DNA of 64,000 nt from Marinobacter bohaiensis (GTDB lineage: Bacteria > Pseudomonadota > Gammaproteobacteria > Pseudomonadales > Oleiphilaceae), in NCBI RefSeq assembly GCF_003258515.1, contig NZ_QGEH01000002.1, positions 248,001 to 312,000 on the forward strand, read 5' to 3'. The notes beneath the pieces were generated by a model. It ran no database searches and was not told the origin of the DNA. It saw nothing but the letters and a program-made list of their open reading frames with translations. Positions 1-64,000 of the stretch are shown here, piece by piece (the first letter of the stretch is position 1; each line of letters starts with the position of its first letter). Both the position numbers and the translations under genes were made by a program.

Positions 1-196
1 CCAGGCCCGCCACCGAGGTGGACAGGCTGGAGCGGCTCAGGGCACTGACGGTGCCGTTCAGACGCACTTCGTCGATGATGGGCGCATTTTCCACGGCCGC
101 CAGCCCCACGCCGGGCGGTTCCTGGGCGCGCGCGGCCGAGCTGGCGAGCAGCAGCAGTGTCGCCAGCGCGAGGGTCATCCTGCTCTTGAGTTGCAC
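1..196 (-). CDS. RND efflux periplasmic adaptor, N-terminal fragment
   Basis: Only the first 65 codons are inside the window; the gene runs off the left edge. The reading frame opens with GTG at 196, preceded by a good ribosome site (AGGGAGA), and gives a typical signal peptide: a short basic n-region, a leucine/alanine-rich core and a cut after ARA. The mature start (EPPGVGLAAVENAPIIDEV) followed by LNGTVSALSRSSLSTSVAGL-like sequence is what periplasmic adaptor (HlyD/MFP) subunits of RND pumps look like just after export. An ATG at 178 would remove the basic n-region, so I prefer GTG. The pump partner must lie to the left, outside the window. Confidence 0.6.
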   Translation of the reverse strand, partial: MQLKSRMTLALATLLLLASSAARAQEPPGVGLAAVENAPIIDEVRLNGTVSALSRSSLSTSVAGL

Positions 197-391
197 GGTC
201 TCTCCCTGGCAATCGATGGCCGGTGGGATTCGGTCCAGCCTCTCAGGCCCATACGCCAGGCAGCGCGGGCCGGACTACCGGCGCTTCCGACAAGCGTGGC
301 AGCAAGCCGCGCGGGCCTACAGAAAAGTTAGACTATGCAAGCAACAGACAGCAACGATGGGAACGGCGGACGCCGTTCCCGGAAGAATGAA

Positions 392-793
392 TCAGTCGAA
401 GATGGAGGCGTTCTTGACCGACACCTGGTCGTTCAGCGTCCAGAAATCGTAGAGCACGCCGATCAGGAACAGACCGCCGGTCAGGAGGTAGATGACGCCG
501 GTGATCCACTTGCCCATGTACATGCGGTGCACTCCGAACACACCCAGGAAGGTGAGCAGGATCCAGGCGATGTTGTAGCTGGTGTCGCCGCCGCGGAAAC
601 GGAAATCCGCTTCCCGATCCATCGCGGGAATCAGGAACAGGTCGATGATCCAGCCGATGAAGAACAGCCCCAGGGTGAAGAACCAGATGGTCCCGGTGAC
701 CGGCTTGCCGTAGTAGAAACGGTGGGAGCCCAGAAAGCCGAACAACCAGAGCAGGTATCCGATGGTTTTGCTGTGCGTATCCGTTTGCGCCAT
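392..793 (-). CDS. Tandem TM2-domain membrane protein
   Basis: A 133-residue protein with two copies of the TM2 fold. Each copy has a helix-turn-helix of two membrane segments with the family signature: G-F-x-G-x-H-R-F-Y-x-G-K near residues 19-30 and G-V-F-G-V-H-R-M-Y-M-G-K in the second half. The loop between copies is charged. TM2 proteins are small inner-membrane proteins of unknown role in bacteria; one copy per protein is usual, so the duplication is notable. The start at 793 has GGAGA eight bases upstream. It stands alone between two unrelated genes. Confidence 0.85.
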   Translation of the reverse strand: MAQTDTHSKTIGYLLWLFGFLGSHRFYYGKPVTGTIWFFTLGLFFIGWIIDLFLIPAMDREADFRFRGGDTSYNIAWILLTFLGVFGVHRMYMGKWITGVIYLLTGGLFLIGVLYDFWTLNDQVSVKNASIFD

Positions 794-888
794 GCAATCG
801 TCTCCAGACCGGGTTAAGTGGCCGCGCTATCCAAACACGATTCCGGACAGGGGGCCAGCCATGTTATCCAACCCTCCGAGACCGTCGT

Positions 889-1995
889 TCAGGGCCCGAG
901 TTCCGGGGCCGGGTCGGGACCGTCCTCGCGGAATTCACTGGCGGACTTGCCCGTCCACTTACGAAAGGCGCGGCTGAAGTTGGAGAGATCAGCATAACCC
1001 AGTTCATAGGCGATTTCGCTAATCGACTGATTCGTGTAGCGCAGTAGCTGGATGGCGCGGTCCTTGAGCACGGCTTCGACGATTTCCCGGTAGGTGGTGT
1101 CACGATCCGCCAGTCGCCGCTTGAGGGTCCGTGACGACACGCAGAAACGCTCGGCCATGGCCTCCAGCGACGGCAGCGGGCCGGGCATCACGTGCAGCAT
1201 GTTGCGGATGGCGATGACGATGTCGCCCTGCTCCCGCAGGGCCTTCTGCAGCTCGAACTCGCACTGGCTGCGGGCCATATCCGAGGCGTCGGCGTCGGCC
1301 AGGCGCATGCGGATATCGAGGAAATCCTTGGGGAAGATCAGCATCTCCGCGTCCGCGCTGTAGTCGAAGCGGATCGGCAGCTGCGGGGCAAATGCGCGGT
1401 AATAGGCCGGCTCGGCACAGGACAGGCGGGCGGACACGCCGGGCAGCTTGCCGTTGCGCAGCTCGAACCCCAGCTCTTCGCCACTGGCGTGATCCACCAG
1501 TTGCTCCGCCAGCAGCACCAGCGTCGCCATCACCGTTTCCGCCAGGAAGTGGTACAGGGACGGCACCTCGAACTCGGCCTTGAGCTGGACCAGGACGTGC
1601 TCGCCGGTGTCCCGCATCACCAGGCTGAGGAACGGCGCCCGCAACTGCAGGTAGCGGCGCACCGAGTCCAGCGCGCCGCCCACCGTGGGACTGGTCAGCG
1701 CGGCGAAACCCAGGGTGCCGTGGATGGTGACCCGCAGCTCCCGCGCCAGGGCGAAGCTCAGCCCCTTGTCGCCGGCCAGCGCCACCGCCCGGTCCGCCAT
1801 GATGACGGCGTCGGTGACGAACACCCGGCTGTCCGCGGCCTGCAGATCGGCGCGGGCGAAGCTCAGACCCTCGTACAGCGGGCGGTCGTCGAAGCCGAGC
1901 CGCCGGACGGTATCGCCCAGCACCCGCAGGTAAACGCCGGGCAGCAGGAACAGGCCCAGCATCTGGCGTTCTTTATCCGCACTTCCCTTGACCAT
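889..1995 (-). CDS. AraC-family transcriptional regulator (arabinose-binding-like N-domain)
   Basis: 368 residues. The N-terminal two thirds matches the PF12625-type ligand domain of OruR/ArgR-like AraC regulators (LP-G-x-Y-L-R-V-L near the start, G-T-L-G-F-A-A-L-T-S in the middle). The C-terminal hundred residues is the double helix-turn-helix, with F-C-V-S-S-R-T-L-K-R-R-L as first recognition unit and ISEIAYELGYADLSNFSRAF as the second. This class usually controls fatty-acid, amino-acid or lipid catabolic genes nearby. The divergent PF10118 hydrolase gene is the obvious candidate target, with about 300 bases between the two starts. The ligand cannot be read from sequence. Confidence 0.9.
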   Translation of the reverse strand: MVKGSADKERQMLGLFLLPGVYLRVLGDTVRRLGFDDRPLYEGLSFARADLQAADSRVFVTDAVIMADRAVALAGDKGLSFALARELRVTIHGTLGFAALTSPTVGGALDSVRRYLQLRAPFLSLVMRDTGEHVLVQLKAEFEVPSLYHFLAETVMATLVLLAEQLVDHASGEELGFELRNGKLPGVSARLSCAEPAYYRAFAPQLPIRFDYSADAEMLIFPKDFLDIRMRLADADASDMARSQCEFELQKALREQGDIVIAIRNMLHVMPGPLPSLEAMAERFCVSSRTLKRRLADRDTTYREIVEAVLKDRAIQLLRYTNQSISEIAYELGYADLSNFSRAFRKWTGKSASEFREDGPDPAPELGP

Positions 1996-2301
1996 CCGCT
2001 TTACCTTCGCGATTCACCGGCCACCTCAGTATGAAGCGTCCTGTCCAAGGGCATGCTACCAGAAGCCCACGGCCCCCATTATTTGGCGTAGCGCCCGCCA
2101 ATCCTGTCGTTGCGGTCAATCGAGGGCCGCAAAACGACGGCCCTGTCCCATCATCCACGACCGGCGTCCCGTTTACGCATGGCCTGGAACGCTTGCCCCA
2201 CCCACACTGGATCCATCACAACGAGGCGTGCGCCAACCATCATCAACAACGGCACGCGCCCCCGCGAAAAGCGCCCCGAGGTACGGCGCACAGGAGGATC
2301 C
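1996..2301. other. Divergent intergenic region with hairpin
   Basis: Non-coding stretch of about 300 bases between the AraC gene (leftward) and the PF10118 hydrolase (rightward). The only clear structure is a 7-bp perfect hairpin, AGGGCCG at 2123-2129 with CGGCCCT at 2138-2144 and an eight-base A-rich loop, which could act as an operator or a leader hairpin. An open frame runs through this region into the hydrolase but has no ribosome site and is Pro/Arg-rich, so I treat it as untranslated. Confidence 0.4.
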
Positions 2302-3192
2302 ATGTTGAGAACAGCCAACGCGAAAAAAGACATTACCCGCAAACCCGAGCACGTGGACATCAAGCCCCAGCGCATGGGCTTTGAGTTCAACGACAAGGTG
2401 CCCCGCTACTGGCTCGACAACAGCCCGTTCCTGAGCCACATGATGAACGCACTGTCGGTGCTGTTCCCCCAGGGTGAGCAGTATTTCGTGGATGCCGTCC
2501 GCTATTACCGGGATCAGATCAACGATCCGACCCTGAAGAAGGAAGTGCAGGGCTTCATCGGCCAGGAAGCGATGCACTCGCTGGAACACATCGCCATGAA
2601 CCAGCACGTGCGCGACCAGGATATGCCGGTCGAGGACATGGAGCGCCACCTGAAAGTGCTGCTGACCGGCTTCGGCAAACGTCTGCCCAAGCGTCACCAG
2701 CTGGCCATCACCTGCGCCCTGGAGCACATGACCGCGATGATGGCGGACATGCTGCTGGAGCGGGACGACGTGCGCGAGGACATGCACGAGACCATGCGCC
2801 CACTGTGGGTCTGGCACGCCATCGAGGAAACCGAGCACAAGGCGGTGACCTACGACGTTTTCCAGCAGGTGGGCGGCACCTATCTGGAGCGCGCTTTCTA
2901 CCAGATCCTCAGCACCGCGTTGCTGGGCGTGATGACCACCTACTTCACCGCCCGCATGATGTGGAACGACAAGCGCAACATCTCGCTGACCGATGTGGGC
3001 AAGGGCCTGTGGCGCATGTGGGGCGTCGGGGGCGTGTTCTCCAGCCTGGCGCCGACCTGGCTGGAGTACTTCAAGCCCGGCTTCCACCCCTGGCAGCACG
3101 ACAACAGCGAGCTGATCGCCGAGTTCAAGAGCGAGATCGCCGAACACGTTGCCCCGCAGTACCGCAACGGCAACCGCCGTACCCTGCAGTAA
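2302..3192 (+). CDS. Metal-dependent hydrolase family protein (PF10118)
   Basis: 296 residues from the ATG at 2302, which has a near-perfect AGGAGG four bases upstream; a longer frame to 2110 lacks any ribosome site. The protein belongs to the family annotated as predicted metal-dependent hydrolase (PF10118), a helical, ferritin-like fold. Metal-ligand-like clusters are visible: GQEAMHSLEH near residue 90, ALEHMTAMM near 145 and EETEHKAVTYD near 175. A hydrophobic stretch follows (FYQILSTALLGVMTTYFTA). The biochemical reaction is unknown; members are common in hydrocarbon-degrading and lipid-storing gammaproteobacteria. It is divergent from the AraC regulator and ends at a strong terminator. 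Confidence 0.85.
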   Translation: MLRTANAKKDITRKPEHVDIKPQRMGFEFNDKVPRYWLDNSPFLSHMMNALSVLFPQGEQYFVDAVRYYRDQINDPTLKKEVQGFIGQEAMHSLEHIAMNQHVRDQDMPVEDMERHLKVLLTGFGKRLPKRHQLAITCALEHMTAMMADMLLERDDVREDMHETMRPLWVWHAIEETEHKAVTYDVFQQVGGTYLERAFYQILSTALLGVMTTYFTARMMWNDKRNISLTDVGKGLWRMWGVGGVFSSLAPTWLEYFKPGFHPWQHDNSELIAEFKSEIAEHVAPQYRNGNRRTLQ

Positions 3193-3212
3193 TCCCTTCA
3201 CGTCTGGCCCCG

Positions 3213-3237
3213 AGCCCGCTCCGGCGGGCTTTTTTTG
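3213..3237 (+). terminator. Rho-independent terminator after PF10118 gene
   Basis: Perfect 7-bp stem AGCCCGC (3213-3219) and GCGGGCT (3224-3230), loop TCCG, followed by seven T residues and GTTG. It lies 20 bases past the stop codon. Confidence 0.9.
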
Positions 3238-3240
3238 TTG

Positions 3241-3577
3241 ATTCACTCATGTCGGCGAAACCAGGGCCGGATCGAGTCGAAGAGGTACCAGCGCTTCCGT
3301 CATCCCAGATGGTCGTCCCTGACCAACTGGGATGAACCGGAACGTCACTGTCCCTGCTCCAGCGCTGATACCCCTTCGACTCACGCCACCACTCAAAGAC
3401 GCGTCTTCAGACCGGGATGACATCGCCCTGGTTCGCCCCCGATTTGTCGTCAGTCGACGCCCGGGATTTGTGGACGTCCTCTTTCTCCAATCCTTCATTT
3501 GACAGAACCCCGCTTTGGGTGAAGGTTTAGAGGGGCATCCGGAACCATTCCGAATCCGGCAAAGGAGGGAATCGAAC
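3241..3577. repeat. Gene-free region dense in imperfect inverted repeats
   Basis: The gap between the terminator and the DJ-1/PfpI gene folds almost end to end. An outer inverted repeat of 22 bases pairs 3274-3295 with 3361-3382 (20 of 22 match). Nested inside are TCATCCCAG (3300-3308) with CTGGGATGA (3327-3335) and TGGTC (3310-3314) with GACCA (3321-3325). A further CCGGGATGAC motif and the palindrome AGACGCGTCT lie downstream. This looks like a palindromic intergenic repeat (REP/BIME- or MITE-like) rather than a gene; the open frames crossing it have no ribosome sites. Only a genome-wide comparison would show whether it is repeated. Confidence 0.55.
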
Positions 3578-4153
3578 ATGAAACGACTGCTCATGCTGGT
3601 CGGCGATTACGTCGAGGATTACGAAGTGATGGTGCCCTTCCAGGCGCTGATGGCCGTGGGCTATGAAGTGCACGCCGTGTGCCCGGACAAGAAATCCGGC
3701 GAGTCGGTGCGCACCGCCATCCACGACTTCGAGGGCGACCAGACCTACTCGGAAAAACCGGGCCACAACTTCGCCCTCAACGCCACCTTCGCCGCCATCA
3801 ACCTGGACGACTACGACGGCCTGGTGGTGCCCGGCGGCCGGGCGCCGGAATACCTGCGCCTGAACGACGCCGTGCTCAAGGCGGTGAAGCACTTTGCCGA
3901 CGCCGACAAACCCATTGCCGCCATCTGCCACGGCGCCCAGTTGCTGGCCGCCGCCGGGGTGCTCGACGGCAAGCGGTGCTCGGCCTACCCGGCCTGCGCG
4001 CCGGAAGTCACGGCCGCCGGCGGGCAATTCCAGTCCATCGAAGTGAACGAAGCCCACGTGGACGGCAAGCTGGTGACGGCACCGGCCTGGCCGGCGCATC
4101 CCGCCTGGATTGCGAAATTCATGGAGGTGATGGGCGCGAAAATCACGCTGTAG
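3578..4153 (+). CDS. DJ-1/PfpI family protein (class I glutamine amidotransferase-like)
   Basis: 191 residues from ATG 3578, chosen because AAAGGAGGGA stands eight bases upstream; the longer frame has no such site. Flavodoxin-like DJ-1/PfpI fold: [18 protein letters not shown] at the start, the strand [13 protein letters not shown] near residues 82-94, and the nucleophile elbow [10 protein letters not shown] with Cys117 followed by His118. The acidic residue that lowers the cysteine pKa is likely the early Glu in VEDYE. Family activities include protease/chaperone, glyoxalase III and protein deglycase; sequence alone does not choose between them. Single gene with its own leader, convergent with the SDR gene and sharing a hairpin with it. 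Confidence 0.88.
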
Positions 4154-4161
4154 CGCTATTC

Positions 4162-4182
4162 GGGGCCGGCAGGGCCGGCCCC
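4162..4182. terminator. Shared hairpin between convergent genes
   Basis: Perfect 9-bp GC stem, GGGGCCGGC (4162-4170) and GCCGGCCCC (4174-4182), three-base loop, between the stop codons of the DJ-1/PfpI gene and the SDR. No T tract on either side, so termination efficiency is uncertain. Confidence 0.55.
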
Positions 4183-4189
4183 GACGCGG

Positions 4190-5005
4190 TCACACGTACA
4201 GGTTCTTGCGGGAGAAGCGCGACACCAGCGGCTGATAGGCCGCGCCCAGCAGCCGGTTGAGGGCTTCGATGCCCCACGCGTCCGGGCCGACGAGAATGCG
4301 CGACTCGTCCTTCTCGATGCCGCGCACGATGATGTCCGCCGCTTTTTCCGGCGTGGTCATCGCCAGCTTGTCGAAGCCCTTGCGCTGGGCGTCGGCGTTC
4401 TCCGACTTGCCCATCCGCGCGGCACGGGCGATGTTGGTCTTGATGCCACCAGGATGCACACAGCTCACCTGCACCGGCTGCTCCTCCAGCGCCATCTCCT
4501 GGCGTAGCGCCTCGGTAAAGCCGCGCACCGCGAACTTGGCGGCGTTGTAGGCGCTCTGCTTGGGCACGCCGATCAGGCCGAACACGCTGGAGACGTTGAC
4601 CACATGGCCGTCACCGGAGGCAATCAGGTGCGGCAGGAAGGCGCGGGTGCCGTGGGCCACACCCCAGAAATCGATGTCCATCACCCATTTGAAATCGTCG
4701 TCGGTCATCTCCCGTACCGACGCCGACAGCGCCACGCCGGCGTTGTTGATCACCAGGTTAACCTGGCCGAAATCCCGGGCCACCGCCTCGGCATGGGCGT
4801 AGACCGCGTCCCGGTCCGACACGTCCAGCCGGTAGGTCTTCACCTCCACCGAGTCGCAGGCTTCGGCGGTCTCCCGCAAGCCGCTCTCGTTCACGTCCGA
4901 CAGCGCCAACCGGCACCCCTTGGCGGCAAGCTTGGTGGCCAGGGCCCGGCCGATGCCGGATCCGGCGCCGGTGACCACGGCGACTTTATTGCGCAGTTCT
5001 TTCAT
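4190..5005 (-). CDS. Short-chain dehydrogenase/reductase
   Basis: 271 residues, classical SDR layout. Cofactor motif TGAGSGIG at residues 12-19, NNAG at 87-90, active-site Ser139/Ser140 (NVSS), Tyr153 and Lys157 in SAYNAAK. Asp37 after the second strand suggests NAD(H) preference over NADP(H). The sequence after residue 180 (HPGGIKTNIARAARMG) and the C-terminus resemble acetoin/diacetyl reductase-like SDRs that act on lipophilic or unknown alcohols. It stands alone; about 200 bases separate it from the divergent Nudix gene. Substrate not assignable. Confidence 0.88.
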   Translation of the reverse strand: MKELRNKVAVVTGAGSGIGRALATKLAAKGCRLALSDVNESGLRETAEACDSVEVKTYRLDVSDRDAVYAHAEAVARDFGQVNLVINNAGVALSASVREMTDDDFKWVMDIDFWGVAHGTRAFLPHLIASGDGHVVNVSSVFGLIGVPKQSAYNAAKFAVRGFTEALRQEMALEEQPVQVSCVHPGGIKTNIARAARMGKSENADAQRKGFDKLAMTTPEKAADIIVRGIEKDESRILVGPDAWGIEALNRLLGAAYQPLVSRFSRKNLYV

Positions 5006-5209
5006 GGCTGATCCTCACAGGTGGGAACCGGTTTACCGAACGATTTCGGACCGCGGCTCTTGAAGTAAAGCACCTTCTTTAACCCGCACTGTATCAGCGG
5101 GAAAACCAGCGCCAATGGCAGGAAAGGACACCATGCCCGGGCACCCCGGCCACCCTGTTCCGACGCACCCGGAGTGCTAGACTGGCGGTCGCCAACCGGA
5201 GGAGCCGCC

Positions 5210-5641
5210 ATGCATCATCCCATCCCTGCCGTGATCGCCATCCTGCAACACGACGACCGTTTCCTGCTGGTACGCCGGCGCAACGAACCGGACGCCGGGC
5301 TGTGGGGCCACGCCGGCGGCAAGGTGGAATGGGGCGAGGATCTGGACGCGGCGGCGCTGCGGGAACTGCGCGAGGAAACCGGCATCAGGGCCGAAGTGGC
5401 CGGACGGCTGGCGCCGCTGGACTGCCTGAGCGGCACGGCGCCGGAGCACCATTTCATCCTCTGCCCGGTAGTGTGTCGCTATCAGGCCGGAGACCCGGTG
5501 GCGGGGGACGACGCCGACGCGGTGGGGTGGTTCTCACTGGCGGCGATGCGCCGGGACCCGGCACGCTTCAGCCGGGATGTGATCGGGATCTGTGGGCAGG
5601 CGCAGGCGCTGACCGCTTCGTCGCCGTTGGGGGCCATGTGA
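5210..5641 (+). CDS. Nudix hydrolase
   Basis: 143 residues. The full Nudix box is present at residues 37-59: G37, E43, then R51-E-L-R-E-E-T-G-I59, matching Gx5Ex7REUxEExGU with the catalytic/metal glutamates E52, E55 and E56 intact. The pyrophosphohydrolase cleaves a nucleoside diphosphate linked to some group X; the specific substrate is not evident. The start at 5210 has GGAGGAG upstream; an in-frame ATG at 5174 lacks one. It is followed by the MATE pump after 52 bases on the same strand, so the two may be cotranscribed. Confidence 0.88.
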   Translation: MHHPIPAVIAILQHDDRFLLVRRRNEPDAGLWGHAGGKVEWGEDLDAAALRELREETGIRAEVAGRLAPLDCLSGTAPEHHFILCPVVCRYQAGDPVAGDDADAVGWFSLAAMRRDPARFSRDVIGICGQAQALTASSPLGAM

Positions 5642-5693
5642 ATTTCACCCGCACGGCCCGCCCCACGCCACGCCTTCACCAACGGAAAAACTG

Positions 5694-7073
5694 ATGCCGA
5701 CATCGCCCACCAACCCTGTTCTGTCCGGCCCCATCTGGCCAGTATTCTGGCGCTACACCATTCCGTCGATGGCGGGCCTGCTGGCGCTGACCACCGCCAA
5801 TATCGTGGACGGCCTGTTCATCGGCAACTTCGCCGGCGACCGGGCCCTGGCGGCCCTGAACCTGTTGATCCCGTATTTCACCCTGCTGTTCGGTCTGGCA
5901 CTGATGCTTGCGATCGGCGGCAGCGTACGGGCAGGCCGCGAGCTGGGGCGAGGCCATACGCAACAGGCCTCGGCCCTGTTCAGCCAGTGCCTGACGGCCA
6001 TCCTCGTCATCAGCCTGGGCGCGGCGGTGCTGTGCCTCGCCTTCCACCCAGTGATCTTCCGCGCGCTGGGTGCGGAACCCGCGCTGTTCGGGCTGATGGC
6101 GGACTACTTCCTGGTGATCATCTGGGTGCTCGTGTTGCAGTTGGTGACTCTGGTGCTCTATTACTTCGTGCGTCTGGATGGCTTTCCCGAGCTGGCCACC
6201 GCAGCACTGGTGGTCGGGGCCGGCGCCAATATCCTGCTGGATGCCTGGTTCGTCGGTCTGCTCGACCTCGGGCTCACCGGCGCCGCCTGGGCCACGGGGC
6301 TGGCCCAGTTACTGCAAACCCTGGTTCTGGCGCGCTATTTCCTCGACCGCCGTCGGAAACTGCGGCTGCGCTGGGTCACCCGCGGCTGGATCGAACTGCT
6401 GCGGGCGGCGGGCAACGGCCTGTCGGAATGGATCAACGAGGTGTCGGTGGGCGTGGTGCTCCTGCTTCTGAACTGGTTGCTGATGCTTGAACATGGCGCC
6501 ACCGGCGTGGCGGCGTTCACCGTAGTGAACTACCTGATCTTCCTCAGCCTGATGCTGGCCTACGGCATCGCCGACGCCATGCACGTGCTGGTCAGCCAGA
6601 ATTTCGGCGCCGGCAACCACCAGCGTATCCGCCGCTTCATGAGTTGCGGCGCGACCGCGCTTATGGGGCTGGCGGCGATCCTGCTCTACGGCCTCGGGTT
6701 TCATGGCGAACGCCTGGTGGACAGTTTCCTCAACGAGGCCGACCAGACCCGTCGCCTGGCGGGCGTGTTCCTGTCGGTGCTGTGGCCGTTGTTCATCGTC
6801 AACGGTCTGAACGTGCTGATCTCGGTCTACCTGACCGCCATGCATCGCCCGGTCACCTCGGCGTTGGTCGCGCTGTCGCGCAGCCTGGTGTTTCCAGCGC
6901 TGTTGTTGCTGCTGATCAATCGCCTCGCGCCGGACTGGCCCCTCGTCGTGGCACTGCCCCTATCGGAGTGGTTGACGTTCCTGCTCGCCGGCAGCCTGTT
7001 CCTGGCCCTCAGCCCGCGGCGGGCGATACTCAGGGCCGGCGAGCGACGCGTTCAGCCGGTAGACAGCGCCTGA
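5694..7073 (+). CDS. MATE-family multidrug/cation efflux transporter
   Basis: 459 residues, about twelve hydrophobic membrane segments in two related halves, with MATE landmarks: P-S-M-A-G-L-L-A-L-T-T-A-N-I-V-D in the first helix and VGAGANILLDAWFV before helix 6. MATE proteins export cationic drugs or metabolites in exchange for Na+ or H+. The 3' end overlaps the convergent ABC ATPase gene by 22 bases, so no terminator can lie between them. Substrate unknown; location next to an iron-uptake operon may be chance, though some MATE-like proteins export siderophores. Confidence 0.88.
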   Translation: MPTSPTNPVLSGPIWPVFWRYTIPSMAGLLALTTANIVDGLFIGNFAGDRALAALNLLIPYFTLLFGLALMLAIGGSVRAGRELGRGHTQQASALFSQCLTAILVISLGAAVLCLAFHPVIFRALGAEPALFGLMADYFLVIIWVLVLQLVTLVLYYFVRLDGFPELATAALVVGAGANILLDAWFVGLLDLGLTGAAWATGLAQLLQTLVLARYFLDRRRKLRLRWVTRGWIELLRAAGNGLSEWINEVSVGVVLLLLNWLLMLEHGATGVAAFTVVNYLIFLSLMLAYGIADAMHVLVSQNFGAGNHQRIRRFMSCGATALMGLAAILLYGLGFHGERLVDSFLNEADQTRRLAGVFLSVLWPLFIVNGLNVLISVYLTAMHRPVTSALVALSRSLVFPALLLLLINRLAPDWPLVVALPLSEWLTFLLAGSLFLALSPRRAILRAGERRVQPVDSA

Positions 7074-7831
7074 TCCGCCAGCACGATGGGGTGGCCGCGG
7101 GAGCAGCGCTCGATCCGCGCCTCAATGCCGTAAGCGCTGGCCAGCAACTCCGGTGTGAGGATCACTTCCGGCGCCCCCATGGCGATGCGCCCGGACGGCG
7201 TCAGCACCAGCAACTGATCGCAGAACCGCAGCGCCAGGTTGAGATCGTGACTGGCCACCAGGGCAATCGCTCCCTGTGCGTCTGCAGCCTCCCGTACCGC
7301 GCTCAGCACGTTCAGCTGCCAGCGCAGATCCAGGGCGCTGGTCGGCTCGTCGAGCAGCAGCAACGGAGTGCGTCGCACAAGAACCTGGGCCAGTCCCACC
7401 ATCTGTCTCTGGCCGCCGGACATTTCCGACAGCCGCCGCAGCGCCAGGTGACGAATACCCAGTCGGTCGAACACAGCTTCAATAGCCGCCTCCGTGTCGG
7501 CATTCGTCCAGCTCCCCAGGGCCGAGCGGCAGGCGCTAAACACGGTTTCGTAGGCCACCAGCGGCACCGCCTGGGGCAGTGTCTGGGGCAGGTAGCCCAG
7601 GCGCCGCACGCGCTCGGGCCGGGGCATCGCCGTCAGCGACTCGCCGGTCAACTCGACGCGCCCCGCAACCGGCAGCAGGCCGGCGATCGAACGCAGCAAC
7701 GTGGACTTACCCACGGCGTTGGGCCCTACCACGGACACCAGCGACCCGGCCGGCACCGGCGGCAGCGTCAGCCCCTCAAACACCGGTCGACCGCGGTAGC
7801 CCACCGTCACCCCATCCAGCAGCAGGCTCAC
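7052..7831 (-). CDS. Iron-complex ABC transporter, ATP-binding subunit
   Basis: 259 residues of the FecE/BtuD/FhuC class. Walker A is GPNAVGKST at 36-44 (the commoner form is GPNGAGKST), Q-loop LPQT near 81-84, signature MSGGQ at 137-141, Walker B LLLLDEPTS at 157-165, and the switch His in ASHDLNLAL. It energises import of an iron chelate (or heme/corrinoid) across the inner membrane. Last gene of a four-gene operon; its start overlaps the permease stop by four bases (ATGA), which implies translational coupling. Confidence 0.92.
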   Translation of the reverse strand: MSLLLDGVTVGYRGRPVFEGLTLPPVPAGSLVSVVGPNAVGKSTLLRSIAGLLPVAGRVELTGESLTAMPRPERVRRLGYLPQTLPQAVPLVAYETVFSACRSALGSWTNADTEAAIEAVFDRLGIRHLALRRLSEMSGGQRQMVGLAQVLVRRTPLLLLDEPTSALDLRWQLNVLSAVREAADAQGAIALVASHDLNLALRFCDQLLVLTPSGRIAMGAPEVILTPELLASAYGIEARIERCSRGHPIVLADQALSTG

Positions 7832-8910
7832 AGGGCACGCTCCCGGCTGCGCCCCAGGATCAAGCCGATAAACAGCGGAATCCCCACCAGCGCGGTGACG
7901 ATCCCCGCCGGCAGGATCACGCCCGGCACCAGCGTCTTGCTGGCGATGGACGCCAACGACAGCAACAGCGCACCGGCCAGGGCGCTGCCCGGCAGCAGGA
8001 AGCGATGATCCTCCCCCAGCAGCAGTCGCGCGATGTGCGGCGCCACCAGTCCCACGAACCCGATCTCACCGACGAAGGCCAGAGCCGCCGCGGTGAGCAG
8101 GCTCACTCTCATGAGCACCACCAGCCGCATGCGCTCCACCGGCACACCGAGGCTACGGGCCTGGTCCTCGCCGCTGCGCAGCAGCGTCATGGCCCAGGCA
8201 CCTCGGAGCGAGAACGGCAGGCACAGAGCGAACACCACGGCCACCACCGCCACTTTTTCCAGGGACGCCCGCGCCAGACTGCCCATGGTCCAGAACACGA
8301 TCTGCTGCACCGATTCCGCGTCCGCCACGAACTGGATCAGCCCCACCAGGGCATTGATGCCGAACAGCAGAGCGATGCCGAACAGCACCACCGTGTGCAC
8401 CGACGCGCCCAGCGTGCGCGACAGCACCAGGATCAGCAGGGAGGCGGCGGCCGCAAACACGAACGCCGCCAGCGGCAACAGCAGGTTGGCACCCAGCCCC
8501 AGCAGCGACAGGTTGAACACGATCACCAGCGAGGCCCCCAGCGTCGCGGCGGCGCCGACCCCGAGAGTGAACGGACTCGCCAGGGGGTTGTTGAGCACGG
8601 TCTGCATTTCCGCGCCGGCCAGCCCCAAGCTTGCGCCCACGATCACCGCCATCAGCGCGTAGGGCACCCGCAGATCCCAGATGATTACCCGGGTGCCGGG
8701 GTCCAGCGCGTCGGGCTGCCAGAGACCGGCGATCACGTCACCCAGGCCCAGCCCGGCGGGGCCGGCGGTGAGATCCAGCAGGAAGGTCAGCCCGGTGCCC
8801 AGCGTCAGTAGCAGCAGACACAGCACCCGAAGTCGCACAAACCGCCGGTAGCGACCGGCCAGCGTGCCGGGGGCGTCCACCGGCGGCGAAGCGGTATGGC
8901 CCCGTGTCAT
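7828..8910 (-). CDS. Iron-complex ABC transporter permease (FecCD family)
   Basis: 360 residues with the ten-helix FecCD/BtuC fold. Family stretches are intact: GASLGLAGAEMQTVLNNPLASP in the first third, LGVGAAATLGA, and GEIGFVGLVAPHIARLLLGEDHR before the coupling helix that docks on the ATPase. A single-length permease like this works as a homodimer. Start and stop each overlap the neighbouring operon genes by four bases. The start context gives a Thr/His-rich cytoplasmic N-terminus of about 20 residues. Confidence 0.92.
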   Translation of the reverse strand: MTRGHTASPPVDAPGTLAGRYRRFVRLRVLCLLLLTLGTGLTFLLDLTAGPAGLGLGDVIAGLWQPDALDPGTRVIIWDLRVPYALMAVIVGASLGLAGAEMQTVLNNPLASPFTLGVGAAATLGASLVIVFNLSLLGLGANLLLPLAAFVFAAAASLLILVLSRTLGASVHTVVLFGIALLFGINALVGLIQFVADAESVQQIVFWTMGSLARASLEKVAVVAVVFALCLPFSLRGAWAMTLLRSGEDQARSLGVPVERMRLVVLMRVSLLTAAALAFVGEIGFVGLVAPHIARLLLGEDHRFLLPGSALAGALLLSLASIASKTLVPGVILPAGIVTALVGIPLFIGLILGRSRERAL

Positions 8911-10064
8911 GGTGTCCCGTCCAGTGCGATCCAGAAAGTGCCATCCAGTGCCACCGGCTGGAAACGCTCATAAAGTCGCGCCAGGGTGGCGTGAGGATCC
9001 AGGCCGGCGAAGCGGCGCGGATGAAACCAGCGCGCCATCGCCTGCACCGCCACCACGTTCAGCGGCGTGTTGTAGAAATGGTGCCAGACGGCGTAGGCCC
9101 GACCCTCTCGCACCGCCGTCAGCTCGGCGATGGCAGGTTGACGCGTGGCCGCCCCCAGCGACTGCCGCGCCACCGCTTCGGACACGCCGGTCCCCAAGGT
9201 CACGTAGGGAAACGCCGCACCGCTGCGGGTGCGCCGATCGGGCGTACCGATAGCGGTGGCCAGGTAGACGTCCGGCTGATGGGTCAGCAGGTACTCGGGG
9301 TTAAGGATGCCGGCAACGCCGGGCACCACCCCGGCCGCGACGTTGCGCCCGCCGGCGGCTTCCAGCAGGTGGCCAATCATGCCGTCGGCCATGGTCTCGC
9401 AGCAGTTGTCCAGCAGACCCACGCGGCTGTGCAGAAACACCCGCGGACGCGCGGACGCTGGTACCTCGGCCAGGGGTCCGGTCACCGCCGCCAGGGCCTC
9501 GCGCCAGAAGCGGTTGTATTCGGCGGCCCGCGCCTCACGGCCCAGGAGCTCTCCCAGCAGCGTCATGCTGCGCGGCGTATTGCGCAGTGGCTGTTGACGG
9601 AAATCCACGAACACCACCGCCACGCCGGCCGCCTCCAGTCGTTCGATCAGTTGGCGGTTATGGGCGCCAGGGCCGTGACCTTCCAGGCTGAAAATGGCCA
9701 CATCCGCTTGCAGGCCGATGACGCTTTCCAGACTGAAGCTGTCCGCCGAGGCATGGCCGATCACCGGAATCTCCGCCAACGCCGGAAAACGGCGCCGATA
9801 CTGCTGGTAGGCGGCGGGATCGGTCAGCTCGAAGTCGGGCAACATGCCGACGATGCGAGACATCACCCGCTCCCCTTCCAGGATGGCCAGGGCCGGAATG
9901 TAGCGGCTCTCCCCCAGAACGATGCGTTCGATCCGGTCGGGCACCGTGACCTGGCGCCCGGCCAGGTCGGTGACGTCCAGTGCCGCCGCCAGGCTGGTCC
10001 AGCAACCCAGTGCCAGAGCCAGCGCCCAGCGGACGAGATCAATGCGGTCAGGCACCCGGGGCAT
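8907..10064 (-). CDS. Iron-complex ABC transporter substrate-binding protein
   Basis: 385 residues. A signal peptide (RWALALALGCWTSLAAALD) leads into a class III (FecB/FhuD/BtuF-type) binding protein: DLAGRQVTVPDRIERIVLG begins lobe one, a long linking helix follows (LIERLEAAGVAVVFVDF), and lobe two closes the fold. The C-terminal part contains YAVWHHFYNTPLN, a phrase seen in binding proteins encoded next to TonB receptors. It would take the iron chelate from the outer-membrane receptor to the permease. The start codon overlaps the receptor stop (TGATG), so it is translationally coupled to the receptor. Confidence 0.85.
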   Translation of the reverse strand: MPRVPDRIDLVRWALALALGCWTSLAAALDVTDLAGRQVTVPDRIERIVLGESRYIPALAILEGERVMSRIVGMLPDFELTDPAAYQQYRRRFPALAEIPVIGHASADSFSLESVIGLQADVAIFSLEGHGPGAHNRQLIERLEAAGVAVVFVDFRQQPLRNTPRSMTLLGELLGREARAAEYNRFWREALAAVTGPLAEVPASARPRVFLHSRVGLLDNCCETMADGMIGHLLEAAGGRNVAAGVVPGVAGILNPEYLLTHQPDVYLATAIGTPDRRTRSGAAFPYVTLGTGVSEAVARQSLGAATRQPAIAELTAVREGRAYAVWHHFYNTPLNVVAVQAMARWFHPRRFAGLDPHATLARLYERFQPVALDGTFWIALDGTP

Positions 10065-12037
10065 CAGAAGCGCATTGCAATGGACAGTCTGACGTCACGC
10101 CCGGGTTCGGGCAGGCCAACAATGCCGTCGTAGCCCGGCACGGACTGGTAGTCGGCGTTGCTGGCGTGATCGAGGTACTGCTTGTCGAACAGGTTCTTGA
10201 CGGTCAGGTTCAGGCGCAGGTCTTCATTGCCGGTGGGCAGCCATTCCACGAACACATCGTTGACCCCGTAGCCAGGCTTGTCGATGGTACCCACGGACGT
10301 ATCGACGCTGCTGATCCCCTCCACGAAGCGGCCCTGCCAGCCGAACAGCCATTGTGGGTTCAGCTGGTACTCCAGTTCCGCCACCCAGGTATCGCCGATG
10401 GTGTTGCCCAGGCCGTTGTGCTCATACACGGTCAACGGATCACCGTCGATCTCGGCGTCGTTGTGGTGGAAACTCAGGCCCACGAAAAGCGATTCCCAAC
10501 GATAGCCGGTGCTGACCAGGTAGCCTTCGGATTCCAGGTCACCCACGTTCTGGTAGATGATCGGCCCGAACAGCGGGTCGGCGATGGCGTTGTCGATGCG
10601 CTGGCGATAGACCTCACCGGACAGGGTGAATCCGCCGAGTACGTAGTCAAAGCCCACCTCGGTGTTCGTCGCTTCCTCAGCTTCAAGATCCGGGTCGTTG
10701 CTGCTAGATTCCAGCTTGAAGGCGCCATGGGGCGTGGGCCCGCGGAACGCTTCGGCGTAGCCCGCCTTGAGGGTCAGGCCGTCGGTGACGCCCCAGGCCA
10801 CGTTGACATTGGGGCTGACGCCTTCGTCGTCGAACGACTGGTCGTTGTTATCGTCCAGGGTGTAACGGTCGTAGCGCACGCCGGCGCTGAGCAGCACACT
10901 GTCGGTGACGGCGTAGTCGTCCTGCAGGTAGAAGCCCAGCACGGTGCCGGTCTCTTCCTCGGCTGTGCGATCGTCGGCGCCGCCGGCGTTGACCCTGTCG
11001 TCCCGATAATCGACGCCGTAGGTGACACTGTGGGCGCCGAGGCGAGACACATTGTGCACATCGCCGCCAATGCTGCGGCTGGAACCGAAGTAGCGCCCCC
11101 AACGGTCGGCCACGTTCTGCTCCACGTCGGATTCGGTGTGGTAGACCGTAGCATCCAGCTCCACCCAGGGATTGGCTTCCGGCGCGTAGGTGTAGTTGAG
11201 TGTGGCGGTGTCCCGTTCACCGTCCATGTCGTACAGGGAATTGAAACCACTGACGACCCACTGCGGGCGCTGCGGGCGTTCGCCTTCGTCGGTGCGCACT
11301 TCATAGCTCAGGCGCAGGGTCTGGTCCGCCGGCAACTCCCCGACGATTTTGGCGAAGCCAAGCTGCTGACGCTGTTCGGTGCCTTCAACCTCGTTGCCGT
11401 CGCCGTCCTCGTAGTTCTCGTGATCGCTCTGGGTTACCGAGACCATCGCGCTCCAGCGGTCGCTCAGGCGGCCGAACAGGTGGCCGCTGGCCTTGTAGCC
11501 GTCCGTGTTGGAGAATCCGCCGAACTTGAGCAGCGCCCCGGCCTGCTCCCCCGGGCGCAGCATGTCGGTGGGATCCTTGGTGACGAAACGGATGGAACCA
11601 CCTAGGGCACCCGGCCCTTCGGTAGCGCGACCGGCGCCGGCATGAACGTCCACTTCCTTGAGTAATTCCGGCTCGATCGCCAGCCGGCCGTTGTGGTGGA
11701 ACAGGCTGCCAGCCTGGGTTGCGCCATCAATGGACACGTTCAACTGGGAGTCCTCGAAGCCCCGCACGTAAACCTTCTGGGCGATCCCCAGGGCGCCGCC
11801 CACCGCCACGTCGGGCTGGCTGGCGAAAACATCCTCCAGATCGTCGGCCTGATAGCGCTCCAGGGTCTCGGCGGTGATCACCGCATCGGCCAGGGACTGT
11901 TGTTCCCCGATGACCTGAATCGGGTCAAGCTGGCGCGATTCGTCCTCTGTCGATTCGCTTTCCTGCGCCAGGGCCGGCGCAGCGAGAATGGCGGCAATGG
12001 CAACGGCAAGGCTATGACGAGCGGGCAAATGACTCAC
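10064..12037 (-). CDS. TonB-dependent outer-membrane receptor for an iron complex
   Basis: 657 residues: signal peptide to about residue 24 (ALAQ), TonB box candidate LDPIQVIG near 37-44, plug domain (VYVRGFEDSQLNVSIDGA) to about 160, then a 22-strand barrel ending in the canonical C-terminal phenylalanine (SIAMRF). A phrase FRGPTP with N-D-P-D-L some 12 residues later resembles the FRAP/NPNL boxes of heme receptors but does not match them exactly, so the ligand may be heme or a siderophore. The GTG start at 12037 has AAGGGGAG six bases upstream. First gene of the receptor-binding protein-permease-ATPase operon, downstream of a Fur-like site. Confidence 0.88.
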   Translation of the reverse strand: MSHLPARHSLAVAIAAILAAPALAQESESTEDESRQLDPIQVIGEQQSLADAVITAETLERYQADDLEDVFASQPDVAVGGALGIAQKVYVRGFEDSQLNVSIDGATQAGSLFHHNGRLAIEPELLKEVDVHAGAGRATEGPGALGGSIRFVTKDPTDMLRPGEQAGALLKFGGFSNTDGYKASGHLFGRLSDRWSAMVSVTQSDHENYEDGDGNEVEGTEQRQQLGFAKIVGELPADQTLRLSYEVRTDEGERPQRPQWVVSGFNSLYDMDGERDTATLNYTYAPEANPWVELDATVYHTESDVEQNVADRWGRYFGSSRSIGGDVHNVSRLGAHSVTYGVDYRDDRVNAGGADDRTAEEETGTVLGFYLQDDYAVTDSVLLSAGVRYDRYTLDDNNDQSFDDEGVSPNVNVAWGVTDGLTLKAGYAEAFRGPTPHGAFKLESSSNDPDLEAEEATNTEVGFDYVLGGFTLSGEVYRQRIDNAIADPLFGPIIYQNVGDLESEGYLVSTGYRWESLFVGLSFHHNDAEIDGDPLTVYEHNGLGNTIGDTWVAELEYQLNPQWLFGWQGRFVEGISSVDTSVGTIDKPGYGVNDVFVEWLPTGNEDLRLNLTVKNLFDKQYLDHASNADYQSVPGYDGIVGLPEPGRDVRLSIAMRF

Positions 12038-12051
12038 AATGACTCCCCTTC

Positions 12052-12070
12052 AAATGACAATGAATCATAA
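12052..12070 (-). promoter_or_regulatory. Putative Fur box upstream of TonB receptor
   Basis: AAATGACAATGAATCATAA: half-sites ATGA and TCAT around a seven-base centre, a moderate match to the 19-bp Fur consensus. It lies 15 bases upstream of the receptor start, where bound Fur would block initiation. Confidence 0.5.
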
Positions 12071-12123
12071 ATGCGTCCGATTCTTGTTTAGAAAGGGCTC
12101 AATGTGAATAACTTTTACAACTG

Positions 12124-13491
12124 TTACGAATTCGATAGGTTCCGGTGACGCTCACGGGGCAGCCAAAGGGTGATGCGCAGCCCCCCGGAAGGACTGCACG
12201 ATGCCCGGATAGAGCCGCCCGCCGCCTCCACCTGCCGGCAGGCCAATGCCAGACCCAGCCCGAAGCCCCGCCCCGGGACCGCGTTGGAGGCGCGGAAGAA
12301 GGGCGTGAAGATGCGCTCCCACTGGTCCTCCGGGAGGCCCGGCCCCTCGTCGTCCACATCGATGCGGTAGCCCCCGGACTCGGCCTGCAGGGTCACGCGG
12401 ATGCCCGCCGCCTCCGGAGTATGGGTCAGAGCGTTGCGGATGACGTTCTCCAGGGCCTGGTCCAGCGCACGGGCACTGGTGCCCGAAACCGGCGCCTCGT
12501 CCGGCAGCCCGGCATCGACGCGGTGTCCGGGAAACTCGTAGCGGGCGTTGTCCAGCACGGCATCGAGCAGGTCGGTCAAGTCCAGGTCATCCTGGTCCAG
12601 GGTGGGTTTCTCATTCTCGAGCCAGGCCAGAGTCAGGGCGTCTTCCACCAGATTGCGCATCAGCAGGCACTCCTGGCGAATGCGAGGCAGGAAAAGACCG
12701 CTGTCCATCCCTTCCTCGGCGCAACTGACCGCCATTTCCACCCGGGTCAGGGGTGTGCGCAGCTCATGGGAGAGGTCGGCAATCAGCCGCCGCTGGCTCA
12801 GGATCAGTTCGCCGGTGCGTTCGGCCATGCGGTCGAAGGTCGCCGCCAGCGACGCCAGTTCGTCGTTGCGCGACCCCAGCAGAGCGCGCACGCGTACCCC
12901 GAGATTGCCTTCGGAAAACTGCCGGGTGGCGGCCTCCAACTGCTTCAACGGACCCACCAGGTGACGGTAGAGAACAACGCTGATGATCAGCAGGACGATC
13001 AGCGGCAGCCCCACCTTGATGGCCAGAATGATCTCCGGCAGATAGGTGCCCGGTCGCATGCGCTGGGGCAACGTGACGAGGAAATGGGTTTTGCCGTCGG
13101 CGAAGGTGACGTCCATGATCGGGTTGTCGGCAAAATACAGGTGGATCTTCCATTCCACGTGCCGCCCCAGACGGAAGCCTTCCAGGAACTGCTCGGACAG
13201 GTAGCTCCCCGCCACCGGCCGGATGTCGGAACGTACGACCGCCGCCCAGACGTCCTCGCGTCGTTGCAGGTCGTCCAGCCACCGGGCCAGCGCCGGCTCA
13301 TCGCCGGCGACGTAGAGGGCTTCGGCGCGACGGCCCCAGCTCTGCAGGGTGACCTGGTGTTCCTCATCGATGAAGCTCATCGAGTGCTCGGTTTCCGAGC
13401 CTACGAGGGAGATGGTCCAGAACAGGGCCAGGGTGCCCAGGGTGATGATGCCACAGAGCTTCCACAACAGACGGCGATTCACTGAAAGCAA
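12124..13491 (-). CDS. Sensor histidine kinase of an iron-linked two-component system
   Basis: 455 residues. Membrane helix at about 12-30, periplasmic sensor region about 31-155, second helix about 156-175, HAMP linker about 176-230, then the kinase core: H-box SHELRTPLTR with phospho-acceptor His242, N-box ALENVIRNALTH, G1 DEGPGLP, and G2 GRGFGLGLALA. The architecture matches the EnvZ/PfeS type, where a small periplasmic domain senses ligand. It overlaps the response regulator gene by 13 bases. The position next to a TonB receptor operon recalls PfeRS/PirRS of Pseudomonas, where the kinase responds to the siderophore taken up by the adjacent receptor; that role is an inference here. Confidence 0.88.
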   Translation of the reverse strand: MLSVNRRLLWKLCGIITLGTLALFWTISLVGSETEHSMSFIDEEHQVTLQSWGRRAEALYVAGDEPALARWLDDLQRREDVWAAVVRSDIRPVAGSYLSEQFLEGFRLGRHVEWKIHLYFADNPIMDVTFADGKTHFLVTLPQRMRPGTYLPEIILAIKVGLPLIVLLIISVVLYRHLVGPLKQLEAATRQFSEGNLGVRVRALLGSRNDELASLAATFDRMAERTGELILSQRRLIADLSHELRTPLTRVEMAVSCAEEGMDSGLFLPRIRQECLLMRNLVEDALTLAWLENEKPTLDQDDLDLTDLLDAVLDNARYEFPGHRVDAGLPDEAPVSGTSARALDQALENVIRNALTHTPEAAGIRVTLQAESGGYRIDVDDEGPGLPEDQWERIFTPFFRASNAVPGRGFGLGLALACRQVEAAGGSIRASCSPSGGLRITLWLPRERHRNLSNS

Positions 13492-14183
13492 TACCCCTTA
13501 CCGTGCACGGTCTGCAGACGATCCGCTTCCATACCCGCCGCCACCAACTTGCGCCGCACCCGGCTCAGGTGCATGTCCAGGCTGCGATCGTAGCGGCTGA
13601 ACTCCCGTTCCAGCACCAGCTGGTACAGGTAGGGTTTGCTCAGGGCCTCGCCCTGGTGTGCCGTCAGCACCCACAGCAGCCGGAACTGGATCGGCGTCAG
13701 CGCCACCGGTTTACCGGCAAACCGGACCGCCAGGGTCGAGCGGCACAATTCCAGGGGCCCAACGCTCAGCTGGCGCGGGTCCTCGCGCTGTTGCTGGACC
13801 CCGCTGACCCGCCGCAGCAGAGCCTGGATACGCAGCAGTAGCTCGGTGAAGTTGAACGGCTTGGACACGTAATCGTCGGCACCGCAACTGAAGCCACGGA
13901 TGCGTTCTTCCTCGGCACCGCGCGCGGTCAGCATCATGACCGGCGTCTGGTGGGTCCGGCGTAGTCGATCCAGCAGATCATAGCCGTTCAGGCCCGGCAG
14001 CAGGACGTCCAGGAGGATCAGGTCGAATTTCTGGCCAACAGCGCAGGCTAGCCCCTGTTCCCCTTCGTGGCACTGTTCCGTTCGGTATCCCTTGCTCTGC
14101 AGCAAATGGGCGATCTGCCCGTTGAGCACGGAGTCGTCCTCAACCACCAGAATGCGGGCGTCGCCTGGTCTTGTTGTCAGCAT
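13479..14183 (-). CDS. OmpR/PhoB-family response regulator
   Basis: 234 residues: receiver domain 1-125 with acidic pocket EDD (15-17), phospho-acceptor Asp59 in LILLDVLLPG, Thr in MMLTARG and Lys in YVSKPF; winged-helix DNA-binding domain 140-234 (LTPIQFRLLWVLTAHQGEALSKPYL, then MHLSRVRRKL). First gene of a regulator-kinase operon whose upstream region holds a strong Fur box, so the system itself should be switched on by iron starvation. The likely target is the adjacent TonB receptor operon. Confidence 0.9.
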   Translation of the reverse strand: MLTTRPGDARILVVEDDSVLNGQIAHLLQSKGYRTEQCHEGEQGLACAVGQKFDLILLDVLLPGLNGYDLLDRLRRTHQTPVMMLTARGAEEERIRGFSCGADDYVSKPFNFTELLLRIQALLRRVSGVQQQREDPRQLSVGPLELCRSTLAVRFAGKPVALTPIQFRLLWVLTAHQGEALSKPYLYQLVLEREFSRYDRSLDMHLSRVRRKLVAAGMEADRLQTVHGKGYCFQ

Positions 14184-14231
14184 TCAGTTTTCCGCCGACC
14201 GTGATCGGCTGAATCACGGCCTCTTAAAATT

Positions 14232-14250
14232 AATGAGAATTGTTATCATA
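14232..14250 (-). promoter_or_regulatory. Strong Fur box before the two-component operon
   Basis: Reading leftward: TATGATAACAATTCTCATT. It holds the 7-1-7 pattern TGATAAC-A-ATTCTCA, close to TGATAATnATTATCA. It is about 50 bases upstream of the response regulator start; the nearest rightward start is far off, so it belongs to that operon. Confidence 0.75.
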
Positions 14251-14382
14251 TGCGGAAATGAATCATCTTGGAACCGCCGTCGCCGGGGAGGCCTGGGCAG
14301 GTGCTTTCCGAAGAAGACGTGGCGGGGCCGGGGGGAAGACAACCGGGGCGCCAGAAGCTCGGCGCGCCGGTCATCGTACGGG

Positions 14383-14955
14383 TCAGTCGCCGGTACGCTC
14401 GGCGGCCAGCTCTTCCAGCGTCTGGTAGTCGCATTCCTCACCGGCCTCGAAGCTGTCGGAGGAACTCACCAGCACGTTGTCGGGCGCCATGAATCGGCGG
14501 CCAAGCAGTACGCCGTAATGGAAACGCCCGCGATCGGTCAGCGAAAACTGCGTTTCGTGGGTCTTGCCGGCGATGCAGAAATCCATGTTGACCACGTAGC
14601 GGCGCTGGGATTCGGCACCCTTGCGCTTGATCAGCACGGTGCGTTCCACCGGGCGCTCGAACTGCAACACCACGTGGGTGTCTTCGGCATCCTCGCTGTC
14701 CTTGTGGTCGTCCAGGGGCAGTTCGAAGCTGACCCAGTCCTCGCCGTCGCGCTCGAACGGCTCGACGTTCACCGCGTGCAGGGACGACGTCTTGGCCCCG
14801 GTATCCAGCCGCGCCTTGAGGCGGACGCCGCTGTCCTGCAGCACCACCCACTCGACAAAGCCGAGGGTTTCATAATCCGTGTCGTCGTCCGCTGAGGCCA
14901 GCGGAGTGAAGGCCGACAACAGGGCCGCCAGAATCAGACTCAATCCAGTTTTCAT
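14383..14955 (-). CDS. Periplasmic retropepsin-like aspartyl protease family protein (PF05618)
   Basis: 190 residues from ATG 14955 (AAGGAGC upstream; a longer frame starts nine codons earlier without one). Signal peptide MKTGLSLILAALLSAFTPLA, then a small beta-rich domain with the aspartyl-protease triad ARLDTGAKTSSLHA at Asp51-Thr-Gly and the second conserved block GVLLGRRFM. PF05618 members are annotated as putative ATP-dependent zinc proteases, a name with little support; the fold is retropepsin-like and many partner with ATP-grasp (RimK-like) enzymes. No such partner is adjacent here, and the signal peptide puts this one in the periplasm. Substrate unknown. Confidence 0.8.
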   Translation of the reverse strand: MKTGLSLILAALLSAFTPLASADDDTDYETLGFVEWVVLQDSGVRLKARLDTGAKTSSLHAVNVEPFERDGEDWVSFELPLDDHKDSEDAEDTHVVLQFERPVERTVLIKRKGAESQRRYVVNMDFCIAGKTHETQFSLTDRGRFHYGVLLGRRFMAPDNVLVSSSDSFEAGEECDYQTLEELAAERTGD

Positions 14956-14986
14956 GCAGGCTCCTTGGTTACGACGTTCCATGGGG

Positions 14987-15050
14987 CCGGCGTCGACGCC
15001 GGTCCGTGATCAATGGCTCTGGATAATGCCAGAGCCACCGGCGCCGGACC
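14987..15050. repeat. Palindrome plus nested hairpin
   Basis: A perfect 16-base palindrome, CCGGCGTCGACGCCGG (14987-15002), is followed by a 9-bp stem TGGCTCTGG/CCAGAGCCA (15014-15022 and 15029-15037), itself enclosed by GGTCCG/CGGACC (15001-15006 and 15045-15050). It lies between the AraC gene and the aspartyl protease gene, both leftward, and may end AraC transcription or act on the protease leader. No T tract is present. Confidence 0.45.
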
Positions 15051-15093
15051 ACGGTCCTGACGGAAAGGTAATCGGCCGGCAAGGCGTGACCGC

Positions 15094-16146
15094 TCACCCG
15101 GGCGCGGAAACCACCTTGAGCGCCGCACGGCCGCTGCGGTAGGCGCTGGGGCTCATGCCGGTCCAGCGTTTGAAGGCGCGGGTGAAGTTGGCGGCGTCGG
15201 CGTAGCCCAGGGCATCGGCAATCTGGCTCAGGCTCATGCGGGTGTTCTGCAACAGCTCGCGGGCGCGCTCCAGGCGCACCTGGTCCACCAACTGCTGGAA
15301 GCTCACCGACTCTTCCTGCAAACGACGCTTGAGGGTGCGTTCGGACACGAACAGCGTGCCGGCCACGCGGCCCAGTTTGGGGGGAAACGGCTGGCTGGTC
15401 TCGATCACCCGCCTGACCCGGGCGTCGAAACCGACGTCCTCCCGGAGCTGTTCCAGCGCCCGTTCGCACTGGCGGCGGGAGGCCTCGGCCACCTGCTCGT
15501 CGCTGAAGCGGATCGGCGTGTCCAGGGCCGCGGACGGGATCAGGATGGCGTCGTCGTCGCAGTCGTAATGCACCGGCAACGGGATCTGGCGCCGGAAGCG
15601 CTGCATGTAGCCCGGCTCGCGGCCGCGCCGGTGCACGCAGGCACCGCGTATCGGATCGCCCAACAGCTGCAGCCCCATCATCACGCAGCCGAACACCATG
15701 GCGTCCATGATGAAGTTCTGCAGCGGCCCCAGATCGATGCCGCCCACCACCCGCAACGTGGTGGTGCCGCCATCGCTGCGACAGAAGATGCGCAGATGCG
15801 GCGCACGCAGGGACAGGAAACGCACCATCAGGTCCATGGCCTCCCCCAGGGTGCGGCTGTTCATCGCCGCCACACCCAGCGGGCCGTGCAGTGGCAGCCG
15901 CAGTTCCGCCGCCAGCATCACCCCCAGCCCCGGCTCGCCGCTCTCCACGATCGCCCGGGTCACGAATTCACTGGCCTGGGACAGGGACACGCGCACGTCG
16001 TCGCTGGCCAGGCATGCCGGGTCCAGCCCCACCTGGGCCAGCAGGGCCCGATCGTCGACACCCCGCCGGCGCAACAGCTCGGCGATGGTGTGCAGGTAGA
16101 TGGCGGGCAGTCCTGGATCCTGAACCTGGGAAGCGACGGCGGGCAT
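15094..16146 (-). CDS. AraC-family transcriptional regulator
   Basis: 350 residues from ATG 16146 (GAGGAA upstream); an in-frame TTG six codons earlier has no ribosome site. Same two-part plan as the regulator at 889-1995: PF12625-like ligand domain (LPAIYLHTIAELL near the start, LHGPLGVAAMNSRTLGEAMD), then the double helix-turn-helix with LFVSERTLKRRLQEE and LSQIADALGYADAANFTRAF. The two proteins are paralogues, not copies. A near-perfect 22-base palindrome sits just upstream, a candidate autoregulatory operator. The alpha/beta hydrolase gene behind it is a possible target. Confidence 0.9.
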   Translation of the reverse strand: MPAVASQVQDPGLPAIYLHTIAELLRRRGVDDRALLAQVGLDPACLASDDVRVSLSQASEFVTRAIVESGEPGLGVMLAAELRLPLHGPLGVAAMNSRTLGEAMDLMVRFLSLRAPHLRIFCRSDGGTTTLRVVGGIDLGPLQNFIMDAMVFGCVMMGLQLLGDPIRGACVHRRGREPGYMQRFRRQIPLPVHYDCDDDAILIPSAALDTPIRFSDEQVAEASRRQCERALEQLREDVGFDARVRRVIETSQPFPPKLGRVAGTLFVSERTLKRRLQEESVSFQQLVDQVRLERARELLQNTRMSLSQIADALGYADAANFTRAFKRWTGMSPSAYRSGRAALKVVSAPG

Positions 16147-16165
16147 GAAGCGATTCCTCGACAAG

Positions 16166-16187
16166 TTGCATTATTGTAATAGTGCAA
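16166..16187 (-). promoter_or_regulatory. Palindromic operator candidate before AraC gene
   Basis: Arms TTGCATTATT (16166-16175) and AATAGTGCAA (16178-16187) with a two-base centre; nine of ten positions pair. It is 20 bases upstream of the AraC start and AT-rich in a GC-rich surround. Confidence 0.5.
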
Positions 16188-16276
16188 TCGAGTATGACGC
16201 CTGTTTGGCCGCCAACCCATGACTTCAATGACGCGTCAACGGGATGAAGAGGCCAATCGCTGTGAAACGCGACGCC

Positions 16277-17200
16277 TCAATCGGCTTGCCGGGCCAGGAA
16301 ATCCGCCAGGATGCGGTAGGATCGGCGCGGCCGTTCCAGCATCGGCAGGTGGCCGACGCCCGGCAGCACGTGCACTTCGGCGTGGGGCACACGATCGCGA
16401 TACCAGTCGACGCAGCCCGGCAGGGTGATGCGGTCGCGGTCACCCCAGATCACCAGCAGCGGCGGCGTCTGCGGCCCCAGGCCGGTGACCGGTGCAAAGG
16501 GATCGTCCACCATGTCGGCGAACACGTGACGGTTCTGGCCGCTGCGGCGCAGCAGGTCCACACCAAGCAGGCCGAGCATGGCCACCCCAGCCACGCTGGG
16601 CGCGCCGTGGCTGACGCCGTTGAACATCCGGTAGAGGCCGGACCAGTCCTCCGGCAGCAGCAGGGTTGAATCGAACGTGGGCGGGCGCGTCAGGTCCACG
16701 TCGGCGCGGTGGGGAATCCCGGCGCTGTTCATGACGGTCAGGCTGGCGACGCGCTCACCAGCCTGCTCCGCCATCACGGTGGCGATGGCCGCCCCCATGG
16801 AGCTGCCCACCAGGTGAACCTGCCCCAGGCCGGCAGCGCCCAGCCATTGCCGCAGGCGGCGAGCCTGTTCCCGATAGCCGTACGCGGCGCCCACTTTGTA
16901 CTCACTCTCACCGAAACCCGGAATGTCCAGCGCCAGCACGTGGCTGTCGCCCGGGAACATCGGCAACCAGGCGCTCCAGTTCTCCTTCATCGCCGCCAGG
17001 CCGTGCAACAGCACGATGGACGGCCGGTCCGGACGGCGTCGGCCGCGTTCCAGCCAGACCACGCGGTGCCCGTCCACCGTCGTCGAGCGGCGCCGGGCAC
17101 GCTGCAGCCAGCGGTGGCCGGTGCGCGCCAGCGGCCAGGGGTTGGGCAGGCGGTAGGGCAATGCGGACAATCCGGAAACGTCGGCGGGCATGGCAGGCAT
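16277..17200 (-). CDS. Alpha/beta hydrolase
   Basis: 307 residues with a complete catalytic set: oxyanion motif IVLLHGLAAMKENW, nucleophile elbow VHLVGSSMGAAIA, catalytic acid in LLVIWGDRDRITLPG and histidine in LPGVGHLPMLERP. The N-terminal 60 residues are basic and may be a membrane-facing extension; no clear signal peptide. Sequence style (LHG...KENW, cap with LLPEDWSGLYRMFNG) resembles lipolytic alpha/beta hydrolases found with AraC regulators in hydrocarbon or polyhydroxyalkanoate degraders. Three possible ATG/GTG starts lie within the first ten codons; the first is used here. Confidence 0.85.
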   Translation of the reverse strand: MPAMPADVSGLSALPYRLPNPWPLARTGHRWLQRARRRSTTVDGHRVVWLERGRRRPDRPSIVLLHGLAAMKENWSAWLPMFPGDSHVLALDIPGFGESEYKVGAAYGYREQARRLRQWLGAAGLGQVHLVGSSMGAAIATVMAEQAGERVASLTVMNSAGIPHRADVDLTRPPTFDSTLLLPEDWSGLYRMFNGVSHGAPSVAGVAMLGLLGVDLLRRSGQNRHVFADMVDDPFAPVTGLGPQTPPLLVIWGDRDRITLPGCVDWYRDRVPHAEVHVLPGVGHLPMLERPRRSYRILADFLARQAD

Positions 17201-17296
17201 CCTGTCGGTGACTTCGTGACTCAGAGTCTAACCGCAAAACGTGACGACCCAATGGCTGCCCGGTCATGCATCGACGGGCAACCGGGCAAGTGGTCG

Positions 17297-19006
17297 TCAC
17301 AGCGTCAGGTCGAGGTACACGGGGTCGTGGTCGGACGCCCGCCAGGGGCCCTCGCTGTAGAGCCGTTCGGCGCGACCGGGCGGATGGTATTCCAGGTTGT
17401 AGTCGAGCGCCGGTGGCTCGTCGGCGTTAATGTGCCAGATGCCGCCACCGCTGACCCGATCCCGGGCCGACGCGTCCGCCAGGATGTAATCCAGCAGGCC
17501 CCGGGCTCCGAAATAGCGATAGCTGTAGCGTTGATCGCCGGCCAGGGGCGCGGGGCGCTGCAAACCGCCTGAGGCCAGCCGTTGCAAGGGCCTTTCACCG
17601 GCGTAGGTGTTCAAGTCCCCCAACACCAGCGTGCCCGCCAGGGACGACGGCTGAGGCCGCCGCGCCAGCCAGTCGAGCAGGGTCGTGGCCGAGGCCTCGC
17701 GAACCGGCGCGTAACAGCCTTCGCTTCCCTGCGCCTGGTTCGCTCCGCTGGCGTTGCGGCAGGAGCGTGACTTGAAATGGTTCACGACCACCCGGATGCG
17801 GCCCTGCCCGATTCGCCGAAAGTCCTGGAGCAACGGCGCGCGGCTGTAGCGCCCGAACACCCCGTCGGTCAGGCTGGCGGGCGATCCTGCCGGCTCGACC
17901 CGGTCGGCGCGAAAGACCAGGGCCACGCGAATGGCGTCGCCACCGGCGTCGGGCGCTCGCACGTAGTCCCAACCGTCGCCCAGGGCGCGAGTCAGGTCCG
18001 CCAGGGCGCTGTCGCGTCCGTGGCCGTCGTTCTCGATCTCCATCAGGCCCACGACGTCCGCGTGCAGCCCGAGGATGGCGCTGACCAGTTTGGCCCGCTG
18101 GCGCTCCATCTCGTCCAGGGTGTCGGCGCCACGAGCGGTGGGAAAGCCGCCACCGCGGCCGTCGCCGTTGAAGAAATTCAGCACGTTGAAGCTGGCCACC
18201 CGGATCGCGCCATCCGCCGGCGCTGGCGGGGCTGGCGGTCGCTCGTAGCCGCCCACCACCGCCGGCCAGCGATCCGGCTGGATCCGCCACTGGTCGTAGC
18301 GGAAATCGAGGATGCCCTGCACCGGCGCCAGGCGACTGCCGGCCCGCAGCGAACGCCCGGCACTCAGGCCGGGAACCGGCAACGGCAGGATGGCGGGATT
18401 CTGGGCCAGGCGCCGATCATCCAGCAGCAGTGTGTTGCGTTCGGAGCGGGCGCCGGGGTCCGGGAAGAACGCGTCCTGCGGCGCCAGGGAGACGATGCCG
18501 TAGCGCGCCAGGTCGTGGTTGTCGATCACCACCAGCGGATTGTCGAAACGCACCCGCATCGACTCGCGGGACTCAAGCGACGCCGGCAGCGGGAACGCCA
18601 GGGAAATCGCCGCCGGCAGTTCGCCACGGCCACACACGTCCAGGTCCCCGTTGGCCGCCATTTCGGTGAGACCGTAATACTCCTTGATGCGCCCGCGGAC
18701 ACGGACCCGTTCGCCCACGGCACCGGCCCGGGAGCGGGTGTAGATGTACAGGCCCTCAGAGGTGCGCGCGTCATGATCGCGGTCGGCGGCGGCGGACTCG
18801 AGGTAGAAGCCGCCCAGGCCATCCTCGCCACGCCCGTCGAGCGTGATAATGCCCTCGACCGTCACGGTGCGACCGGCCAGGGGCGATTCGTCGTCGCTTC
18901 CCTGAATGCTCGAAATCGGGGTAAAGCCGGTGCCGCACTGGGCGCTGGCAATCGCCGGCAGAAGGCCGGCCATGAGGGCAAACAGGCGACAGGCATTCCG
19001 GGTCAT
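17297..19006 (-). CDS. Secreted ExeM/NucH-type endonuclease
   Basis: 569 residues with a signal peptide ending near ASAQ (residue 22). The N-terminal third (to about 250) is a beta-rich OB-like domain with two or three cysteines (V-E-G-I-I-T-L-D, G-R-I-K-E-Y-Y-G-L-T-E). The C-terminal part is an endonuclease/exonuclease/phosphatase domain: VASFNVLNFF, the metal-binding Glu in GLMEIENDG, NHFKS, VLGDLNTY and the closing SDHDPVYLDL. Proteins of this class degrade extracellular DNA, as a nutrient source or in biofilms. The downstream gene is unrelated; the region upstream carries a long inverted repeat. Confidence 0.9.
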   Translation of the reverse strand: MTRNACRLFALMAGLLPAIASAQCGTGFTPISSIQGSDDESPLAGRTVTVEGIITLDGRGEDGLGGFYLESAAADRDHDARTSEGLYIYTRSRAGAVGERVRVRGRIKEYYGLTEMAANGDLDVCGRGELPAAISLAFPLPASLESRESMRVRFDNPLVVIDNHDLARYGIVSLAPQDAFFPDPGARSERNTLLLDDRRLAQNPAILPLPVPGLSAGRSLRAGSRLAPVQGILDFRYDQWRIQPDRWPAVVGGYERPPAPPAPADGAIRVASFNVLNFFNGDGRGGGFPTARGADTLDEMERQRAKLVSAILGLHADVVGLMEIENDGHGRDSALADLTRALGDGWDYVRAPDAGGDAIRVALVFRADRVEPAGSPASLTDGVFGRYSRAPLLQDFRRIGQGRIRVVVNHFKSRSCRNASGANQAQGSEGCYAPVREASATTLLDWLARRPQPSSLAGTLVLGDLNTYAGERPLQRLASGGLQRPAPLAGDQRYSYRYFGARGLLDYILADASARDRVSGGGIWHINADEPPALDYNLEYHPPGRAERLYSEGPWRASDHDPVYLDLTL

Positions 19007-19047
19007 GGGTCCTCTGTGTCCTTGGTCCGCTGTATAGTGGGAAAAAT

Positions 19048-19112
19048 CCAGCTCGCGAAACCCGCTGGAAACGCGGCGAGTGCGTTATTTTTCATAGGGT
19101 TTCACGAGCTGG
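19048..19112. repeat. Long imperfect inverted repeat in divergent promoter
   Basis: CCAGCTCGCGAAACCC (19048-19063) is the inverted counterpart of GGGTTTCACGAGCTGG (19097-19112) with one mismatch, and pairing extends outward through a further GGGAAA/TTTCCC-like segment. It sits between the divergent starts of the nuclease and the small membrane protein. It could be an operator pair, a cruciform or a miniature repeat element. Confidence 0.5.
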
Positions 19113-19185
19113 AGTTTCCCCGACTCGGCCACGTCGTGCAACGCGGAGAGGGGGCAATGGGCCTATTGCCACAACGGAGAGATGG

Positions 19186-19593
19186 ATGAGCATGACCGTC
19201 GGATGGATCGTGATCGCTTTCGCCGCCATCGGCACGCTGATGGTCGTCCAGGCGCGGCGCCGCAACCGCTCCATGGCTCAACTCCGGCGCGAGGGTTTTC
19301 AGCCGGCGCAAAGCTGGCGTTCGAATCTGGCGGTGGTGACCGAACAGGGGACCGACCGCTTCGCGGTGGTCTGGCCCGGCCATTACCGGGTGTTCCGGGC
19401 CCACCAGATCCGGCGCATCGACATCATCAGCCAGGAACGGGATGCCGGCCGGCAACAGCACAAGGTGCAGATCGAGCTGGACGATCCGGATCACCAGGCG
19501 ATCGGCCTGGCCACACTCAACCGGCGTGACCGGGCGGAAAAGTGGGCGCGTGAGATCCGGGAGTGGCAGGCCTCCCATGCGGGAGAACGGTAG
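19186..19593 (+). CDS. Small membrane-anchored protein of unknown function
   Basis: 135 residues. One N-terminal membrane helix (VGWIVIAFAAIGTLMVVQA) is followed by an arginine-rich cytoplasmic segment (RRRNRSMAQLRREGF) and a beta-strand-rich domain of about 80 residues (AVVTEQGTDRFAVVWPGHYRVFRAHQIRRIDI), suggestive of a PH-like or photosystem-II-stability-type small domain. No family is recognised. GGAGAG stands ten bases upstream of the ATG at 19186; a second ATG two codons later is equally possible. It is convergent with the WYL regulator gene. Confidence 0.65.
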   Translation: MSMTVGWIVIAFAAIGTLMVVQARRRNRSMAQLRREGFQPAQSWRSNLAVVTEQGTDRFAVVWPGHYRVFRAHQIRRIDIISQERDAGRQQHKVQIELDDPDHQAIGLATLNRRDRAEKWAREIREWQASHAGER

Positions 19594-19623
19594 GGCGGCC
19601 CGGGACCGGCCGCAGGCGGAGGC

Positions 19624-20490
19624 TCAGAGCCAGGCGCCCAGGGCGTCGCGGTTGGCCAGCTCAAGCTGCTGGATCAGCGGGTCGCTGTGTGGCGTGTCAC
19701 CACTCAGGCCGGCGAGGGCCAGCATGTAGCACACCAGCGCCGCGCGGGTGTCGATGCTCAGCTCGCCATCCACCATGGCGTAGTCGTTGGCGATGATCGC
19801 CTGCTGCTCGGGCGTAAGCCGCTGGTCCGGGCGCAGCACGATGTTCACGCGGGTGTTCCAGGCCTCGTCGTTGCGCGCCTTGTGGCGGCTGCGCTCGGGC
19901 AGCACCTGGGGCGTGCCGCGGAAACGGCTGAGCATGAAATCCCGGTATTCCCCATTGGCATCGCACCAGGCGCGCACATGCCAGCGCTGACCGCTGTAGA
20001 TCAGGGTGTGAGGCTCGAGGATGCGCTTCTCGCCTTCCGGCTTGGTAAGCGAGAAATACTCCGCCTCCAGACGGCGTCCCTGGCGCGTGGCCAGCACGAT
20101 CGGCCGCACCACTTCCGGCTCGGCCAGACGACGTGGCACGTGCAGGATCTCGGTGTTGGGCAGCCCCAGGTCGAGCGACTCGAAGGTCTCGCTCAGGGCG
20201 TGATCGCGGCCCAGCACTTCCAGGTATTCGTCGGAGCGCCCCTGGGTCACCGTCGGGCGAAACTGGTCCGCGGGCACATAGCCCTTGAGGTGGCGATCGT
20301 ACTCGAGGTTGCCCGGCGCGACTTCACGCAGGTAGGTGTTGATGTCCTTGGAGGCCTGCTGACGGCCGATGCCAAAGGCATGGCAGATGTGGTTGGTCGT
20401 CAGTCGGCCTTCCCACAACGCGATGATTTCAATCAGGCGATAACGTAGGAGGAGATCCCAGCGAATGGGCCAATCCGTTTTCTTCATCAT
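19624..20490 (-). CDS. WYL-domain transcriptional regulator (BrxR/CapW-like layout)
   Basis: 288 residues: N-terminal winged helix (LLLRYRLIEIIALWEGRLTT, recognition helix IGRQQASKDINTYL), WYL domain in the middle (LEPHTLIYSGQRWHVRAWCD followed by YRDFMLSRFRG) and a C-terminal WCX-like extension. This three-part plan of about 290 residues is that of BrxR/CapW repressors, which usually guard BREX, CBASS or other phage-defence loci. No defence genes are next to it, so this is an orphan copy or regulates the divergent MFS gene. A palindrome 20 bases upstream of its start is a likely autoregulatory site. Confidence 0.85.
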   Translation of the reverse strand: MMKKTDWPIRWDLLLRYRLIEIIALWEGRLTTNHICHAFGIGRQQASKDINTYLREVAPGNLEYDRHLKGYVPADQFRPTVTQGRSDEYLEVLGRDHALSETFESLDLGLPNTEILHVPRRLAEPEVVRPIVLATRQGRRLEAEYFSLTKPEGEKRILEPHTLIYSGQRWHVRAWCDANGEYRDFMLSRFRGTPQVLPERSRHKARNDEAWNTRVNIVLRPDQRLTPEQQAIIANDYAMVDGELSIDTRAALVCYMLALAGLSGDTPHSDPLIQQLELANRDALGAWL

Positions 20491-20829
20491 GTGGCGCTCT
20501 TTCTCAAACTGATTGAATTCCGATCAATCCGTAACCGGAGTCGATATGCTATCAGCTTCCCGACACGCCGCGTGTTACGGCACATTAATGTAAAATATCG
20601 TCAAACAATACCCTTCCAGTGTGTCGCTTTCCTGCGAAATCCACCACTTACAGTCAGGTAACATCCGCGCCATGATGGGCGCGATGCGGCTTGTATTGTT
20701 ACCAGTACGCAGCCGCTACAGACGCTGCTATTGTGGGACACAGGATCCTGTACCACCGTTACGATCCAGCCTGTACCACTGTCACGAGCAAGAGGGTTGC
20801 GCCACCCTCTCAAGGAATGAGGAACCCTC
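20491..20829. promoter_or_regulatory. Divergent control region with three operator-like elements
   Basis: About 340 gene-free bases between the WYL regulator and the MFS gene. Near the regulator start lies GATTGA-(7)-TCAATC (20511-20529), a perfect 6-bp inverted repeat. Near the MFS start lies a perfect 12-base palindrome ACAGGATCCTGT (20740-20751), overlapped by two 18-base direct repeats, CCTGTACCACCGTTACGA (20747-20764) and CCTGTACCACTGTCACGA (20770-20787), 16 of 18 identical and 23 bases apart. The spacing of about two helical turns suits cooperative binding of a dimeric regulator. Confidence 0.55.
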
Positions 20830-22152
20830 ATGACCCGCATGGTTGCATCGCTGTTTACCCTGATCCTGAGTACCCTGCTGCTGGTCGCCGGCAACGCCTT
20901 CCTGATGACGCTGCTGGGCATCCGCCTGGGCCTGGAAGCGGTCGACCCGGGCACCATCGGCCGAGTGCTGGCCTGCTATTCGGTGGGGTTTGTACTGGGC
21001 ACCCTGTCGGTGCACCGGGTGATCGGGCGGGTCGGCCACATCCGTGCTTTCGCGGTGTTCGCCGCCATCACGGCGGTGGCCGCGCTGCTGTATCCGCTGG
21101 CCCTGTCGATGGCCCTATGGGCGGGGTTGCGGGTGCTGTCCGGTTTCGCCATGGCGGGCCTGCTGGTGGTGATCGAGAGCTGGTTCAGCAGCCGCGCCAC
21201 CAGCAGCAACCGCGGCGCCCTGTTCGCGGTGTACCAGATTGTGTTCTTCATCTCCGTGGCCAGCGGCCAGCTGCTGGTGAACCTGGGGGATCCGGCGGAT
21301 TTCCCGCTCTACACCCTGTCGGCGATCCTGCTGACCCTGGCGCTGATACCGCTGTCGCTGACACGCATGGACGCGCCGGTGGTGGTTGCCGCGGAGCGGA
21401 TCTCAATCTTCCAACTGCTGCGCGAGTCCACCACCGGGGTCGCCGGCTCACTCACCTGCGGCCTGCTGATCGGCTCTTTCTACGCCCTGGGGCCGGTCTA
21501 CGCCACGCTGATCGGACTGGATCTGGCGCGAACCTCGGCGTTCATGGCCACGGCCATCATTGCCGCCATGATCCTGGCCTGGCCCATGGGTATGATCTGC
21601 GATCGCTTCGACCGGCGCCGGGTGATGTTCACGCTGGCACTCGTTGCCGGCGTGGCGGCCTGTGTGGCCGCCTTCACCGGCATCCATCACCCGATCCTGC
21701 TGATCGGCGCCGTGGGCCTGTTCACCGGGCTGTCGGCGGCGCTCTATCCGATTGCCGTGGCCATTACCAACGACCGCATGGACGAACACCGCATTGTGGC
21801 CGCCAGCGCCACGCTACTGCTGAGCTACGGTCTGGGGAGTGTCATGGGCCCGCTGCTGATCTCGGAGCTGATCGGCCTGGCCGGACCGGGCGGGCTGTTC
21901 CTGGGCTGCGCCGGTTTCCTGGCGTTGCTGGCACTGATCGTGGGCTACTACATCTGGACCACTGAAGACATCCCGGTGGCCGAGCAGGAGACCTTCGTCA
22001 CCACCATGCCCGAAGCCATGCCGGTACTGGCCGAGATGGACCCGCGCAACGAGGAGTTCCACGCCACCGAAGAGCCCCTGATGCCGGAGCCGGCGGCGCC
22101 GGAAAGCCGGCCGGCGGTGCCTATCGAGGAGGAAGCGACCGAGCCGCGCTGA
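20830..22152 (+). CDS. MFS transporter with acidic C-terminal tail
   Basis: 440 residues, twelve membrane segments, major facilitator fold of the YcaD-like group. The loop after helix 2 reads HRVIGRVGHIRAF in place of the classic GxLaDrxGrR; MICDRFDRRRVM serves in the second half. Helices end near residue 380; the last 60 residues are cytoplasmic and rich in Glu, Pro and Ala. AAGGAATGAGGA precedes the ATG at 20830. Divergent from the WYL regulator and preceded by repeated operator-like elements, so it is probably that regulator's target. Substrate unknown. It ends in a long inverted repeat shared with the DUF3565 gene. Confidence 0.85.
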   Translation: MTRMVASLFTLILSTLLLVAGNAFLMTLLGIRLGLEAVDPGTIGRVLACYSVGFVLGTLSVHRVIGRVGHIRAFAVFAAITAVAALLYPLALSMALWAGLRVLSGFAMAGLLVVIESWFSSRATSSNRGALFAVYQIVFFISVASGQLLVNLGDPADFPLYTLSAILLTLALIPLSLTRMDAPVVVAAERISIFQLLRESTTGVAGSLTCGLLIGSFYALGPVYATLIGLDLARTSAFMATAIIAAMILAWPMGMICDRFDRRRVMFTLALVAGVAACVAAFTGIHHPILLIGAVGLFTGLSAALYPIAVAITNDRMDEHRIVAASATLLLSYGLGSVMGPLLISELIGLAGPGGLFLGCAGFLALLALIVGYYIWTTEDIPVAEQETFVTTMPEAMPVLAEMDPRNEEFHATEEPLMPEPAAPESRPAVPIEEEATEPR

Positions 22153-22189
22153 GCCGTCGCCCGGTCACTCAGGCACCGGCTCAGCGCGG
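22144..22189. terminator. Bidirectional hairpin spanning two convergent gene ends
   Basis: Perfect 13-bp arms, CCGCGCTGAGCCG (22144-22156) and CGGCTCAGCGCGG (22177-22189), with a 20-base loop. The arms lie partly inside both coding ends, so the hairpin is shared. T tracts are lacking. Confidence 0.55.
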
Positions 22190-22368
22190 TCGCATTTCAG
22201 GCAATCCAGCCGGTCGCCCAGGTGTGCGCGGCGGCCCGCTTCGCTGGTCACCCAGGGGCGATTGATAAACGGCGGCCGGTGGCGCATGTGCTGCCCATGG
22301 CCGCAGTCAAGTCGCGCCACCCAATCCCCCTCATCATCACGGTAAAATGCCGTCACGTGTCGTTGCAT
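22165..22368 (-). CDS. DUF3565 small protein
   Basis: 67 residues. Matches the DUF3565 family through its strongly conserved core: DWVARLDCGHGQHMRHRPP followed by N-R-P-W-V-T-S-E-A-G-R and a late Cys pair region (LDCLKCDRAEPV). The conserved Cys/His set (C-G-H, H-x-R-H, C-L-K-C) suggests a bound zinc. Function unknown. Convergent with the MFS gene, 12 bases between stop codons. Confidence 0.85.
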   Translation of the reverse strand: MQRHVTAFYRDDEGDWVARLDCGHGQHMRHRPPFINRPWVTSEAGRRAHLGDRLDCLKCDRAEPVPE

Positions 22369-22474
22369 GCACTCGTGTCCCGTTGCTCACCGCCGCCGAT
22401 GCGGGTCTTGTCCGGAAGCACCGGACATCGCCCAGGCAAACTGGTTTTCGGTTTTCCCGCATACTAATTTTGTT

Positions 22475-22516
22475 CTCATATCTGTTTTCATTACAATATT
22501 TAGCAAACTATATGAG
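22475..22516 (+). promoter_or_regulatory. Inverted repeat in marR promoter
   Basis: CTCATAT (22475-22481) and ATATGAG (22510-22516), inverted, in an AT-rich stretch 65-105 bases upstream of the MarR start; flanking GTT and AAC extend the symmetry with a one-base slip. Candidate operator for MarR autoregulation. Confidence 0.4.
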
Positions 22517-22581
22517 TAACCCGCCATTTCCGTACTGACCGGTGCCGGATGGCTTACTTTTCCAACGGTCGGAGACTTCCT

Positions 22582-23013
22582 ATGAGAGACCAATTTCCCT
22601 TCGCTTTTGCCCGTGTCACCCGTCGCTGGCGCAAGCTGATGGACGAACGACTGAAAGACCTGGGCGTCACCCAGGCGCGCTGGACCACCATGGTCTACCT
22701 GCAGAAAGGTGGCGAAGGGCTCACCCAGCGCGAGCTGGCCAACCTGATGGCGATCGAGAATCCCACGCTGGTGCGTCTGCTGGACAGCCTGGAAAGCCAG
22801 GGCCTGATCGAGCGTCGTCCCTGCCAGAAAGACCGCCGCGCCCGCCGCCTGCATCTGACCCCGGCCGGTGAAGACTTCATGGAAGACCTCAACAACCGCG
22901 CCGAGCAGCTGCGCGAGGACATGCTGGAAGGTCTCACCGACGAAGACCTGGAACACACCATCCGCATCTTCGACCGCATTATGGCCAACGCCGAGCGTCT
23001 GCAGAAACACTGA
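22582..23013 (+). CDS. MarR/SlyA-family transcriptional regulator
   Basis: 143 residues from ATG 22582 (CGGAGA seven bases upstream; an earlier in-frame ATG at 22549 lacks one). Winged-helix core: VTQARWTTMVYLQKGGEGLTQRELANLMAIENPTLVRLLDSLESQGLIERRP with the wing QKDRRARRLHLTPAG. It closely follows the SlyA pattern. The next gene, 46 bases on, encodes a DHA2 drug exporter, so this is probably its repressor, relieved by small aromatic compounds as in EmrR-like systems. Confidence 0.92.
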   Translation: MRDQFPFAFARVTRRWRKLMDERLKDLGVTQARWTTMVYLQKGGEGLTQRELANLMAIENPTLVRLLDSLESQGLIERRPCQKDRRARRLHLTPAGEDFMEDLNNRAEQLREDMLEGLTDEDLEHTIRIFDRIMANAERLQKH

Positions 23014-23059
23014 CGACGCCGACTGTACACCCGCTCCCGGTATCCGATCGGAGGTTCCC

Positions 23060-24451
23060 CTGAAGGACTTCAGCCTCGAAGCCCTGCTCGACCGTCACGG
23101 AACGCGCTGGCGTTGGCTGGCCGTCGCCACCGTGATGCTGGGAACCATGGCGACGGTGCTCAGCGCGACCATCGTCAACGTCGCGCTGCCGGAAATCATG
23201 GCGCACTTCCAGGTGGGCCAGGGCGTGGCGCACTGGCTGGTAACCGGCTTCATCGCCGCCATGACCACCACCATGCTCACCACCGGCTGGATCCTGGATC
23301 ACTTCGGCCTGCGTCGGGCCCTGGGCAGCGCCATGTTGGCGTTCACCCTGCTGGCCTTCGCGGGTGGCTTCGCCACATCGCCGGAATGGCTGATCCTGTC
23401 CCGCATCGGCATGGGTGCCGTGGCGGGGCTGATGCAGCCGATGGCCATGTACCTGGTGTTCCGGGCCTTTCCCAAGGAAAAACGCGGCCAGGCCATGGGT
23501 ATCTACGGCATGGGCGTGATCCTGGCACCCGCCCTGGGGCCGGTGGTGGGCGGGTTCATCGTCGACCAGCTCGACTGGCGCTATGTGATGTTCGCCCCGG
23601 CACCGGTCACGCTGCTGGGGGTGTTCATGGTGTACCGCTACCTGCCCTGGCCGGTGTCCCGGCCCGAGCCGTACCGCTTCGATTTTCCGGGGCTGATCTG
23701 GCTGGCGCTGTTCATCGTCAGCGGCCTGGACACCCTCAACGCCCTGCAGCACGCCGAGGGCGCCGGAACCCGCATTAGCATCGGCGCCAGCGTGGCGCTG
23801 GTCAGCCTGATCCTGTTCATCCTGCGGGAACGGCACACGCCGCACCCGCTGCTGAACCTGACCCTGTTGCGGCGGCCGGCCTTCCGCGACGCCAGCCTGG
23901 TGGCCATCGCCCTGGGTCTGGCGCTGTTCGGTTCGACCTACCTGATCCCGCTGTTCGTGCAATCGGCGCTGCAATTTTCCGCCACCGAAGCCGGCCTGCT
24001 GATGCTGCCCGCCGGCATTGCCCTGGGCGTCACCTTCCCACTGGCCGGCCGCCTGGCCGACCGCAAACCACCCAGACCGATGATCGTGACAGGTATCGTC
24101 ACGTTCGCGGCATCAACCGCCCTTTTCGCGCTTTCCGATCTGGCACTCGGTTTTTTCTGGCTGGCCGCCTGGGCCGTCATCGGGCGCATCGGGCTGGGGC
24201 TGATCATGCCCGCCCTGTCCACCGGTGCCCTCAATCCGCTGGACCCGACCGAACTGGGCTACGGCTCCAGCATCATCAATTTCTCCCGCCAGCTCGGCGG
24301 CGCGTTCGGGGTCAACGCCGTGGCGCTGACCATCGAGTACGGCCAGCAAGGAATGGGACTGACCTCCATCGACGCCTTCCACAACGCCTGGTGGCTGGTT
24401 ACCGGGTTCGTCCTGCTGGCCCTGTGGCCGGTCCGACGCATCCGCGGCTGA
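23060..24451 (+). CDS. DHA2-family MFS drug exporter, apparent CTG start
   Basis: 463 residues and about fourteen membrane helices. DHA2/EmrB features: TIVNVALPEIMAHFQV at the first helix, WLVTGF, GWILDHFGLRRAL (motif A), and the motif-C-like GVILAPALGPVVGGFI. The frame is open back into marR, but GGAGG at 23050-23054 stands five bases before a CTG at 23060 and no ATG, GTG or TTG fits before the first helix, so CTG is the best start. EmrB-type exporters usually pair with an EmrA adaptor; none is adjacent, so it may act alone. Confidence 0.88.
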   Translation: MKDFSLEALLDRHGTRWRWLAVATVMLGTMATVLSATIVNVALPEIMAHFQVGQGVAHWLVTGFIAAMTTTMLTTGWILDHFGLRRALGSAMLAFTLLAFAGGFATSPEWLILSRIGMGAVAGLMQPMAMYLVFRAFPKEKRGQAMGIYGMGVILAPALGPVVGGFIVDQLDWRYVMFAPAPVTLLGVFMVYRYLPWPVSRPEPYRFDFPGLIWLALFIVSGLDTLNALQHAEGAGTRISIGASVALVSLILFILRERHTPHPLLNLTLLRRPAFRDASLVAIALGLALFGSTYLIPLFVQSALQFSATEAGLLMLPAGIALGVTFPLAGRLADRKPPRPMIVTGIVTFAASTALFALSDLALGFFWLAAWAVIGRIGLGLIMPALSTGALNPLDPTELGYGSSIINFSRQLGGAFGVNAVALTIEYGQQGMGLTSIDAFHNAWWLVTGFVLLALWPVRRIRG

Positions 24452-24540
24452 GCCAGACACAAACCTCGCTTCCATCCAGTTAACGAAGAATTAATCAACC
24501 TGAAACCGATTCAAGGTTGACGACGGCTTGCCACTTTATC

Positions 24541-24559
24541 GAGAATGATTCGCATTAAA
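24541..24559 (+). promoter_or_regulatory. Fur box of the siderophore biosynthesis operon
   Basis: GAGAATGATTCGCATTAAA, the familiar GAGAATGATTnnCATT form of the Fur site, 73 bases before the decarboxylase start. A -35-like TTGACG (24517-24522) lies 18 bases ahead of GAGAAT, so Fur would cover the -10 element. Confidence 0.8.
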
Positions 24560-24631
24560 ATATGCGGATGATTCCGGTTAAGGATGCCGGGACCCCGCCG
24601 CCCGTTCGTCCAACAACCGATAAGGCCAGCC

Positions 24632-26221
24632 ATGATGGATCATTCAACGCCTCTGCAAGCGGCTCAGTCCGAGACCGCTTTCCACCGCCCCGATCCCCTG
24701 CAGTACCTGTTCAACGCCGATCAACCGGAGCATTACCGCACAGCCCTGGAACAGGGCATCCAGTTAATCCAGCGTCGGCTGGCGCTGACCGAACGCCCCT
24801 TCACCGGCATCCTGCCGGGGGAACTGGCCGAGCGTTTCCGCGGCCTGGACCTGGATCAGCCGCTGGAGCAGCTAAACGACGTGCTGGGCGAGCTGGAATC
24901 ACTGTACCTGCAGGACGCCGTCTACTTCCACCACCCGCGCTATGTGGCGCACCTGAACTGTCCGATCGTGGTGCCGGCCATCCTGGCGGAGCTGATCCTC
25001 AGCAGCGTCAATACATCGGTGGACACCTGGGACCAGAGCGCCGGAGCCACCCTGATCGAGCAGAGTCTGATCGACTGGACCACCGGCCGGATCGGGCTCG
25101 GCGACCAGGCCGACGGCGTGTTCACCAGCGGCGGCACCCAGTCCAACCTGATGGCCATGCTGGTGGCGCGGGACAACGCCTGCGAACGCCTCTGGGGCCA
25201 CAGCGTGCGCGAACGCGGCCTGCCACCGGAAGCCGCCCGCTTCCGCATCTTCTGCTCCGAAGTCAGCCACTTCAGCATCCAGAAAGCGGCGGCCCTGCTG
25301 GGCCTGGGCTACGACGCGGTGGTCCCCGTGGCCTGCGACGATCACTTCCGCATGGACCCGCACGCCCTGCACGCCGCCCTGGATACCTGCGCCCGCGACG
25401 GCAAGCTGCCTCTGGCGGTGGTGGCCACCGCCGGCACCACGGATTTCGGCAGCATCGATCCGCTGCCGCGCCTGGCGGAGATCACCCGCAACAGCGGCGC
25501 CTGGTTCCACGTGGACGCCGCCTACGGCTGCGGCCTGCTGCTGTCGCGTCACCACCGCCAGCGCCTGGGCGGCATCGAACAGGCCGACTCGGTGACCGTC
25601 GACTACCACAAATCCTTCTTCCAGCCGGTCAGCTGCAGCGCCCTGCTGGTGCGTGACCGGGCGCGGATGGGCTGCGTCACCTGGCACGCCGACTACCTCA
25701 ACCCCCTGAGCCAGCGCCAGGAAGGCACGCCCAACCTGGTGGACAAGAGCCTGCAGACCACCCGCCGCTTCGACGCCCTCAAGCTCTGGCTGACCCTGCG
25801 AACCATGGGGCCGGACGCCCTGGGCGACGCCTTCGAGCAGGTCATGGCCCTGGCCCGCAAGACCTATCTGTTGCTGCTGTCGGACGAGCGCATCGAGGTG
25901 TTGCACCAGCCGGAGATCAGCACCCTGGTATTCCGCTTTCGCCCCGGGCCGGAGACGCCCGACGCCGAGCTGGACGCCGCCAACGTGGCCATCCGCAAAG
26001 CCATCATGCGTTCCGGCGAGGCCATGGTCGCCGCCACCAAAGTGGGCGGGCGCCAGTACCTCAAGTTCACCCTGCTCAACCCGGCCACGCGCATCCAGGA
26101 CATCCAGGCGGTACTGCGCCTGATCAAACAGCACGGCGAGGACTTTTTCGCCGACCGTAGCGAAGCGGCGGCGGACTCCACCACCGCGTTCATGACCGAC
26201 CAGGAGGTGGCCCATGGCTGA
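24632..26221 (+). CDS. dfoJ: PLP-dependent (group II) amino-acid decarboxylase, siderophore pathway
   Basis: 529 residues from ATG 24632 (AAGG upstream; a second ATG follows directly). Group II decarboxylase fold: SGGTQSNLMAMLVARD, FHVDAAYGCG with the PLP-pyridine Asp, and the Schiff-base lysine in VDYHKSFFQ at Lys327. Homologues DesA/DfoJ/BibA make cadaverine from lysine as the diamine of desferrioxamine or bisucaberin; the same fold also covers diaminobutyrate decarboxylases, so the diamine length is not certain. First gene of a four-gene Fur-box-led operon; its end overlaps the hydroxylase start by eight bases. Confidence 0.82.
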   Translation: MMDHSTPLQAAQSETAFHRPDPLQYLFNADQPEHYRTALEQGIQLIQRRLALTERPFTGILPGELAERFRGLDLDQPLEQLNDVLGELESLYLQDAVYFHHPRYVAHLNCPIVVPAILAELILSSVNTSVDTWDQSAGATLIEQSLIDWTTGRIGLGDQADGVFTSGGTQSNLMAMLVARDNACERLWGHSVRERGLPPEAARFRIFCSEVSHFSIQKAAALLGLGYDAVVPVACDDHFRMDPHALHAALDTCARDGKLPLAVVATAGTTDFGSIDPLPRLAEITRNSGAWFHVDAAYGCGLLLSRHHRQRLGGIEQADSVTVDYHKSFFQPVSCSALLVRDRARMGCVTWHADYLNPLSQRQEGTPNLVDKSLQTTRRFDALKLWLTLRTMGPDALGDAFEQVMALARKTYLLLLSDERIEVLHQPEISTLVFRFRPGPETPDAELDAANVAIRKAIMRSGEAMVAATKVGGRQYLKFTLLNPATRIQDIQAVLRLIKQHGEDFFADRSEAAADSTTAFMTDQEVAHG

Positions 26222-27542
26222 ACGGATTCACGACTTCATCGGCATTGGCCTGGGGCCCTTCAACCTGAGCCTGGCCTGCCTGGCCGAGCCGCTGGACGGA
26301 CTGGACGGCGTGTTCCTGGACGAGAACCCGGGCTTTGACTGGCACCCCGGCCTGATGATGGAAGGCGTGCACCTGCAGACGCCGTTCATGTCGGACCTGG
26401 TCACGCTGGCCGACCCCACCAGCCCCTACAGTTTCCTCAACTACATCAAGCAACAGGGGCGGATCTACAGTTTCTACATCCGCGAGAATTTCTTTCTCCA
26501 GCGGCGCGAATACAACCAGTACTGCCAGTGGGCCAGCCAGCGCCTGGGCAATGTGCGTTTCAACACCTTCGTCGAGCAGATCGACTACGACGCCGGGCGC
26601 GACTGCTACCGCCTGTTGACCCTGTGCACCCGCACCGGCCAGGCGCGGGACTACTACGCCCACAAGCTGGTGCTGGGCACCGGGCCACGGCCGTTCGTAC
26701 CGCCCTGCTGCGAAAACCTGGAAGGGCCGGTGCTGCACGCTTCGGACTACCTCAACCGCAAGGACGAGGTTCAGGGCAAACGCGCCATCACCGTGTTGGG
26801 CAGCGGCCAGAGCGCGGCGGAAATCTTCCACGACCTGCTGCAGGACATCGACAGCCGCCACTACACCCTCAACTGGCTGACCCGTTCACCGCGTTTCTTC
26901 CCGCTGGAATACAGCAAGCTGACCCTGGAGATGACGTCGCCGGAGTACGTGGACTATTTCTACGACCTGCCCCGGGACAAGCGCGAGCACCTGGTGAATC
27001 ACCAGAAGCACCTGTACAAGGGCATCAACACGGACCTGATCGACGCCATTCACGACCTGCTTTACACCAAGCGGCTGGCCGGCGAGGTGCCCGTGGGCCT
27101 GCACACCAACGCCGCCCTGCGCGACGCCCGCTACCTGGAACCGCAACAGCAGTTCGACCTGACCTTCGAACAGGTGGAACAGGAGCGTCGCTTCGCCCAC
27201 CGCACCGACGCGCTGATCCTGGCCACCGGCTATCAGTACCAGCCGCCGGCCTTCCTCGACGGCATCGCCGGCCACATCCGCTGGGACGACCAGGGCCGCT
27301 TCGACGTGCACCGCAACTACAGCATCGACCACAGCGCCAGCCGCATCTTCGTGCAGAACGCGGAGCTGCACACCCACGGCTTCGTCACCCCTGACCTGGG
27401 CATGGCCTGCTACCGCAACAGCTGCATCCTGCGGGCGCTGACCGGTGGCGAGCCGTACCCGGTCGAGGAACGCATCGCCTTCCAGCAGTTCGGCGTGCCG
27501 GATATGGCAGACACCCCCCTGCCACAGGATGCGACGGTCTGA
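26214..27542 (+). CDS. dfoA: Diamine/lysine N-hydroxylase (IucD/DesB/DfoA family)
   Basis: 442 residues of the flavin N-hydroxylating monooxygenase class. FAD motif GIGLGPFN at residues 10-17, substrate segment GLMMEGVHLQTPFMSDLVTLADPTSP, second nucleotide (NADPH) motif VLGSGQSAAE near 195-204, and the late LILATGYQYQPP. It would hydroxylate the terminal amine of cadaverine or putrescine before acylation. Overlaps the decarboxylase end by eight bases and is followed after one base by the MFS exporter. Order decarboxylase-hydroxylase matches dfoJ-dfoA of Erwinia and desA-desB of Streptomyces. Confidence 0.9.
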   Translation: MAERIHDFIGIGLGPFNLSLACLAEPLDGLDGVFLDENPGFDWHPGLMMEGVHLQTPFMSDLVTLADPTSPYSFLNYIKQQGRIYSFYIRENFFLQRREYNQYCQWASQRLGNVRFNTFVEQIDYDAGRDCYRLLTLCTRTGQARDYYAHKLVLGTGPRPFVPPCCENLEGPVLHASDYLNRKDEVQGKRAITVLGSGQSAAEIFHDLLQDIDSRHYTLNWLTRSPRFFPLEYSKLTLEMTSPEYVDYFYDLPRDKREHLVNHQKHLYKGINTDLIDAIHDLLYTKRLAGEVPVGLHTNAALRDARYLEPQQQFDLTFEQVEQERRFAHRTDALILATGYQYQPPAFLDGIAGHIRWDDQGRFDVHRNYSIDHSASRIFVQNAELHTHGFVTPDLGMACYRNSCILRALTGGEPYPVEERIAFQQFGVPDMADTPLPQDATV

Positions 27543-27543
27543 C

Positions 27544-28752
27544 ATGTCGGTTTCCATGAAGTACTGGCTCATCGGCCTGACCGCCATTGCGGTGGTCAGC
27601 GATTCGATGCTGATCCCGTTTTACCCGCATTTCTTCGAGAGCGCCTTCGGCGTGACCAGCGCCCACACCGTGGGCCTGTACATCGCCGCCTGCTGCCTGA
27701 CGGTGATGCTGGCGTTTCCGGTGTGGGCACGGGTCGCGCGGCGCGCCGCCCTGCTGCCACTGCTGATCAACACGCAGCTGGTGGCCGGTGGTCTGAGCGT
27801 CCTGTGTTACTGGACCGCCACCGTGACCCAGTTCTGGGTCGTCTCGCTGGCGATGCTGTTGTTCAAGGCCAGCTACCTGCTGATCTACCCGCAGATCATG
27901 CGGCTGGAGCAGGCCGACAGCCACGGTCGCACCATCGGCCTGCTGTCGGTGATTGTCCACTTCGGCGGTATCGGCGGCGCCCTGCTGGGCGGAGCCGTGC
28001 TGCAATGGTTCGAGCCGCGCCAGGTATTCCTGCTGATGGCGGTGGGCGATTTCCTGCAGACCGGTATCTGCGTGCTGCTGAAAAGGCGCCAGGCCCCAAC
28101 GCCGGAGACCGGGAACGACGAGCCCCCCACCCCGGACACGCCGGCCCATCTCGGGCTGGTGCTGCGCCTGTGCAGCGTGATGGCGGTGTTCTACTTCAGC
28201 GCCTTCCTGATCCGGCCCTTTTTCGTACGCTACTGGGAAGACCTGTCCGGCCTGCACGATGCGTTTCTCTCGGGCGTTGTGTTCGCTATCCCCGGCGCCG
28301 TCGCCCTGCTCGCCCTCTGGCTGAGCTACCGCCGTCCCGCCGATTCCCAGGCCCACTGGCGGATCCTGCCGGCCATGCTGTTCGTGGTCGCCGGCCTGTT
28401 GCTGCAGGCGGTGCCGTCCACGCTGGCGGTGCTGGCGGGTCGCGTCCTGTTCGGCTGGGGGCTGTTCCGCGCCACCGTGCGGCTGGACCAGTTGCTGTTC
28501 GCCCTGAGCCAGCCGGCCCACTACGCCACCGACTTCAGCAAGGTCAGTTTCAGCCAGAACCTGGGCGTGCTGGTGGCCTCCTGGGCCGCCGGCGCCGTGG
28601 TGGCCGGCACCTCGCTGGACACGCCCTTCTACCTGGCCGCCGTCGGTCTGGTGGTCAGCGCCGTGCTCTTCTACACCCTGTTATTTCGCCCGCAACGCCC
28701 GTCGCGTGTTGCCTCTCCCCAACGTTCCCGCCTATCAAGGAGCGAAGCATGA
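27544..28752 (+). CDS. MFS transporter, probable siderophore exporter
   Basis: 402 residues, twelve membrane helices. Starts at ATG 27544, one base after the hydroxylase stop, and ends overlapping the synthetase start by four bases (ATGA). The helices are short-looped, with VWARVARRAAL as the 2-3 loop and LSYRRPADSQ in the second half; a negatively charged central loop of about 25 residues (TPETGNDEPPTPDTPAH) separates the halves. Its place inside a siderophore operon argues for export of the finished hydroxamate; aerobactin- and alcaligin-type loci carry similar MFS exporters. Direct evidence for the substrate is lacking. Confidence 0.85.
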   Translation: MSVSMKYWLIGLTAIAVVSDSMLIPFYPHFFESAFGVTSAHTVGLYIAACCLTVMLAFPVWARVARRAALLPLLINTQLVAGGLSVLCYWTATVTQFWVVSLAMLLFKASYLLIYPQIMRLEQADSHGRTIGLLSVIVHFGGIGGALLGGAVLQWFEPRQVFLLMAVGDFLQTGICVLLKRRQAPTPETGNDEPPTPDTPAHLGLVLRLCSVMAVFYFSAFLIRPFFVRYWEDLSGLHDAFLSGVVFAIPGAVALLALWLSYRRPADSQAHWRILPAMLFVVAGLLLQAVPSTLAVLAGRVLFGWGLFRATVRLDQLLFALSQPAHYATDFSKVSFSQNLGVLVASWAAGAVVAGTSLDTPFYLAAVGLVVSAVLFYTLLFRPQRPSRVASPQRSRLSRSEA

Positions 28753-31166
28753 ACGAATCACCGGCAAAGCAGCCGTTTACCCATCTTGACCCGGTTCTGG
28801 GTGCCTTCGAGATCCGGCCACTGCACGTCCCCGACGACATCCCCCTGGTGCGCAGCTGGCTCCGGGAAGACCGCGCCCGCTACTGGGGCATGCAGGCCAT
28901 GGACGAAGCCGCGCTGGCCGAGTTCTATCGGGACCTGCCGGATTCCGGCAAGGGCGATGCCTTCATCGGCTACCATCACGGCCACCCCGCGTTCCTGATG
29001 GAGTGCTACGATCCAGCCCGGGACCCGGTGGGCGAACACTACGCCGTGCAGCCGGGCGACCTGGGCATGCACATCCTCGTGGCACCCGGCAGCACACCGC
29101 TCAAGGGCTTTACCCGGGCGGTGTTCCGCAGCATCATGACCTTTATGTTCAACCACCTGGGCGCCCGGCGCATCGTGGTGGAACCGGACACCCGCAACGA
29201 CGCCATCCATCGGCTCAACCGCAGTGCCGGCTTCGTCTACGAGCGCACCATCGAGCTGTCCGAGAAAACCGCCGAGCTGGCCTTCTGCACCCGCGCCCAG
29301 TTCGAGGCCGCGAACCCGAACAGCCACCGCGCCCCGGAGCCCCGGCGCCGCACCGATCCGCGCGAGGTGAGCGATCATCTGTCGAAAGATCTGTGGCGTC
29401 ACGTCAACCGGCTGTTGGTGCGCAAGGCGATCAGCGAACTGTCCCACGAGCGGGTGCTGGCGCCGGACCCCATCGAGGGGGAAACGGACCGCTACCGGCT
29501 GTTCGCGGACGACGGCAAGCTGGAGTACCGCTTCAGTGCCCGCTGCATCACCCTCGACCACTGGCTGGTGGACGCCGACAGCATTGAGAAATGGGACGGC
29601 GACCAGTCGCAGCCGATCGACGCCAGCCGTTTCATCCTGGAATTCCAGCAGCAGTTGGGCATCGGCGAAGCCATGCTGCCCACCTATCTGGAGGAAATCG
29701 CCAGCACCCTGTACGGCAGCGCCTTCAAGCTGCACCGCCGCGGCCCCAGCGCCGAGGAACTGACCCGTGCCGACTTCCAGACCGTGGAAGCGGGCATGAC
29801 CGAAGGCCACCCCTGCTTCATCGCCAACAACGGCCGCATCGGCTTCGACACCCTGGACTACCCGGCGTACGCACCGGAGGCCGGGCAGCCGGTGCAGCTG
29901 CTGTGGCTGGCCGCGCACCGGGACGATACCGTGTTCGCCAGCACCGACACCCTGGACTACCGCAGCCTGCTGGAGGACGAACTGGGCGAGGGCCAGCTGC
30001 GCCGCTTCGAGGACCAGTTGCGCAAGGACGGCCACGACCCGGCGGCTTTCCACCTGATCCCGGTGCACCCGTGGCAGTGGTACAACAAACTGGCCTACCT
30101 GTTCGCCAAGTCCCTCGCCGAAGGCACCCTGGTATGTCTGGGCTACGGCGAGGACCAGTACCGGGCGCAGCAGTCGATCCGCACCTTCTTCAACCAGGAT
30201 CAGCCGGAAAAGCGCTACGTGAAAACGGCGCTGTCGATCCTCAACATGGGCTTCATGCGTGGCCTGTCGCCCTACTACATGAGCACCACGCCGGCGATCA
30301 ACGACTTTATCCACAACCTGATCAGCCAGGACCCGTACCTGTCCGGCACCGGCTTCAGCATCCTGCGGGAAGTGGCGGGTGTGGGCTACATGCACCCGGA
30401 CTTCGAAACCACCCTCGACAAGCACAGCCCCTACCGCAAGATGCTGTCGGCCCTGTGGCGGGAAAGCCCGATTCCCACCCTCAAGCCGGGCCAGCGCCTG
30501 ATGACCATGGCCTCGCTGCTGCACCTGGACGCCGACGGCCAGGCGGTGCTGCCCGCGCTGATGCGCGCCTCTGGCCTGGCGCCGGAAGACTGGCTGCGGC
30601 GCTACCTGAAAGCCTACCTGAGCCCGCTGCTGCACTGCTTCTACGCCCACGACCTGGTGTTCATGCCCCACGGCGAGAACCTGATCCTGGTACTGGACGA
30701 CCAGGTGCCGGTGCGCATGATCATGAAAGACATCGCCGAGGAAGTGGCAATCATGAACGAGGAGGTGGTGCTGGCCGACAAGGTCCAGCGTCTGGCGGTG
30801 TCGGTGCCCGAGCACCTGAAGATCCTGTCGATCTTCACCGACGTGTTCGACTGCATCTTCCGCTTTATCGGCGGCATCCTGGAGGAACAGGGGGACATCG
30901 GCGAAGCCCGCTTCTGGGAGCTGGTGGCCGAGTGCGTGCACGACTATCAGGCGGCGCATCCGCACATGGCGGAGAAATTCGCCCAGCATGACCTGTTCGC
31001 GCCGGAGTTCACCCTGTCGTGTCTCAACCGCCTGCAGCTGGCCAACAACCAGCAGATGATCAACCTGACGGACCCGGCCGCCAACCTGCAGTTCGCCGGC
31101 ACCCTGAAGAACCCGATCGCGGCCTATGCCAAGCGGCCGGAGAAGGCGACGGCGTCCCAGGACTGA
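28749..31166 (+). CDS. dfoC: Fused N-acyltransferase and NIS siderophore synthetase
   Basis: 805 residues, two enzymes in one chain. Residues about 15-190 are a GNAT-type hydroxylamine acyltransferase (FEIRPLHVPDDIPLVRSWL, LGMHILVAPGS, VVEPDTRNDAIHRLNRSAGF). Residues about 200-790 are an IucA/IucC (NIS) synthetase with EGHPCFIANNGRIGF, HPWQW from His440, YYMSTTPAINDFI, HGENLILVL and MIMKDIAEE. The first half would succinylate the N-hydroxy-diamine; the second would join and close the units with ATP. The same fusion is known in Erwinia DfoC and in BibC-type proteins for desferrioxamine and bisucaberin. AAGGAG precedes the ATG at 28749. Confidence 0.88.
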   Translation: MNESPAKQPFTHLDPVLGAFEIRPLHVPDDIPLVRSWLREDRARYWGMQAMDEAALAEFYRDLPDSGKGDAFIGYHHGHPAFLMECYDPARDPVGEHYAVQPGDLGMHILVAPGSTPLKGFTRAVFRSIMTFMFNHLGARRIVVEPDTRNDAIHRLNRSAGFVYERTIELSEKTAELAFCTRAQFEAANPNSHRAPEPRRRTDPREVSDHLSKDLWRHVNRLLVRKAISELSHERVLAPDPIEGETDRYRLFADDGKLEYRFSARCITLDHWLVDADSIEKWDGDQSQPIDASRFILEFQQQLGIGEAMLPTYLEEIASTLYGSAFKLHRRGPSAEELTRADFQTVEAGMTEGHPCFIANNGRIGFDTLDYPAYAPEAGQPVQLLWLAAHRDDTVFASTDTLDYRSLLEDELGEGQLRRFEDQLRKDGHDPAAFHLIPVHPWQWYNKLAYLFAKSLAEGTLVCLGYGEDQYRAQQSIRTFFNQDQPEKRYVKTALSILNMGFMRGLSPYYMSTTPAINDFIHNLISQDPYLSGTGFSILREVAGVGYMHPDFETTLDKHSPYRKMLSALWRESPIPTLKPGQRLMTMASLLHLDADGQAVLPALMRASGLAPEDWLRRYLKAYLSPLLHCFYAHDLVFMPHGENLILVLDDQVPVRMIMKDIAEEVAIMNEEVVLADKVQRLAVSVPEHLKILSIFTDVFDCIFRFIGGILEEQGDIGEARFWELVAECVHDYQAAHPHMAEKFAQHDLFAPEFTLSCLNRLQLANNQQMINLTDPAANLQFAGTLKNPIAAYAKRPEKATASQD

Positions 31167-31191
31167 CGGTCAAGTAAAGCGAGAACGAACG

Positions 31192-31224
31192 AGGGCGTGC
31201 CGGTTTCTCCGGTGCGCCCTTTTT
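31192..31224 (+). terminator. Terminator of the siderophore operon
   Basis: Stem AGGGCGTGCCGG (31192-31203) with CCGGTGCGCCCT (31209-31220), two G-T wobbles, five-base loop TTTCT, then TTTTTC. It lies 26 bases past the synthetase stop. Confidence 0.85.
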
Positions 31225-31380
31225 CGTGGATCGCGGGACTGGAAAAGCATCCGTTTCGGGGTGCGATTAGAAAGAGGCTCAGGCCGTCCTGCGGACGGCT
31301 CGGAAGCTGACGCGTCCGCTACACCGACTCCCCTGACGACCAGCTTCACCGCCATGTCGCCGGAGTCCTGCCGGAGGCCC

Positions 31381-33408
31381 TTACCGCAACCGCCGCCGCG
31401 CCAGCAGGAAGATGAAGTAGCTACCGCCGAGGATCGCCGCGATGGTGCCGGCCGGCATCTGTTTGGGATACAGCAGCGACCAGCCCAGCCAGTCGGAGAA
31501 CAGCATCAGCACCATGCCCACCAACGGCGCCAGCCACAGCTGCGGCCAGACCTTGCGCGCGCCCATCAGGGTGGCCACGTGGGGTGCCAGCAGGCCGACG
31601 AACGCAATCGGCCCCATGATGGCCGTCACCAGCGCGCAGCAGGCACAGACCAGGACCAGCAACAGCAGGCGCGCGCGGCTGGTGTTCAGGCCGCGGGCCT
31701 CGGCGATGGCGTCGCCGGCGGAGATCAGCGTCAGCCAGCGCGAGGTGGCCAGCGCCAGGCCGAACAGGATGACCGTGCCGCCCGCCAGCCAAAGGGCCTT
31801 GGCGTCCGACACCCGATAGGTGGAGCCGGACAGCCAACCGATGATGGTGTAAGCGTCTTCGGTGGCTTTGGCCAGGACAAACTGCACCATCGCTTCGATC
31901 ATCGCCGCCAGGGAAATTCCCACCAGGATCATGATGCCCGGCGAATACTGGGTACGCCGCCCCAACACCAGCAATAGGGCCAGCACACCGGCGCTGCCGG
32001 CGAATGCCACGAAGGGGCCGGCCTCATGGATGGAGCCGCCCACGAACACCGTGAACAGCACCAACGCCAGCGTCGCGCCGGCCGACATGCCGAGGATGTC
32101 CGGGCTGGCCAGCGGGTTGCGGATCAGCCGCTGCAGGATCAGCCCCGCCAACGCCATGCCCACGCCGGCACAGGCCGCCGTCACGATGCGCGGCCAGCGC
32201 AGGGACAGCACCAGGTCCGACGGCCAGCGCAGGCTTTGCAGCGGATGCAGGAAGGAGAAGGCGTCCGGCTTGAAGCACAGACTCAGGAGCACCAGCGCCA
32301 GCAACACCACCGGCGCCAGCAACCAGGTGCGCCGACTCACCCGGGGCACACCCTCGGGCAACTCCAGCGCAGTCTGGTCGCGCGCCGACAGCCGCTTGCG
32401 GGCGAACCAGATCAGTGCCGGCGCGCCAATCAGGGCCGCCGCCGTGCCGCTGGGCACCATATCCGGGAACCAGCCGCTGGCAGCCACGGCGATGCAGTCG
32501 GTCAGCAACAGGAAGACGGCCCCGAGCAGCAGGCTGAAGACCAGTTCATCACCGGCCCGGCGGGCGCCCAGGTTACGGGCGATGTTGGGCGTGATCAGGC
32601 CGATGAAGCTGATCACGCCCACCGCGGTGATGGCGCTGGCCACCAGCCACAGGGACAGCAGCAACAGCACCACCAGCACCGGCCCGGTGCTCAGCCCGCG
32701 CGCGCCGGCGCCGGCGTCGCCCAGGCGCAGCAGGGTCAGCGGTCGCGGTGCCAGCAGCAGTACGATCACCGCCACGCTCAGCTTGGGCAGCAGCCAGGTC
32801 ACCCATTGCCAGTCGGTCTGGGTGAGGTCGCCGGCGCCCCAGATGAACAGATTGTTGGTGGCGTACTGGTTGAGCAGAATAATGGCGGTGGCGATGGCCC
32901 CCATCAGGATGTGCGTAGCCATGCCGGCCAGGATCACGGGCAGGCCACTGAGACCACCGCGCCCGGCGATCAGCAGCACCAGCACCACCGAGACGATGGA
33001 GCCACCCAGGGCAAACCAGGCGCCCCAGTCGCTGGTCAGGGCCGGCGCCCAGACGCTCAGGCACACCAGCGCCAGCCAGGCGCCGGACGCCGCCCCCAGG
33101 GTCATCGGCGAGAGCAGCGGGTTCTGCGTCACCTGCTGCAGCAGGCTGCCAACCAGGGCCATCACGGCCCCCACCAGCACCGCCAGGATCACCCGTGGCA
33201 GGGCGGCGTAGACGAACTGGAAATCCTCGAAGGATTCGGGGGGGCGCCCCCAAAGCAGGCCCCACTGGTCCGCCAGGGACAAGGGCGAATTCAGGGACAG
33301 GTGAAACAGCAACGCCGCCACGAGGGCGGCGAGGGCGAGGGCATAACGCAAGGCCATTGACTGGCCCAGCACCAGCCCGGGACGGGCGAGGGTTCCGGCG
33401 CTGGTCAT
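31381..33408 (-). CDS. fhuB: Double-length ferric hydroxamate permease (FhuB-like)
   Basis: 675 residues made of two FecCD units in tandem, about twenty membrane helices. Each half has the diagnostic block: ALVGSLLQQVTQNPLLSP and ISFIGLITPNIARNLG in the first, ALAGLILQRLIRNPLASPDILG and IAFVGLLAPHVATLMG in the second. Such fused permeases are typical of the Fhu system for ferric hydroxamates. Last gene of the operon fhuF-fhuC-fhuD-fhuB; its start overlaps the binding-protein stop by one base. A hairpin GCCGTCC/GGACGGC at 31283-31299 lies past its end. Confidence 0.9.
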   Translation of the reverse strand: MTSAGTLARPGLVLGQSMALRYALALAALVAALLFHLSLNSPLSLADQWGLLWGRPPESFEDFQFVYAALPRVILAVLVGAVMALVGSLLQQVTQNPLLSPMTLGAASGAWLALVCLSVWAPALTSDWGAWFALGGSIVSVVLVLLIAGRGGLSGLPVILAGMATHILMGAIATAIILLNQYATNNLFIWGAGDLTQTDWQWVTWLLPKLSVAVIVLLLAPRPLTLLRLGDAGAGARGLSTGPVLVVLLLLSLWLVASAITAVGVISFIGLITPNIARNLGARRAGDELVFSLLLGAVFLLLTDCIAVAASGWFPDMVPSGTAAALIGAPALIWFARKRLSARDQTALELPEGVPRVSRRTWLLAPVVLLALVLLSLCFKPDAFSFLHPLQSLRWPSDLVLSLRWPRIVTAACAGVGMALAGLILQRLIRNPLASPDILGMSAGATLALVLFTVFVGGSIHEAGPFVAFAGSAGVLALLLVLGRRTQYSPGIMILVGISLAAMIEAMVQFVLAKATEDAYTIIGWLSGSTYRVSDAKALWLAGGTVILFGLALATSRWLTLISAGDAIAEARGLNTSRARLLLLVLVCACCALVTAIMGPIAFVGLLAPHVATLMGARKVWPQLWLAPLVGMVLMLFSDWLGWSLLYPKQMPAGTIAAILGGSYFIFLLARRRLR

Positions 33409-34337
33409 CAGGGTTCGATCGTCAGCAGCGCATCCGTCATCGCCTCGGCCAGATAGCGTATCGACATGGCGCCACCGTAGGACCAGGTGGATTCAACCCC
33501 GGCGACGTGCCCGGCCCGCGCCACCGGCATCGCCTGCCACAGGGGCGACTCGAACAGACGCTCAACCCCCGGCGCCGGCTTGAAATAGAGCAGGACCGAA
33601 TCCTTCGACATCTGGCTCAGGCTGGTCAGCTTCTTCTGGGCGATGCCCCACTGACTGGGCGGGATGTCCATGGCCGGCTCGATGCCCAGGTGGTTCAACG
33701 CGTACTGGGACAGCGCGTTGGCGCCGTAGATGAAGACCACCGACTGGTTGTTGAAGCGCACCCCGGTCACCGGCGGCAGTGCCTCGCCGAAATGATCGTG
33801 CAGTTGCTGGCGGAGTTCATCAAAGCGGGCGTCCATGGCGTCCAGCTTGCGCTGGGCCCGTTCCTCCTGACCGAACAGTTTGGCGGTTTCCCGGAAGATC
33901 CGGCGCGCCGCCCTGGCGTTGTCCTGCTCGGCGCCGAAGGCGTTGAAATAGAGCACCGGCGCCACCTGCTCCAGCTTGTCGATCAGGCCTTCCTGGCCGT
34001 TGGAGATAATAATCACGTCGGGCTTGAGCGCCGCCAGCTCCTCGATGCTGGGCTCACCGCGCTTGCCGATGTCGTCCACGCCATCGGGCACCGCCGGTCG
34101 CACCACCCATTCGTTGTAGCCCTCGATGTCCGCCACACCGACCGGCGTCACACCCAGCTCGATGACGTTTTCGGTCATCGCCCAGCTGATGGTCACGACG
34201 CGCTCGGGAATCTGCTCGAAGGTGTGTTCGCCATGGGCGTCGGTAACGGTCACTTCGGCCCGGGCAGCACCCGAGAGCAGCAGACAGCACAGGGAAAACC
34301 AGGGGACCAGGTGGCGATAGGCGCCTCGCAAGATCAT
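33408..34337 (-). CDS. fhuD: Siderophore-binding periplasmic protein (FhuD-like)
   Basis: 309 residues. Signal peptide (HLVPWFSLCCLLLSGAARA, cleavage near 27), then the class III binding-protein fold: ERVVTISWAMTENVIELGVTPVGVAD in lobe one, long helix, and a second lobe ending YLAEAMTDALL. Sequence DIEGYNEWVV and PDVIIISNGQEGLIDKLEQVAPVLYFNAFG are characteristic of hydroxamate-binding FhuD. Cysteines in the h-region are not arranged as a clean lipobox, so I call it soluble periplasmic. It lies between the ATPase and permease genes. Confidence 0.88.
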   Translation of the reverse strand: MILRGAYRHLVPWFSLCCLLLSGAARAEVTVTDAHGEHTFEQIPERVVTISWAMTENVIELGVTPVGVADIEGYNEWVVRPAVPDGVDDIGKRGEPSIEELAALKPDVIIISNGQEGLIDKLEQVAPVLYFNAFGAEQDNARAARRIFRETAKLFGQEERAQRKLDAMDARFDELRQQLHDHFGEALPPVTGVRFNNQSVVFIYGANALSQYALNHLGIEPAMDIPPSQWGIAQKKLTSLSQMSKDSVLLYFKPAPGVERLFESPLWQAMPVARAGHVAGVESTWSYGGAMSIRYLAEAMTDALLTIEP

Positions 34338-34353
34338 TCAATGACTCCGGAAA

Positions 34354-35121
34354 TCAGGCGACAACCGCAACCGGGCGGGACTTGCCCGGCTGCGGGATCA
34401 GTTGGATGTCGATGCCGTAAAGATGGCTGAGCCGGTCGCGGGTCAGCATCTCGTCCGGCGTGCCGTCGAACACCAGCTCGCCGCCTTTGAGGGCCAGGAT
34501 GCGATCGGCGTAGCGGGCGGCCAGGTTGACGTCGTGCAGGATCGCCACCACGCCGCGGCCGGTGTCCTGGTTGAGCTGGCGCAGCAGCCCCATGGATTCG
34601 TACTGGTGCGAGAGGTCCAGCGCCGAGGTGGGTTCGTCCAGCAGCAGCAGCGGCGATTGCTGGGCCAGCAGCATGGCGATCCAGGCCCGCTGGCGTTCGC
34701 CGCCGGACAGCTGGTCAGTGAGCTGGTCGGCGTAACGGGTGACGTCGGTCTGGGTCATGGCGTCGTCGATAGCGCGGGCATCTTCCGCACGCCAGCGCCC
34801 GAACAGGCCACGCCAGGGAAAGCGTCCCAGAGCCACCAGCTCGCGCACGTTCAATCCCGCCACTTCCGGCAGACGCTGGGGCAGGAAGGCAATCTCCCGG
34901 GCCAGGGCGCGCTGGGAGAACTGATCCATGGGCTGGCCATTGAGGTGGATATGACCGGCGTCCGGGGTCAGCTGCCGGGCCAGCAGGTTCATCAGCGTGG
35001 ATTTACCGGAACCGTTGTGGCCGAGGATGACGGTGAATTCGTGACCGGAAACGGACAGCTCCGGCAGGGACAGGATGTCGCGACCATCGCGGTTAACCCG
35101 GATCCCGGCTAGTTCAAGCAT
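34354..35121 (-). CDS. fhuC: Ferric hydroxamate ABC transporter ATPase (FhuC-like)
   Basis: 255 residues. Walker A GHNGSGKST at 34-42, Q-loop FLPQRLPEVAGLNVRELVALGRFPW (the RFPW form is usual in FhuC), signature LSGGERQR, Walker B LLLLDEPTSALDLSHQ, and switch ILHDVNLAARYAD. Energises the FhuB/FhuD importer. Overlaps the end of fhuF by eight bases; a 16-base gap separates it from fhuD. Confidence 0.92.
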   Translation of the reverse strand: MLELAGIRVNRDGRDILSLPELSVSGHEFTVILGHNGSGKSTLMNLLARQLTPDAGHIHLNGQPMDQFSQRALAREIAFLPQRLPEVAGLNVRELVALGRFPWRGLFGRWRAEDARAIDDAMTQTDVTRYADQLTDQLSGGERQRAWIAMLLAQQSPLLLLDEPTSALDLSHQYESMGLLRQLNQDTGRGVVAILHDVNLAARYADRILALKGGELVFDGTPDEMLTRDRLSHLYGIDIQLIPQPGKSRPVAVVA

Positions 35122-35878
35122 TGTGGCTCAGCTCTTCTTTCATGCGGGCGAAACGGACGTCGTCCTTCTGCTTGGGGCAGGTGGCGCACAAATCGCCATC
35201 GTGCCGGCGGTAATGCATGCAGCAGCCCTTGCGGTCCAGCGCCAGCGGCGTGCGACCGTCCGGTAACGGCAGCGGCATCAGGGCACTCTGGCCTTCCAGA
35301 CCCATTGCGCGCAGCCAGGTCCAGGCCAGTTTCAGTTGCCGCTGCTGGTCAATATCGGGACGGATCTCATGCAGGCGGCTGATCGCGGCGAGCACGCTGT
35401 CGGCCACCAGGCGCATGGCGCTCAGCGGCTTGAGCAGGGTGATCTCGCGCAACTCCGCCAGCAGGGTGTCGCACAGCTCACGCAGGGTGCGGGCGCCAAC
35501 CTCGACCAGGTGATCCTCGGCGCCGGCGTACCAGGCGTCCTCGGGCAGGTCATAGCCGGCCACGAAACCGTGGCCCAGCTTCTGGCGCATCTGCAGCAGG
35601 GGCGGCACCACACCGGCACCGTGCACCCCGAGCACCGTCAGGAACACCGGCTGCCAGACCAGAAGACTCCAGGTCCGGACCGACCAATAGGGCATGCCGG
35701 CTTCCGGGTGAGCGTTCTGCAGGGTGTCGTACAGGCGCTGGATGACGGCGCTGTTGTCCTGCTCGGCACAGATGCACTGCTCGTCGGATATCACCGTACC
35801 CCCGGCCAGGGCCGGATAGACGCGGGCCGTGAGGGCGTAGAAATGATCCAGTGGTGTCGTGCGGTGCGCCAGTGACAT
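35114..35878 (-). CDS. fhuF: Siderophore-iron reductase FhuF
   Basis: 254 residues from ATG 35878 (AAGGGG upstream; the frame runs on 34 codons through the promoter but without a site). The C-terminus has the exact FhuF [2Fe-2S] signature C-C-x10-C-x2-C: Cys219, Cys220, Cys231 and Cys234. FhuF reduces ferric iron in imported hydroxamate siderophores in the cytoplasm so it can be released; this fits a locus that makes and imports a hydroxamate. First gene of the uptake operon, behind a Fur box and a good sigma-70 promoter. Confidence 0.9.
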   Translation of the reverse strand: MSLAHRTTPLDHFYALTARVYPALAGGTVISDEQCICAEQDNSAVIQRLYDTLQNAHPEAGMPYWSVRTWSLLVWQPVFLTVLGVHGAGVVPPLLQMRQKLGHGFVAGYDLPEDAWYAGAEDHLVEVGARTLRELCDTLLAELREITLLKPLSAMRLVADSVLAAISRLHEIRPDIDQQRQLKLAWTWLRAMGLEGQSALMPLPLPDGRTPLALDRKGCCMHYRRHDGDLCATCPKQKDDVRFARMKEELSHNA

Positions 35879-35945
35879 GAACCGTGAACCCCTTGCGGGT
35901 GGAGCCGCTACCGGCTTCGGCCGGAGTGCGATCAGGATAATCAGG

Positions 35946-35974
35946 AGTTTACCCAGCCGCAAAACACAACGCAA
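35946..35974 (-). promoter_or_regulatory. fhuF: Sigma-70 promoter of the fhuFCDB operon
   Basis: Read leftward: -35 TTGCGT (35974-35969), 17-base spacer, -10 TAAACT (35951-35946). It lies about 70 bases upstream of the fhuF start and touches the Fur box. Confidence 0.65.
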
Positions 35975-35992
35975 ATGCAAATTGATATCATT
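35974..35992 (-). promoter_or_regulatory. Fur box of the fhuFCDB operon
   Basis: Read leftward: AATGATATCAATTTGCATT, with TGATATC-A-ATTTGCA fitting the 7-1-7 Fur pattern. It abuts the -35 element. Confidence 0.65.
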
Positions 35993-36022
35993 TGGCAGCG
36001 CAATCGCCCGTGGCCGCCGCAG

Positions 36023-36051
36023 TTGCCTTGCTTCAGCGGCTCATCTAGAAT
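36023..36051 (+). promoter_or_regulatory. Sigma-70 promoter of the manganese riboswitch transcript
   Basis: -35 TTGCCT (36023-36028), 17-base spacer, -10 TAGAAT (36046-36051). Predicted start near 36058, only a few bases before the aptamer helix P1. Confidence 0.65.
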
Positions 36052-36061
36052 GCGCGCATCT

Positions 36062-36170
36062 CCAGGGGAGTAGTCTCCGCGAAGGCAAGGCCTTCCGGGT
36101 GGCGGTCAACAAACTTGAGGCACATCCTCATGGCCGCTGCGTCCCGCCCAAAGGGATTGACGAGACCTGG
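36062..36170 (+). promoter_or_regulatory. yybP-ykoY manganese riboswitch aptamer
   Basis: Helix P1 is CCAGG (36062-36066) with CCTGG (36166-36170). The two signature strands of the class are intact: GGGGAGTAG just after the 5' arm and GACGAGACCT before the 3' arm. The variable arms between them form the other helices. This class binds Mn2+ and turns on manganese exporters; the next gene is one. Found by motif reading, not by a covariance model. Confidence 0.85.
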
Positions 36171-36241
36171 GATAACGTGACCTCCGTTGGGGCGGAAGGT
36201 CGAGTTATCCCTGTGTTCTCGGAAAATCCGCCCCTACGGAG
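36170..36241 (+). promoter_or_regulatory. Riboswitch expression platform
   Basis: Two folds compete. Fold one: GGATAAC (36170-36176) with GTTATCC (36204-36210) enclosing GACCTCCG/CGGAAGGTC. Fold two: GGGGCGGA (36189-36196) with TCCGCCCC (36227-36234), ending just before the ribosome site ACGGAG (36236-36241). They share 36189-36196, so only one can form. No T tract follows, which favours control of translation over termination. Confidence 0.55.
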
Positions 36242-36246
36242 TATTC

Positions 36247-36837
36247 ATGGACGCTTTCCTCGCCTCGACATTGGCCGTGGCCATCGCCGAAATCGGTGAC
36301 AAGACCCAACTGCTGTCGCTGTTCCTGATCTGCCGCTACAGCAAACGTCTGCCGATTATCATGGGCATCGTCGTGGCCACCCTGTTGAACCATGCCCTGT
36401 CGGCGCTGCTCGGTGCCTGGCTGGCGAAGGTCATACCGGCCGACTGGCTTCCCTGGATCCTGGCCGCAAGCTTCATTGCCATCGCCCTGTGGCTGTTGAT
36501 CCCGGACAAGGACGACAGCGAGGACGCCGGCCTGCTGCGCTTCGGCGCCTTCACCGCCACCACGCTGATGTTCTTTATCGCCGAGATCGGCGACAAGACC
36601 CAGATCGCCACCGTGGTGCTGGCCGCCCGCTACGACGCCACCTCGCTGGTTATCCTCGGCACGACCGTCGGTATGCTGCTGGCCAACGTGCCGGTCATCG
36701 TCGCCGGCAAGTGGCTGATGGACCGCCTGCCACTGGCCACCGCGCGCCTGGTGGCCTGCGGCCTGTTCATCCTGCTGGGGATCATCACCCTGTGGACCGC
36801 CCTCAACGGCAGCGCCGGGGCCCTGCTGAATTACTGA
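36247..36837 (+). CDS. mneA: GDT1/TMEM165 (UPF0016) family manganese exporter
   Basis: 196 residues, six to seven membrane helices in two inverted repeats. Each repeat carries the family motif E-x-G-D-K-T: residues 15-20 (EIGDKTQLLSLFL) and 113-118 (EIGDKTQIATVVL). The acidic residues form the cation path. Bacterial members export Mn2+, and the riboswitch in front fits that. The start at 36247 has GGAG five bases upstream; the frame extends 20 codons further but through the riboswitch. A short linker with DKDDSEDAG separates the halves. Confidence 0.9.
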   Translation: MDAFLASTLAVAIAEIGDKTQLLSLFLICRYSKRLPIIMGIVVATLLNHALSALLGAWLAKVIPADWLPWILAASFIAIALWLLIPDKDDSEDAGLLRFGAFTATTLMFFIAEIGDKTQIATVVLAARYDATSLVILGTTVGMLLANVPVIVAGKWLMDRLPLATARLVACGLFILLGIITLWTALNGSAGALLNY

Positions 36838-37070
36838 ACCGTCATCCGGAAACACACGTTTGCAACACTCGTGACGGAGAAAGCGACGCGTGACTGTGGA
36901 ATAATGGCCTCTTTGTGGCCGTCGCGGGGCCTTCCGGTCGACTCGACCGATGACCCGCAACCGGTTTATCCGAAGGCAGTGCAGGCCGGCGCCCCGACAG
37001 GGACTGTGTTGGCCCCCGGGCCTGCCCGATGGTTTAATAACACGGACGTCCGTCCCAAGGATATTCAGTG

Positions 37071-38030
37071 ATGCATTTTCTCAGACAGGGCCTGATCGCG
37101 GCTTCGATCCTGCTGATGAACTCCGTCGCCCTGGCGGATCAGCCGGTCATGCCGATCAAGGGCGACCTCATCGGTCAGCTGCAAACCATGACCACCCGCT
37201 ATGAGGACACCTTCGCCGACATCGGCACCCGCACCAGCATCGGCTACCTGGAGCTGGTCCATGCCAACCCCGGCGTTGACCCCTGGCTGCCCGGTGACGG
37301 CACGCACATCACCCTGCCCGAGCAGCACGTCCTGCCGGATGCGCCACGCGAAGGCATTGTCATCAACCTGGCGGAATTCCGGCTCTATTACTACACCGAC
37401 GGCGGCGTTCGCAGCTACCCGGTGGGCGTGGGCACCGAACAGAACCCGTCGCCGCTGACCGAGGCGTCCGTCACCATGCGCCTGGAATCGCCCGCCTGGT
37501 ATCCGCCGGAAAGCGTACGCGCCGAATACGCCGCCGATGGTGAGGAACTGCCGCGCATGATCCCGCCCGGCCCGGAGAATCCGCTGGGCCCTTACGCTCT
37601 CAAGTTGAGCGCCAAGGGCTACCTGATCCACGGCACCAACAAGAAGTTCGGCATCGGCATGCAGGTCAGCCACGGCTGCGTGCGCATGTACAACCAGGAC
37701 ATCTCCGACCTGGTGTACCAGGTGCCCAAGGGCACGCCGGTGCGCTTCGTCAAGCAGCCGGTCAAGGTGGGCATGAGCGGCAACGAAGTCTGGCTGGAAA
37801 TCCATCGGCCCAAGGAAGAGATGGATGACGCCACCCGCGACCAGCTGTGGAAGCAGGTGATGGCCCGGATGGACGCCCTCATGGAACAGCACCCGGGCAT
37901 TGAGTTCCAGCGCCAGGCGGTGGAGCTGGCCATCGACCAGGCGGACGGCATTCCCCGCCTGGTGGGCGAACAGGTGCACCAGGTGGCCAAGGCCCACGCA
38001 GAAGGCGAAGACGCCGCCGAGTCGCTCTGA
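37071..38030 (+). CDS. L,D-transpeptidase (YkuD/ErfK family), LysM-like N-terminus
   Basis: 319 residues. Signal peptide MHFLRQGLIAASILLMNSVALA, then a LysM-like segment (ELVHANPGVDPWLPGDGTHITLP) that binds glycan, and the YkuD catalytic domain with GYLIHGTN and SHGCVRMYNQD, where Cys203 is the nucleophile. It makes 3-3 cross-links or attaches lipoproteins to peptidoglycan in the periplasm. The tail after 280 (QAVELAIDQADGIPRLVGEQVHQVAKAHAEG) is unusual and probably helical. A GTG directly before the ATG is an equally spaced alternative start. Confidence 0.9.
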   Translation: MHFLRQGLIAASILLMNSVALADQPVMPIKGDLIGQLQTMTTRYEDTFADIGTRTSIGYLELVHANPGVDPWLPGDGTHITLPEQHVLPDAPREGIVINLAEFRLYYYTDGGVRSYPVGVGTEQNPSPLTEASVTMRLESPAWYPPESVRAEYAADGEELPRMIPPGPENPLGPYALKLSAKGYLIHGTNKKFGIGMQVSHGCVRMYNQDISDLVYQVPKGTPVRFVKQPVKVGMSGNEVWLEIHRPKEEMDDATRDQLWKQVMARMDALMEQHPGIEFQRQAVELAIDQADGIPRLVGEQVHQVAKAHAEGEDAAESL

Positions 38031-38316
38031 TCCCTGCCGGCGCTCGCCCCTGAGCGCCGATCACGCCAGCGCCCTGCCGCCTTCGGCACGGCGTTCCCCG
38101 GGGCACCGGCCGGTGCCCGCCATGCCTCACGCAACCACGCCCCTGGACTGGCCCTGAACGCGATTCGGGTTCATGATGAAAGGGTTAGCGGACGTGCTGT
38201 GATTCATCCGGATGTTCCTTCCGGGCGCTTCTTCCGGTGATAGAAACCTGCGCGACGTCCGTATGCATTCGGGACAAGCCGATTGACCACCCGTCTGCGT
38301 GACAGGAGTGTGGCCC

Positions 38317-39762
38317 ATGACGTGGATCCGCCAACACAGACCCCGCAAGCTGGTGCCCGGCATCAGCCTGTTGCTGATCATCCTGGGCATGACCATCGCC
38401 CTGGCCGACGCCGCGGACGAATCCGCCGACGCCGGCGGCACCGCCGTGGTGCTGACCATCGACGGTGCCATCGGCCCGGCCACCCTTGACTATGTGGAGC
38501 GCGGCCTGGATCACGCCCGCGACAGCAACGCTCGCCTGGTGGTTATTACCATGGACACCCCCGGCGGGCTGATGTCGTCCATGCGCAGCCTGATCAAGTC
38601 GATTCTGGCCTCGCCGATCCCGGTGGCCACCTACGTCTCGCCACCGGGCGCCCGCGCCGCCAGTGCCGGCACCTACATTCTCTACGGCAGCCACATCGCC
38701 GCCATGGCGCCGGCCACTCACCTGGGTTCGGCCACGCCGGTGCAGCTTGGCGGCGTCCCCGGACAATCCGATGAGCAGGACGCGCCATCCAGCCCATCCG
38801 GCGAGGACACCGACCAGACCGAGCAGGAATCGGCGCCGTCCGGCGACGGCAGCGCCATGGAGCGCAAGGTGCTGGAGGACGCCGTGGCCTACATCCGCGG
38901 CCTCGCCGACCGCCACGGGCGCAACGCCGACTGGGCCGAGCGGGCGGTGCGCGAGGCGGTCAACCTCAACGCCGAGGACGCCCTGGCGCAGAACGTGATC
39001 GATATCGTCGCCGAGGACGTGCCCGACCTGCTGAACCAGATGAATGGCCGCAGCGTGGTGATGAGCGGCGGCGAACGCACCCTCAACACCGCCAACCTGA
39101 CCCTGGAGCGCATCGATCCGGACTGGCGCACGCGGCTGCTGTCGGTGCTCACCGATCCCAACGTGGCCTATTTCCTGATGATCATCGGCTTCTACGGCAT
39201 CATCTTCGAGCTGGCCAATCCGGGCAGTCTGGTGCCTGGCGTGATCGGCGCCATCTGTCTGCTGCTGGCGCTGTTTGCCTTCCAGGTGCTGTCGGTGAAC
39301 TACGCGGGGCTGGCGCTGATTCTGCTGGGGCTGGCGTTCATCGTCGCCGAGGCCTTCATGCCCAGCTTCGGCATATTGGGGCTGGGCGGGCTGATCGCCT
39401 TTGTGGTGGGGTCGGTGATCCTGATGGACGGCACCAACCAGGCGATCTCGTTACCGGTGATTGGCGGCACCGCCGCGGTGGCCGGTGGTTTCCTGCTGTG
39501 GGTGGTGACCCGTTTCGTCGGGCTGCGCCGGCGCCAGGTGGTCAGCGGCGTGGAACAGATGGAAGGTGAACAGGGTGTGGCGCTGGACAGTTTCGCCCGG
39601 GACGACGATCTTTACAGAGGCCATGTGCGCCTCAACGGGGAGCGCTGGAACGCCACCAGCCCCTCCGAGATCCACAAGGACGAGCCGGTCCGCGTGACCC
39701 GGATCGACGGCCTCACCGCCCGGGTCGAACGCGGCGATGAACCGGACGATTCAACCCACTGA
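38317..39762 (+). CDS. nfeD: NfeD-family membrane serine protease
   Basis: 481 residues from ATG 38317 (AGGAG nine bases upstream). An N-terminal hydrophobic signal leads into a ClpP-like protease domain (VVITMDTPGGLMSSMRSL; catalytic Ser116 in GARAASAGTY, with a downstream Lys as base). An acidic, low-complexity insert lies near 145-180 (SDEQDAPSSPSGEDTDQ). About five membrane helices follow (250-410), then a soluble NfeD OB domain to the end. Long-form NfeD proteins cleave stomatin-type membrane scaffolds; the gene just downstream encodes such a slipin, the usual operon partner. Confidence 0.9.
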   Translation: MTWIRQHRPRKLVPGISLLLIILGMTIALADAADESADAGGTAVVLTIDGAIGPATLDYVERGLDHARDSNARLVVITMDTPGGLMSSMRSLIKSILASPIPVATYVSPPGARAASAGTYILYGSHIAAMAPATHLGSATPVQLGGVPGQSDEQDAPSSPSGEDTDQTEQESAPSGDGSAMERKVLEDAVAYIRGLADRHGRNADWAERAVREAVNLNAEDALAQNVIDIVAEDVPDLLNQMNGRSVVMSGGERTLNTANLTLERIDPDWRTRLLSVLTDPNVAYFLMIIGFYGIIFELANPGSLVPGVIGAICLLLALFAFQVLSVNYAGLALILLGLAFIVAEAFMPSFGILGLGGLIAFVVGSVILMDGTNQAISLPVIGGTAAVAGGFLLWVVTRFVGLRRRQVVSGVEQMEGEQGVALDSFARDDDLYRGHVRLNGERWNATSPSEIHKDEPVRVTRIDGLTARVERGDEPDDSTH

Positions 39763-39801
39763 CACGCGAGATGAACACCGTTCAAGACGGGGAGGAAGGT
39801 T

Positions 39802-40581
39802 ATGCTGGGTAGTCTGATACCGTATATCGCGCCAACCGTTCTGATTCTGCTGATCCTGGGCGCCGCCATCCGCATCATTCCGGAGTACGAACGCGGCGTG
39901 GTGTTCTTCCTGGGGCGCTTTCAGGGCGTCAAGGGACCGGGGCTGATCATCGTGATTCCCGGCATCCAGCAACTGATCCGGGTGGATCTGCGGGTGATTA
40001 CGCTGGACGTGCCCAGCCAGGACGTCATCTCCAAGGACAACGTCACGGTCAAGGTCAACGCGGTGCTGTATTTCCGGGTGGTGGATCCGGAGAAAGCCAT
40101 CATCCGGGTGGAAAACTACGGCACCGCCACCAGCCAGCTGGCGCAGACCACGCTGCGGTCGGTGATGGGCAAGCACGATCTCGATGAGATGCTGACCGAG
40201 CGGGACAAGATCAACGCGGACATCCAGGAGATCATCGATACCCAGACCGAGGAATGGGGCATCAAGGTCGCCAACGTGGAGATCAAGCACGTGGATCTGG
40301 ACGAGTCGATGATTCGCGCCATTGCGCGTCAGGCGGAAGCCGAGCGGGAACGCCGGGCCAAGGTGATCCACGCCGAGGGCGAGCTGCAGGCCTCGGAGAA
40401 ACTGGTCGAGGCGGCCAACGTCATGTCACGCAATTCCGCGGCGCTGCAGTTGCGCTATCTGCAGACCCTGTCCGACATGAGCACCAACAACAGCTCCACC
40501 ATCGTGTTCCCGCTGCCGATGGACATCATGGAAAGCTTTGGCAAGCGCGGCAAACCGTCGAACGACGACACGCCCAACTGA
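39802..40581 (+). CDS. Slipin (stomatin/SPFH-domain) membrane scaffold protein
   Basis: 259 residues. One N-terminal hairpin membrane anchor ([23 protein letters not shown]) and a Band-7/SPFH domain: [29 protein letters not shown], then [33 protein letters not shown]. It ends in a coiled-coil segment ([29 protein letters not shown]). Slipins oligomerise on the inner membrane and organise microdomains; NfeD upstream is the partner protease. GGGGAGGAAGG precedes the start. The gene ends at a strong two-way terminator. Confidence 0.93.
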
Positions 40582-40609
40582 ACCTCACCTTTCCGGCAGA
40601 CACAAAAAA

Positions 40610-40634
40610 GGCCGGCAGTGCCGGCCCTTTTGTG
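40610..40634. terminator. Bidirectional terminator between slipin and lipoprotein genes
   Basis: Stem GGCCGGC (40610-40616) and GCCGGCC (40620-40626), three-base loop, flanked by CACAAAAAA on the left and CTTTTGTG on the right, so a T tract follows on either strand. Confidence 0.92.
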
Positions 40635-40649
40635 CATCGTCGGAGCGTC

Positions 40650-40928
40650 TTACTTCATGCTCGACTTCTGCAGCATACGCTTGGCGCGCTCGTTTGCTTC
40701 TTCAGCAGACTCTTGCGCTTCCATGGCGGCGGCCATGGCTTCTTCTGCTTTCTCGTAGGCAGCGTTAGCGCGGCTCTGAGCGGAGTTCGCGGTGCTCAGT
40801 GCGTTGCTGGCAGTCTGCTCTGCAGAGTTGGCAGTTGCTGCGGCGTCATCAATTGCTTGCTGGTTGCTGGCACAGCCAGCAGTCAGAGCGGTGGCCAGTG
40901 CAAAACCTGCGATCATCAACTTACGCAT
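40650..40928 (-). CDS. Lpp/OprI-like alanine-zipper outer-membrane lipoprotein
   Basis: 92 residues from ATG 40928, preferred over 40934 because AAGGGG stands at proper distance. Lipobox LTAGC with acylated Cys19; then an alanine-rich heptad coiled coil ([36 protein letters not shown]) and the end [15 protein letters not shown], near-identical in style to Pseudomonas OprI. The C-terminal lysine is the residue that L,D-transpeptidases join to peptidoglycan in Lpp. An L,D-transpeptidase gene lies 200 bases upstream on the same strand. Confidence 0.92.
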
Positions 40929-41134
40929 TCTCATTACCCCTTATTGGTGGTTATTGCTTCCTATGACTGCAGAAGTCTATGGAACGAACTCCCTGTCTGT
41001 TCCGCAGTGATGGACAAACCGACGTCCAGTTCGCCATTAGCAGTGTAGAACACCGCCTTACGAATAGAGAACTATAGATCAGGATCTTACGTTAGCCAAT
41101 TACCGGTTCGTAACACGTACGTTAAAGTGACGCG

Positions 41135-41692
41135 TCAGGGGAGGATACGGATTGGTGTGCCGTCCGGGACCAGCTTCCAGATCTGGTCCATGGCCTCGTT
41201 GCTGACCGCGATGCAGCCGTCGGTCCAGTCGAGGCCGGCGTAGGCAAACGCCATGTCGCCGACATCGTTGGGCAGGCCGTGGATCATGATCTGGCCGCCG
41301 GGGTCGAGGCCCCAGGCCGAAGCCAGCTCGCGGTCACGGTCGTTGGGGTAGGAGATGTGGATGGACTTGTAGTACTGGCTGCCGGGGTTGCGCCAGTCCA
41401 GGGTGTACTCGCCTTCGGGGGTGCGCTCGTCGCCCTCGAACAACTTGTGCCCTTCCGGATTGTCGCCCAGGGAAATGCGGTAGGAGTGGACGGGCTGGCC
41501 GTCGGCCATCAGATCCAGGCGACGCTTGGCCTTGTGCACCACGACCCGATCCACACGCAGGGCCTGCTGCTGACCGGGCATGGTTTCAGGATAGGCCGCC
41601 GGCGCCATCGCCAGATTACCGGCGGCGACAGACACCGTCGGCAGGCACAATAAACTCCACAGCGCGGCAAGCGCCAAACGTCGGAAAAGCAT
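41135..41692 (-). CDS. L,D-transpeptidase family protein
   Basis: 185 residues. Signal peptide MLFRRLALAALWSLLCLPTVSVA, then a minimal YkuD domain: VDRVVVHKAKRRLDLMADG, GDERTPEGEYTLDWRNPGSQYYKS, IMIHGLPN with His138, and the nucleophile in WTDGCIAVSNEAMD at Cys160. This is the short YafK-like form, which in E. coli has been linked to removing rather than adding Lpp; which way this one works cannot be read. Its neighbour is the Lpp-like lipoprotein gene. Confidence 0.9.
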   Translation of the reverse strand: MLFRRLALAALWSLLCLPTVSVAAGNLAMAPAAYPETMPGQQQALRVDRVVVHKAKRRLDLMADGQPVHSYRISLGDNPEGHKLFEGDERTPEGEYTLDWRNPGSQYYKSIHISYPNDRDRELASAWGLDPGGQIMIHGLPNDVGDMAFAYAGLDWTDGCIAVSNEAMDQIWKLVPDGTPIRILP

Positions 41693-41842
41693 AGAAAACC
41701 AGTAGATTGCTGAAAGTTAATGCCCCTTATATAGCACAGCCTCCGGGGCCATTCGACTTCCAATCGTTACGCTGCGATGTGTGCAGGTTTCAATCTGCGA
41801 CCCGTTGTCGCTATCGCCGACACATTCCCGCCGTCGCCCCTT

Positions 41843-42838
41843 CTAATCCCCGGAAGCAGACACAACGCTATCACGCAGGCGGCGCTCCCAACAGGTCGCG
41901 TCCAGCGGCCGGTCCGCAATCAGCTCAATCCGGGCCATGGTCTGCTCGCGGATCGGATAGGTCGCCAGGTCGCCTTCCTGGCCATTGACCGCCTGCCAGC
42001 CGGACGGGGTGTGCACCACGGCCTTGACCCGTCGCAGATCGGCGCTCCCCAGCGCGCGATAGAGCCTGTCGGTCTGGAACAACGTGGCAGCCGGCAGCGC
42101 CCAGCCCAGACTGGCATAGCCCTGGCCCCGGTTTTCCCGGCACACCCACTGCCCCGAGGCGACCGAGAACGCCAGGTCGTCGAAAGTCGGTAACGCCTCC
42201 TTGATCATGGCGTCGTGGGCATGGGGATCGGCAAACGTCGCCGTCCCGCCTGGCCCGTCGAGCCAGCCCAGCGGCAGCTGACCCTGCCTGATCGTCCCGA
42301 ACCGCTGTTTGGCCGGCTGCTGCGCTTGCGACCAGGCCCAGAAACCGGCCAGCTGGTCGTCGCTGCACAGGTCGGCCTTGCTGGCCACCAGCACGTCGGC
42401 GGCCGCCACCTGGTCTCGGAAATTGATGTTGTCACGCACTCGCGCTTCCTCAAGGCGGCGGGGATCCACCAGCGTCACCGAGGCGCGGAGATCCAGCACG
42501 TCCCGATAGAACTCGCCACGCAGGGTCGACAGCACCCGCGCCGGATGCCCCAGCCCGGTGGGTTCGATCAACAGGCGGTCGGGGCGCGCTTCCCGGATCA
42601 GCATGTTCAGCCCCATCTGCATGGGCAGGCCGGCGGCACAACACATGCAACCGCCCGGTACCTCGCGCACGAACGCCCCGCTGTCGCGCAGCAGGGCGCC
42701 GTCGATGCCGACTTCGCCAAATTCGTTGACCAGAACGGCCCAGCGCTCGTCCGCCGGCTTCTGCGTCAGCAGATGGCGGATAGCGGTGGTCTTACCGGCG
42801 CCGAGAAAACCGAGGATCAGGTGGGTGGGAATCGCCAT
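41843..42838 (-). CDS. COG0523 (CobW-like) GTPase, probable zinc metallochaperone
   Basis: 331 residues. G-domain with Walker A GFLGAGKTT from Gly10, the hallmark metal motif GCMCC at 63-67, LLIEPTGLGHPA and the guanine-specificity SKAD. The C-terminal CobW domain (TLFQTDRLYRALGSADLRRVKAVVHT) is shorter than usual. No His-rich linker is present. A Zur-type palindrome directly upstream marks it as the zinc-limitation subgroup (YeiR/ZigA-like), thought to deliver zinc to key enzymes under starvation. Single gene. Confidence 0.88.
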   Translation of the reverse strand: MAIPTHLILGFLGAGKTTAIRHLLTQKPADERWAVLVNEFGEVGIDGALLRDSGAFVREVPGGCMCCAAGLPMQMGLNMLIREARPDRLLIEPTGLGHPARVLSTLRGEFYRDVLDLRASVTLVDPRRLEEARVRDNINFRDQVAAADVLVASKADLCSDDQLAGFWAWSQAQQPAKQRFGTIRQGQLPLGWLDGPGGTATFADPHAHDAMIKEALPTFDDLAFSVASGQWVCRENRGQGYASLGWALPAATLFQTDRLYRALGSADLRRVKAVVHTPSGWQAVNGQEGDLATYPIREQTMARIELIADRPLDATCWERRLRDSVVSASGD

Positions 42839-42851
42839 GGCACAACCTAAA

Positions 42852-42865
42852 TACGTTATAACGTA
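42852..42865 (-). promoter_or_regulatory. Zur-type operator before the COG0523 gene
   Basis: Perfect 14-base palindrome TACGTTATAACGTA carrying the GTTATAAC core of gammaproteobacterial Zur sites, 14 bases upstream of the start codon. Confidence 0.7.
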
Positions 42866-42917
42866 ACCATATTATCACGATGCCCGTGGGCGGAACGACG
42901 CCACACCGGCGCGGGGA

Positions 42918-44651
42918 TCAGAAACCCGGTGTGGTTTTGTGGCCGTCGTCGACCTTCAGGCCCACCTGGGTAACGCGATCGGCCTCGGTGGCCCGCGCCA
43001 CCAGCGTGACCGGGCCCAGTCTGACCTGGTCGCCCACCACCGGATGGCCCTTGGTGCGACGTGCGAAGCAGTCCGCCAGGGACAGGTCCGGTGGCAGCTC
43101 GTCGAACTCGATGCCGTAGACCTGCTCCACATCCCCCAGCAGCGCGTCGCCGTTGAGCACGAAGTCGCCGAAGAAGGCCCGCTCCATCAGGTAACGCGGC
43201 GGCTCCCGCCCGCTCAGGGTCTGGCCCAACTGGGTGAGGCTGTCGGACAGGGCGAACACCGCCAGCACGTCACCCTGGCGCACTTCGGTATCGGGCGCCG
43301 GCGACAGGCACTGGCGCTCCCGGAAGATGCCGGCCACCGCGGCGCGTTCAGGCAACTGGAGCCGGCGCAGCGGGCGCGGATCGGCCCAGCGGTCGCCGCG
43401 CAGGGGGAACAGCATCAGCTCGTGATCACCGGCCGCCGGTACGTCCAGCGGCAGGCGCCGGTAGGGTTCCTCCGGCGCCGGGACCTCCAGCCGCAGCCAG
43501 CGCGCCGCACGGGCCAGGGAGCTGCCCTGGACCAACAGGGACACCAGCACCACGAAGAAGGCGATGTTGAAGATCAGGGGCGCCTCGGGCAGGCCCGCCA
43601 TCATCGGGAACAACGCCAGCACGATGGGCACCGCGCCGCGCAACCCGACCCAGCTGATGAAGGTCAGCTCACGGCGATTGAAGCTGAACGGCCAGAGGGT
43701 GGCGAACACCGCCAGCGGCCGCGCCAGCAGGATCAGGACCAGCGACAGCACCAGGGCGCCACCGGCCAGCGGCATGAGCTGGCTGGGATTCACCAGCAGC
43801 CCGAGGATCAGGAACAGGCTCATCTGCGCCAGCCAGGCCAGGCCGTCGTGCACCTGCAGGATCATCGGCATCATCCGCACCGAGCGATTGCCCAGCACCA
43901 CACCGGCCAAGTAGATGGCCAGGAAACCGCTGCCCGAGAGCAGGTTCGTCACCGAGAACAGTACGATCCCTGCGGCCACCACCAGCAGCGGATAGAGCGC
44001 CGGCATCAGGCGCACCCAGTTGACCAGCCAAACCATCAGGCGGCCGCCGACCAGCCCCATGACCGCGCCAATACCGAACTGTTCGATCAACAGCCAGAAG
44101 CTGCCCATCAGCCCGGACTCCTCCCGGGTCAGTAGCGCCAGCAGGGCCAGGGTGAGGAAGATCGCCATGGGATCGTTGCTACCCGACTCGATTTCCAGGG
44201 TCGCGCCCACCCGCTCATTCAGGTGCAGACCGCGCCCCTGCAGCAGCGAAAACACCGCGGCGGCGTCGGTGGAGGAGATAATGGCGCCCATCAGCAGCGC
44301 CGCCAGCCAGGGCAAGCCGAACAGCCAGTGCGCCGCCACCGCGGCGATACCGGCGGTCAGCAAGACGCCAACGGAGGCCAGCAGCAGGGCGGGCTTGAGG
44401 CCCACGCGGAAGGTTTCGGCCCGGGTGCGCATCCCGCCGTCCAGCAGGATCACCGCCAGGGCCAGGTTGCCAACCACGAAGGTCAGCTCGAAATCGTCGA
44501 AGCGGATCCCCCCGGGCCCGTCTTCCCCCATCAACATCCCGACGCCGAGGAAGATGAGAAGAACGGGCATGCCCAGCCGGCTGGACAGGGGGCTCAGAAG
44601 GATGCTGATCACCAGCATCAGGGCGCCAATCAGGGTGAGGGTCGGGTCCAT
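42918..44651 (-). CDS. nhaP2: Potassium/proton antiporter, CPA1 NhaP2/CvrA type
   Basis: 577 residues from ATG 44651 (GGAGA upstream; ATG 44666 is possible). About 12-13 membrane helices with the Na+/H+ exchanger core (GGMRTRAETFRVG, GAIISSTDAAAVFSLL with the ion-binding Asp pair, LEIESGSNDPMAIFLTL). The cytoplasmic tail from about 400 has a TrkA-C-like regulatory domain (EVRQGDVLAVFALSDSLTQLGQTL) and a CorC/HlyC-like end domain. NhaP2 antiporters expel K+ in exchange for H+. Stands alone. Confidence 0.92.
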   Translation of the reverse strand: MDPTLTLIGALMLVISILLSPLSSRLGMPVLLIFLGVGMLMGEDGPGGIRFDDFELTFVVGNLALAVILLDGGMRTRAETFRVGLKPALLLASVGVLLTAGIAAVAAHWLFGLPWLAALLMGAIISSTDAAAVFSLLQGRGLHLNERVGATLEIESGSNDPMAIFLTLALLALLTREESGLMGSFWLLIEQFGIGAVMGLVGGRLMVWLVNWVRLMPALYPLLVVAAGIVLFSVTNLLSGSGFLAIYLAGVVLGNRSVRMMPMILQVHDGLAWLAQMSLFLILGLLVNPSQLMPLAGGALVLSLVLILLARPLAVFATLWPFSFNRRELTFISWVGLRGAVPIVLALFPMMAGLPEAPLIFNIAFFVVLVSLLVQGSSLARAARWLRLEVPAPEEPYRRLPLDVPAAGDHELMLFPLRGDRWADPRPLRRLQLPERAAVAGIFRERQCLSPAPDTEVRQGDVLAVFALSDSLTQLGQTLSGREPPRYLMERAFFGDFVLNGDALLGDVEQVYGIEFDELPPDLSLADCFARRTKGHPVVGDQVRLGPVTLVARATEADRVTQVGLKVDDGHKTTPGF

Positions 44652-44723
44652 GCTATCTCCATCCAATCCCCGGCATCATATCAGGTCCGGCTTCTCAGAA
44701 TGAACGGAGGATCGTCGCAGTAC

Positions 44724-47498
44724 CTAGAGCGCGGACTCGTAGGGGGATGACATCACCTGGTCGCGACCGTTGGCCTTGGCCAGATAGAGCAGCTCGTCGA
44801 GACGCTTGAAGGCCTGCGCCATGGGCTCATCGAGTTCGACCTCCACCACCCCGAAACTGGCGGTCACACGTCCCGGGAAGGGCATGGCACGCTGGCGTAG
44901 CTGGTCCCGCAGCAACTCCGCCAGGCGCCGCGCACCGTCCAGCTCGGTGTTTTCGCACAGCACCAGGAACTCCTCGCCGCCCAGCCGGTACACCACATCG
45001 GTGGAACGCACCTCGCTGCGCAGCAGGCGCCCCAGGGACACCAGCACCTCGTCGCCGACATCGTGCCCATGGGCATCGTTGACGGTCTTGAAGTGGTCGA
45101 TATCCAGCAGGATCATCGAGAAGGCCTCCTCCTGGCGCCGATAGCGCGCCATCTCGCGCTTCCAGTAGCTCTCCAGATGGCGCCGGTTGAACGCGCCGGT
45201 CAGCGGATCGATGGTCGCCTGTTCGCGCAGCTGGAACTCCAGCTTCTTGATCTCGGAGATGTCGGAGATGTAGCCATGCCAGACGGTGCCGCCGTCCGGC
45301 GTTCGCCGGGGCGTGGATTCGCCCCGCAGCCAGCGCTCGCCGTAGGACGGCAGCCTGACACGGAACTCCGAGACCCAGGGCACCAGCTGTTTGGCGGATT
45401 TGCGGATCGAGGCGTCGACCTCCTCGATATCCGCCGGGTGGATGCGAGCCAGCGCCTTGCGGGCATCCCGGTTGGCTTCTTCCGGCGAGATCTCGAAAAC
45501 CCGCCGCACGCCGTCGCTGATGTAGGGGAAGCAGCTGGTGTCGTCCGGCCGCACCAGGAACTGGTAGATCACACCGGGCACGTTGGCGGTCAGGTCCTGC
45601 AGCAGGCGATCGTTCTGTTCCAGGGCATCCACCGCCCGCAGGTAGTCGGTCATGTCGGTGGCGATCGCCAGGTAGCCCCGGGCTTCGCCCTCGCCGTCGC
45701 GGATCTTGGACAGGGTCAACTGCACCTTGCGGCGCTCGCCGTTCTCGCACACGAACGTCCAGCGCTCCGAGGCGAAATGCCCCTGTTCGATGCCCGCCTT
45801 GAGCACCTCGAACCCGTGCACCGTCCGCCCGGCCTGGGCCGACAGCCAGTGCCCCCAGGCCTCCAGTTCGTCGTGATCGTAAAACAGCGTGGGGCAGACC
45901 TTGTCCACCACGTCCTCGGCGCGGTAGCCCAGCAGTGCCTCGGCGCCGCGGTTGAACAGGGTGACCGTGCCCTCCTGGCTGGCGGTGATGATGGCCACAC
46001 TCTCCGCTGACGCCAGCAGGCCCGACAGGAAAGCGTTGGTTTCGCGCAGCTCCAGTTCGGTCTGCTTGACGTGGCTGATGTCCGAGTGGGTGCCGATGAT
46101 CCGCGCGGGCTGGCCCGGTGCGGCCCATTCGATGACCTTGCCGCGATCCAGAATCCATTTGTAGCTGCCATCCTTGCAGCGCAGCCGGTGCACGTTTTCG
46201 TAATAGGGCACCTTACCCTCGATGTGTTCCATCAGGTCGTGTCGGCAGGCGGCCACGTCGTCCGGATGAATCAGTTCCACCCACTCATCGGGCCCCGAGC
46301 CAATCTCGTCACGGGTGTACCCCAACATGGATTTCCAGCCGTCGGAGAAGAACACTTCGCGCTTGGCGATGTCATAGTCCCACACCCCGTCCCCCGAGCC
46401 TTCCAGCGCGAACTGCCAGCGCGCCTCCAGCTCGGAAAGCGCATCCAGCGCACCGCGCAACTCCACGGTACGACGCTCCACGCTGGCCTCCGCCTGACGT
46501 CGGCGATACAACGCGGTGCCCAGCAGGGCAGCGACCAGTACGGTCCCGGTGATCCCGGTCAGCAACACCACGATCGCCGTGGGTCGCGGCTGCCAGGCAT
46601 CGATGCGCTCCGGCACCGCGGTCACTGCCATGGCGCCGTCCGCCAGCGCCAGAGTGTCGGTGTAGGACAGCCCGGCGATCATCGGTCCGGCGCTTCCAGA
46701 GGCCGGATCCGCATCGCCGCGGAAGCTCAGGATCATGCCGGGGCGATCCTGATGCACCGTGGACAGCCACTGAACCAGGTCGCTTAGCCGGAACCCCATG
46801 GTGACGAAACCGCGCAGGGTACCGAAATGACGGTCGGTGACGCCGCGCCCGGCGTCCTCATGGAAGACCGGCGCGACAACCAGCACGCCGGAGGCATCGC
46901 CCGGGTCGTCCAGGTTGCGAATGCCGCTGATCAGCACCGGCACACCGCCGACCATGGCCCGCTCGTAGGCACGCACCCGGTCCTCGAGGTAAGCGGTGTC
47001 CACCCCGACCAGGTTGGCCTCGGGGACGCTGCTCTCCTGGTAGCTGACCGGAAAGTGCCGGGGCGGCTTGGCGACCTGGCTGGCCAGCAGCGCGGCCGGA
47101 CGGCGCAGGTGGTAGCGGAAGTGATAGTAGTAGTCCATGCGTTCGAGGTAGGCGTCGAGCCGATCGGCAGAAACGCTCTCGATCCAGGCCACGGTCATGG
47201 GAATACGGTCGGACAGGCGGGCCAGCGAGCTGAACTCGCTGCGGGTGAGCTCGGACTCCAGGGAAATGAAGCGGCGCAGGGCGTCCAGTTCCAGCATCTG
47301 CCCCTGAATCAGCTCCTCGACCAGCAGGATGCGCGAGCGCGCTTCCTGCTCGAAACGGGAATGCACGACCTCACGCTCGGCGTCCGCCGTGCGCTGGGCC
47401 ACAAATATCGTAAGCGCCGTCCCGATGATGATAACGAACAGGACCGGCCATCCCTGGACCATCGCGCGACGAAAAGCTGGACGCGAACCTGTGGTCAA
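44724..47498 (-). CDS. CHASE-PAS-GGDEF diguanylate cyclase
   Basis: 924 residues. Membrane helix at 15-35, periplasmic CHASE sensor to about 290, second helix about 305-325, a short coiled coil, then three PAS/PAC units (one reading FALEGSGDGVWDYDIAKREVFFSDGWKSMLGY in pieces, others at ASQEGTVTLFNRGAEALLGY and QFLVRPDDTSCFPYIS). A GGDEF domain closes it with GGEEF at 840-844 and an I-site RSTD at 831-834, five residues ahead. There is no EAL domain. It should make cyclic di-GMP, with product feedback through the I-site. The CHASE ligand is unknown. Confidence 0.92.
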   Translation of the reverse strand: MTTGSRPAFRRAMVQGWPVLFVIIIGTALTIFVAQRTADAEREVVHSRFEQEARSRILLVEELIQGQMLELDALRRFISLESELTRSEFSSLARLSDRIPMTVAWIESVSADRLDAYLERMDYYYHFRYHLRRPAALLASQVAKPPRHFPVSYQESSVPEANLVGVDTAYLEDRVRAYERAMVGGVPVLISGIRNLDDPGDASGVLVVAPVFHEDAGRGVTDRHFGTLRGFVTMGFRLSDLVQWLSTVHQDRPGMILSFRGDADPASGSAGPMIAGLSYTDTLALADGAMAVTAVPERIDAWQPRPTAIVVLLTGITGTVLVAALLGTALYRRRQAEASVERRTVELRGALDALSELEARWQFALEGSGDGVWDYDIAKREVFFSDGWKSMLGYTRDEIGSGPDEWVELIHPDDVAACRHDLMEHIEGKVPYYENVHRLRCKDGSYKWILDRGKVIEWAAPGQPARIIGTHSDISHVKQTELELRETNAFLSGLLASAESVAIITASQEGTVTLFNRGAEALLGYRAEDVVDKVCPTLFYDHDELEAWGHWLSAQAGRTVHGFEVLKAGIEQGHFASERWTFVCENGERRKVQLTLSKIRDGEGEARGYLAIATDMTDYLRAVDALEQNDRLLQDLTANVPGVIYQFLVRPDDTSCFPYISDGVRRVFEISPEEANRDARKALARIHPADIEEVDASIRKSAKQLVPWVSEFRVRLPSYGERWLRGESTPRRTPDGGTVWHGYISDISEIKKLEFQLREQATIDPLTGAFNRRHLESYWKREMARYRRQEEAFSMILLDIDHFKTVNDAHGHDVGDEVLVSLGRLLRSEVRSTDVVYRLGGEEFLVLCENTELDGARRLAELLRDQLRQRAMPFPGRVTASFGVVEVELDEPMAQAFKRLDELLYLAKANGRDQVMSSPYESAL

Positions 47499-47602
47499 AG
47501 CCTATTCCCGGGTGGTCAGAACATCATTTGCATAGTAGCACAGCGCCGCTGTGCCGAAGCCTTGCCTGACAGGAATTGACAATCTATATTGGCACCGGAC
47601 GC

Positions 47603-47673
47603 GCGGGTGTAGCTCAATGGTAGAGCAGAGGCTTCCCAAGCCTACGACGAGGGTTCGATTCCCTTCACCCGCT
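47603..47673 (+). tRNA. tRNA-Gly (CCC)
   Basis: 71 bases without CCA. Acceptor GCGGGTG/CACCCGC, D-arm GCTC/GAGC, anticodon loop TTCCCAA giving CCC, T-arm GAGGG-TTCGATT-CCCTT. The first anticodon-stem pair (G27-A43) is mismatched. The discriminator T73 is followed by CAA rather than CCA, so the tail must be added after transcription, which is unusual for gammaproteobacteria. A frequent type of island insertion site. Confidence 0.93.
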
Positions 47674-48033
47674 CAAGCTTATCCCGCATCATGCTTACTG
47701 CCACGACACTTGGCCACCCCGGCCTGACAGGATTGCATGCAAATTGCTGCTCCTGACTATTCGGCTCGATGGCTCTCAAATCGTTTGCGCTTCCGCCTCC
47801 TGATACCCAAAAAAAGGCCTGTCCGGGCCAGCCTTCATTTGGTGCATTAATCAGTACACTGATCTTATTTGAGACATCGAACAGACACATCTCCCATTCA
47901 TAGCGTTATAGATAACCTGCGTTTTTAATTATAAAAATCAAAGATATAAATAAAAAAGAATTCAAATTTAAGCGACTGGCACAGCTTGTGTATGCAAAGT
48001 GTCTAAACACACAAATGCAAGCGTAAAGACGCC
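47674..48033. other. AT-rich leader region before the catabolic island
   Basis: 360 gene-free bases whose right half is strikingly AT-rich (around 47900-47975) against the GC-rich surround. It holds a candidate hairpin near 47812-47830 and one MarR-type operator at 47846-47864. A leftward frame from 47890 runs into the tRNA and ends VKGIEPSS, a well-known false ORF produced by glycine tRNA genes. Confidence 0.6.
47846..47864. promoter_or_regulatory. MarR-type operator 1
   Basis: ATTAATCAGTACACTGATC: inverted arms ATCAGT and ACTGAT around AC. The first 16 bases recur exactly at 59076-59091. Stands 170 bases before the DUF1116 start. Confidence 0.7.
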
Positions 48034-49146
48034 ATGACGCATATCCCTGAAAACAGGTACCGTCGGTTTGATACTCTTCGACTCGAAGGGGTGGTCCCGT
48101 TGGGCGAGGTAGTTCCCGATGTCCATGCCCGCTCGCTGTTACATGCTGGACCGCCCTATGCGGAAGGCCCTTTACCCGCACCGGTCCACAACGCGGCCAT
48201 CAACGCCGTTCTTTTCGAGCGTCTTGCAGACAATGCAAAAGACGCCGCGGCCATGCTCGAACGAGGGGATTTCAGGCTGAGTCCCGCCCAGGACTTCGGT
48301 GTCACCACACCGCTGGCCCAGGTGGTTTCGGCGTCGATGCCCGTATTCGTTATTGGCGATGGCGACCGTCACGTCTACGCCCCCCTCGTTGAGGGTGCAC
48401 CTCCAGCCCTACGTTTCGGCTCGCCTGACTCACGGTGCGTGGGTAACCTTCGACTGCATGCGCGTTTCGCTGCCATGGAGCTGAATGATTCGCTGGCCAA
48501 ACATCCCGTTCCACTCGCAAGCGTCATTGAATACGCCCTGGCCAACGGCAACGACTGCCATACCCTGACTGACCAGGCCAACCATGCGTTGCTGAGCCAC
48601 CTGAGCGGTCTGTCCCAAAGTTATCGCACGCTGCTGGAAAAGAGCCCGGGCTTCGTTCTACCGGTGCTGATGGGCGCCTGCGGCTGGCTGTTGCGTTACG
48701 GCAAGAGCGCTATCGCCGCGGGTGGCGGCAATGGCCGGGAGTTCGGACTGCGCCTGAAAAGCCAACGCCATTGGCTCACGACAGTCGCCGAACCGCCAAC
48801 GGGCCCAAGGTTCCCCGCTCAGGTTGGCAAGACTGCCCTTGGTGCAATCGGCGACAGCGCTGTCATCGACCTATGCGGCCTCGGTGGCCAGGCCCTCAAC
48901 TGCGCGCCCTCTCTGGTGAGCGAATGGCGGGGCCTGCTCCCTGATGACTTGGAAAGCCGTCACGCTACCGTGCTTGATGCAGACACCGGAATTGTCAGCC
49001 CCGCAGAGGTGGTTCGCCACCGAACACCGCCCATCATCAACCTCGCCCTGGTCGGAGCTGATCAGGAAGGCGGCATACTCGGTAAAGGCTTTTACCAGCC
49101 GCCACTGACCCTCTTCCAGCAGTTGACGGAAAGGATGGCCCAATGA
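48034..49146 (+). CDS. DUF1116 (AllG/YlbE-like) protein
   Basis: 370 residues matching the DUF1116 family along most of its length: LLHAGPP near the start, FRLSPAQDFGVTTPLAQVVSASMPVFVI, LRFGSPD, YALANGNDCHTLTDQANHALL, GGNGREFGLRL and DSAVIDLCGLGGQALNCAP. The E. coli member is AllG (YlbE), one of three subunits (with AllF/FdrA and AllH) of oxamate carbamoyltransferase, which splits oxalurate with phosphate. Neither partner is present here. Several positions usual in AllG are changed (Q-D-F-G-V-T for H-x-x-x-A-V-G; D-C-H-T-L for E-C-H-N-R), so the reaction may differ. First gene of the island, behind an AT-rich leader. Confidence 0.75.
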   Translation: MTHIPENRYRRFDTLRLEGVVPLGEVVPDVHARSLLHAGPPYAEGPLPAPVHNAAINAVLFERLADNAKDAAAMLERGDFRLSPAQDFGVTTPLAQVVSASMPVFVIGDGDRHVYAPLVEGAPPALRFGSPDSRCVGNLRLHARFAAMELNDSLAKHPVPLASVIEYALANGNDCHTLTDQANHALLSHLSGLSQSYRTLLEKSPGFVLPVLMGACGWLLRYGKSAIAAGGGNGREFGLRLKSQRHWLTTVAEPPTGPRFPAQVGKTALGAIGDSAVIDLCGLGGQALNCAPSLVSEWRGLLPDDLESRHATVLDADTGIVSPAEVVRHRTPPIINLALVGADQEGGILGKGFYQPPLTLFQQLTERMAQ

Positions 49147-49344
49147 CGATCCATGCCTTTCAACGTCACCGAAACCCTGGAGCGCCCCCGATTTTTCCCG
49201 TTCTGCGAGCTTACTTCCGAGGAAAGTTCCGGGCGGCTTGGTGATCGAATGTTTCCCGGTCTCAGGCTGGCCGGGGAAAACCAACAACAACCACGTTTGA
49301 GAAAGCGCCAACCAACGCATCGTAAAACACGAGAGGAACGACCC

Positions 49345-50496
49345 ATGTTAAGTACAAAGCGCTTACTGGCCTCGCTGCTGGTCGGTACCCTGGCATCCAC
49401 CTCAGCATTTGCGGCCGATCCCATCAAGATAGGGGTCTCACAGCCATTGACCGGTTCTGTGGCTGCATCGGGCAACTACGTAACGAACGGCGCGAAGATT
49501 GCGGCGGCCAAAATCAACGAAGACGGCGGTCTGCTGGGTCGCGAGGTGGAACTGATCATCGAGGACAATAAGTCCAACCCGCGAGAGGCGGTCAACGCCG
49601 CCGAGAAGCTGATCCTGCGGGATAAAGTGCCCGTCATCATGGGTGCCTGGAGTTCCACGTTCACCCTCGCCACCATGCCCAAACTGGAAGAGTACGGCGT
49701 GCCGATGGTGGTCGAGACCTCCTCATCGAGCAAGATCACCAAAGCGGGTAACCCCTGGGTGTTCCGGATCGCTCCCACATCCGAGATGGAGGCCCAGGCT
49801 TTCGCCAAGAAGCTGGCGACGTTCGATCCGCCGATCAGGAAGGTGGATTTCCTGTCCGTGAACAACGACTGGGGACTCGGCGCGTCCCAGGAGTTTGAGA
49901 AGATGTTCAAGGAACACGGTATCGAGATCGGTCGTAAGGAGACGGTCGCTCCCTCTGCTGTCGACCTGTCTGCTCAACTCTCGGCTTTGAAGGATACCGG
50001 CAGTGACACGCTGATCGTGACCTCCGGTGTCGAGCAACTCACCCTCGGTATCCGTCAGGCGGCGGAACAGCAACTGCCGCAGCGTATCGTCACCACGGGC
50101 GGGTCATTCCCTGAACCCCTGCTTGAATCGCCGGGTCCGGACGGCTACACCAGCACCCATCTTCTGTTCTTCTCCCCCTGGACAGCGGAAAGCGCGGTCT
50201 ATCCCGAGGTGGCAGAAGGCTTCGTCAAAGCCTGGAATGACGCCGGCTATTCATTCCCGGGGCTGAGCGAGGGGTTCCGTGGCTATGACGGCATCATGAC
50301 GATTGCCGCCGCCATCGAGGATGCCGGCACCGCCGAACCGGAGGCGATCCGTGATGCGCTCTGGGGCGTCGATGTGAAGGGCGTCAATGGCGACATCAGC
50401 TTCTTCAAGGACGGCCCGGAAGGCAAGGAAAGTGGCCAGAACGAGCCCAACGTCTACGTCGTCCAGCTCAAGGACGGCGAAGTTTCCGCTCAGTAA
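49345..50496 (+). CDS. Amide/branched-chain-amino-acid-type ABC substrate-binding protein
   Basis: 383 residues from ATG 49345 (GAGAGGAA upstream). Signal peptide LLASLLVGTLASTSAFA, then the type I periplasmic fold of LivJ/AmiC/UrtA proteins: IKIGVSQPLTGSVAASGNYVTNGAKIAAAKIN, GREVELIIEDNKSNPREAVNAAEKLI, PVIMGAWSSTFTLATMP. Members bind amino acids, amides, urea or aromatic acids. The ligand here should be the substrate of the nearby hydroxylase and amidohydrolase. A hairpin-forming stretch (near 49250-49282) lies in the gap behind the DUF1116 gene. Confidence 0.88.
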   Translation: MLSTKRLLASLLVGTLASTSAFAADPIKIGVSQPLTGSVAASGNYVTNGAKIAAAKINEDGGLLGREVELIIEDNKSNPREAVNAAEKLILRDKVPVIMGAWSSTFTLATMPKLEEYGVPMVVETSSSSKITKAGNPWVFRIAPTSEMEAQAFAKKLATFDPPIRKVDFLSVNNDWGLGASQEFEKMFKEHGIEIGRKETVAPSAVDLSAQLSALKDTGSDTLIVTSGVEQLTLGIRQAAEQQLPQRIVTTGGSFPEPLLESPGPDGYTSTHLLFFSPWTAESAVYPEVAEGFVKAWNDAGYSFPGLSEGFRGYDGIMTIAAAIEDAGTAEPEAIRDALWGVDVKGVNGDISFFKDGPEGKESGQNEPNVYVVQLKDGEVSAQ

Positions 50497-50572
50497 GCCG
50501 TAAAAACCATGCACGCGGGTCCGTTCAGCGGGCCCGTGTGTGACCGCCAGAACCATCTCCGGGAGCGGGCAA

Positions 50573-51445
50573 GTGGACGAAATCTTTCAACATATCGTCA
50601 ATGCCATGGTGCTGGGCTCGACCTATGCGCTGCTGGGCATTGGCCTGACGATTATCTTCGGCATCATGCGCGTGGTGAATTTCGCCCATGGTGAGCTGTA
50701 CACCCTGGGGGCCTATGTCGCGTACGGCATGGTGGCCCTCCTTAAACTGGACTTCTTTTCCTCCATCCTGGTCGCCGCCGCCGTCGGGATGCTGGTAGGC
50801 GCACTCATCGAGTTCGTTTTCCTGAGACGCAAGGACCTCAAGAACATCGATGAAGTGATGCTCATCATGATCGGCATCATGATTGTCATGCAGAACCTGG
50901 AACTGCTGGCCTGGGGAGGCGTCGCCAAGATCATTCCCACGCCCTTCTCACAGGATCCGATTTCGTTCGGTTCGATCTCGATTGCGCCCACACGCCTTTT
51001 CGTCTTCGGGGTGGCTGCAGTCCTCCTGTTTATTTTCTACCTGGGCATCGAACGAACCCGCTTCGGCCTGGCCATCCGTGCGACATTCCAGGACCAGGAT
51101 GCGGCGCGCATCGTCGGCGTGAACGTCAAGCGGATCTACACCCTGACCTTTGCCCTTGGCTCCGCCATGGCCGCCGTAGCCGGCGCGCTGCTGGCGCCCA
51201 TGTTCGTCGCCACCCCGATGATGGGCGACCTGGCGAGCCTGAAGGCGTTTGCCATCGTCATCCTCGGTGGACTGGGCAATCTCGGCGGTGCAGCGCTGGG
51301 CGGCTTCCTGCTGGCGTTTATCGAGGAGTTCGGGGCCAGCTACATTTCCAGCGCCTACCGTGACGCGTTCGGCTTCCTGGTCATCATTATCGTCATGCTG
51401 TTCCGCCCCCAGGGGCTGTTCTCGGTCAAGGAAAGGGTGGGCTGA
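50573..51445 (+). CDS. LivH-type ABC permease
   Basis: 290 residues from GTG 50573 (GGGAG upstream), giving the canonical opening DEIFQHIVNAMVLGSTYALLGIGLTIIFGIMRVVNFAHGE, here split for length. Eight or so membrane helices; the coupling segment is ERTRFGLAIRATFQDQDAARIVGVNVKRIY. Pairs with the LivM-type permease one base downstream. An earlier GTG at 50540 is possible but gives a non-standard extension. Confidence 0.9.
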   Translation: MDEIFQHIVNAMVLGSTYALLGIGLTIIFGIMRVVNFAHGELYTLGAYVAYGMVALLKLDFFSSILVAAAVGMLVGALIEFVFLRRKDLKNIDEVMLIMIGIMIVMQNLELLAWGGVAKIIPTPFSQDPISFGSISIAPTRLFVFGVAAVLLFIFYLGIERTRFGLAIRATFQDQDAARIVGVNVKRIYTLTFALGSAMAAVAGALLAPMFVATPMMGDLASLKAFAIVILGGLGNLGGAALGGFLLAFIEEFGASYISSAYRDAFGFLVIIIVMLFRPQGLFSVKERVG

Positions 51446-51446
51446 T

Positions 51447-52493
51447 ATGAACTGGACCCTGTTTTTCGTCTTTGTGGTTGTGCTCGGTCTGCTGCCCGTG
51501 GTCTGGCCCGACCCTTACGTGCTGTCGGTCATGGGCTCGGCGGGGATCATGATCATCGCGGCCATCAGCCTCAACCTGCTGCTGGGTTACACCGGGCAGC
51601 TATCGCTGGGCCACGCGGCCTTCTTCGGTATCGGCGCCTACACCAGCGCATTGATGTCGCTCGGTTTCAGCGTCGACCTGGGCTTCGGCCTGACCTGGCA
51701 GGTGGACGCCAAACCTGTCTGGATCGCCTTCCTCACGGCAATTGTCGTCACCGGCTTTTTCGGCTGGCTGGTGGGCAAGCTGGCGTTCAAGGTTCGCGGT
51801 GCCTATTTCGTGGTCATCACCATCAGTTTCGCCCAGGTCATGCGGATGATTTCGCTGAACTGGACCGACCTGACCGAAGGTCCCATGGGCCTGATCTCGA
51901 TTCCGGCACTGACACTCTGGGTGCCTGGGGAAGGCGTCATATCGCTCACCTCCAAGGCGGCCATCTACTGGCTGGTACTGGCCATCGGTATCCTGGCTTA
52001 CCTGCTGGTCGCGATGCTGGTCAATTCCCGCCAGGGTCGCGCCATGATTGCCCTACGTGAGAACGAGACCCTGGCCACCTCGGTCGGCATTCCCGTGACC
52101 TATTTCCTGGCCCTGGCCACCATTATCTCCGCGGCAATTGCCGGTGCCGCTGGTGGCCTCTACTCGCACACGGTCCGTATCATCGATCCCGACGTCTTCC
52201 TGTTCATCTACACGGTCACCATGGTGATCATGGTGATTGCCGGCGGTAAAGGCACCCTGGGCGGCCCGGTGATCGGCGGCCTGATCTTTGGCCTGATGCC
52301 CGAACTGCTGCGGGGTGTCGTCGGGCCGGAAGTCCAGTGGGTGATCTATGGCGTCACGATGATCGCGATCCTGCTCTTCCTGCCGAGAGGCCTGGTGCCT
52401 GCCTTTTATGACTTCATCGCCTGGCTGCGCAAACCGGGCGCGGAACAGCCACGCAAGTCCAAATCATCACTGGTCCAGGGAGCGAACTCATGA
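51447..52493 (+). CDS. LivM-type ABC permease
   Basis: 348 residues, about ten membrane helices. Family landmarks: SLNLLLGYTGQLSLGHAAFFGIGAY near the N-terminus, FKVRGAYFVVITISFAQVM, and the cytoplasmic loop SRQGRAMIALRENETLATSVGI. Start one base after the LivH-type stop; end overlaps the ATPase start by four bases. The tail (KPGAEQPRKSKSSLVQG) is basic and probably disordered. Confidence 0.9.
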   Translation: MNWTLFFVFVVVLGLLPVVWPDPYVLSVMGSAGIMIIAAISLNLLLGYTGQLSLGHAAFFGIGAYTSALMSLGFSVDLGFGLTWQVDAKPVWIAFLTAIVVTGFFGWLVGKLAFKVRGAYFVVITISFAQVMRMISLNWTDLTEGPMGLISIPALTLWVPGEGVISLTSKAAIYWLVLAIGILAYLLVAMLVNSRQGRAMIALRENETLATSVGIPVTYFLALATIISAAIAGAAGGLYSHTVRIIDPDVFLFIYTVTMVIMVIAGGKGTLGGPVIGGLIFGLMPELLRGVVGPEVQWVIYGVTMIAILLFLPRGLVPAFYDFIAWLRKPGAEQPRKSKSSLVQGANS

Positions 52494-53299
52494 ACAGCAC
52501 GACCGAAGCCGTCCAGCCGGGCCGCACCGTGCTGTCACTGGACGGTATTACCATGAAGATCGCCGGTCTGGTGGCACTGGACAACGTCACGTTCAGCATT
52601 CCGGCGGGCCAGATCGTCAGCCTGATCGGCCCCAACGGCGCCGGCAAGACCACCGCTTTCAATGTCATTTCCGGGTACATGCCGCCCACGGCCGGCAGCG
52701 TGCATCTGTTCGATGCCGATATCACCGGCCACTCGCCCCATAGCATTGCCTCCCGCGGACTGGTGCGCAGCTTCCAGCGAACCAGCGTGTTTGACGATCA
52801 AACGGTGTTCGACAACCTGCTGACCGCCTACCACCTGCAGGGCCGGACCTCACTGCTGCAATCGCTGCTCAGGCTAACGGCCTTCCGCAAGGAAGAAGCC
52901 GAACTGCGCACCAAGGTGGAGGGCATGCTGGATTTCCTCGACCTGCGCCATCGCGCCGATGAACGGGCAGGGTCACTGTCCTACGGCGAGCAGCGCATCC
53001 TCGGGGTTGGCATCGCCCTCGCCGCCAGTCCAAAGATCCTGCTGCTGGACGAGCCGGCGGCGGGACTGAATCCGTCCGAAACCGATGCCTTCAAGGCCAT
53101 GATCCGACGTATCGGCGATTCCGGCGTGACGGTGCTTCTGGTGGAGCACGACATGCACATGGTGATGTCGATTTCGGACCATATCGTCGTACTCAATCAG
53201 GGCAGGGTCATTGCCGAAGGGGATCCGCAGGCGATCCAGACCAACCCGGATGTCATCGAAGCCTATCTGGGCTCGGGGGTGAAACATGCTCAAGCTTGA
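52490..53299 (+). CDS. LivG-type ABC ATPase
   Basis: 269 residues. Walker A GPNGAGKTT, Q-loop RSFQRTSVFDDQTVFDNLL, signature LSYGEQRIL, Walker B ILLLDEPAAGLNPSE, switch LLVEHDMHMVMSISDHIVVLNQGRVIAEG: the wording of LivG/BraF. Overlaps LivM at the start and LivF at the end by 14 bases. Confidence 0.92.
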   Translation: MNSTTEAVQPGRTVLSLDGITMKIAGLVALDNVTFSIPAGQIVSLIGPNGAGKTTAFNVISGYMPPTAGSVHLFDADITGHSPHSIASRGLVRSFQRTSVFDDQTVFDNLLTAYHLQGRTSLLQSLLRLTAFRKEEAELRTKVEGMLDFLDLRHRADERAGSLSYGEQRILGVGIALAASPKILLLDEPAAGLNPSETDAFKAMIRRIGDSGVTVLLVEHDMHMVMSISDHIVVLNQGRVIAEGDPQAIQTNPDVIEAYLGSGVKHAQA

Positions 53300-54005
53300 A
53301 AACGTAACGGTCTGCTACGGCGCCACCGTGGCGGTGGACAACGTATCCATGGACGTGAATGAAGGGGAGTTCGTGACCCTGATCGGCGCCAATGGCGCCG
53401 GCAAGTCCACCACGCTCCGGGCGATCAGTGGCCTTGAGCCCGTGCGCAGCGGCCGCATCCTGTTCGAGGGGGAACCGATCCAGAACGCCGCCCCGCAGGA
53501 CATTATCCGCCTGGGCATCGCCCATTGCCCGGAAGGCCGGCGGGTCTTTCCCCAACTGACGGTTCGGGAAAACCTGGAGATGGGCGCCTTCCGGCGCTTC
53601 GACCGCCAGGGCATCAAAACCGACATCGACCGCATGCTGGGCATGTTCCCGCGCCTGGCCGAACGCATCCGCCAGTCCGCGGGGACGCTCTCCGGCGGCG
53701 AACAGCAAATGCTGGCTATCGCCCGGGCCTTGATGTCGCGGCCCCGCCTGGTGATGTTCGACGAGCCGTCCCTGGGTCTGGCGCCGAACTTCGTCGAGCA
53801 GGTCTTCAAACTGGTTTCGGAAATCTGCGAGGGCGGGACCACGGTCCTGATGGTCGAGCAGAATGCCTACGCCGCCCTGGAGCTGTGTGACCGGTCGTAC
53901 CTGCTCAGTACCGGCGAAGTCATGCTCAGTGGGACCGCTGAAGAGATGCTGGCCAACCCGGATATCCGGCGGATCTACCTCGGAGGGGAAGCGGCCAGCG
54001 CCTGA
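53286..54005 (+). CDS. LivF-type ABC ATPase
   Basis: 239 residues. Walker A GANGAGKST, LGIAHCPEGRRVFPQLTVRENLEMGA (typical of LivF), signature LSGGEQQML, Walker B LVMFDEPSLGLAPN and VEQNAYAALELCDRSYLL. Closes the importer operon, ending at a two-way terminator shared with the MarR gene. Confidence 0.92.
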   Translation: MLKLENVTVCYGATVAVDNVSMDVNEGEFVTLIGANGAGKSTTLRAISGLEPVRSGRILFEGEPIQNAAPQDIIRLGIAHCPEGRRVFPQLTVRENLEMGAFRRFDRQGIKTDIDRMLGMFPRLAERIRQSAGTLSGGEQQMLAIARALMSRPRLVMFDEPSLGLAPNFVEQVFKLVSEICEGGTTVLMVEQNAYAALELCDRSYLLSTGEVMLSGTAEEMLANPDIRRIYLGGEAASA

Positions 54006-54012
54006 CACGAAC

Positions 54013-54033
54013 GGCCCGCCACGCGGGCCCTTA
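54013..54033. terminator. Terminator between importer and MarR genes
   Basis: GGCCCGC (54013-54019) and GCGGGCC (54023-54029), loop CAC, followed rightward by CTTATT. The 7-bp stem lies between convergent stop codons. Confidence 0.75.
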
Positions 54034-54044
54034 TTACCTTGGCC

Positions 54045-54545
54045 TCAAGGCAACTTCAGTGACGCCCGTCCATGATCGTTATTGGCGCTGACGATCTTGC
54101 TCATATAGCGGATAAAACGTTCGCGCTCCGCTTTGGTCAACGGCTCGATCGTGCGTTCGTGGGCGCGGCGGGCGCTATCCCCAACCTCGGCGAGCAGCGA
54201 CTCTCCGGCAGGCGTCAGGCGGGCCAGTTGACGGCGGGCGTCTTCCGTACATTTGCGCCGCTCGATCCAGCCAGCCTTATCGAGTCTTCGCAGCACTTCC
54301 GTCGTCGTGGCGCGGTCGATACCGACCCGCTGACCCAGCCGTTTCTGATCCAGCTCGTCCCCCTGCAAAGCCGTCAGCACACTGTACTGGACCGGCGTTA
54401 GCCCATAGGCTTCGCACTCATCGTGGAACAACGCCACGTGAATCTGGTGAAGGCGGCGGATCAGGAAGCCGGGACGCTCCGCGAGAATACCGAGGCGATC
54501 CTCCGGCGCCATCTGCGATGCACTGGCCTTGGCTGTCTTTGGCAT
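54045..54545 (-). CDS. MarR-family regulator of the catabolic island
   Basis: 166 residues. Winged-helix core: GLTPVQYSVLTALQGDELDQKRLGQRVGIDRATTTEVLRRLDKAGWIERRKC with wing TEDARRQLARLTPAGE. The N-terminal 15 residues are polar and not conserved. It is of the HpaR/aromatic-responsive style. As the only regulator in the island it is the natural owner of the three ATTAATCAGTnnACTG sites at 47846, 59076 and 59119. No such site is seen before its own start. Confidence 0.9.
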   Translation of the reverse strand: MPKTAKASASQMAPEDRLGILAERPGFLIRRLHQIHVALFHDECEAYGLTPVQYSVLTALQGDELDQKRLGQRVGIDRATTTEVLRRLDKAGWIERRKCTEDARRQLARLTPAGESLLAEVGDSARRAHERTIEPLTKAERERFIRYMSKIVSANNDHGRASLKLP

Positions 54546-54642
54546 GGGCGGGACCTCTATTTCCTTGTCGAGCCGGATCTAACGGGCGGTCATTGTTACC
54601 TATACCGGCCCGCCAGTGCCAATTAGCAAGTGGATATCGCCG

Positions 54643-55779
54643 TTATAGCAGGCGTCTCAGCCATCGCCTTAAGGCCATCCAGGCCAGCTGGAAAAGCCCC
54701 AGGGATCGGGTCTCCAGAGGCGCCTCACCGGCCATGTGACGGTCAAAATTAGCCTGGAACTGTTCAATCAGCACACTAACGATTTCTTCCACCAGGCCGC
54801 CCCGACTGAACTGGGCCAGAGCCCCACTCATCTCGAAACTGATGGCGACCGTCATCTGGCATTGGGCCTCACCCGCCGCCTCCAGCTGAAACGACAGACT
54901 GCCCTTCGCTCTGGAGTTGGAACGGCTGTCCGAACCCTGGCCGTCCACCCGGCCTTGCCAGGTGTCATCGTCGAACGTCGCGGTCCCTTCACCCGCAATA
55001 CGTGCAGCCACGGGGCCCAGCTTGACGTTGAAGAAACCGGCCAACGTACCGTCGTCGTCCAGACGGGTCAGCTCCGCGCCGGGCAAACAGGCGACGACGG
55101 AGGGCAGCTCGTCACGCAGGACGGTCCAGACGGATGCCGGCGGATGCGGCAGCTCGAACGTCGACTCAATGCGACGCCCATTACCGTCCACCTGACTACG
55201 GGTTGCGGCCCGGCCAGCGGCAGACGCGCCTTCCTCGACCGGTATGGCATCGAGATCACCGAGATCCAGCGTTTCCAGCGCCCCCAATGGGGCGACTTCG
55301 GGTTTCTCGTCCTGATAACCGGCAAGCACGCGCTGGATCGCCCGTACGATACCGACGTAGCCGGTGCACCGACATAGATTGCCGCTCAATTCATAGCGGA
55401 TTCGCTCGTCGTCGATCGTCTGTCCGGCAAACCGGCGGACGATATCCTGGGCCGTAATCAACATGCCCGGGGTGCAAAAACCGCATTGCAACGCATGCTC
55501 TGCCGAAAAAGCCTCACGCAGACGAATCATCACCGAATCGTCGTCGTAGGCCTCGATCGTGCGGATGTTGCTGCCCTCGCAACCTACGGCCCACGCCAGG
55601 CAAGAGCGTACCGGACGCCCATCCCTGACCACCGTACAGGCCCCACAGATGCCCTGCTCACAGCCCACGTGGGTGCCGGTCAACAACAGATCCTCCCGCA
55701 CGAAATCGGCGAGGTTACGCCGCGGCTCGACATCCAGGGGCACCGCCCGGTCGTTGATGGTCACGACTTTACTGTTCAT
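54643..55779 (-). CDS. [2Fe-2S] subunit of a molybdenum hydroxylase fused to a CoxG/SRPBCC domain
   Basis: 378 residues. Residues 1-160 are a complete CoxS/XdhA-type small subunit: plant-type cluster Cys40, Cys45, Cys48, Cys60 and the second cluster Cys99, Cys102, Cys136, Cys138. After a linker, residues about 195-350 are an SRPBCC (CoxG) domain (ESTFELPHPPASVWTVLRDELPSVVACLPGAEL). The end is amphipathic and basic (LAWMALRRWLRRLL), a possible membrane tether. CoxG is normally a separate protein that recruits CO dehydrogenase to the membrane; fusion would keep it in fixed ratio. Last of the three hydroxylase genes, overlapping the FAD subunit by 11 bases. Confidence 0.88.
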   Translation of the reverse strand: MNSKVVTINDRAVPLDVEPRRNLADFVREDLLLTGTHVGCEQGICGACTVVRDGRPVRSCLAWAVGCEGSNIRTIEAYDDDSVMIRLREAFSAEHALQCGFCTPGMLITAQDIVRRFAGQTIDDERIRYELSGNLCRCTGYVGIVRAIQRVLAGYQDEKPEVAPLGALETLDLGDLDAIPVEEGASAAGRAATRSQVDGNGRRIESTFELPHPPASVWTVLRDELPSVVACLPGAELTRLDDDGTLAGFFNVKLGPVAARIAGEGTATFDDDTWQGRVDGQGSDSRSNSRAKGSLSFQLEAAGEAQCQMTVAISFEMSGALAQFSRGGLVEEIVSVLIEQFQANFDRHMAGEAPLETRSLGLFQLAWMALRRWLRRLL

Positions 55780-56584
55780 GGGTCTGACTCCGCTTCAGCG
55801 CCTTGTTCATCACATGCAGGCGAACCGTGATATCCGCCTCCTCCATATCGGGGTACCGTTCGGCCAAGGCGCCGCGCCACGACGCCTGATCGAGCGCATC
55901 GCCGCCCGCCAGCAGCAAGGGCGCTCCCGGCAGCGCGCCGAAAACGACGCGTTGCCCATCCCCGGTCGCGGCACAAAACACCGCCGCCATGGCGTGGGCC
56001 AGCTCGCCGGTCTTGCGGCATAGCTTGAAGTAACCAAAGCGGCTATCGGCGGCCACATCCGGAACAAACACCGCGATCAGCAACTCGTCGGGTGATAACG
56101 CCGTCTGCATGGCGCCGGTCACGAAATCATCGAGGTACATGCGCCGCCGGGCACTTCCCCGCGATGAGGGTCGCTGGAGGATGACCTGTGCGCCCAGGGC
56201 CGTCAGCGTGGTGATCCAGTCCGCAGCCGGGTCGGCATGGGCGAGGCTGCCACCAATGGTGCCGCGACTGCGCACGGCTCGATAGGCAATGCCCCGCGCA
56301 ATCCGCGGCAGGATACCGCCGGTGTTATCCGGCACGAGTCCGTCTTCAATCTCGGCGTGGGTCACTGCCGCGCCGATCAGGACGCCTCCGGTTATTCGTT
56401 GGCAGCCACGCAATTCCCGCAGGATGGCGACGTCCAGCAACGCGTCCGGCCGCGCCAGTCGTAGATTGAGCATGGGACCGAGGGACTGACCACCCGCGAT
56501 GGGTCGCACCTCCCCGGCAGTCATCTTCTGGCAGGCATCGGCAAGATCATCTGCCCGGTGATAGTCAAACGCCTGGGGTTTCAT
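55769..56584 (-). CDS. FAD-binding subunit of a molybdenum hydroxylase (CoxM-like)
   Basis: 271 residues. FAD domain of the vanillyl-alcohol-oxidase type: FDYHRADDLADACQKM at the start, the FAD loops AGGQSLGPMLNLRLARP and TIGGSLAHADPAADW, then the CO-dehydrogenase-flavoprotein C-terminal domain. It passes electrons from the iron-sulfur clusters to the acceptor. Start overlaps the large-subunit stop by four bases. Confidence 0.92.
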   Translation of the reverse strand: MKPQAFDYHRADDLADACQKMTAGEVRPIAGGQSLGPMLNLRLARPDALLDVAILRELRGCQRITGGVLIGAAVTHAEIEDGLVPDNTGGILPRIARGIAYRAVRSRGTIGGSLAHADPAADWITTLTALGAQVILQRPSSRGSARRRMYLDDFVTGAMQTALSPDELLIAVFVPDVAADSRFGYFKLCRKTGELAHAMAAVFCAATGDGQRVVFGALPGAPLLLAGGDALDQASWRGALAERYPDMEEADITVRLHVMNKALKRSQTHEQ

Positions 56585-58983
56585 AATGCGGCCTCCACGG
56601 GGCTGGCCTCTTCCTGGGGCGTAACAGAGGCCCGGGCAATCGCCCGCAGCAGACGCTGCGGTGTCACCGGCACCTCACAGACTTCCGCGCCGAGCGGACG
56701 AAGGGCGTCGTTGACCGCGTTGACGATGGCTGCGGGCGGACCAATCGCACCGCTTTCACCAATGCCCTTCTGACCGAACTCGGTATAGGGCGACGGGGTC
56801 TCCATGTGATCGATCTCCACAGCCGGTACTTCGGTCGCCCCCGGCAAGAGGTAATCCGCCAGCGTCGAGGCGAGAGGCTGGCCATTCCGATCAAACGGCA
56901 TTTCCTCATACAGGGCGGTGCCGATGCCCTGGGCGATGCCGCCGTAGACCTGGCCATCCACGATCATCGGGTTGACCAGAACCCCGCCGTCCTCGACCAC
57001 CACATAATCAAGAATCTCGGTGCTGCCAAGCTCCGGATCCACGGCGACCACGACCGCATGGCATGCGTAGCTGAAGGTGCCGCTGTCCCGGCCGGTCTTG
57101 TACCCCAGGGTGACTTCCAGTCCACCCGAATCGACGTTGTCGGGCAGGTGCTGCGGTTTGAGATACCAGGTACGCGCCACATCATGCAGGCTGACGGTCC
57201 CGTGACCCTGGGTGGTCGATACCACGCCGTCAGCGACCGTGACTGAGTCGACCGGCACATCCAGCAGGCGGGCTCCGATGTTGGCCACTCGCTCTGCCAG
57301 CGTTCGGCAGGCCCTGGCCACCGCACCGCCCGCCATAACCATGCAACGGGACCCCCAGGTGCCGGTGGAATACGGTGTCAAAGCCGTGTCACCGTGAATG
57401 ACCCGGACACGGTCCGTGTCGATGCCGAGTATTTCCTCGGCCACCTGGGCCAATGTGGTTTCCAGGCCCTGGCCGTGGGAATGGATACCCACCCGCACCT
57501 CAAGGGCGCCATCAGGGGTCAGGCGCACGACAGCCTGCTCATGGCCGGGCACCATGGGAATGCCCCATCCGGCATAGACCGACGTACCGTGGGCGGATTG
57601 TTCGCAGAAGATGGCCATGCCGACACCGATCAGCCGACCGTCTTCCTCGGGCGTCTTCTGGCGCTCGCGCACCGCCTTGAGGTCGACGGCCTCCACCGCA
57701 CGACGCAGGCATTCGGGGTAGTCGCCACTGTCGAAATGCTTACCGGTAATATTGTCGAACGGCATGGATTCCGGCCGGATCAGGCATTCCATACGCACAT
57801 CTGAAGGCTCACGTCCCGCCGCCCTTGCCAGCGCATCCATGGTCAGTTCCATGGCAAAACAGACCCCGGTTCGGGCCACACCGCGGTATGGCAGGATCGG
57901 CGGTTTGTTGGTCGCCGTGGATGTGGTACTGCAACGGTAAGCCTTGAAATCGTAGGGCCCGGGCAGGATGCTGGCGACCTGGGCACCTTCCAGACAGGCA
58001 GAAAACGGGTAGGCGGAATACGCACCGGCGTCCACCACGGCTGTCGTGTCCAGGGCCAACAGGCGTCCCTGTTCGTCACCGTAGGCCGTGACGTGATAAT
58101 GGTGCTCGCGGCAATTGGCGTTGGCCGTCAGCTGTTCGCGGCGATCCTCAAGCCAGCGGATCGGACGGCGCAGATGCATTGCCAGCCAGGCGGCGCAGAC
58201 TTCCTCCGGCAACAGAATACCTTTGTAGCCGAAACCGCCGCCGACATCCGGGGCCACCACGCGAATCTGCTCGTGACTCAATCCCAGGCAATCGCACAGG
58301 CCCGTGCGGACGATATGAGGCATCTGGGTCGAGGTGTAGACCTGCAGCTGCTCCAGACGACTGTCCCAAAACGCCACCACGCCGCGCCCCTCCATCGGCG
58401 ACATGCATTGACGTGCGGTACGGTACTTCCGCTCGATCTTGATGGCAGCCTCCCGCCGGACCGACTCGATATCCCCCTCCACCAGCGTGTGCTGGAATAC
58501 ATTGTCGCCCCAGTGGTCATGCACCAGCGGCGCCTCCGGCTTGAGGGCGTCGAGCATGTCGGACACCGCGGGCAGGGTTTCGATATCGAGATCGATGGCA
58601 TCCACCAGGTCTTCGGCGGCGGCCCGGTTCGGGGCGACGCAGGCGGCGATCAATTCACCGACATAACGCACCTTGTCTCCGGCAAGGATCGGTTGCTCCG
58701 ATGACTTGAAGCCGGGCAGGGCGGAGTCCGCGAGAATACCCTTAACACCCGCCAGGTCGCCCGCCGCGAAGACCCGATCGTCGGCGCCGGGTGGCTTGGA
58801 CAACGACTTCAGTTTTCCGTGTGCCACCGGGCTACGCAGGAATGCCAGTTCAAGCATGCCGGGCATGGCTATGTCGCCCACATACTCGCCCCGCCCTCTC
58901 ATATAGCGGTCGTCTTCCTTTCGCACCTTCCTGGCCCCGACACCGCGGGTTACCGGGATTCTGTCAGCTTGCTCGTCTTGCAC
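56581..58983 (-). CDS. Molybdopterin-binding large subunit of a molybdenum hydroxylase
   Basis: 800 residues, xanthine dehydrogenase/CoxL superfamily. Moco loops seen: VVAPDVGGGFGYKG, the active-site loop PYRGVARTG, YSTGTWGSR, and the catalytic glutamate in QKGIGESGAIG. The active loop is not the AYxCSFR of true CO dehydrogenase, so CO is excluded as substrate; the enzyme more likely hydroxylates an N-heterocycle or aldehyde. GTG start at 58983 with GGAGGG upstream. First gene of the leftward operon; divergent from the amidohydrolase across two MarR-type operators. Confidence 0.92.
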   Translation of the reverse strand: MQDEQADRIPVTRGVGARKVRKEDDRYMRGRGEYVGDIAMPGMLELAFLRSPVAHGKLKSLSKPPGADDRVFAAGDLAGVKGILADSALPGFKSSEQPILAGDKVRYVGELIAACVAPNRAAAEDLVDAIDLDIETLPAVSDMLDALKPEAPLVHDHWGDNVFQHTLVEGDIESVRREAAIKIERKYRTARQCMSPMEGRGVVAFWDSRLEQLQVYTSTQMPHIVRTGLCDCLGLSHEQIRVVAPDVGGGFGYKGILLPEEVCAAWLAMHLRRPIRWLEDRREQLTANANCREHHYHVTAYGDEQGRLLALDTTAVVDAGAYSAYPFSACLEGAQVASILPGPYDFKAYRCSTTSTATNKPPILPYRGVARTGVCFAMELTMDALARAAGREPSDVRMECLIRPESMPFDNITGKHFDSGDYPECLRRAVEAVDLKAVRERQKTPEEDGRLIGVGMAIFCEQSAHGTSVYAGWGIPMVPGHEQAVVRLTPDGALEVRVGIHSHGQGLETTLAQVAEEILGIDTDRVRVIHGDTALTPYSTGTWGSRCMVMAGGAVARACRTLAERVANIGARLLDVPVDSVTVADGVVSTTQGHGTVSLHDVARTWYLKPQHLPDNVDSGGLEVTLGYKTGRDSGTFSYACHAVVVAVDPELGSTEILDYVVVEDGGVLVNPMIVDGQVYGGIAQGIGTALYEEMPFDRNGQPLASTLADYLLPGATEVPAVEIDHMETPSPYTEFGQKGIGESGAIGPPAAIVNAVNDALRPLGAEVCEVPVTPQRLLRAIARASVTPQEEASPVEAAL

Positions 58984-59075
58984 CTTCCATCCCTCCGGAA
59001 AATGGCTTCCGCAATCAAAAAATTTCGTCTTCTAAAACGGCAACTTGCTGTAAATAGTAAAAATCAATCCAGTAA

Positions 59076-59094
59076 ATTAATCAGTACACTGTGT
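59076..59094. promoter_or_regulatory. MarR-type operator 2
   Basis: ATTAATCAGTACACTGTGT; identical to operator 1 over its first 16 bases. Confidence 0.7.
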
Positions 59095-59118
59095 ATTTTT
59101 ATGAAATCACTGTATAAC

Positions 59119-59137
59119 ATTAATCAGTGTACTGCAT
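59119..59137. promoter_or_regulatory. MarR-type operator 3
   Basis: ATTAATCAGTGTACTGCAT; same arms as operators 1 and 2 with GT in the centre instead of AC. Confidence 0.65.
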
Positions 59138-59215
59138 ATTTTTTTGAGCCTATCGGCACCTGGGACGGTACAAGGCACGATCCATGCCTGCCGTCGGAGA
59201 AAGAGGAGAATGCTT

Positions 59216-60478
59216 ATGCAAGGCAGACCCTACGATCTGCTGTTGAAAGGGGGTCGCGTCGTCGATCCTGCGCAACGCCTCGACCGCACACTGGACGTCG
59301 CCATCAAGGACGGGCGGATTGCGGCGCTTGAGACCGGCCTGGCACCGGAGCTGGCCAACGAGGTCATCGACGCTGACGGTAAGCTGGTCACCCCTGGCCT
59401 GATCGATACCCATGCCCATATCTTCGAGCACGTCACCGGTCGTTTCGGGCTCAATCCCGACAGCTGTGGCGTCCGTGCCGGCGTTTCCACGCTGGTCGAT
59501 CAGGGCGGTCCCAGCCTGATGACCCTGCCTGCATTCCGCCACTATGTGGCAGAGCCTTCCGCCAGTCGCGTGCTGTGCTTCCTGTCCGCCTATCTAGTGG
59601 GCGGCCTTGAAGGGCACCACTACCCGCAACTCTATAGTCCCGAGGACGTCGACGTTAAGCGCACCATCGAGATCGGTCTCGCCAATCGCGACCTGGTCAA
59701 GGGCATCAAGGCGCATGCGGAGGTCGGCGGCAAGTCCCGCTGGGGCATGGAAGTGATCAAGCAGGCCCGGGACATCGCCCGGGGTATTGGCGTGCCGCTA
59801 TATATCCACCTGGGCCAGCTTTGGCCGGAGGCGGGCAAGGGGATCGACGACCCCGATACGGTGATCGAAGAACTGGTTCCGATCATGCAGGAAGGCGATA
59901 TTCTTGCCCATCCCTTTACCCGTCATCCGGGAGGGTTCATCTCCTGCAAGACCGGCGAACTGCATCCCATCATCCGCGAGGGGCTTGACCGTGGCTTGCG
60001 GGTCGATGTCGGCCATGGCTCCCATTTCAGTTTCGAGATGGCGCAGAAGGTGATCGAAGCCGGCATCCTGCCCAATACGCTGGGCGCCGACATGCACGGC
60101 TATAACACCGACGCCGGTCAGGTAAAGGCGACCAACCGGGAGTCCAACCCGTTCTTCGGCAAGACCCGGTTCTGCCTGACCCATGCCATGACGGAGCTGC
60201 TGGCCCTGGGCATGCCGCTGAAGGACGTGATCGCCACAGCCACCAGCAATGCCGCCGGAATGCTGGGGATCGACGACGAAGTCGGCAGCCTCACGGTCGG
60301 CAAGGTTGCGGATGTTGCGGTGTTGGAGCGGGAAACCGGACGTTTCACACTGTCGGACAACAGCGGCGTGACCGTGGCGGCAACGGAGGCGATTCGCCCG
60401 GTGTTCTCGCTGCGCGAAGGCATCCGCTTTGACGTCGATAGCCCCGTGGTCGTCGAGCCGATGGACCTCGCAAGCTGA
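59216..60478 (+). CDS. Metallo-dependent amidohydrolase/deacetylase
   Basis: 420 residues from ATG 59216 (AGAGGAG seven bases upstream; the ATG six bases earlier is too close). Amidohydrolase superfamily barrel: GLIDTHAHIFE with His66 and His68, the likely carboxylated lysine in GIKAHAEVGG, YIHLGQ, ILAHPFTRH and the closing acid in GADMHGYNTD, so both metals should bind. It belongs to the dihydroorotase-like group annotated amidohydrolase/deacetylase. It would open a cyclic amide or remove an N-acyl group, possibly the product of the adjacent hydroxylase. Three bases separate it from xdhC. Confidence 0.85.
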   Translation: MQGRPYDLLLKGGRVVDPAQRLDRTLDVAIKDGRIAALETGLAPELANEVIDADGKLVTPGLIDTHAHIFEHVTGRFGLNPDSCGVRAGVSTLVDQGGPSLMTLPAFRHYVAEPSASRVLCFLSAYLVGGLEGHHYPQLYSPEDVDVKRTIEIGLANRDLVKGIKAHAEVGGKSRWGMEVIKQARDIARGIGVPLYIHLGQLWPEAGKGIDDPDTVIEELVPIMQEGDILAHPFTRHPGGFISCKTGELHPIIREGLDRGLRVDVGHGSHFSFEMAQKVIEAGILPNTLGADMHGYNTDAGQVKATNRESNPFFGKTRFCLTHAMTELLALGMPLKDVIATATSNAAGMLGIDDEVGSLTVGKVADVAVLERETGRFTLSDNSGVTVAATEAIRPVFSLREGIRFDVDSPVVVEPMDLAS

Positions 60479-60481
60479 GCC

Positions 60482-61468
60482 ATGGACGATGCGTCGGTTC
60501 TGCAGGCTGCCCTGGCGTTCCACCGGCGGGATGGTGGCGTGGCCCTGGTAACCCTGATCAATCGCCAGGGTTCATCGCCCCGCCCGCTGGGCAGCCAGAT
60601 GGCAGTATCGGCGGAGGGAGAATGTGTAGGCAGTCTCACCGGCACCGGTTGCGCGGAGCAACTGATCATCCATGAGGCGCAGGCCGCTCTGACTGCCGGA
60701 GAAAACCGGATCCTGCGCCTGGGTGAAGGATCTCCCTACATCGACATTCGCCTGCCCTGTGGCGCGGGCATCGACCTGCATATCGACACACAGATCGACG
60801 CTGACGTATTGGCTGAGCTAGTCAGGGCTCACGAAGCACGTCATCCCGCTGCGCTGGAAACCGATCGGGACAAGGGAATCCAGCGCTGCACAGCATGCCT
60901 TTCAGACAAACCACTCGCGTCACGCTCTTTCCGACGCTGGCTCTATCCCCCATTGCGTCTTGTGGTGATCGGCCAAGGCGACATTGCCATAGCCCTGAGC
61001 TGTATTGCTATCGCCAGTGGCTACGCCGTCGACATGATCTCACCGGATCAGGCCACGCTGCTGAGCGCCGGTGAAGCAGGGGCCCAAACGACCCGCTTGC
61101 CCACGGCCAATCTCTTCTGCGCGCCGATGCTCGATGCCTGGACTGCCGCCGTCACCCTTTTTCATGACCATGAATGGGAGCTGCCCATCCTCAATACCCT
61201 TCTCAACAGTCCCTGTTTTTATCTGGGCGCGCTGGGAAGTCGCAGTACCCATGCCCAGCGGCTGTCAGCCCTTCATGATTTGGGATGGATCAACGCCGGG
61301 CGGCGTCTGCATGGCCCCGTTGGCCTGGATATCGGGGCACAAACGCCAAATGAAATCGCCCTGTCTATTCTTGCTGAAATAACGCAGAGCTTCCGGGCAA
61401 CGGAACGTCCACTGCTGGAAATCGGGCCAGATTTCGTGCTTAACACCCAAACCACTACGTGCTGGTAG
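60482..61468 (+). CDS. xdhC: XdhC/CoxI-family molybdenum-cofactor maturation protein
   Basis: 328 residues. N-terminal XdhC/CoxI domain (VALVTLINRQGSSPRPLGSQMAVS, GSLTGTGCAEQLI where SGGCVE is usual) and a C-terminal Rossmann-like domain (LRLVVIGQGDIAIALSCIAIASGY, then FYLGALGSRSTHAQRLSAL). XdhC proteins bind molybdenum cofactor and hand the sulfurated form to their hydroxylase. Presence here supports that the enzyme at 54643-58983 is active and of the sulfurated xanthine-dehydrogenase type. Its end overlaps the convergent desaturase gene by 14 bases. Confidence 0.9.
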   Translation: MDDASVLQAALAFHRRDGGVALVTLINRQGSSPRPLGSQMAVSAEGECVGSLTGTGCAEQLIIHEAQAALTAGENRILRLGEGSPYIDIRLPCGAGIDLHIDTQIDADVLAELVRAHEARHPAALETDRDKGIQRCTACLSDKPLASRSFRRWLYPPLRLVVIGQGDIAIALSCIAIASGYAVDMISPDQATLLSAGEAGAQTTRLPTANLFCAPMLDAWTAAVTLFHDHEWELPILNTLLNSPCFYLGALGSRSTHAQRLSALHDLGWINAGRRLHGPVGLDIGAQTPNEIALSILAEITQSFRATERPLLEIGPDFVLNTQTTTCW

Positions 61469-62396
61469 GCCGTGCCGTTGGCCGGGTTTCAGGCGGCTGT
61501 TCCGTCTCTCTCCGCAGCAAGCGGTCTCCGGCATACTCCGGCGGCCCAAACAGCACCCGCCCGCGTTCCTTCAGCGTCAGCCCCGGCGCCACCAGATCCC
61601 GGAACATGTCCCGCCATTCGTGGAAGTTGAGCGTCACCGGGTTGTGGCTGTGGATCTGGCGCGGGATGCCGTAGTCCGGTCGGTCCGCGTCGTCCTCTTC
61701 CACGAAGGTGCCGAACAGGCGGTCCCAGATAATCAGGATGCCGCCGTAATTGCGGTCGATGTACTTCGGATTGCGGCCGTGATGGGCGCGGTGGTGGGAC
61801 GGGGTGTTCAGGATCCATTCCAGCGGGCCCAGTTTGCCCACGGTCTGGGTGTGGATAAAAAACTGGTAGGCGAGGCTGATGGCCACGGCGAAGATCACCG
61901 TCTCCGGCGGAAAGCCGATGAAGACGATGGGCAGCCAGAACAGCCACATGCCGGTGATGGGGTAGGTCACGCTCTGGCGGAAGGCGGTGGAGAGGTTCAG
62001 TTTTTCCGACGAGTGATGCACCACGTGGGAACACCAGAACCAGCGGACGCGGTGGTGGGCGCGATGGAACCAGTAGTAGACGAAATCCTGCACCAGGAAC
62101 AGCAGCGCCACCGACCAGGCGGTAAACGGAATCTCGAACAGGCGCACGTCGAACAGGGCGTTGTACACGACGATGGTGGCCAGGGCGGCGATCACGTCGC
62201 TGGCCTGGTAGAGACCGGCCAGGGTCATGTTGCTGAGCGTATCCGCCCAGGTGTAGCCCGCGCTGGGGTACTCCGTTCGATGCTGACGCAGATGCCGCCA
62301 CTCGCCCGCCATGGCCAGGAAGAAGGCCGGCGCCAGGGCCAGGGTCACCAGGTGCGGGTCGAAGCCCAGCAGGTCGGTCAGGGGGGTCGGGGACAT
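61455..62396 (-). CDS. Sterol desaturase/fatty-acid hydroxylase family membrane protein
   Basis: 313 residues, about five membrane helices, with the histidine clusters of the di-iron membrane oxygenases: WFHRAHHRVRWFW (from His111), HVVHHSSEKLN (His124-128) and PSHHRAHHGRNPKYID later. Products in the family include hydroxylated lipids, ether lipids and carotenoids; the substrate is not predictable. The C-terminal 20 residues are Pro/Thr/Arg-rich. It marks the return to the GC-rich background after the island. Confidence 0.88.
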   Translation of the reverse strand: MSPTPLTDLLGFDPHLVTLALAPAFFLAMAGEWRHLRQHRTEYPSAGYTWADTLSNMTLAGLYQASDVIAALATIVVYNALFDVRLFEIPFTAWSVALLFLVQDFVYYWFHRAHHRVRWFWCSHVVHHSSEKLNLSTAFRQSVTYPITGMWLFWLPIVFIGFPPETVIFAVAISLAYQFFIHTQTVGKLGPLEWILNTPSHHRAHHGRNPKYIDRNYGGILIIWDRLFGTFVEEDDADRPDYGIPRQIHSHNPVTLNFHEWRDMFRDLVAPGLTLKERGRVLFGPPEYAGDRLLRRETEQPPETRPTARPTST

Positions 62397-62490
62397 ACGC
62401 GCTCCAGCTTATCGTTGTACTGGACCCAGTATGTCACCGGAGGGCGTCGGGACCGGTGACCGATCCCGACGTTTTCACTGGCCGATCACG

Positions 62491-63798
62491 TCAATGCAGC
62501 TTCAGGCGCGGATGCATGGCCCGGCTGATCTTGTCCATCAGCCAGATCACGCCGGTGCGCAGCGGGCCGTGCAGGGCCATCTGGTGCATGCGGTAGAGGG
62601 ACACGTAGAACAGGCGCGCCACCTTGCCCTCAATGTACATGCTGCGTCCGGACAGGTTGCCCATCAGGTTGCCGACGGTGGTGTAGCGGCTGAAGTTGAT
62701 CAGCGAACCATGATCGTTGTAGACGAACGGCACCGCCTCGTCGCCCTTGAGGCGATTCACCAGGGTCTTGAACAGGGTATCGGCCATCTGGTGCGCAGCC
62801 TGGGCGCGGGGCGGCACCGGCCGCTCGGAGTTGGGCTGCGGGCAGGCGGCGCAGTCGCCCAGGGCGAAGATGTTCTCGTCCTGCGTCGTCTGCAGGGTCT
62901 GCTCGGTAACCAGCTGGTTGCCACGGGTGGTTTCCAGGCCCAGCTCCGCCAGGAACGCCGGCGCCTTGATCCCCGCCGCCCAGATGGTCATGTCCGAAGG
63001 CAGTTCGGTGCCGTCCTTCATGACAATGCTCTGGGCACGTACTTCGCTGACCGGCTGGCCGGTGAGCACATCCACCTTCTGGCGCTCAAGCTCCTTGGTG
63101 GCCGCCACCGACAGGCGCGGCGGCAGGGCCGGCAGGATGCGATCGGCCGCTTCCACCAGTGAGATGCTGACGTCCTCCGGACGCAGGTGGTTCATGCCGT
63201 AGACCGGCAGCTCCCTCGACGCCAGACGCAGCTCGGCGGCCAGCTCCACGCCGGTGGCGCCGGCGCCGATGATGGTGATCGGCAGGGCGTGGTCCCGGCC
63301 CAGCTCGCCCTCATGGTTCTTGCGCAGGAAGGCGTTGAGCATCAGGTTATGGAAGCGCCGCGCCTGGTGCAGGCTGTCCAGGAACATGCAGTTCTCCTGG
63401 GCGCCAGGGGTGCCGAAATCGTTGGCGGTGCTGCCCACGGCGATCACCAGGGTGTCGTAGGGGATGTGGCGTTCGGGGACGACTTCCTCGCCGTCCTCAT
63501 CGTGGAACGGGTTGATGACGATCTGCCGCTTGTCGCGATCCAGGCCGCCCATTTCCCCGAGCTGGAATTCGTAATGGTGCTTGCGGGCGTGGGCCCGATA
63601 GTTGATCTCGTTGGTGCTGGCGTCGAGGGAGCCGGACGCAACCTCGTGCAGCAGCGGTTTCCAGACGTGGGTCAGCCCGGCGTCCACCAGGGTAATGCGG
63701 GCTTTCTGGCGCTTGCCGAGTTTGTCGCCAAGACGGGTGGCCAGTTCGAGGCCGCCGGCGCCACCGCCGACCACCACGATGTGGTGCAGTTTTTCCAT
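62491..63798 (-). CDS. ndh: Type II NADH dehydrogenase
   Basis: 435 residues from ATG 63798 (GGGAAATCAGC upstream; the frame runs 26 codons further without a site). FAD motif VVVGGGAGGLELATRLG, NADH motif ITIIGAGATGVELAAEL near residue 165, and IFALGDCAACPQP for the FAD adenine end. C-terminal segment GVIWLMDKISRAMHPRLKLH is amphipathic and anchors the enzyme to the membrane. It oxidises NADH and reduces ubiquinone without pumping protons. Confidence 0.93.
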   Translation of the reverse strand: MEKLHHIVVVGGGAGGLELATRLGDKLGKRQKARITLVDAGLTHVWKPLLHEVASGSLDASTNEINYRAHARKHHYEFQLGEMGGLDRDKRQIVINPFHDEDGEEVVPERHIPYDTLVIAVGSTANDFGTPGAQENCMFLDSLHQARRFHNLMLNAFLRKNHEGELGRDHALPITIIGAGATGVELAAELRLASRELPVYGMNHLRPEDVSISLVEAADRILPALPPRLSVAATKELERQKVDVLTGQPVSEVRAQSIVMKDGTELPSDMTIWAAGIKAPAFLAELGLETTRGNQLVTEQTLQTTQDENIFALGDCAACPQPNSERPVPPRAQAAHQMADTLFKTLVNRLKGDEAVPFVYNDHGSLINFSRYTTVGNLMGNLSGRSMYIEGKVARLFYVSLYRMHQMALHGPLRTGVIWLMDKISRAMHPRLKLH

Positions 63799-64000
63799 GC
63801 TGATTTCCCGATAAGAAAAGACAGCCAAAAGCTCCACAAAGCCCTTGGCTGTCTTCACTCCCAGGCGGGTCGTCATCGTAGCGGTGGGAGGGCGTACGGC
63901 TCAATGCGACTTCCGGGTGTGATGATACGGCACTGCGACGCATGCACCAAGGCCCGTTGCTGATCTGCATCGGTATTCATGCCGCCGCCAGCGGGACTGG
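63799..64000. other. Right-edge region, no supported gene
   Basis: About 200 bases upstream of ndh. A leftward frame entering from the right edge reads S-P-A-G-G-G-M-N-T-D-A-D-Q-Q-R and stops near 63878; it could be the end of a gene beyond the window or noise. I see no ribosome site and assign nothing. Confidence 0.4.

Follow-up and report, generated by a model that had tools for sequence, protein, structure and literature searches.

The window, a 64,000-nucleotide stretch of Marinobacter bohaiensis DNA, carries beside a glycine tRNA gene a gene block that we read, with a probability of about 0.45, as a MarR-controlled catabolic module that was gained by horizontal transfer and acts on a small cyclic ureide or imide, in the likeliest case one with a hydantoin- or imidazolone-type ring. 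New here are the insertion of the block, the putative operators of what looks like a single regulon, the recurrence of the module in other genomes, the lack of partners for its AllG protein, and the oxalurate/oxamate genes of relatives.

The gene block and its insertion

Profile scans found the named genes of the island, all with open frames.

47603..47674, + strand: tRNA-Gly(CCC), left border of the insertion (tRNA call)
47675..61535, no strand: inserted segment, ~13.9 kb (same-genus comparison)
47846..47861, + strand: operator 1 (putative), ATTAATCAGTACACTG, upstream of AllG (motif search)
48034..49146, + strand: stand-alone AllG of 370 aa (PF06545, formerly DUF1116), proposed to decarbamoylate a ureido acid
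49153..50496, + strand: periplasmic substrate-binding protein, Peripla_BP_6 (start uncertain, possibly further downstream)
50540..51445, + strand: ABC permease, LivH type (profile scan)
51249..52493, + strand: ABC permease, LivM type (frame overlapping LivH; probably starts near 51447)
52490..53299, + strand: ABC ATPase, LivG type (profile scan)
53286..54005, + strand: ABC ATPase, LivF type (profile scan)
54045..54545, - strand: MarR-family regulator, proposed operator binder (profile scan)
54643..55779, - strand: CoxS-type [2Fe-2S] subunit with fused CoxG (SRPBCC) domain and hydrophobic/basic C-terminal tail
55769..56584, - strand: CoxM-type FAD subunit (profile scan)
56581..58983, - strand: CoxL-type molybdopterin subunit (top PDB match by sequence, quinoline 2-oxidoreductase, 1t3q_B)
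59076..59091, + strand: operator 2 (putative), ATTAATCAGTACACTG, between CoxL and amidohydrolase (motif search)
59119..59134, + strand: operator 3 (putative), ATTAATCAGTGTACTG, 43 bp from operator 2 (motif search)
59144..60478, + strand: PRK09237 (cog3964)-type amidohydrolase (likely start ATG near 59210 behind AGAGGAG)
60482..61468, + strand: maturation factor for molybdenum enzymes, XdhC/CoxI type (unmatched at this position in G152)

Comparison of six same-genus genomes supports an insertion of the 13.9-kb block. The site is empty in four of them (only 31-60 bp at the same spot in G149, G150, G151 and G153), and is occupied in the genome under study and in G152, the latter without XdhC. This bears out the label "island" given in an earlier note, which had overlooked the insertion itself. 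The GC content of the inserted segment is 61.4%, versus 64.8% in 40001-47600. The glycine tRNA that the same note named as a border is indeed present; the "desaturase" named on the other side is a gene of the fatty-acid-hydroxylase family (PF04116), the right-hand neighbour of the block. The hallmarks of an integrative element at a tRNA gene were not found: there was no direct repeat of the tRNA end in the window (last 18 tRNA bases, 3 mismatches allowed), and no integrase family was matched among the island genes scanned.

The importer families, Peripla_BP_6 and BPD_transp_2, are of the Liv/HAAT type. The NCBIfam models of the urea transporter UrtABCDE stay far under their cut-offs (UrtA 70.9 bits for 492.75, UrtC 119.6 for 296.2), so that an ABC importer is present as had been stated, its "amide type" being a resemblance only. 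PDB matches of the binding protein and of MarR gave no hint of a ligand.

The molybdenum hydroxylase predicted with its XdhC factor was recovered as CoxLMS-type subunits and an XdhC/CoxI-type protein. It shares the three subunits and the XdhC factor with CoxLMS-type hydroxylases (quinoline 2-oxidoreductase, CO dehydrogenase-like and nicotine-pathway enzymes), whereas the fusion of CoxS to CoxG sets it apart, as do scores that fall short of the cut-offs set by NCBIfam for its CO, xanthine, glyceraldehyde and 4-hydroxybenzoyl-CoA models. Two identities were rejected on these grounds. For an aerobic CO dehydrogenase, CoxL reached 559.8 and 482.8 bits against cut-offs of 950 and 991.15, and its loop reads PYRGVARTG; that of form I CO dehydrogenase is AYRCSFR. 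For a xanthine dehydrogenase, all three subunits missed the XdhABC cut-offs (392.9/780, 58/310 and 147.5/217 bits). The amidohydrolase, also named beforehand, clears the PRK09237 model NF006689 of NCBIfam (390.5 vs 371 bits). Its metal-binding motifs align with those of 2ogj, one of the PRK09237 proteins of known structure (2ogj, 8je0, 8wzy, 2ics), from which the island copy differs in being tied to AllG and an oxidase. We know of no established physiological substrate for PRK09237 (cog3964) amidohydrolases.

Putative operators and transcription units

The 16-bp operator occurs in exactly three copies genome-wide at up to 1 mismatch, all of them at the island's two promoter regions. By orientation the genes form three transcription units: AllG with the importer, CoxLMS with MarR, and the amidohydrolase with XdhC. 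Operators common to both promoter regions argue for co-regulation, and the island resembles a single regulon, in keeping with the earlier view that one MarR governs it; this MarR would be the protein binding the three putative operators. Among 31 MarR-bearing related loci, CAGTNNACTG is absent from 27; it occurs twice in L027 and also in L028, L099 and L106, and is operator-like only in L027 and L099. A promoter scan (4 found, 4.0 expected) and a terminator scan (5 found, 9.6 expected) were both uninformative.

AllG, its relatives and their neighbours

The DUF1116 protein reported before matches PF06545, now named AllG in Pfam, over the full profile length (97.6 bits for a cut-off of 27). According to the portions of PMC11326118 available, the E. 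coli homologue was identified in 2024 as a subunit of oxamic transcarbamylase (OXTCase), and AllG is one of the three subunits needed for AllFGH. The island protein is like E. coli AllG in this full-length match and probably in N-carbamoyl amide chemistry; unlike it, it sits on another tree branch, beside an oxidase, in a genome where no AllH/DUF2877 (PF11392) was matched, the E. coli control being positive. PF00549 matched only two adjacent genes of this genome, whose frames (393 and 291 aa) are in line with SucC/SucD, which they probably encode, and no AllF-like gene was found there beyond this pair. The island was rejected as a complete AllFGH: AllG is present, but neither AllH/DUF2877 nor a separate AllF/FdrA gene was found in the genome. 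That AllG's known partners are absent had escaped the earlier note.

In the tree, the four AllGs linked to FdrA group on a branch of their own (support 100/100, length 0.94), and the window AllG lacks an N-terminal stretch of ~60 residues present in L015 and L023. At conserved spots, the stand-alone AllGs compared read GNG where the FdrA-linked ones read RNG, and mostly AQ where L015 and L023 read CH. The tree has 78 rows: loci whose AllG frame exceeded 520 aa or was not found were excluded, and Azospirillum, Caballeronia, Pacificitalea, Rhodococcus, L020, L024 and the four FdrA-linked rows were added. The sole clear fold match listed for AllG (Foldseek, VIA-align) is 3clq, the lack of others proving nothing; to our knowledge this solved relative has no assigned function.

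Related loci were picked with one 10-residue pattern, [GPK][AL][ITL]GDS[AG]V[IV]D, 80 being kept of 132 confirmed AllG relatives, so that they are not an even AllG sample. As the pattern (core GDS[AG]V[IV]D) cannot match the four FdrA-linked AllGs, which read GDSAITE, the absence of FdrA from the 80 loci (no AllF match by tblastn at 1e-5) and the invariance of GDSxVxD are partly selection effects; exceptions to the latter are Ruegeria L014 (GDSAVVE) and Paracoccus L011 (GDSAIVD). Some loci are shortened by contig ends, e.g. L031, L052, L082, L086 and L090. Sequence set A3 consists of 54 sequences: that of the window AllG plus 53 from the 80 loci.

The neighbourhood check suggested earlier, for DUF1116 together with CoxL and amidohydrolase, gave CoxL (at least 50%) in 34 of the 80 loci, accompanied by the amidohydrolase in 31, MarR in 25 and Liv- or His-type permeases in 28. 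CoxL, amidohydrolase and AllG stand together in loci of alpha-, beta- and gammaproteobacteria. Genera with a CoxL-bearing module come from soil and sea and include Cupriavidus, Paraburkholderia, Azospirillum, Marinobacter and Sneathiella. An amidohydrolase or amidase is found in 68/80 loci, and Rieske genes in 32/80. Locus L028 has the order MarR-amidohydrolase-HpxZ-amidase-AllG with a Rieske gene and a reductase, and L030 has CoxLMS at that position; we read this as an oxidation step that may be swapped yet kept. A phosphoribosyltransferase family, present in 12/80 loci, suggests nucleobase-like chemistry, and L033 carries an NMT1/THI5-type binding protein; these two observations fit pyrimidines at least as well as a hydantoin-type ureide, and count against the latter.

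Pattern-free searches found AllG in 8 of 163 genomes of the GTDB family, one of which, G121 (L023), is FdrA-linked, and above cut-off at seven places in 5 of 369 class genomes. These places are L132 and L133, with FdrA alongside, L137, of the same type at a contig end, L134, which is closest to the AllG of E. coli and shows no FdrA match over its 3.6 kb, the window's own, L135, where amidohydrolase, MarR and AllG are adjacent, and L138, of the Rieske-cluster type. An eighth candidate, L136, was rejected, being under the cut-off and reading as an aldehyde dehydrogenase. As a clustering control in place of random loci, CoxL was counted across the family: at E<=1e-150 it was found in 3/163 genomes (at most 6 candidates scored per genome), in all three ~7 kb from AllG. 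G097 has AllG-amidohydrolase-XdhC and no CoxL at this threshold.

Some relatives carry genes that recall the Klebsiella hpx uric-acid branch (HpxW, HpxY, HpxZ). HpxZ occurs in 11/80 loci (the Caballeronia copy has 185 bits for an equivalog cut-off of 135), a PRK08310/AtzE-like amidase in 13/80 (one only 27% identical; Caballeronia, 526 for a cut-off of 391), and GGT in 3/80, plus Azospirillum and G097. Against the PDB, the Azospirillum GGT matched two 5hft chains (326.8 and 276.0 bits) before the next entry (248.2); for that of G097, 2nlz (184.9 bits) came slightly over 5hft (176.0), which makes the HpxW link weak for the Marinobacter-type GGT. The GGT of the genome under study (C7:77735-79282) is 40% identical to the Azospirillum copy and 72% to that of G097, and may be an ordinary GGT; it adjoins a TauE gene that shares 88% identity with the one next to AllG in G097. 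Unlike the hpx branch, the island has none of HpxZ, AtzE-like amidase and GGT within 47603-61468, a molybdenum hydroxylase and AllG being added; nor was HpxZ (PF11533) matched in its genome. The relatives' HpxZ, AtzE-like amidase and HpxW-like protein point to oxalurate/oxamate, a link that had also been overlooked.

Proposed pathway and its alternatives

We infer the following reactions and the substrate class. The Liv-type ABC system would import the compound, and CoxLMS, matured by XdhC, would hydroxylate a nitrogen-adjacent carbon of the ring, with the fused CoxG domain perhaps passing electrons to quinone. Ring opening by the amidohydrolase would yield a ureido acid, e.g. ureidoglycolate or oxalurate, from which the stand-alone AllG, without AllF and AllH, may remove the carbamoyl group; the resulting oxamate-like amide would be hydrolysed by an HpxW-like or AtzE-like amidase. 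Against this scheme, no separate dehydrogenase for a second oxidation to the parabanate level was found in the island. The chain of import, oxidation, ring opening and carbamoyl or amide cleavage had been put forward in the earlier note, short of the three points noted above as missed, and comparative evidence favours it: CoxL, amidohydrolase and AllG are kept together in three proteobacterial classes, and the putative operators are shared. Carbamoyl cleavage by the DUF1116 protein fits a homologue that is an oxamic-transcarbamylase subunit in E. coli, as the available part of PMC11326118 describes it.

The gene combination had been said not to match the uric acid, allantoin, nicotinate, caffeine or CO pathways, and literature searches on DUF1116 (PMC12625717, PMC3364942), barbiturate, oxalurate/parabanate and FdrA turned up no described pathway for the whole set. 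The auxin (iad) locus of Variovorax is also MarR-regulated, with an ABC binding protein and ring oxidation followed by hydrolysis; unlike the island, it has no amidohydrolase of the PRK09237 type among the genes described, the word "amidohydrolase" occurring in neither text as available (PMC12633357, PMC9613470), and auxin degradation was rejected. Riboflavin/lumichrome catabolism was rejected because enzyme types alone are in common with the portion available (PMC12746152). Reaction modules for purines and pyrimidines offer a parallel for amidohydrolase action followed by carbamoyl removal, but other carbamoyltransferases are treated in the part seen (PMC4016543).

The main rival, which we consider unlikely, is oxidative pyrimidine catabolism: CoxLMS would be a uracil/thymine-type dehydrogenase giving barbiturate, the amidohydrolase an alternative barbiturase, and AllG would convert ureidomalonate to malonamate, amidases then yielding malonate. 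The phosphoribosyltransferases and the L033 binding protein speak for it, as does the FdrA-linked AllG of Aminobacter (L015), which adjoins a ring-opening amidohydrolase. That amidohydrolase, however, was matched in 0/80 loci (flanks of at most 10 kb, pattern-picked sample), HpxZ and HpxW-like genes point to oxalurate/oxamate, and replacement by a Rieske oxygenase with an SDR would better suit an sp3 ring carbon. An oxygenase with an SDR, followed by an amidohydrolase or amidase, is what one would expect where a lactam is converted to an imide, then to a half-amide and finally to a diacid. Such lactam or cyclic-imide catabolism (e.g. of the 2-pyrrolidone or succinimide type), in which AllG would hydrolyse a half-amide instead of acting on a ureido group, is rated slightly lower than the pyrimidine route: the residue differences between stand-alone and FdrA-linked AllGs would allow a changed reaction, but the demonstrated activity found for the family is carbamoyl transfer by AllFGH, and the HpxZ/HpxW-like neighbours are ureide enzymes.

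We give little credit to two independent functions sharing a place and an operator, in which some compound would be taken up and assimilated while CoxLMS oxidizes something unrelated. Three separate transcription units and the CoxL-free G097 cluster would agree with it; the amidohydrolase in 31 of 34 CoxL-bearing loci, the operators confined to the island, and a rare CoxL that lies close to AllG in each of the three family genomes that have it would not. A complete oxamic transcarbamylase in which SucD or another CoA-ligase protein replaces AllF is highly improbable, for although AllF belongs to the Ligase_CoA family, of which the genome has two adjacent genes, AllH is missing, and AllG is set apart by its branch and its shorter N-terminus.

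Beyond the cyclic-ureide or imide module itself, we tentatively propose, at odds clearly below even, that there is an undescribed, widespread oxidative cyclic-ureide pathway in alpha-, beta- and gammaproteobacteria, with interchangeable oxidases (molybdenum hydroxylase, Rieske, 2-oxoglutarate oxygenase), and that the stand-alone AllG branch could be a new class of carbamoyl-cleaving enzyme acting without AllF, AllH or phosphate. With a branch that lacks partners and lies near an amidohydrolase or amidase in 68/80 loci, mostly near an oxidase, a fold of unknown function becomes a testable enzyme. The 16-bp operator offers a direct means of searching for the inducer, and the CoxL-bearing module, given its presence in genera from soil and sea, may point to a nitrogen source that has been overlooked.

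Gene content and insertion of the island

The genome carrying the island measures 4.76 Mb and shares its GTDB family with Marinobacter; the island genes form the following row.

47603-47674: tRNA-Gly(CCC), left end of the row
48034-49146: AllG (former DUF1116), right of tRNA-Gly
Right of AllG, up to 54005: five Liv-type ABC genes
54045-58983, minus strand: MarR, CoxS-CoxG, CoxM, CoxL
59144-61468, plus strand: amidohydrolase and XdhC
Right of XdhC: fatty-acid-hydroxylase family gene

Judging from an AGAGGAG ahead of it, the amidohydrolase probably starts near 59210. CoxS and CoxG are fused (54643-55779), with a hydrophobic/basic tail that is possibly a membrane anchor; they are two separate genes in several Burkholderiales loci.

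Among six genomes of the genus, the distance from the Na/H-exchanger gene to the hydroxylase gene was 3.1 kb in four (G149, G150, G151, G153), 16.8 kb in the present genome and 15.6 kb in G152, the block being present in the last two only. On alignment to the four empty sites, which hold 31 to 60 bp in its place, the shared left flank stopped at the tRNA end (47674) and homology resumed at 61524-61537. No integrase was found among the block genes by gene-family scan, nor a repeated tRNA end by window search; the block was therefore gained or, less simply, lost several times, and is not a recognisable integrative element. Its GC content is 61.4%, versus 64.8% for window positions 40001-47600. 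XdhC had no match at the island's place in G152. At 61455-61535, homology to the empty sites begins only within the 3′-terminal part of the hydroxylase gene, whose last codons were therefore probably replaced at the insertion junction.

The sequence ATTAATCAGTRYACTG, with palindromic core CAGTRYACTG, is common to the region 5′ of AllG (one copy, 47846) and the CoxL/amidohydrolase intergenic region (two copies 43 bp from each other, at 59076 and 59119). When up to 2 mismatches were tolerated, the window contained these 3 copies, and 100 shuffles none; with one mismatch allowed, the whole genome yielded the same 3 only, and the reversed control 0. Variants occur at matching places in G152 and Marinobacter F3R08. 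CAGTNNACTG was absent from 27 of the 31 MarR-bearing loci, as expected if every regulator has its own site. The island looks like one regulon, with its MarR as the putative operator-binding protein.

Recurrence among AllG loci

A profile built from nine AllGs (A1) was run on the species-genome collection and gave 132 confirmed relatives. Eighty, picked with one AllG sequence pattern, were analysed, their loci being scored by BLAST with reference proteins. CoxL (at least 50% identity) was found in 34 of the 80 loci, and these 34 also carried an amidohydrolase (31), Liv or His permeases (28), MarR (25), PhyH (13), a PRK08310-type amidase (10) or HpxZ (8). Rieske genes were present in 32/80 loci and an amidohydrolase or amidase in 68/80, several of the other 12 being short contigs. 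The earlier note had described an import-and-degrade gene set beside tRNA-Gly; this is confirmed and strengthened.

None of the 80 loci in this pattern-picked sample had a match to FdrA, AllH, carbamate kinase or the L015 ring-opening amidohydrolase, nor to E. coli AllF, AllH or carbamate kinase, a result partly built in because the pattern cannot match FdrA-linked AllGs. Pattern-free searches detected AllG in 8 of 163 genomes of the GTDB family, one of them FdrA-linked (L023), and above cut-off in 5 of 369 genomes of the class, at 7 places. Of these, FdrA accompanies AllG at L132 and L133, and amidohydrolase plus MarR do so at L135; L138 belongs to the Rieske-cluster type, whereas L134 and L137 lie close to the FdrA-linked forms, with no FdrA match within their short stretch. 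Based on these searches, the two AllG branches both exist, and AllG itself is rare. A close CoxL was found in 3/163 family genomes, about 7 kb from AllG in each. G097, of the Marinobacter family, has AllG, amidohydrolase (84%) and XdhC (L020/L131) and no close CoxL.

AllG and the proposed pathway

According to excerpts of PMC11326118, E. coli AllF, AllG and AllH form oxamic transcarbamylase (oxalurate + phosphate to oxamate + carbamoyl phosphate), and single deletions abolish oxamate formation. A profile search of the present genome found no AllH, and its PF00549 matches are limited to a probable SucC/SucD pair. By composition, the island AllG is not an AllFGH enzyme. The AllG tree sets the four FdrA-linked AllGs off from the remaining 74 rows as a branch of their own (100/100, length 0.94). 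Most of these 74 were pattern-picked; sampling is one-sided, support high all the same. His37, Glu62, His176, Asn233 and the GDS motif are near-invariant in both types. Stand-alone AllGs have GNG, versus RNG in the four FdrA-linked ones, and mostly AQ, versus CH in L015 and L023, L024 being an exception. The AlphaFold model, confident with a pLDDT of 96, aligns with 3clq, a structure to which no function has been assigned. The island AllG may act on carbamoyl groups.

The best chain we can infer would begin with substrate import. CoxLMS, whose best PDB relative by sequence is quinoline 2-oxidoreductase, would then hydroxylate a ring carbon, electrons perhaps leaving to quinone via CoxG, in keeping with the role of such proteins. 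The amidohydrolase, whose motifs align with those of 2ogj and presumably share their metal-binding roles, would open the ring; AllG would decarbamoylate the product, and GGT or an amidase would hydrolyse the amide. Hydantoin, for instance, would give 5-hydroxyhydantoin, then ureidoglycolate or oxalurate. The interpretation in the earlier note is partly supported.

L028 and L030 share MarR, amidohydrolase, HpxZ, amidase and AllG, L030 with CoxLMS and L028 with a Rieske oxygenase and reductase instead. L024 combines Rieske, reductase, AllG and amidohydrolase; L033 has amidohydrolase-AllG-SDR without CoxL, and a protein of the family that in L029 is a 2-oxoglutarate oxygenase. Mapping these labels onto the AllG tree takes 11 changes for CoxL and 7 for Rieske. 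These exchanges suggest that the oxidase is replaceable, and that the constant chemistry would therefore be "oxidise, hydrolyse, AllG".

A second conserved AllG cluster (about 5000-12500 in L061, L065-L068, L070, L072, L074-L076 and L078) comprises a Rieske oxygenase, reductase, NAD-dependent epimerase-type protein, ~200-aa protein (its Paracoccus copy matches no Pfam family), AllG and amidase, with TRAP or LysR genes near in several loci. In Ruegeria (L014:10653-11911), two neighbouring ~210-aa proteins without Pfam match lie between the Rieske gene and AllG; relatives occur in L080, L084 and L089. A Rhodococcus ruber megaplasmid (L017:219-15496) carries two AllG genes, Rieske, reductase, formate dehydrogenase and malate synthase G, which suggests formate and glyoxylate as products. 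An Aminobacter plasmid (L015:10151-22570) carries FdrA, AllG, ring-opening amidohydrolase, carbamate kinase, DUF2877 and a BMP-type ABC, possibly an FdrA-type pathway acting on a barbiturate or cyanurate-like ring.

Substrate clues and novelty

Relatives' loci add proteins of the oxalurate/oxamate branch: HpxZ (the Caballeronia copy passes the NCBIfam equivalog), an AtzE-like amidase (passing PRK08310) and GGT. The Azospirillum cluster is headed by TauE and GGT, and this GGT matches PDB 5hft, which we take to be Klebsiella oxamate amidohydrolase HpxW, well above other GGTs. In G097, a GGT-TauE pair lies directly 5′ of AllG-amidohydrolase-XdhC; relatives of both (72% and 88%) lie outside the island in the present genome. 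There, L130:6903-13625 (G000:C7) has an oligopeptide-type ABC, GntR-FCD regulator, GGT and TauE in one row. As far as the excerpted sources go, PMC5270733 cites the Klebsiella oxamate amidohydrolase and its structure paper, PMC12625717 calls HpxY oxalurate amidohydrolase in its text and otherwise in a figure legend, and the reference list of PMC3364942 holds a 1965 title on parabanic acid inducing oxamate transcarbamylase.

On the contrary side, the G097 GGT fits 2nlz slightly better than 5hft, HpxZ was not found in the present genome, and a phosphoribosyltransferase family, which fits nucleobases, occurs in 12/80 loci. It lies near AllG or the amidohydrolase at L063:11473-12219, L049:12634-13359, L069:7049-7846 and L081:11280-12167.

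The module belongs to a known kind, MarR-regulated N-heterocycle catabolic genes, but has a stand-alone AllG, of which no description was found in the open-licence literature searched. The island is a good, directly testable unknown, not a categorically new system.
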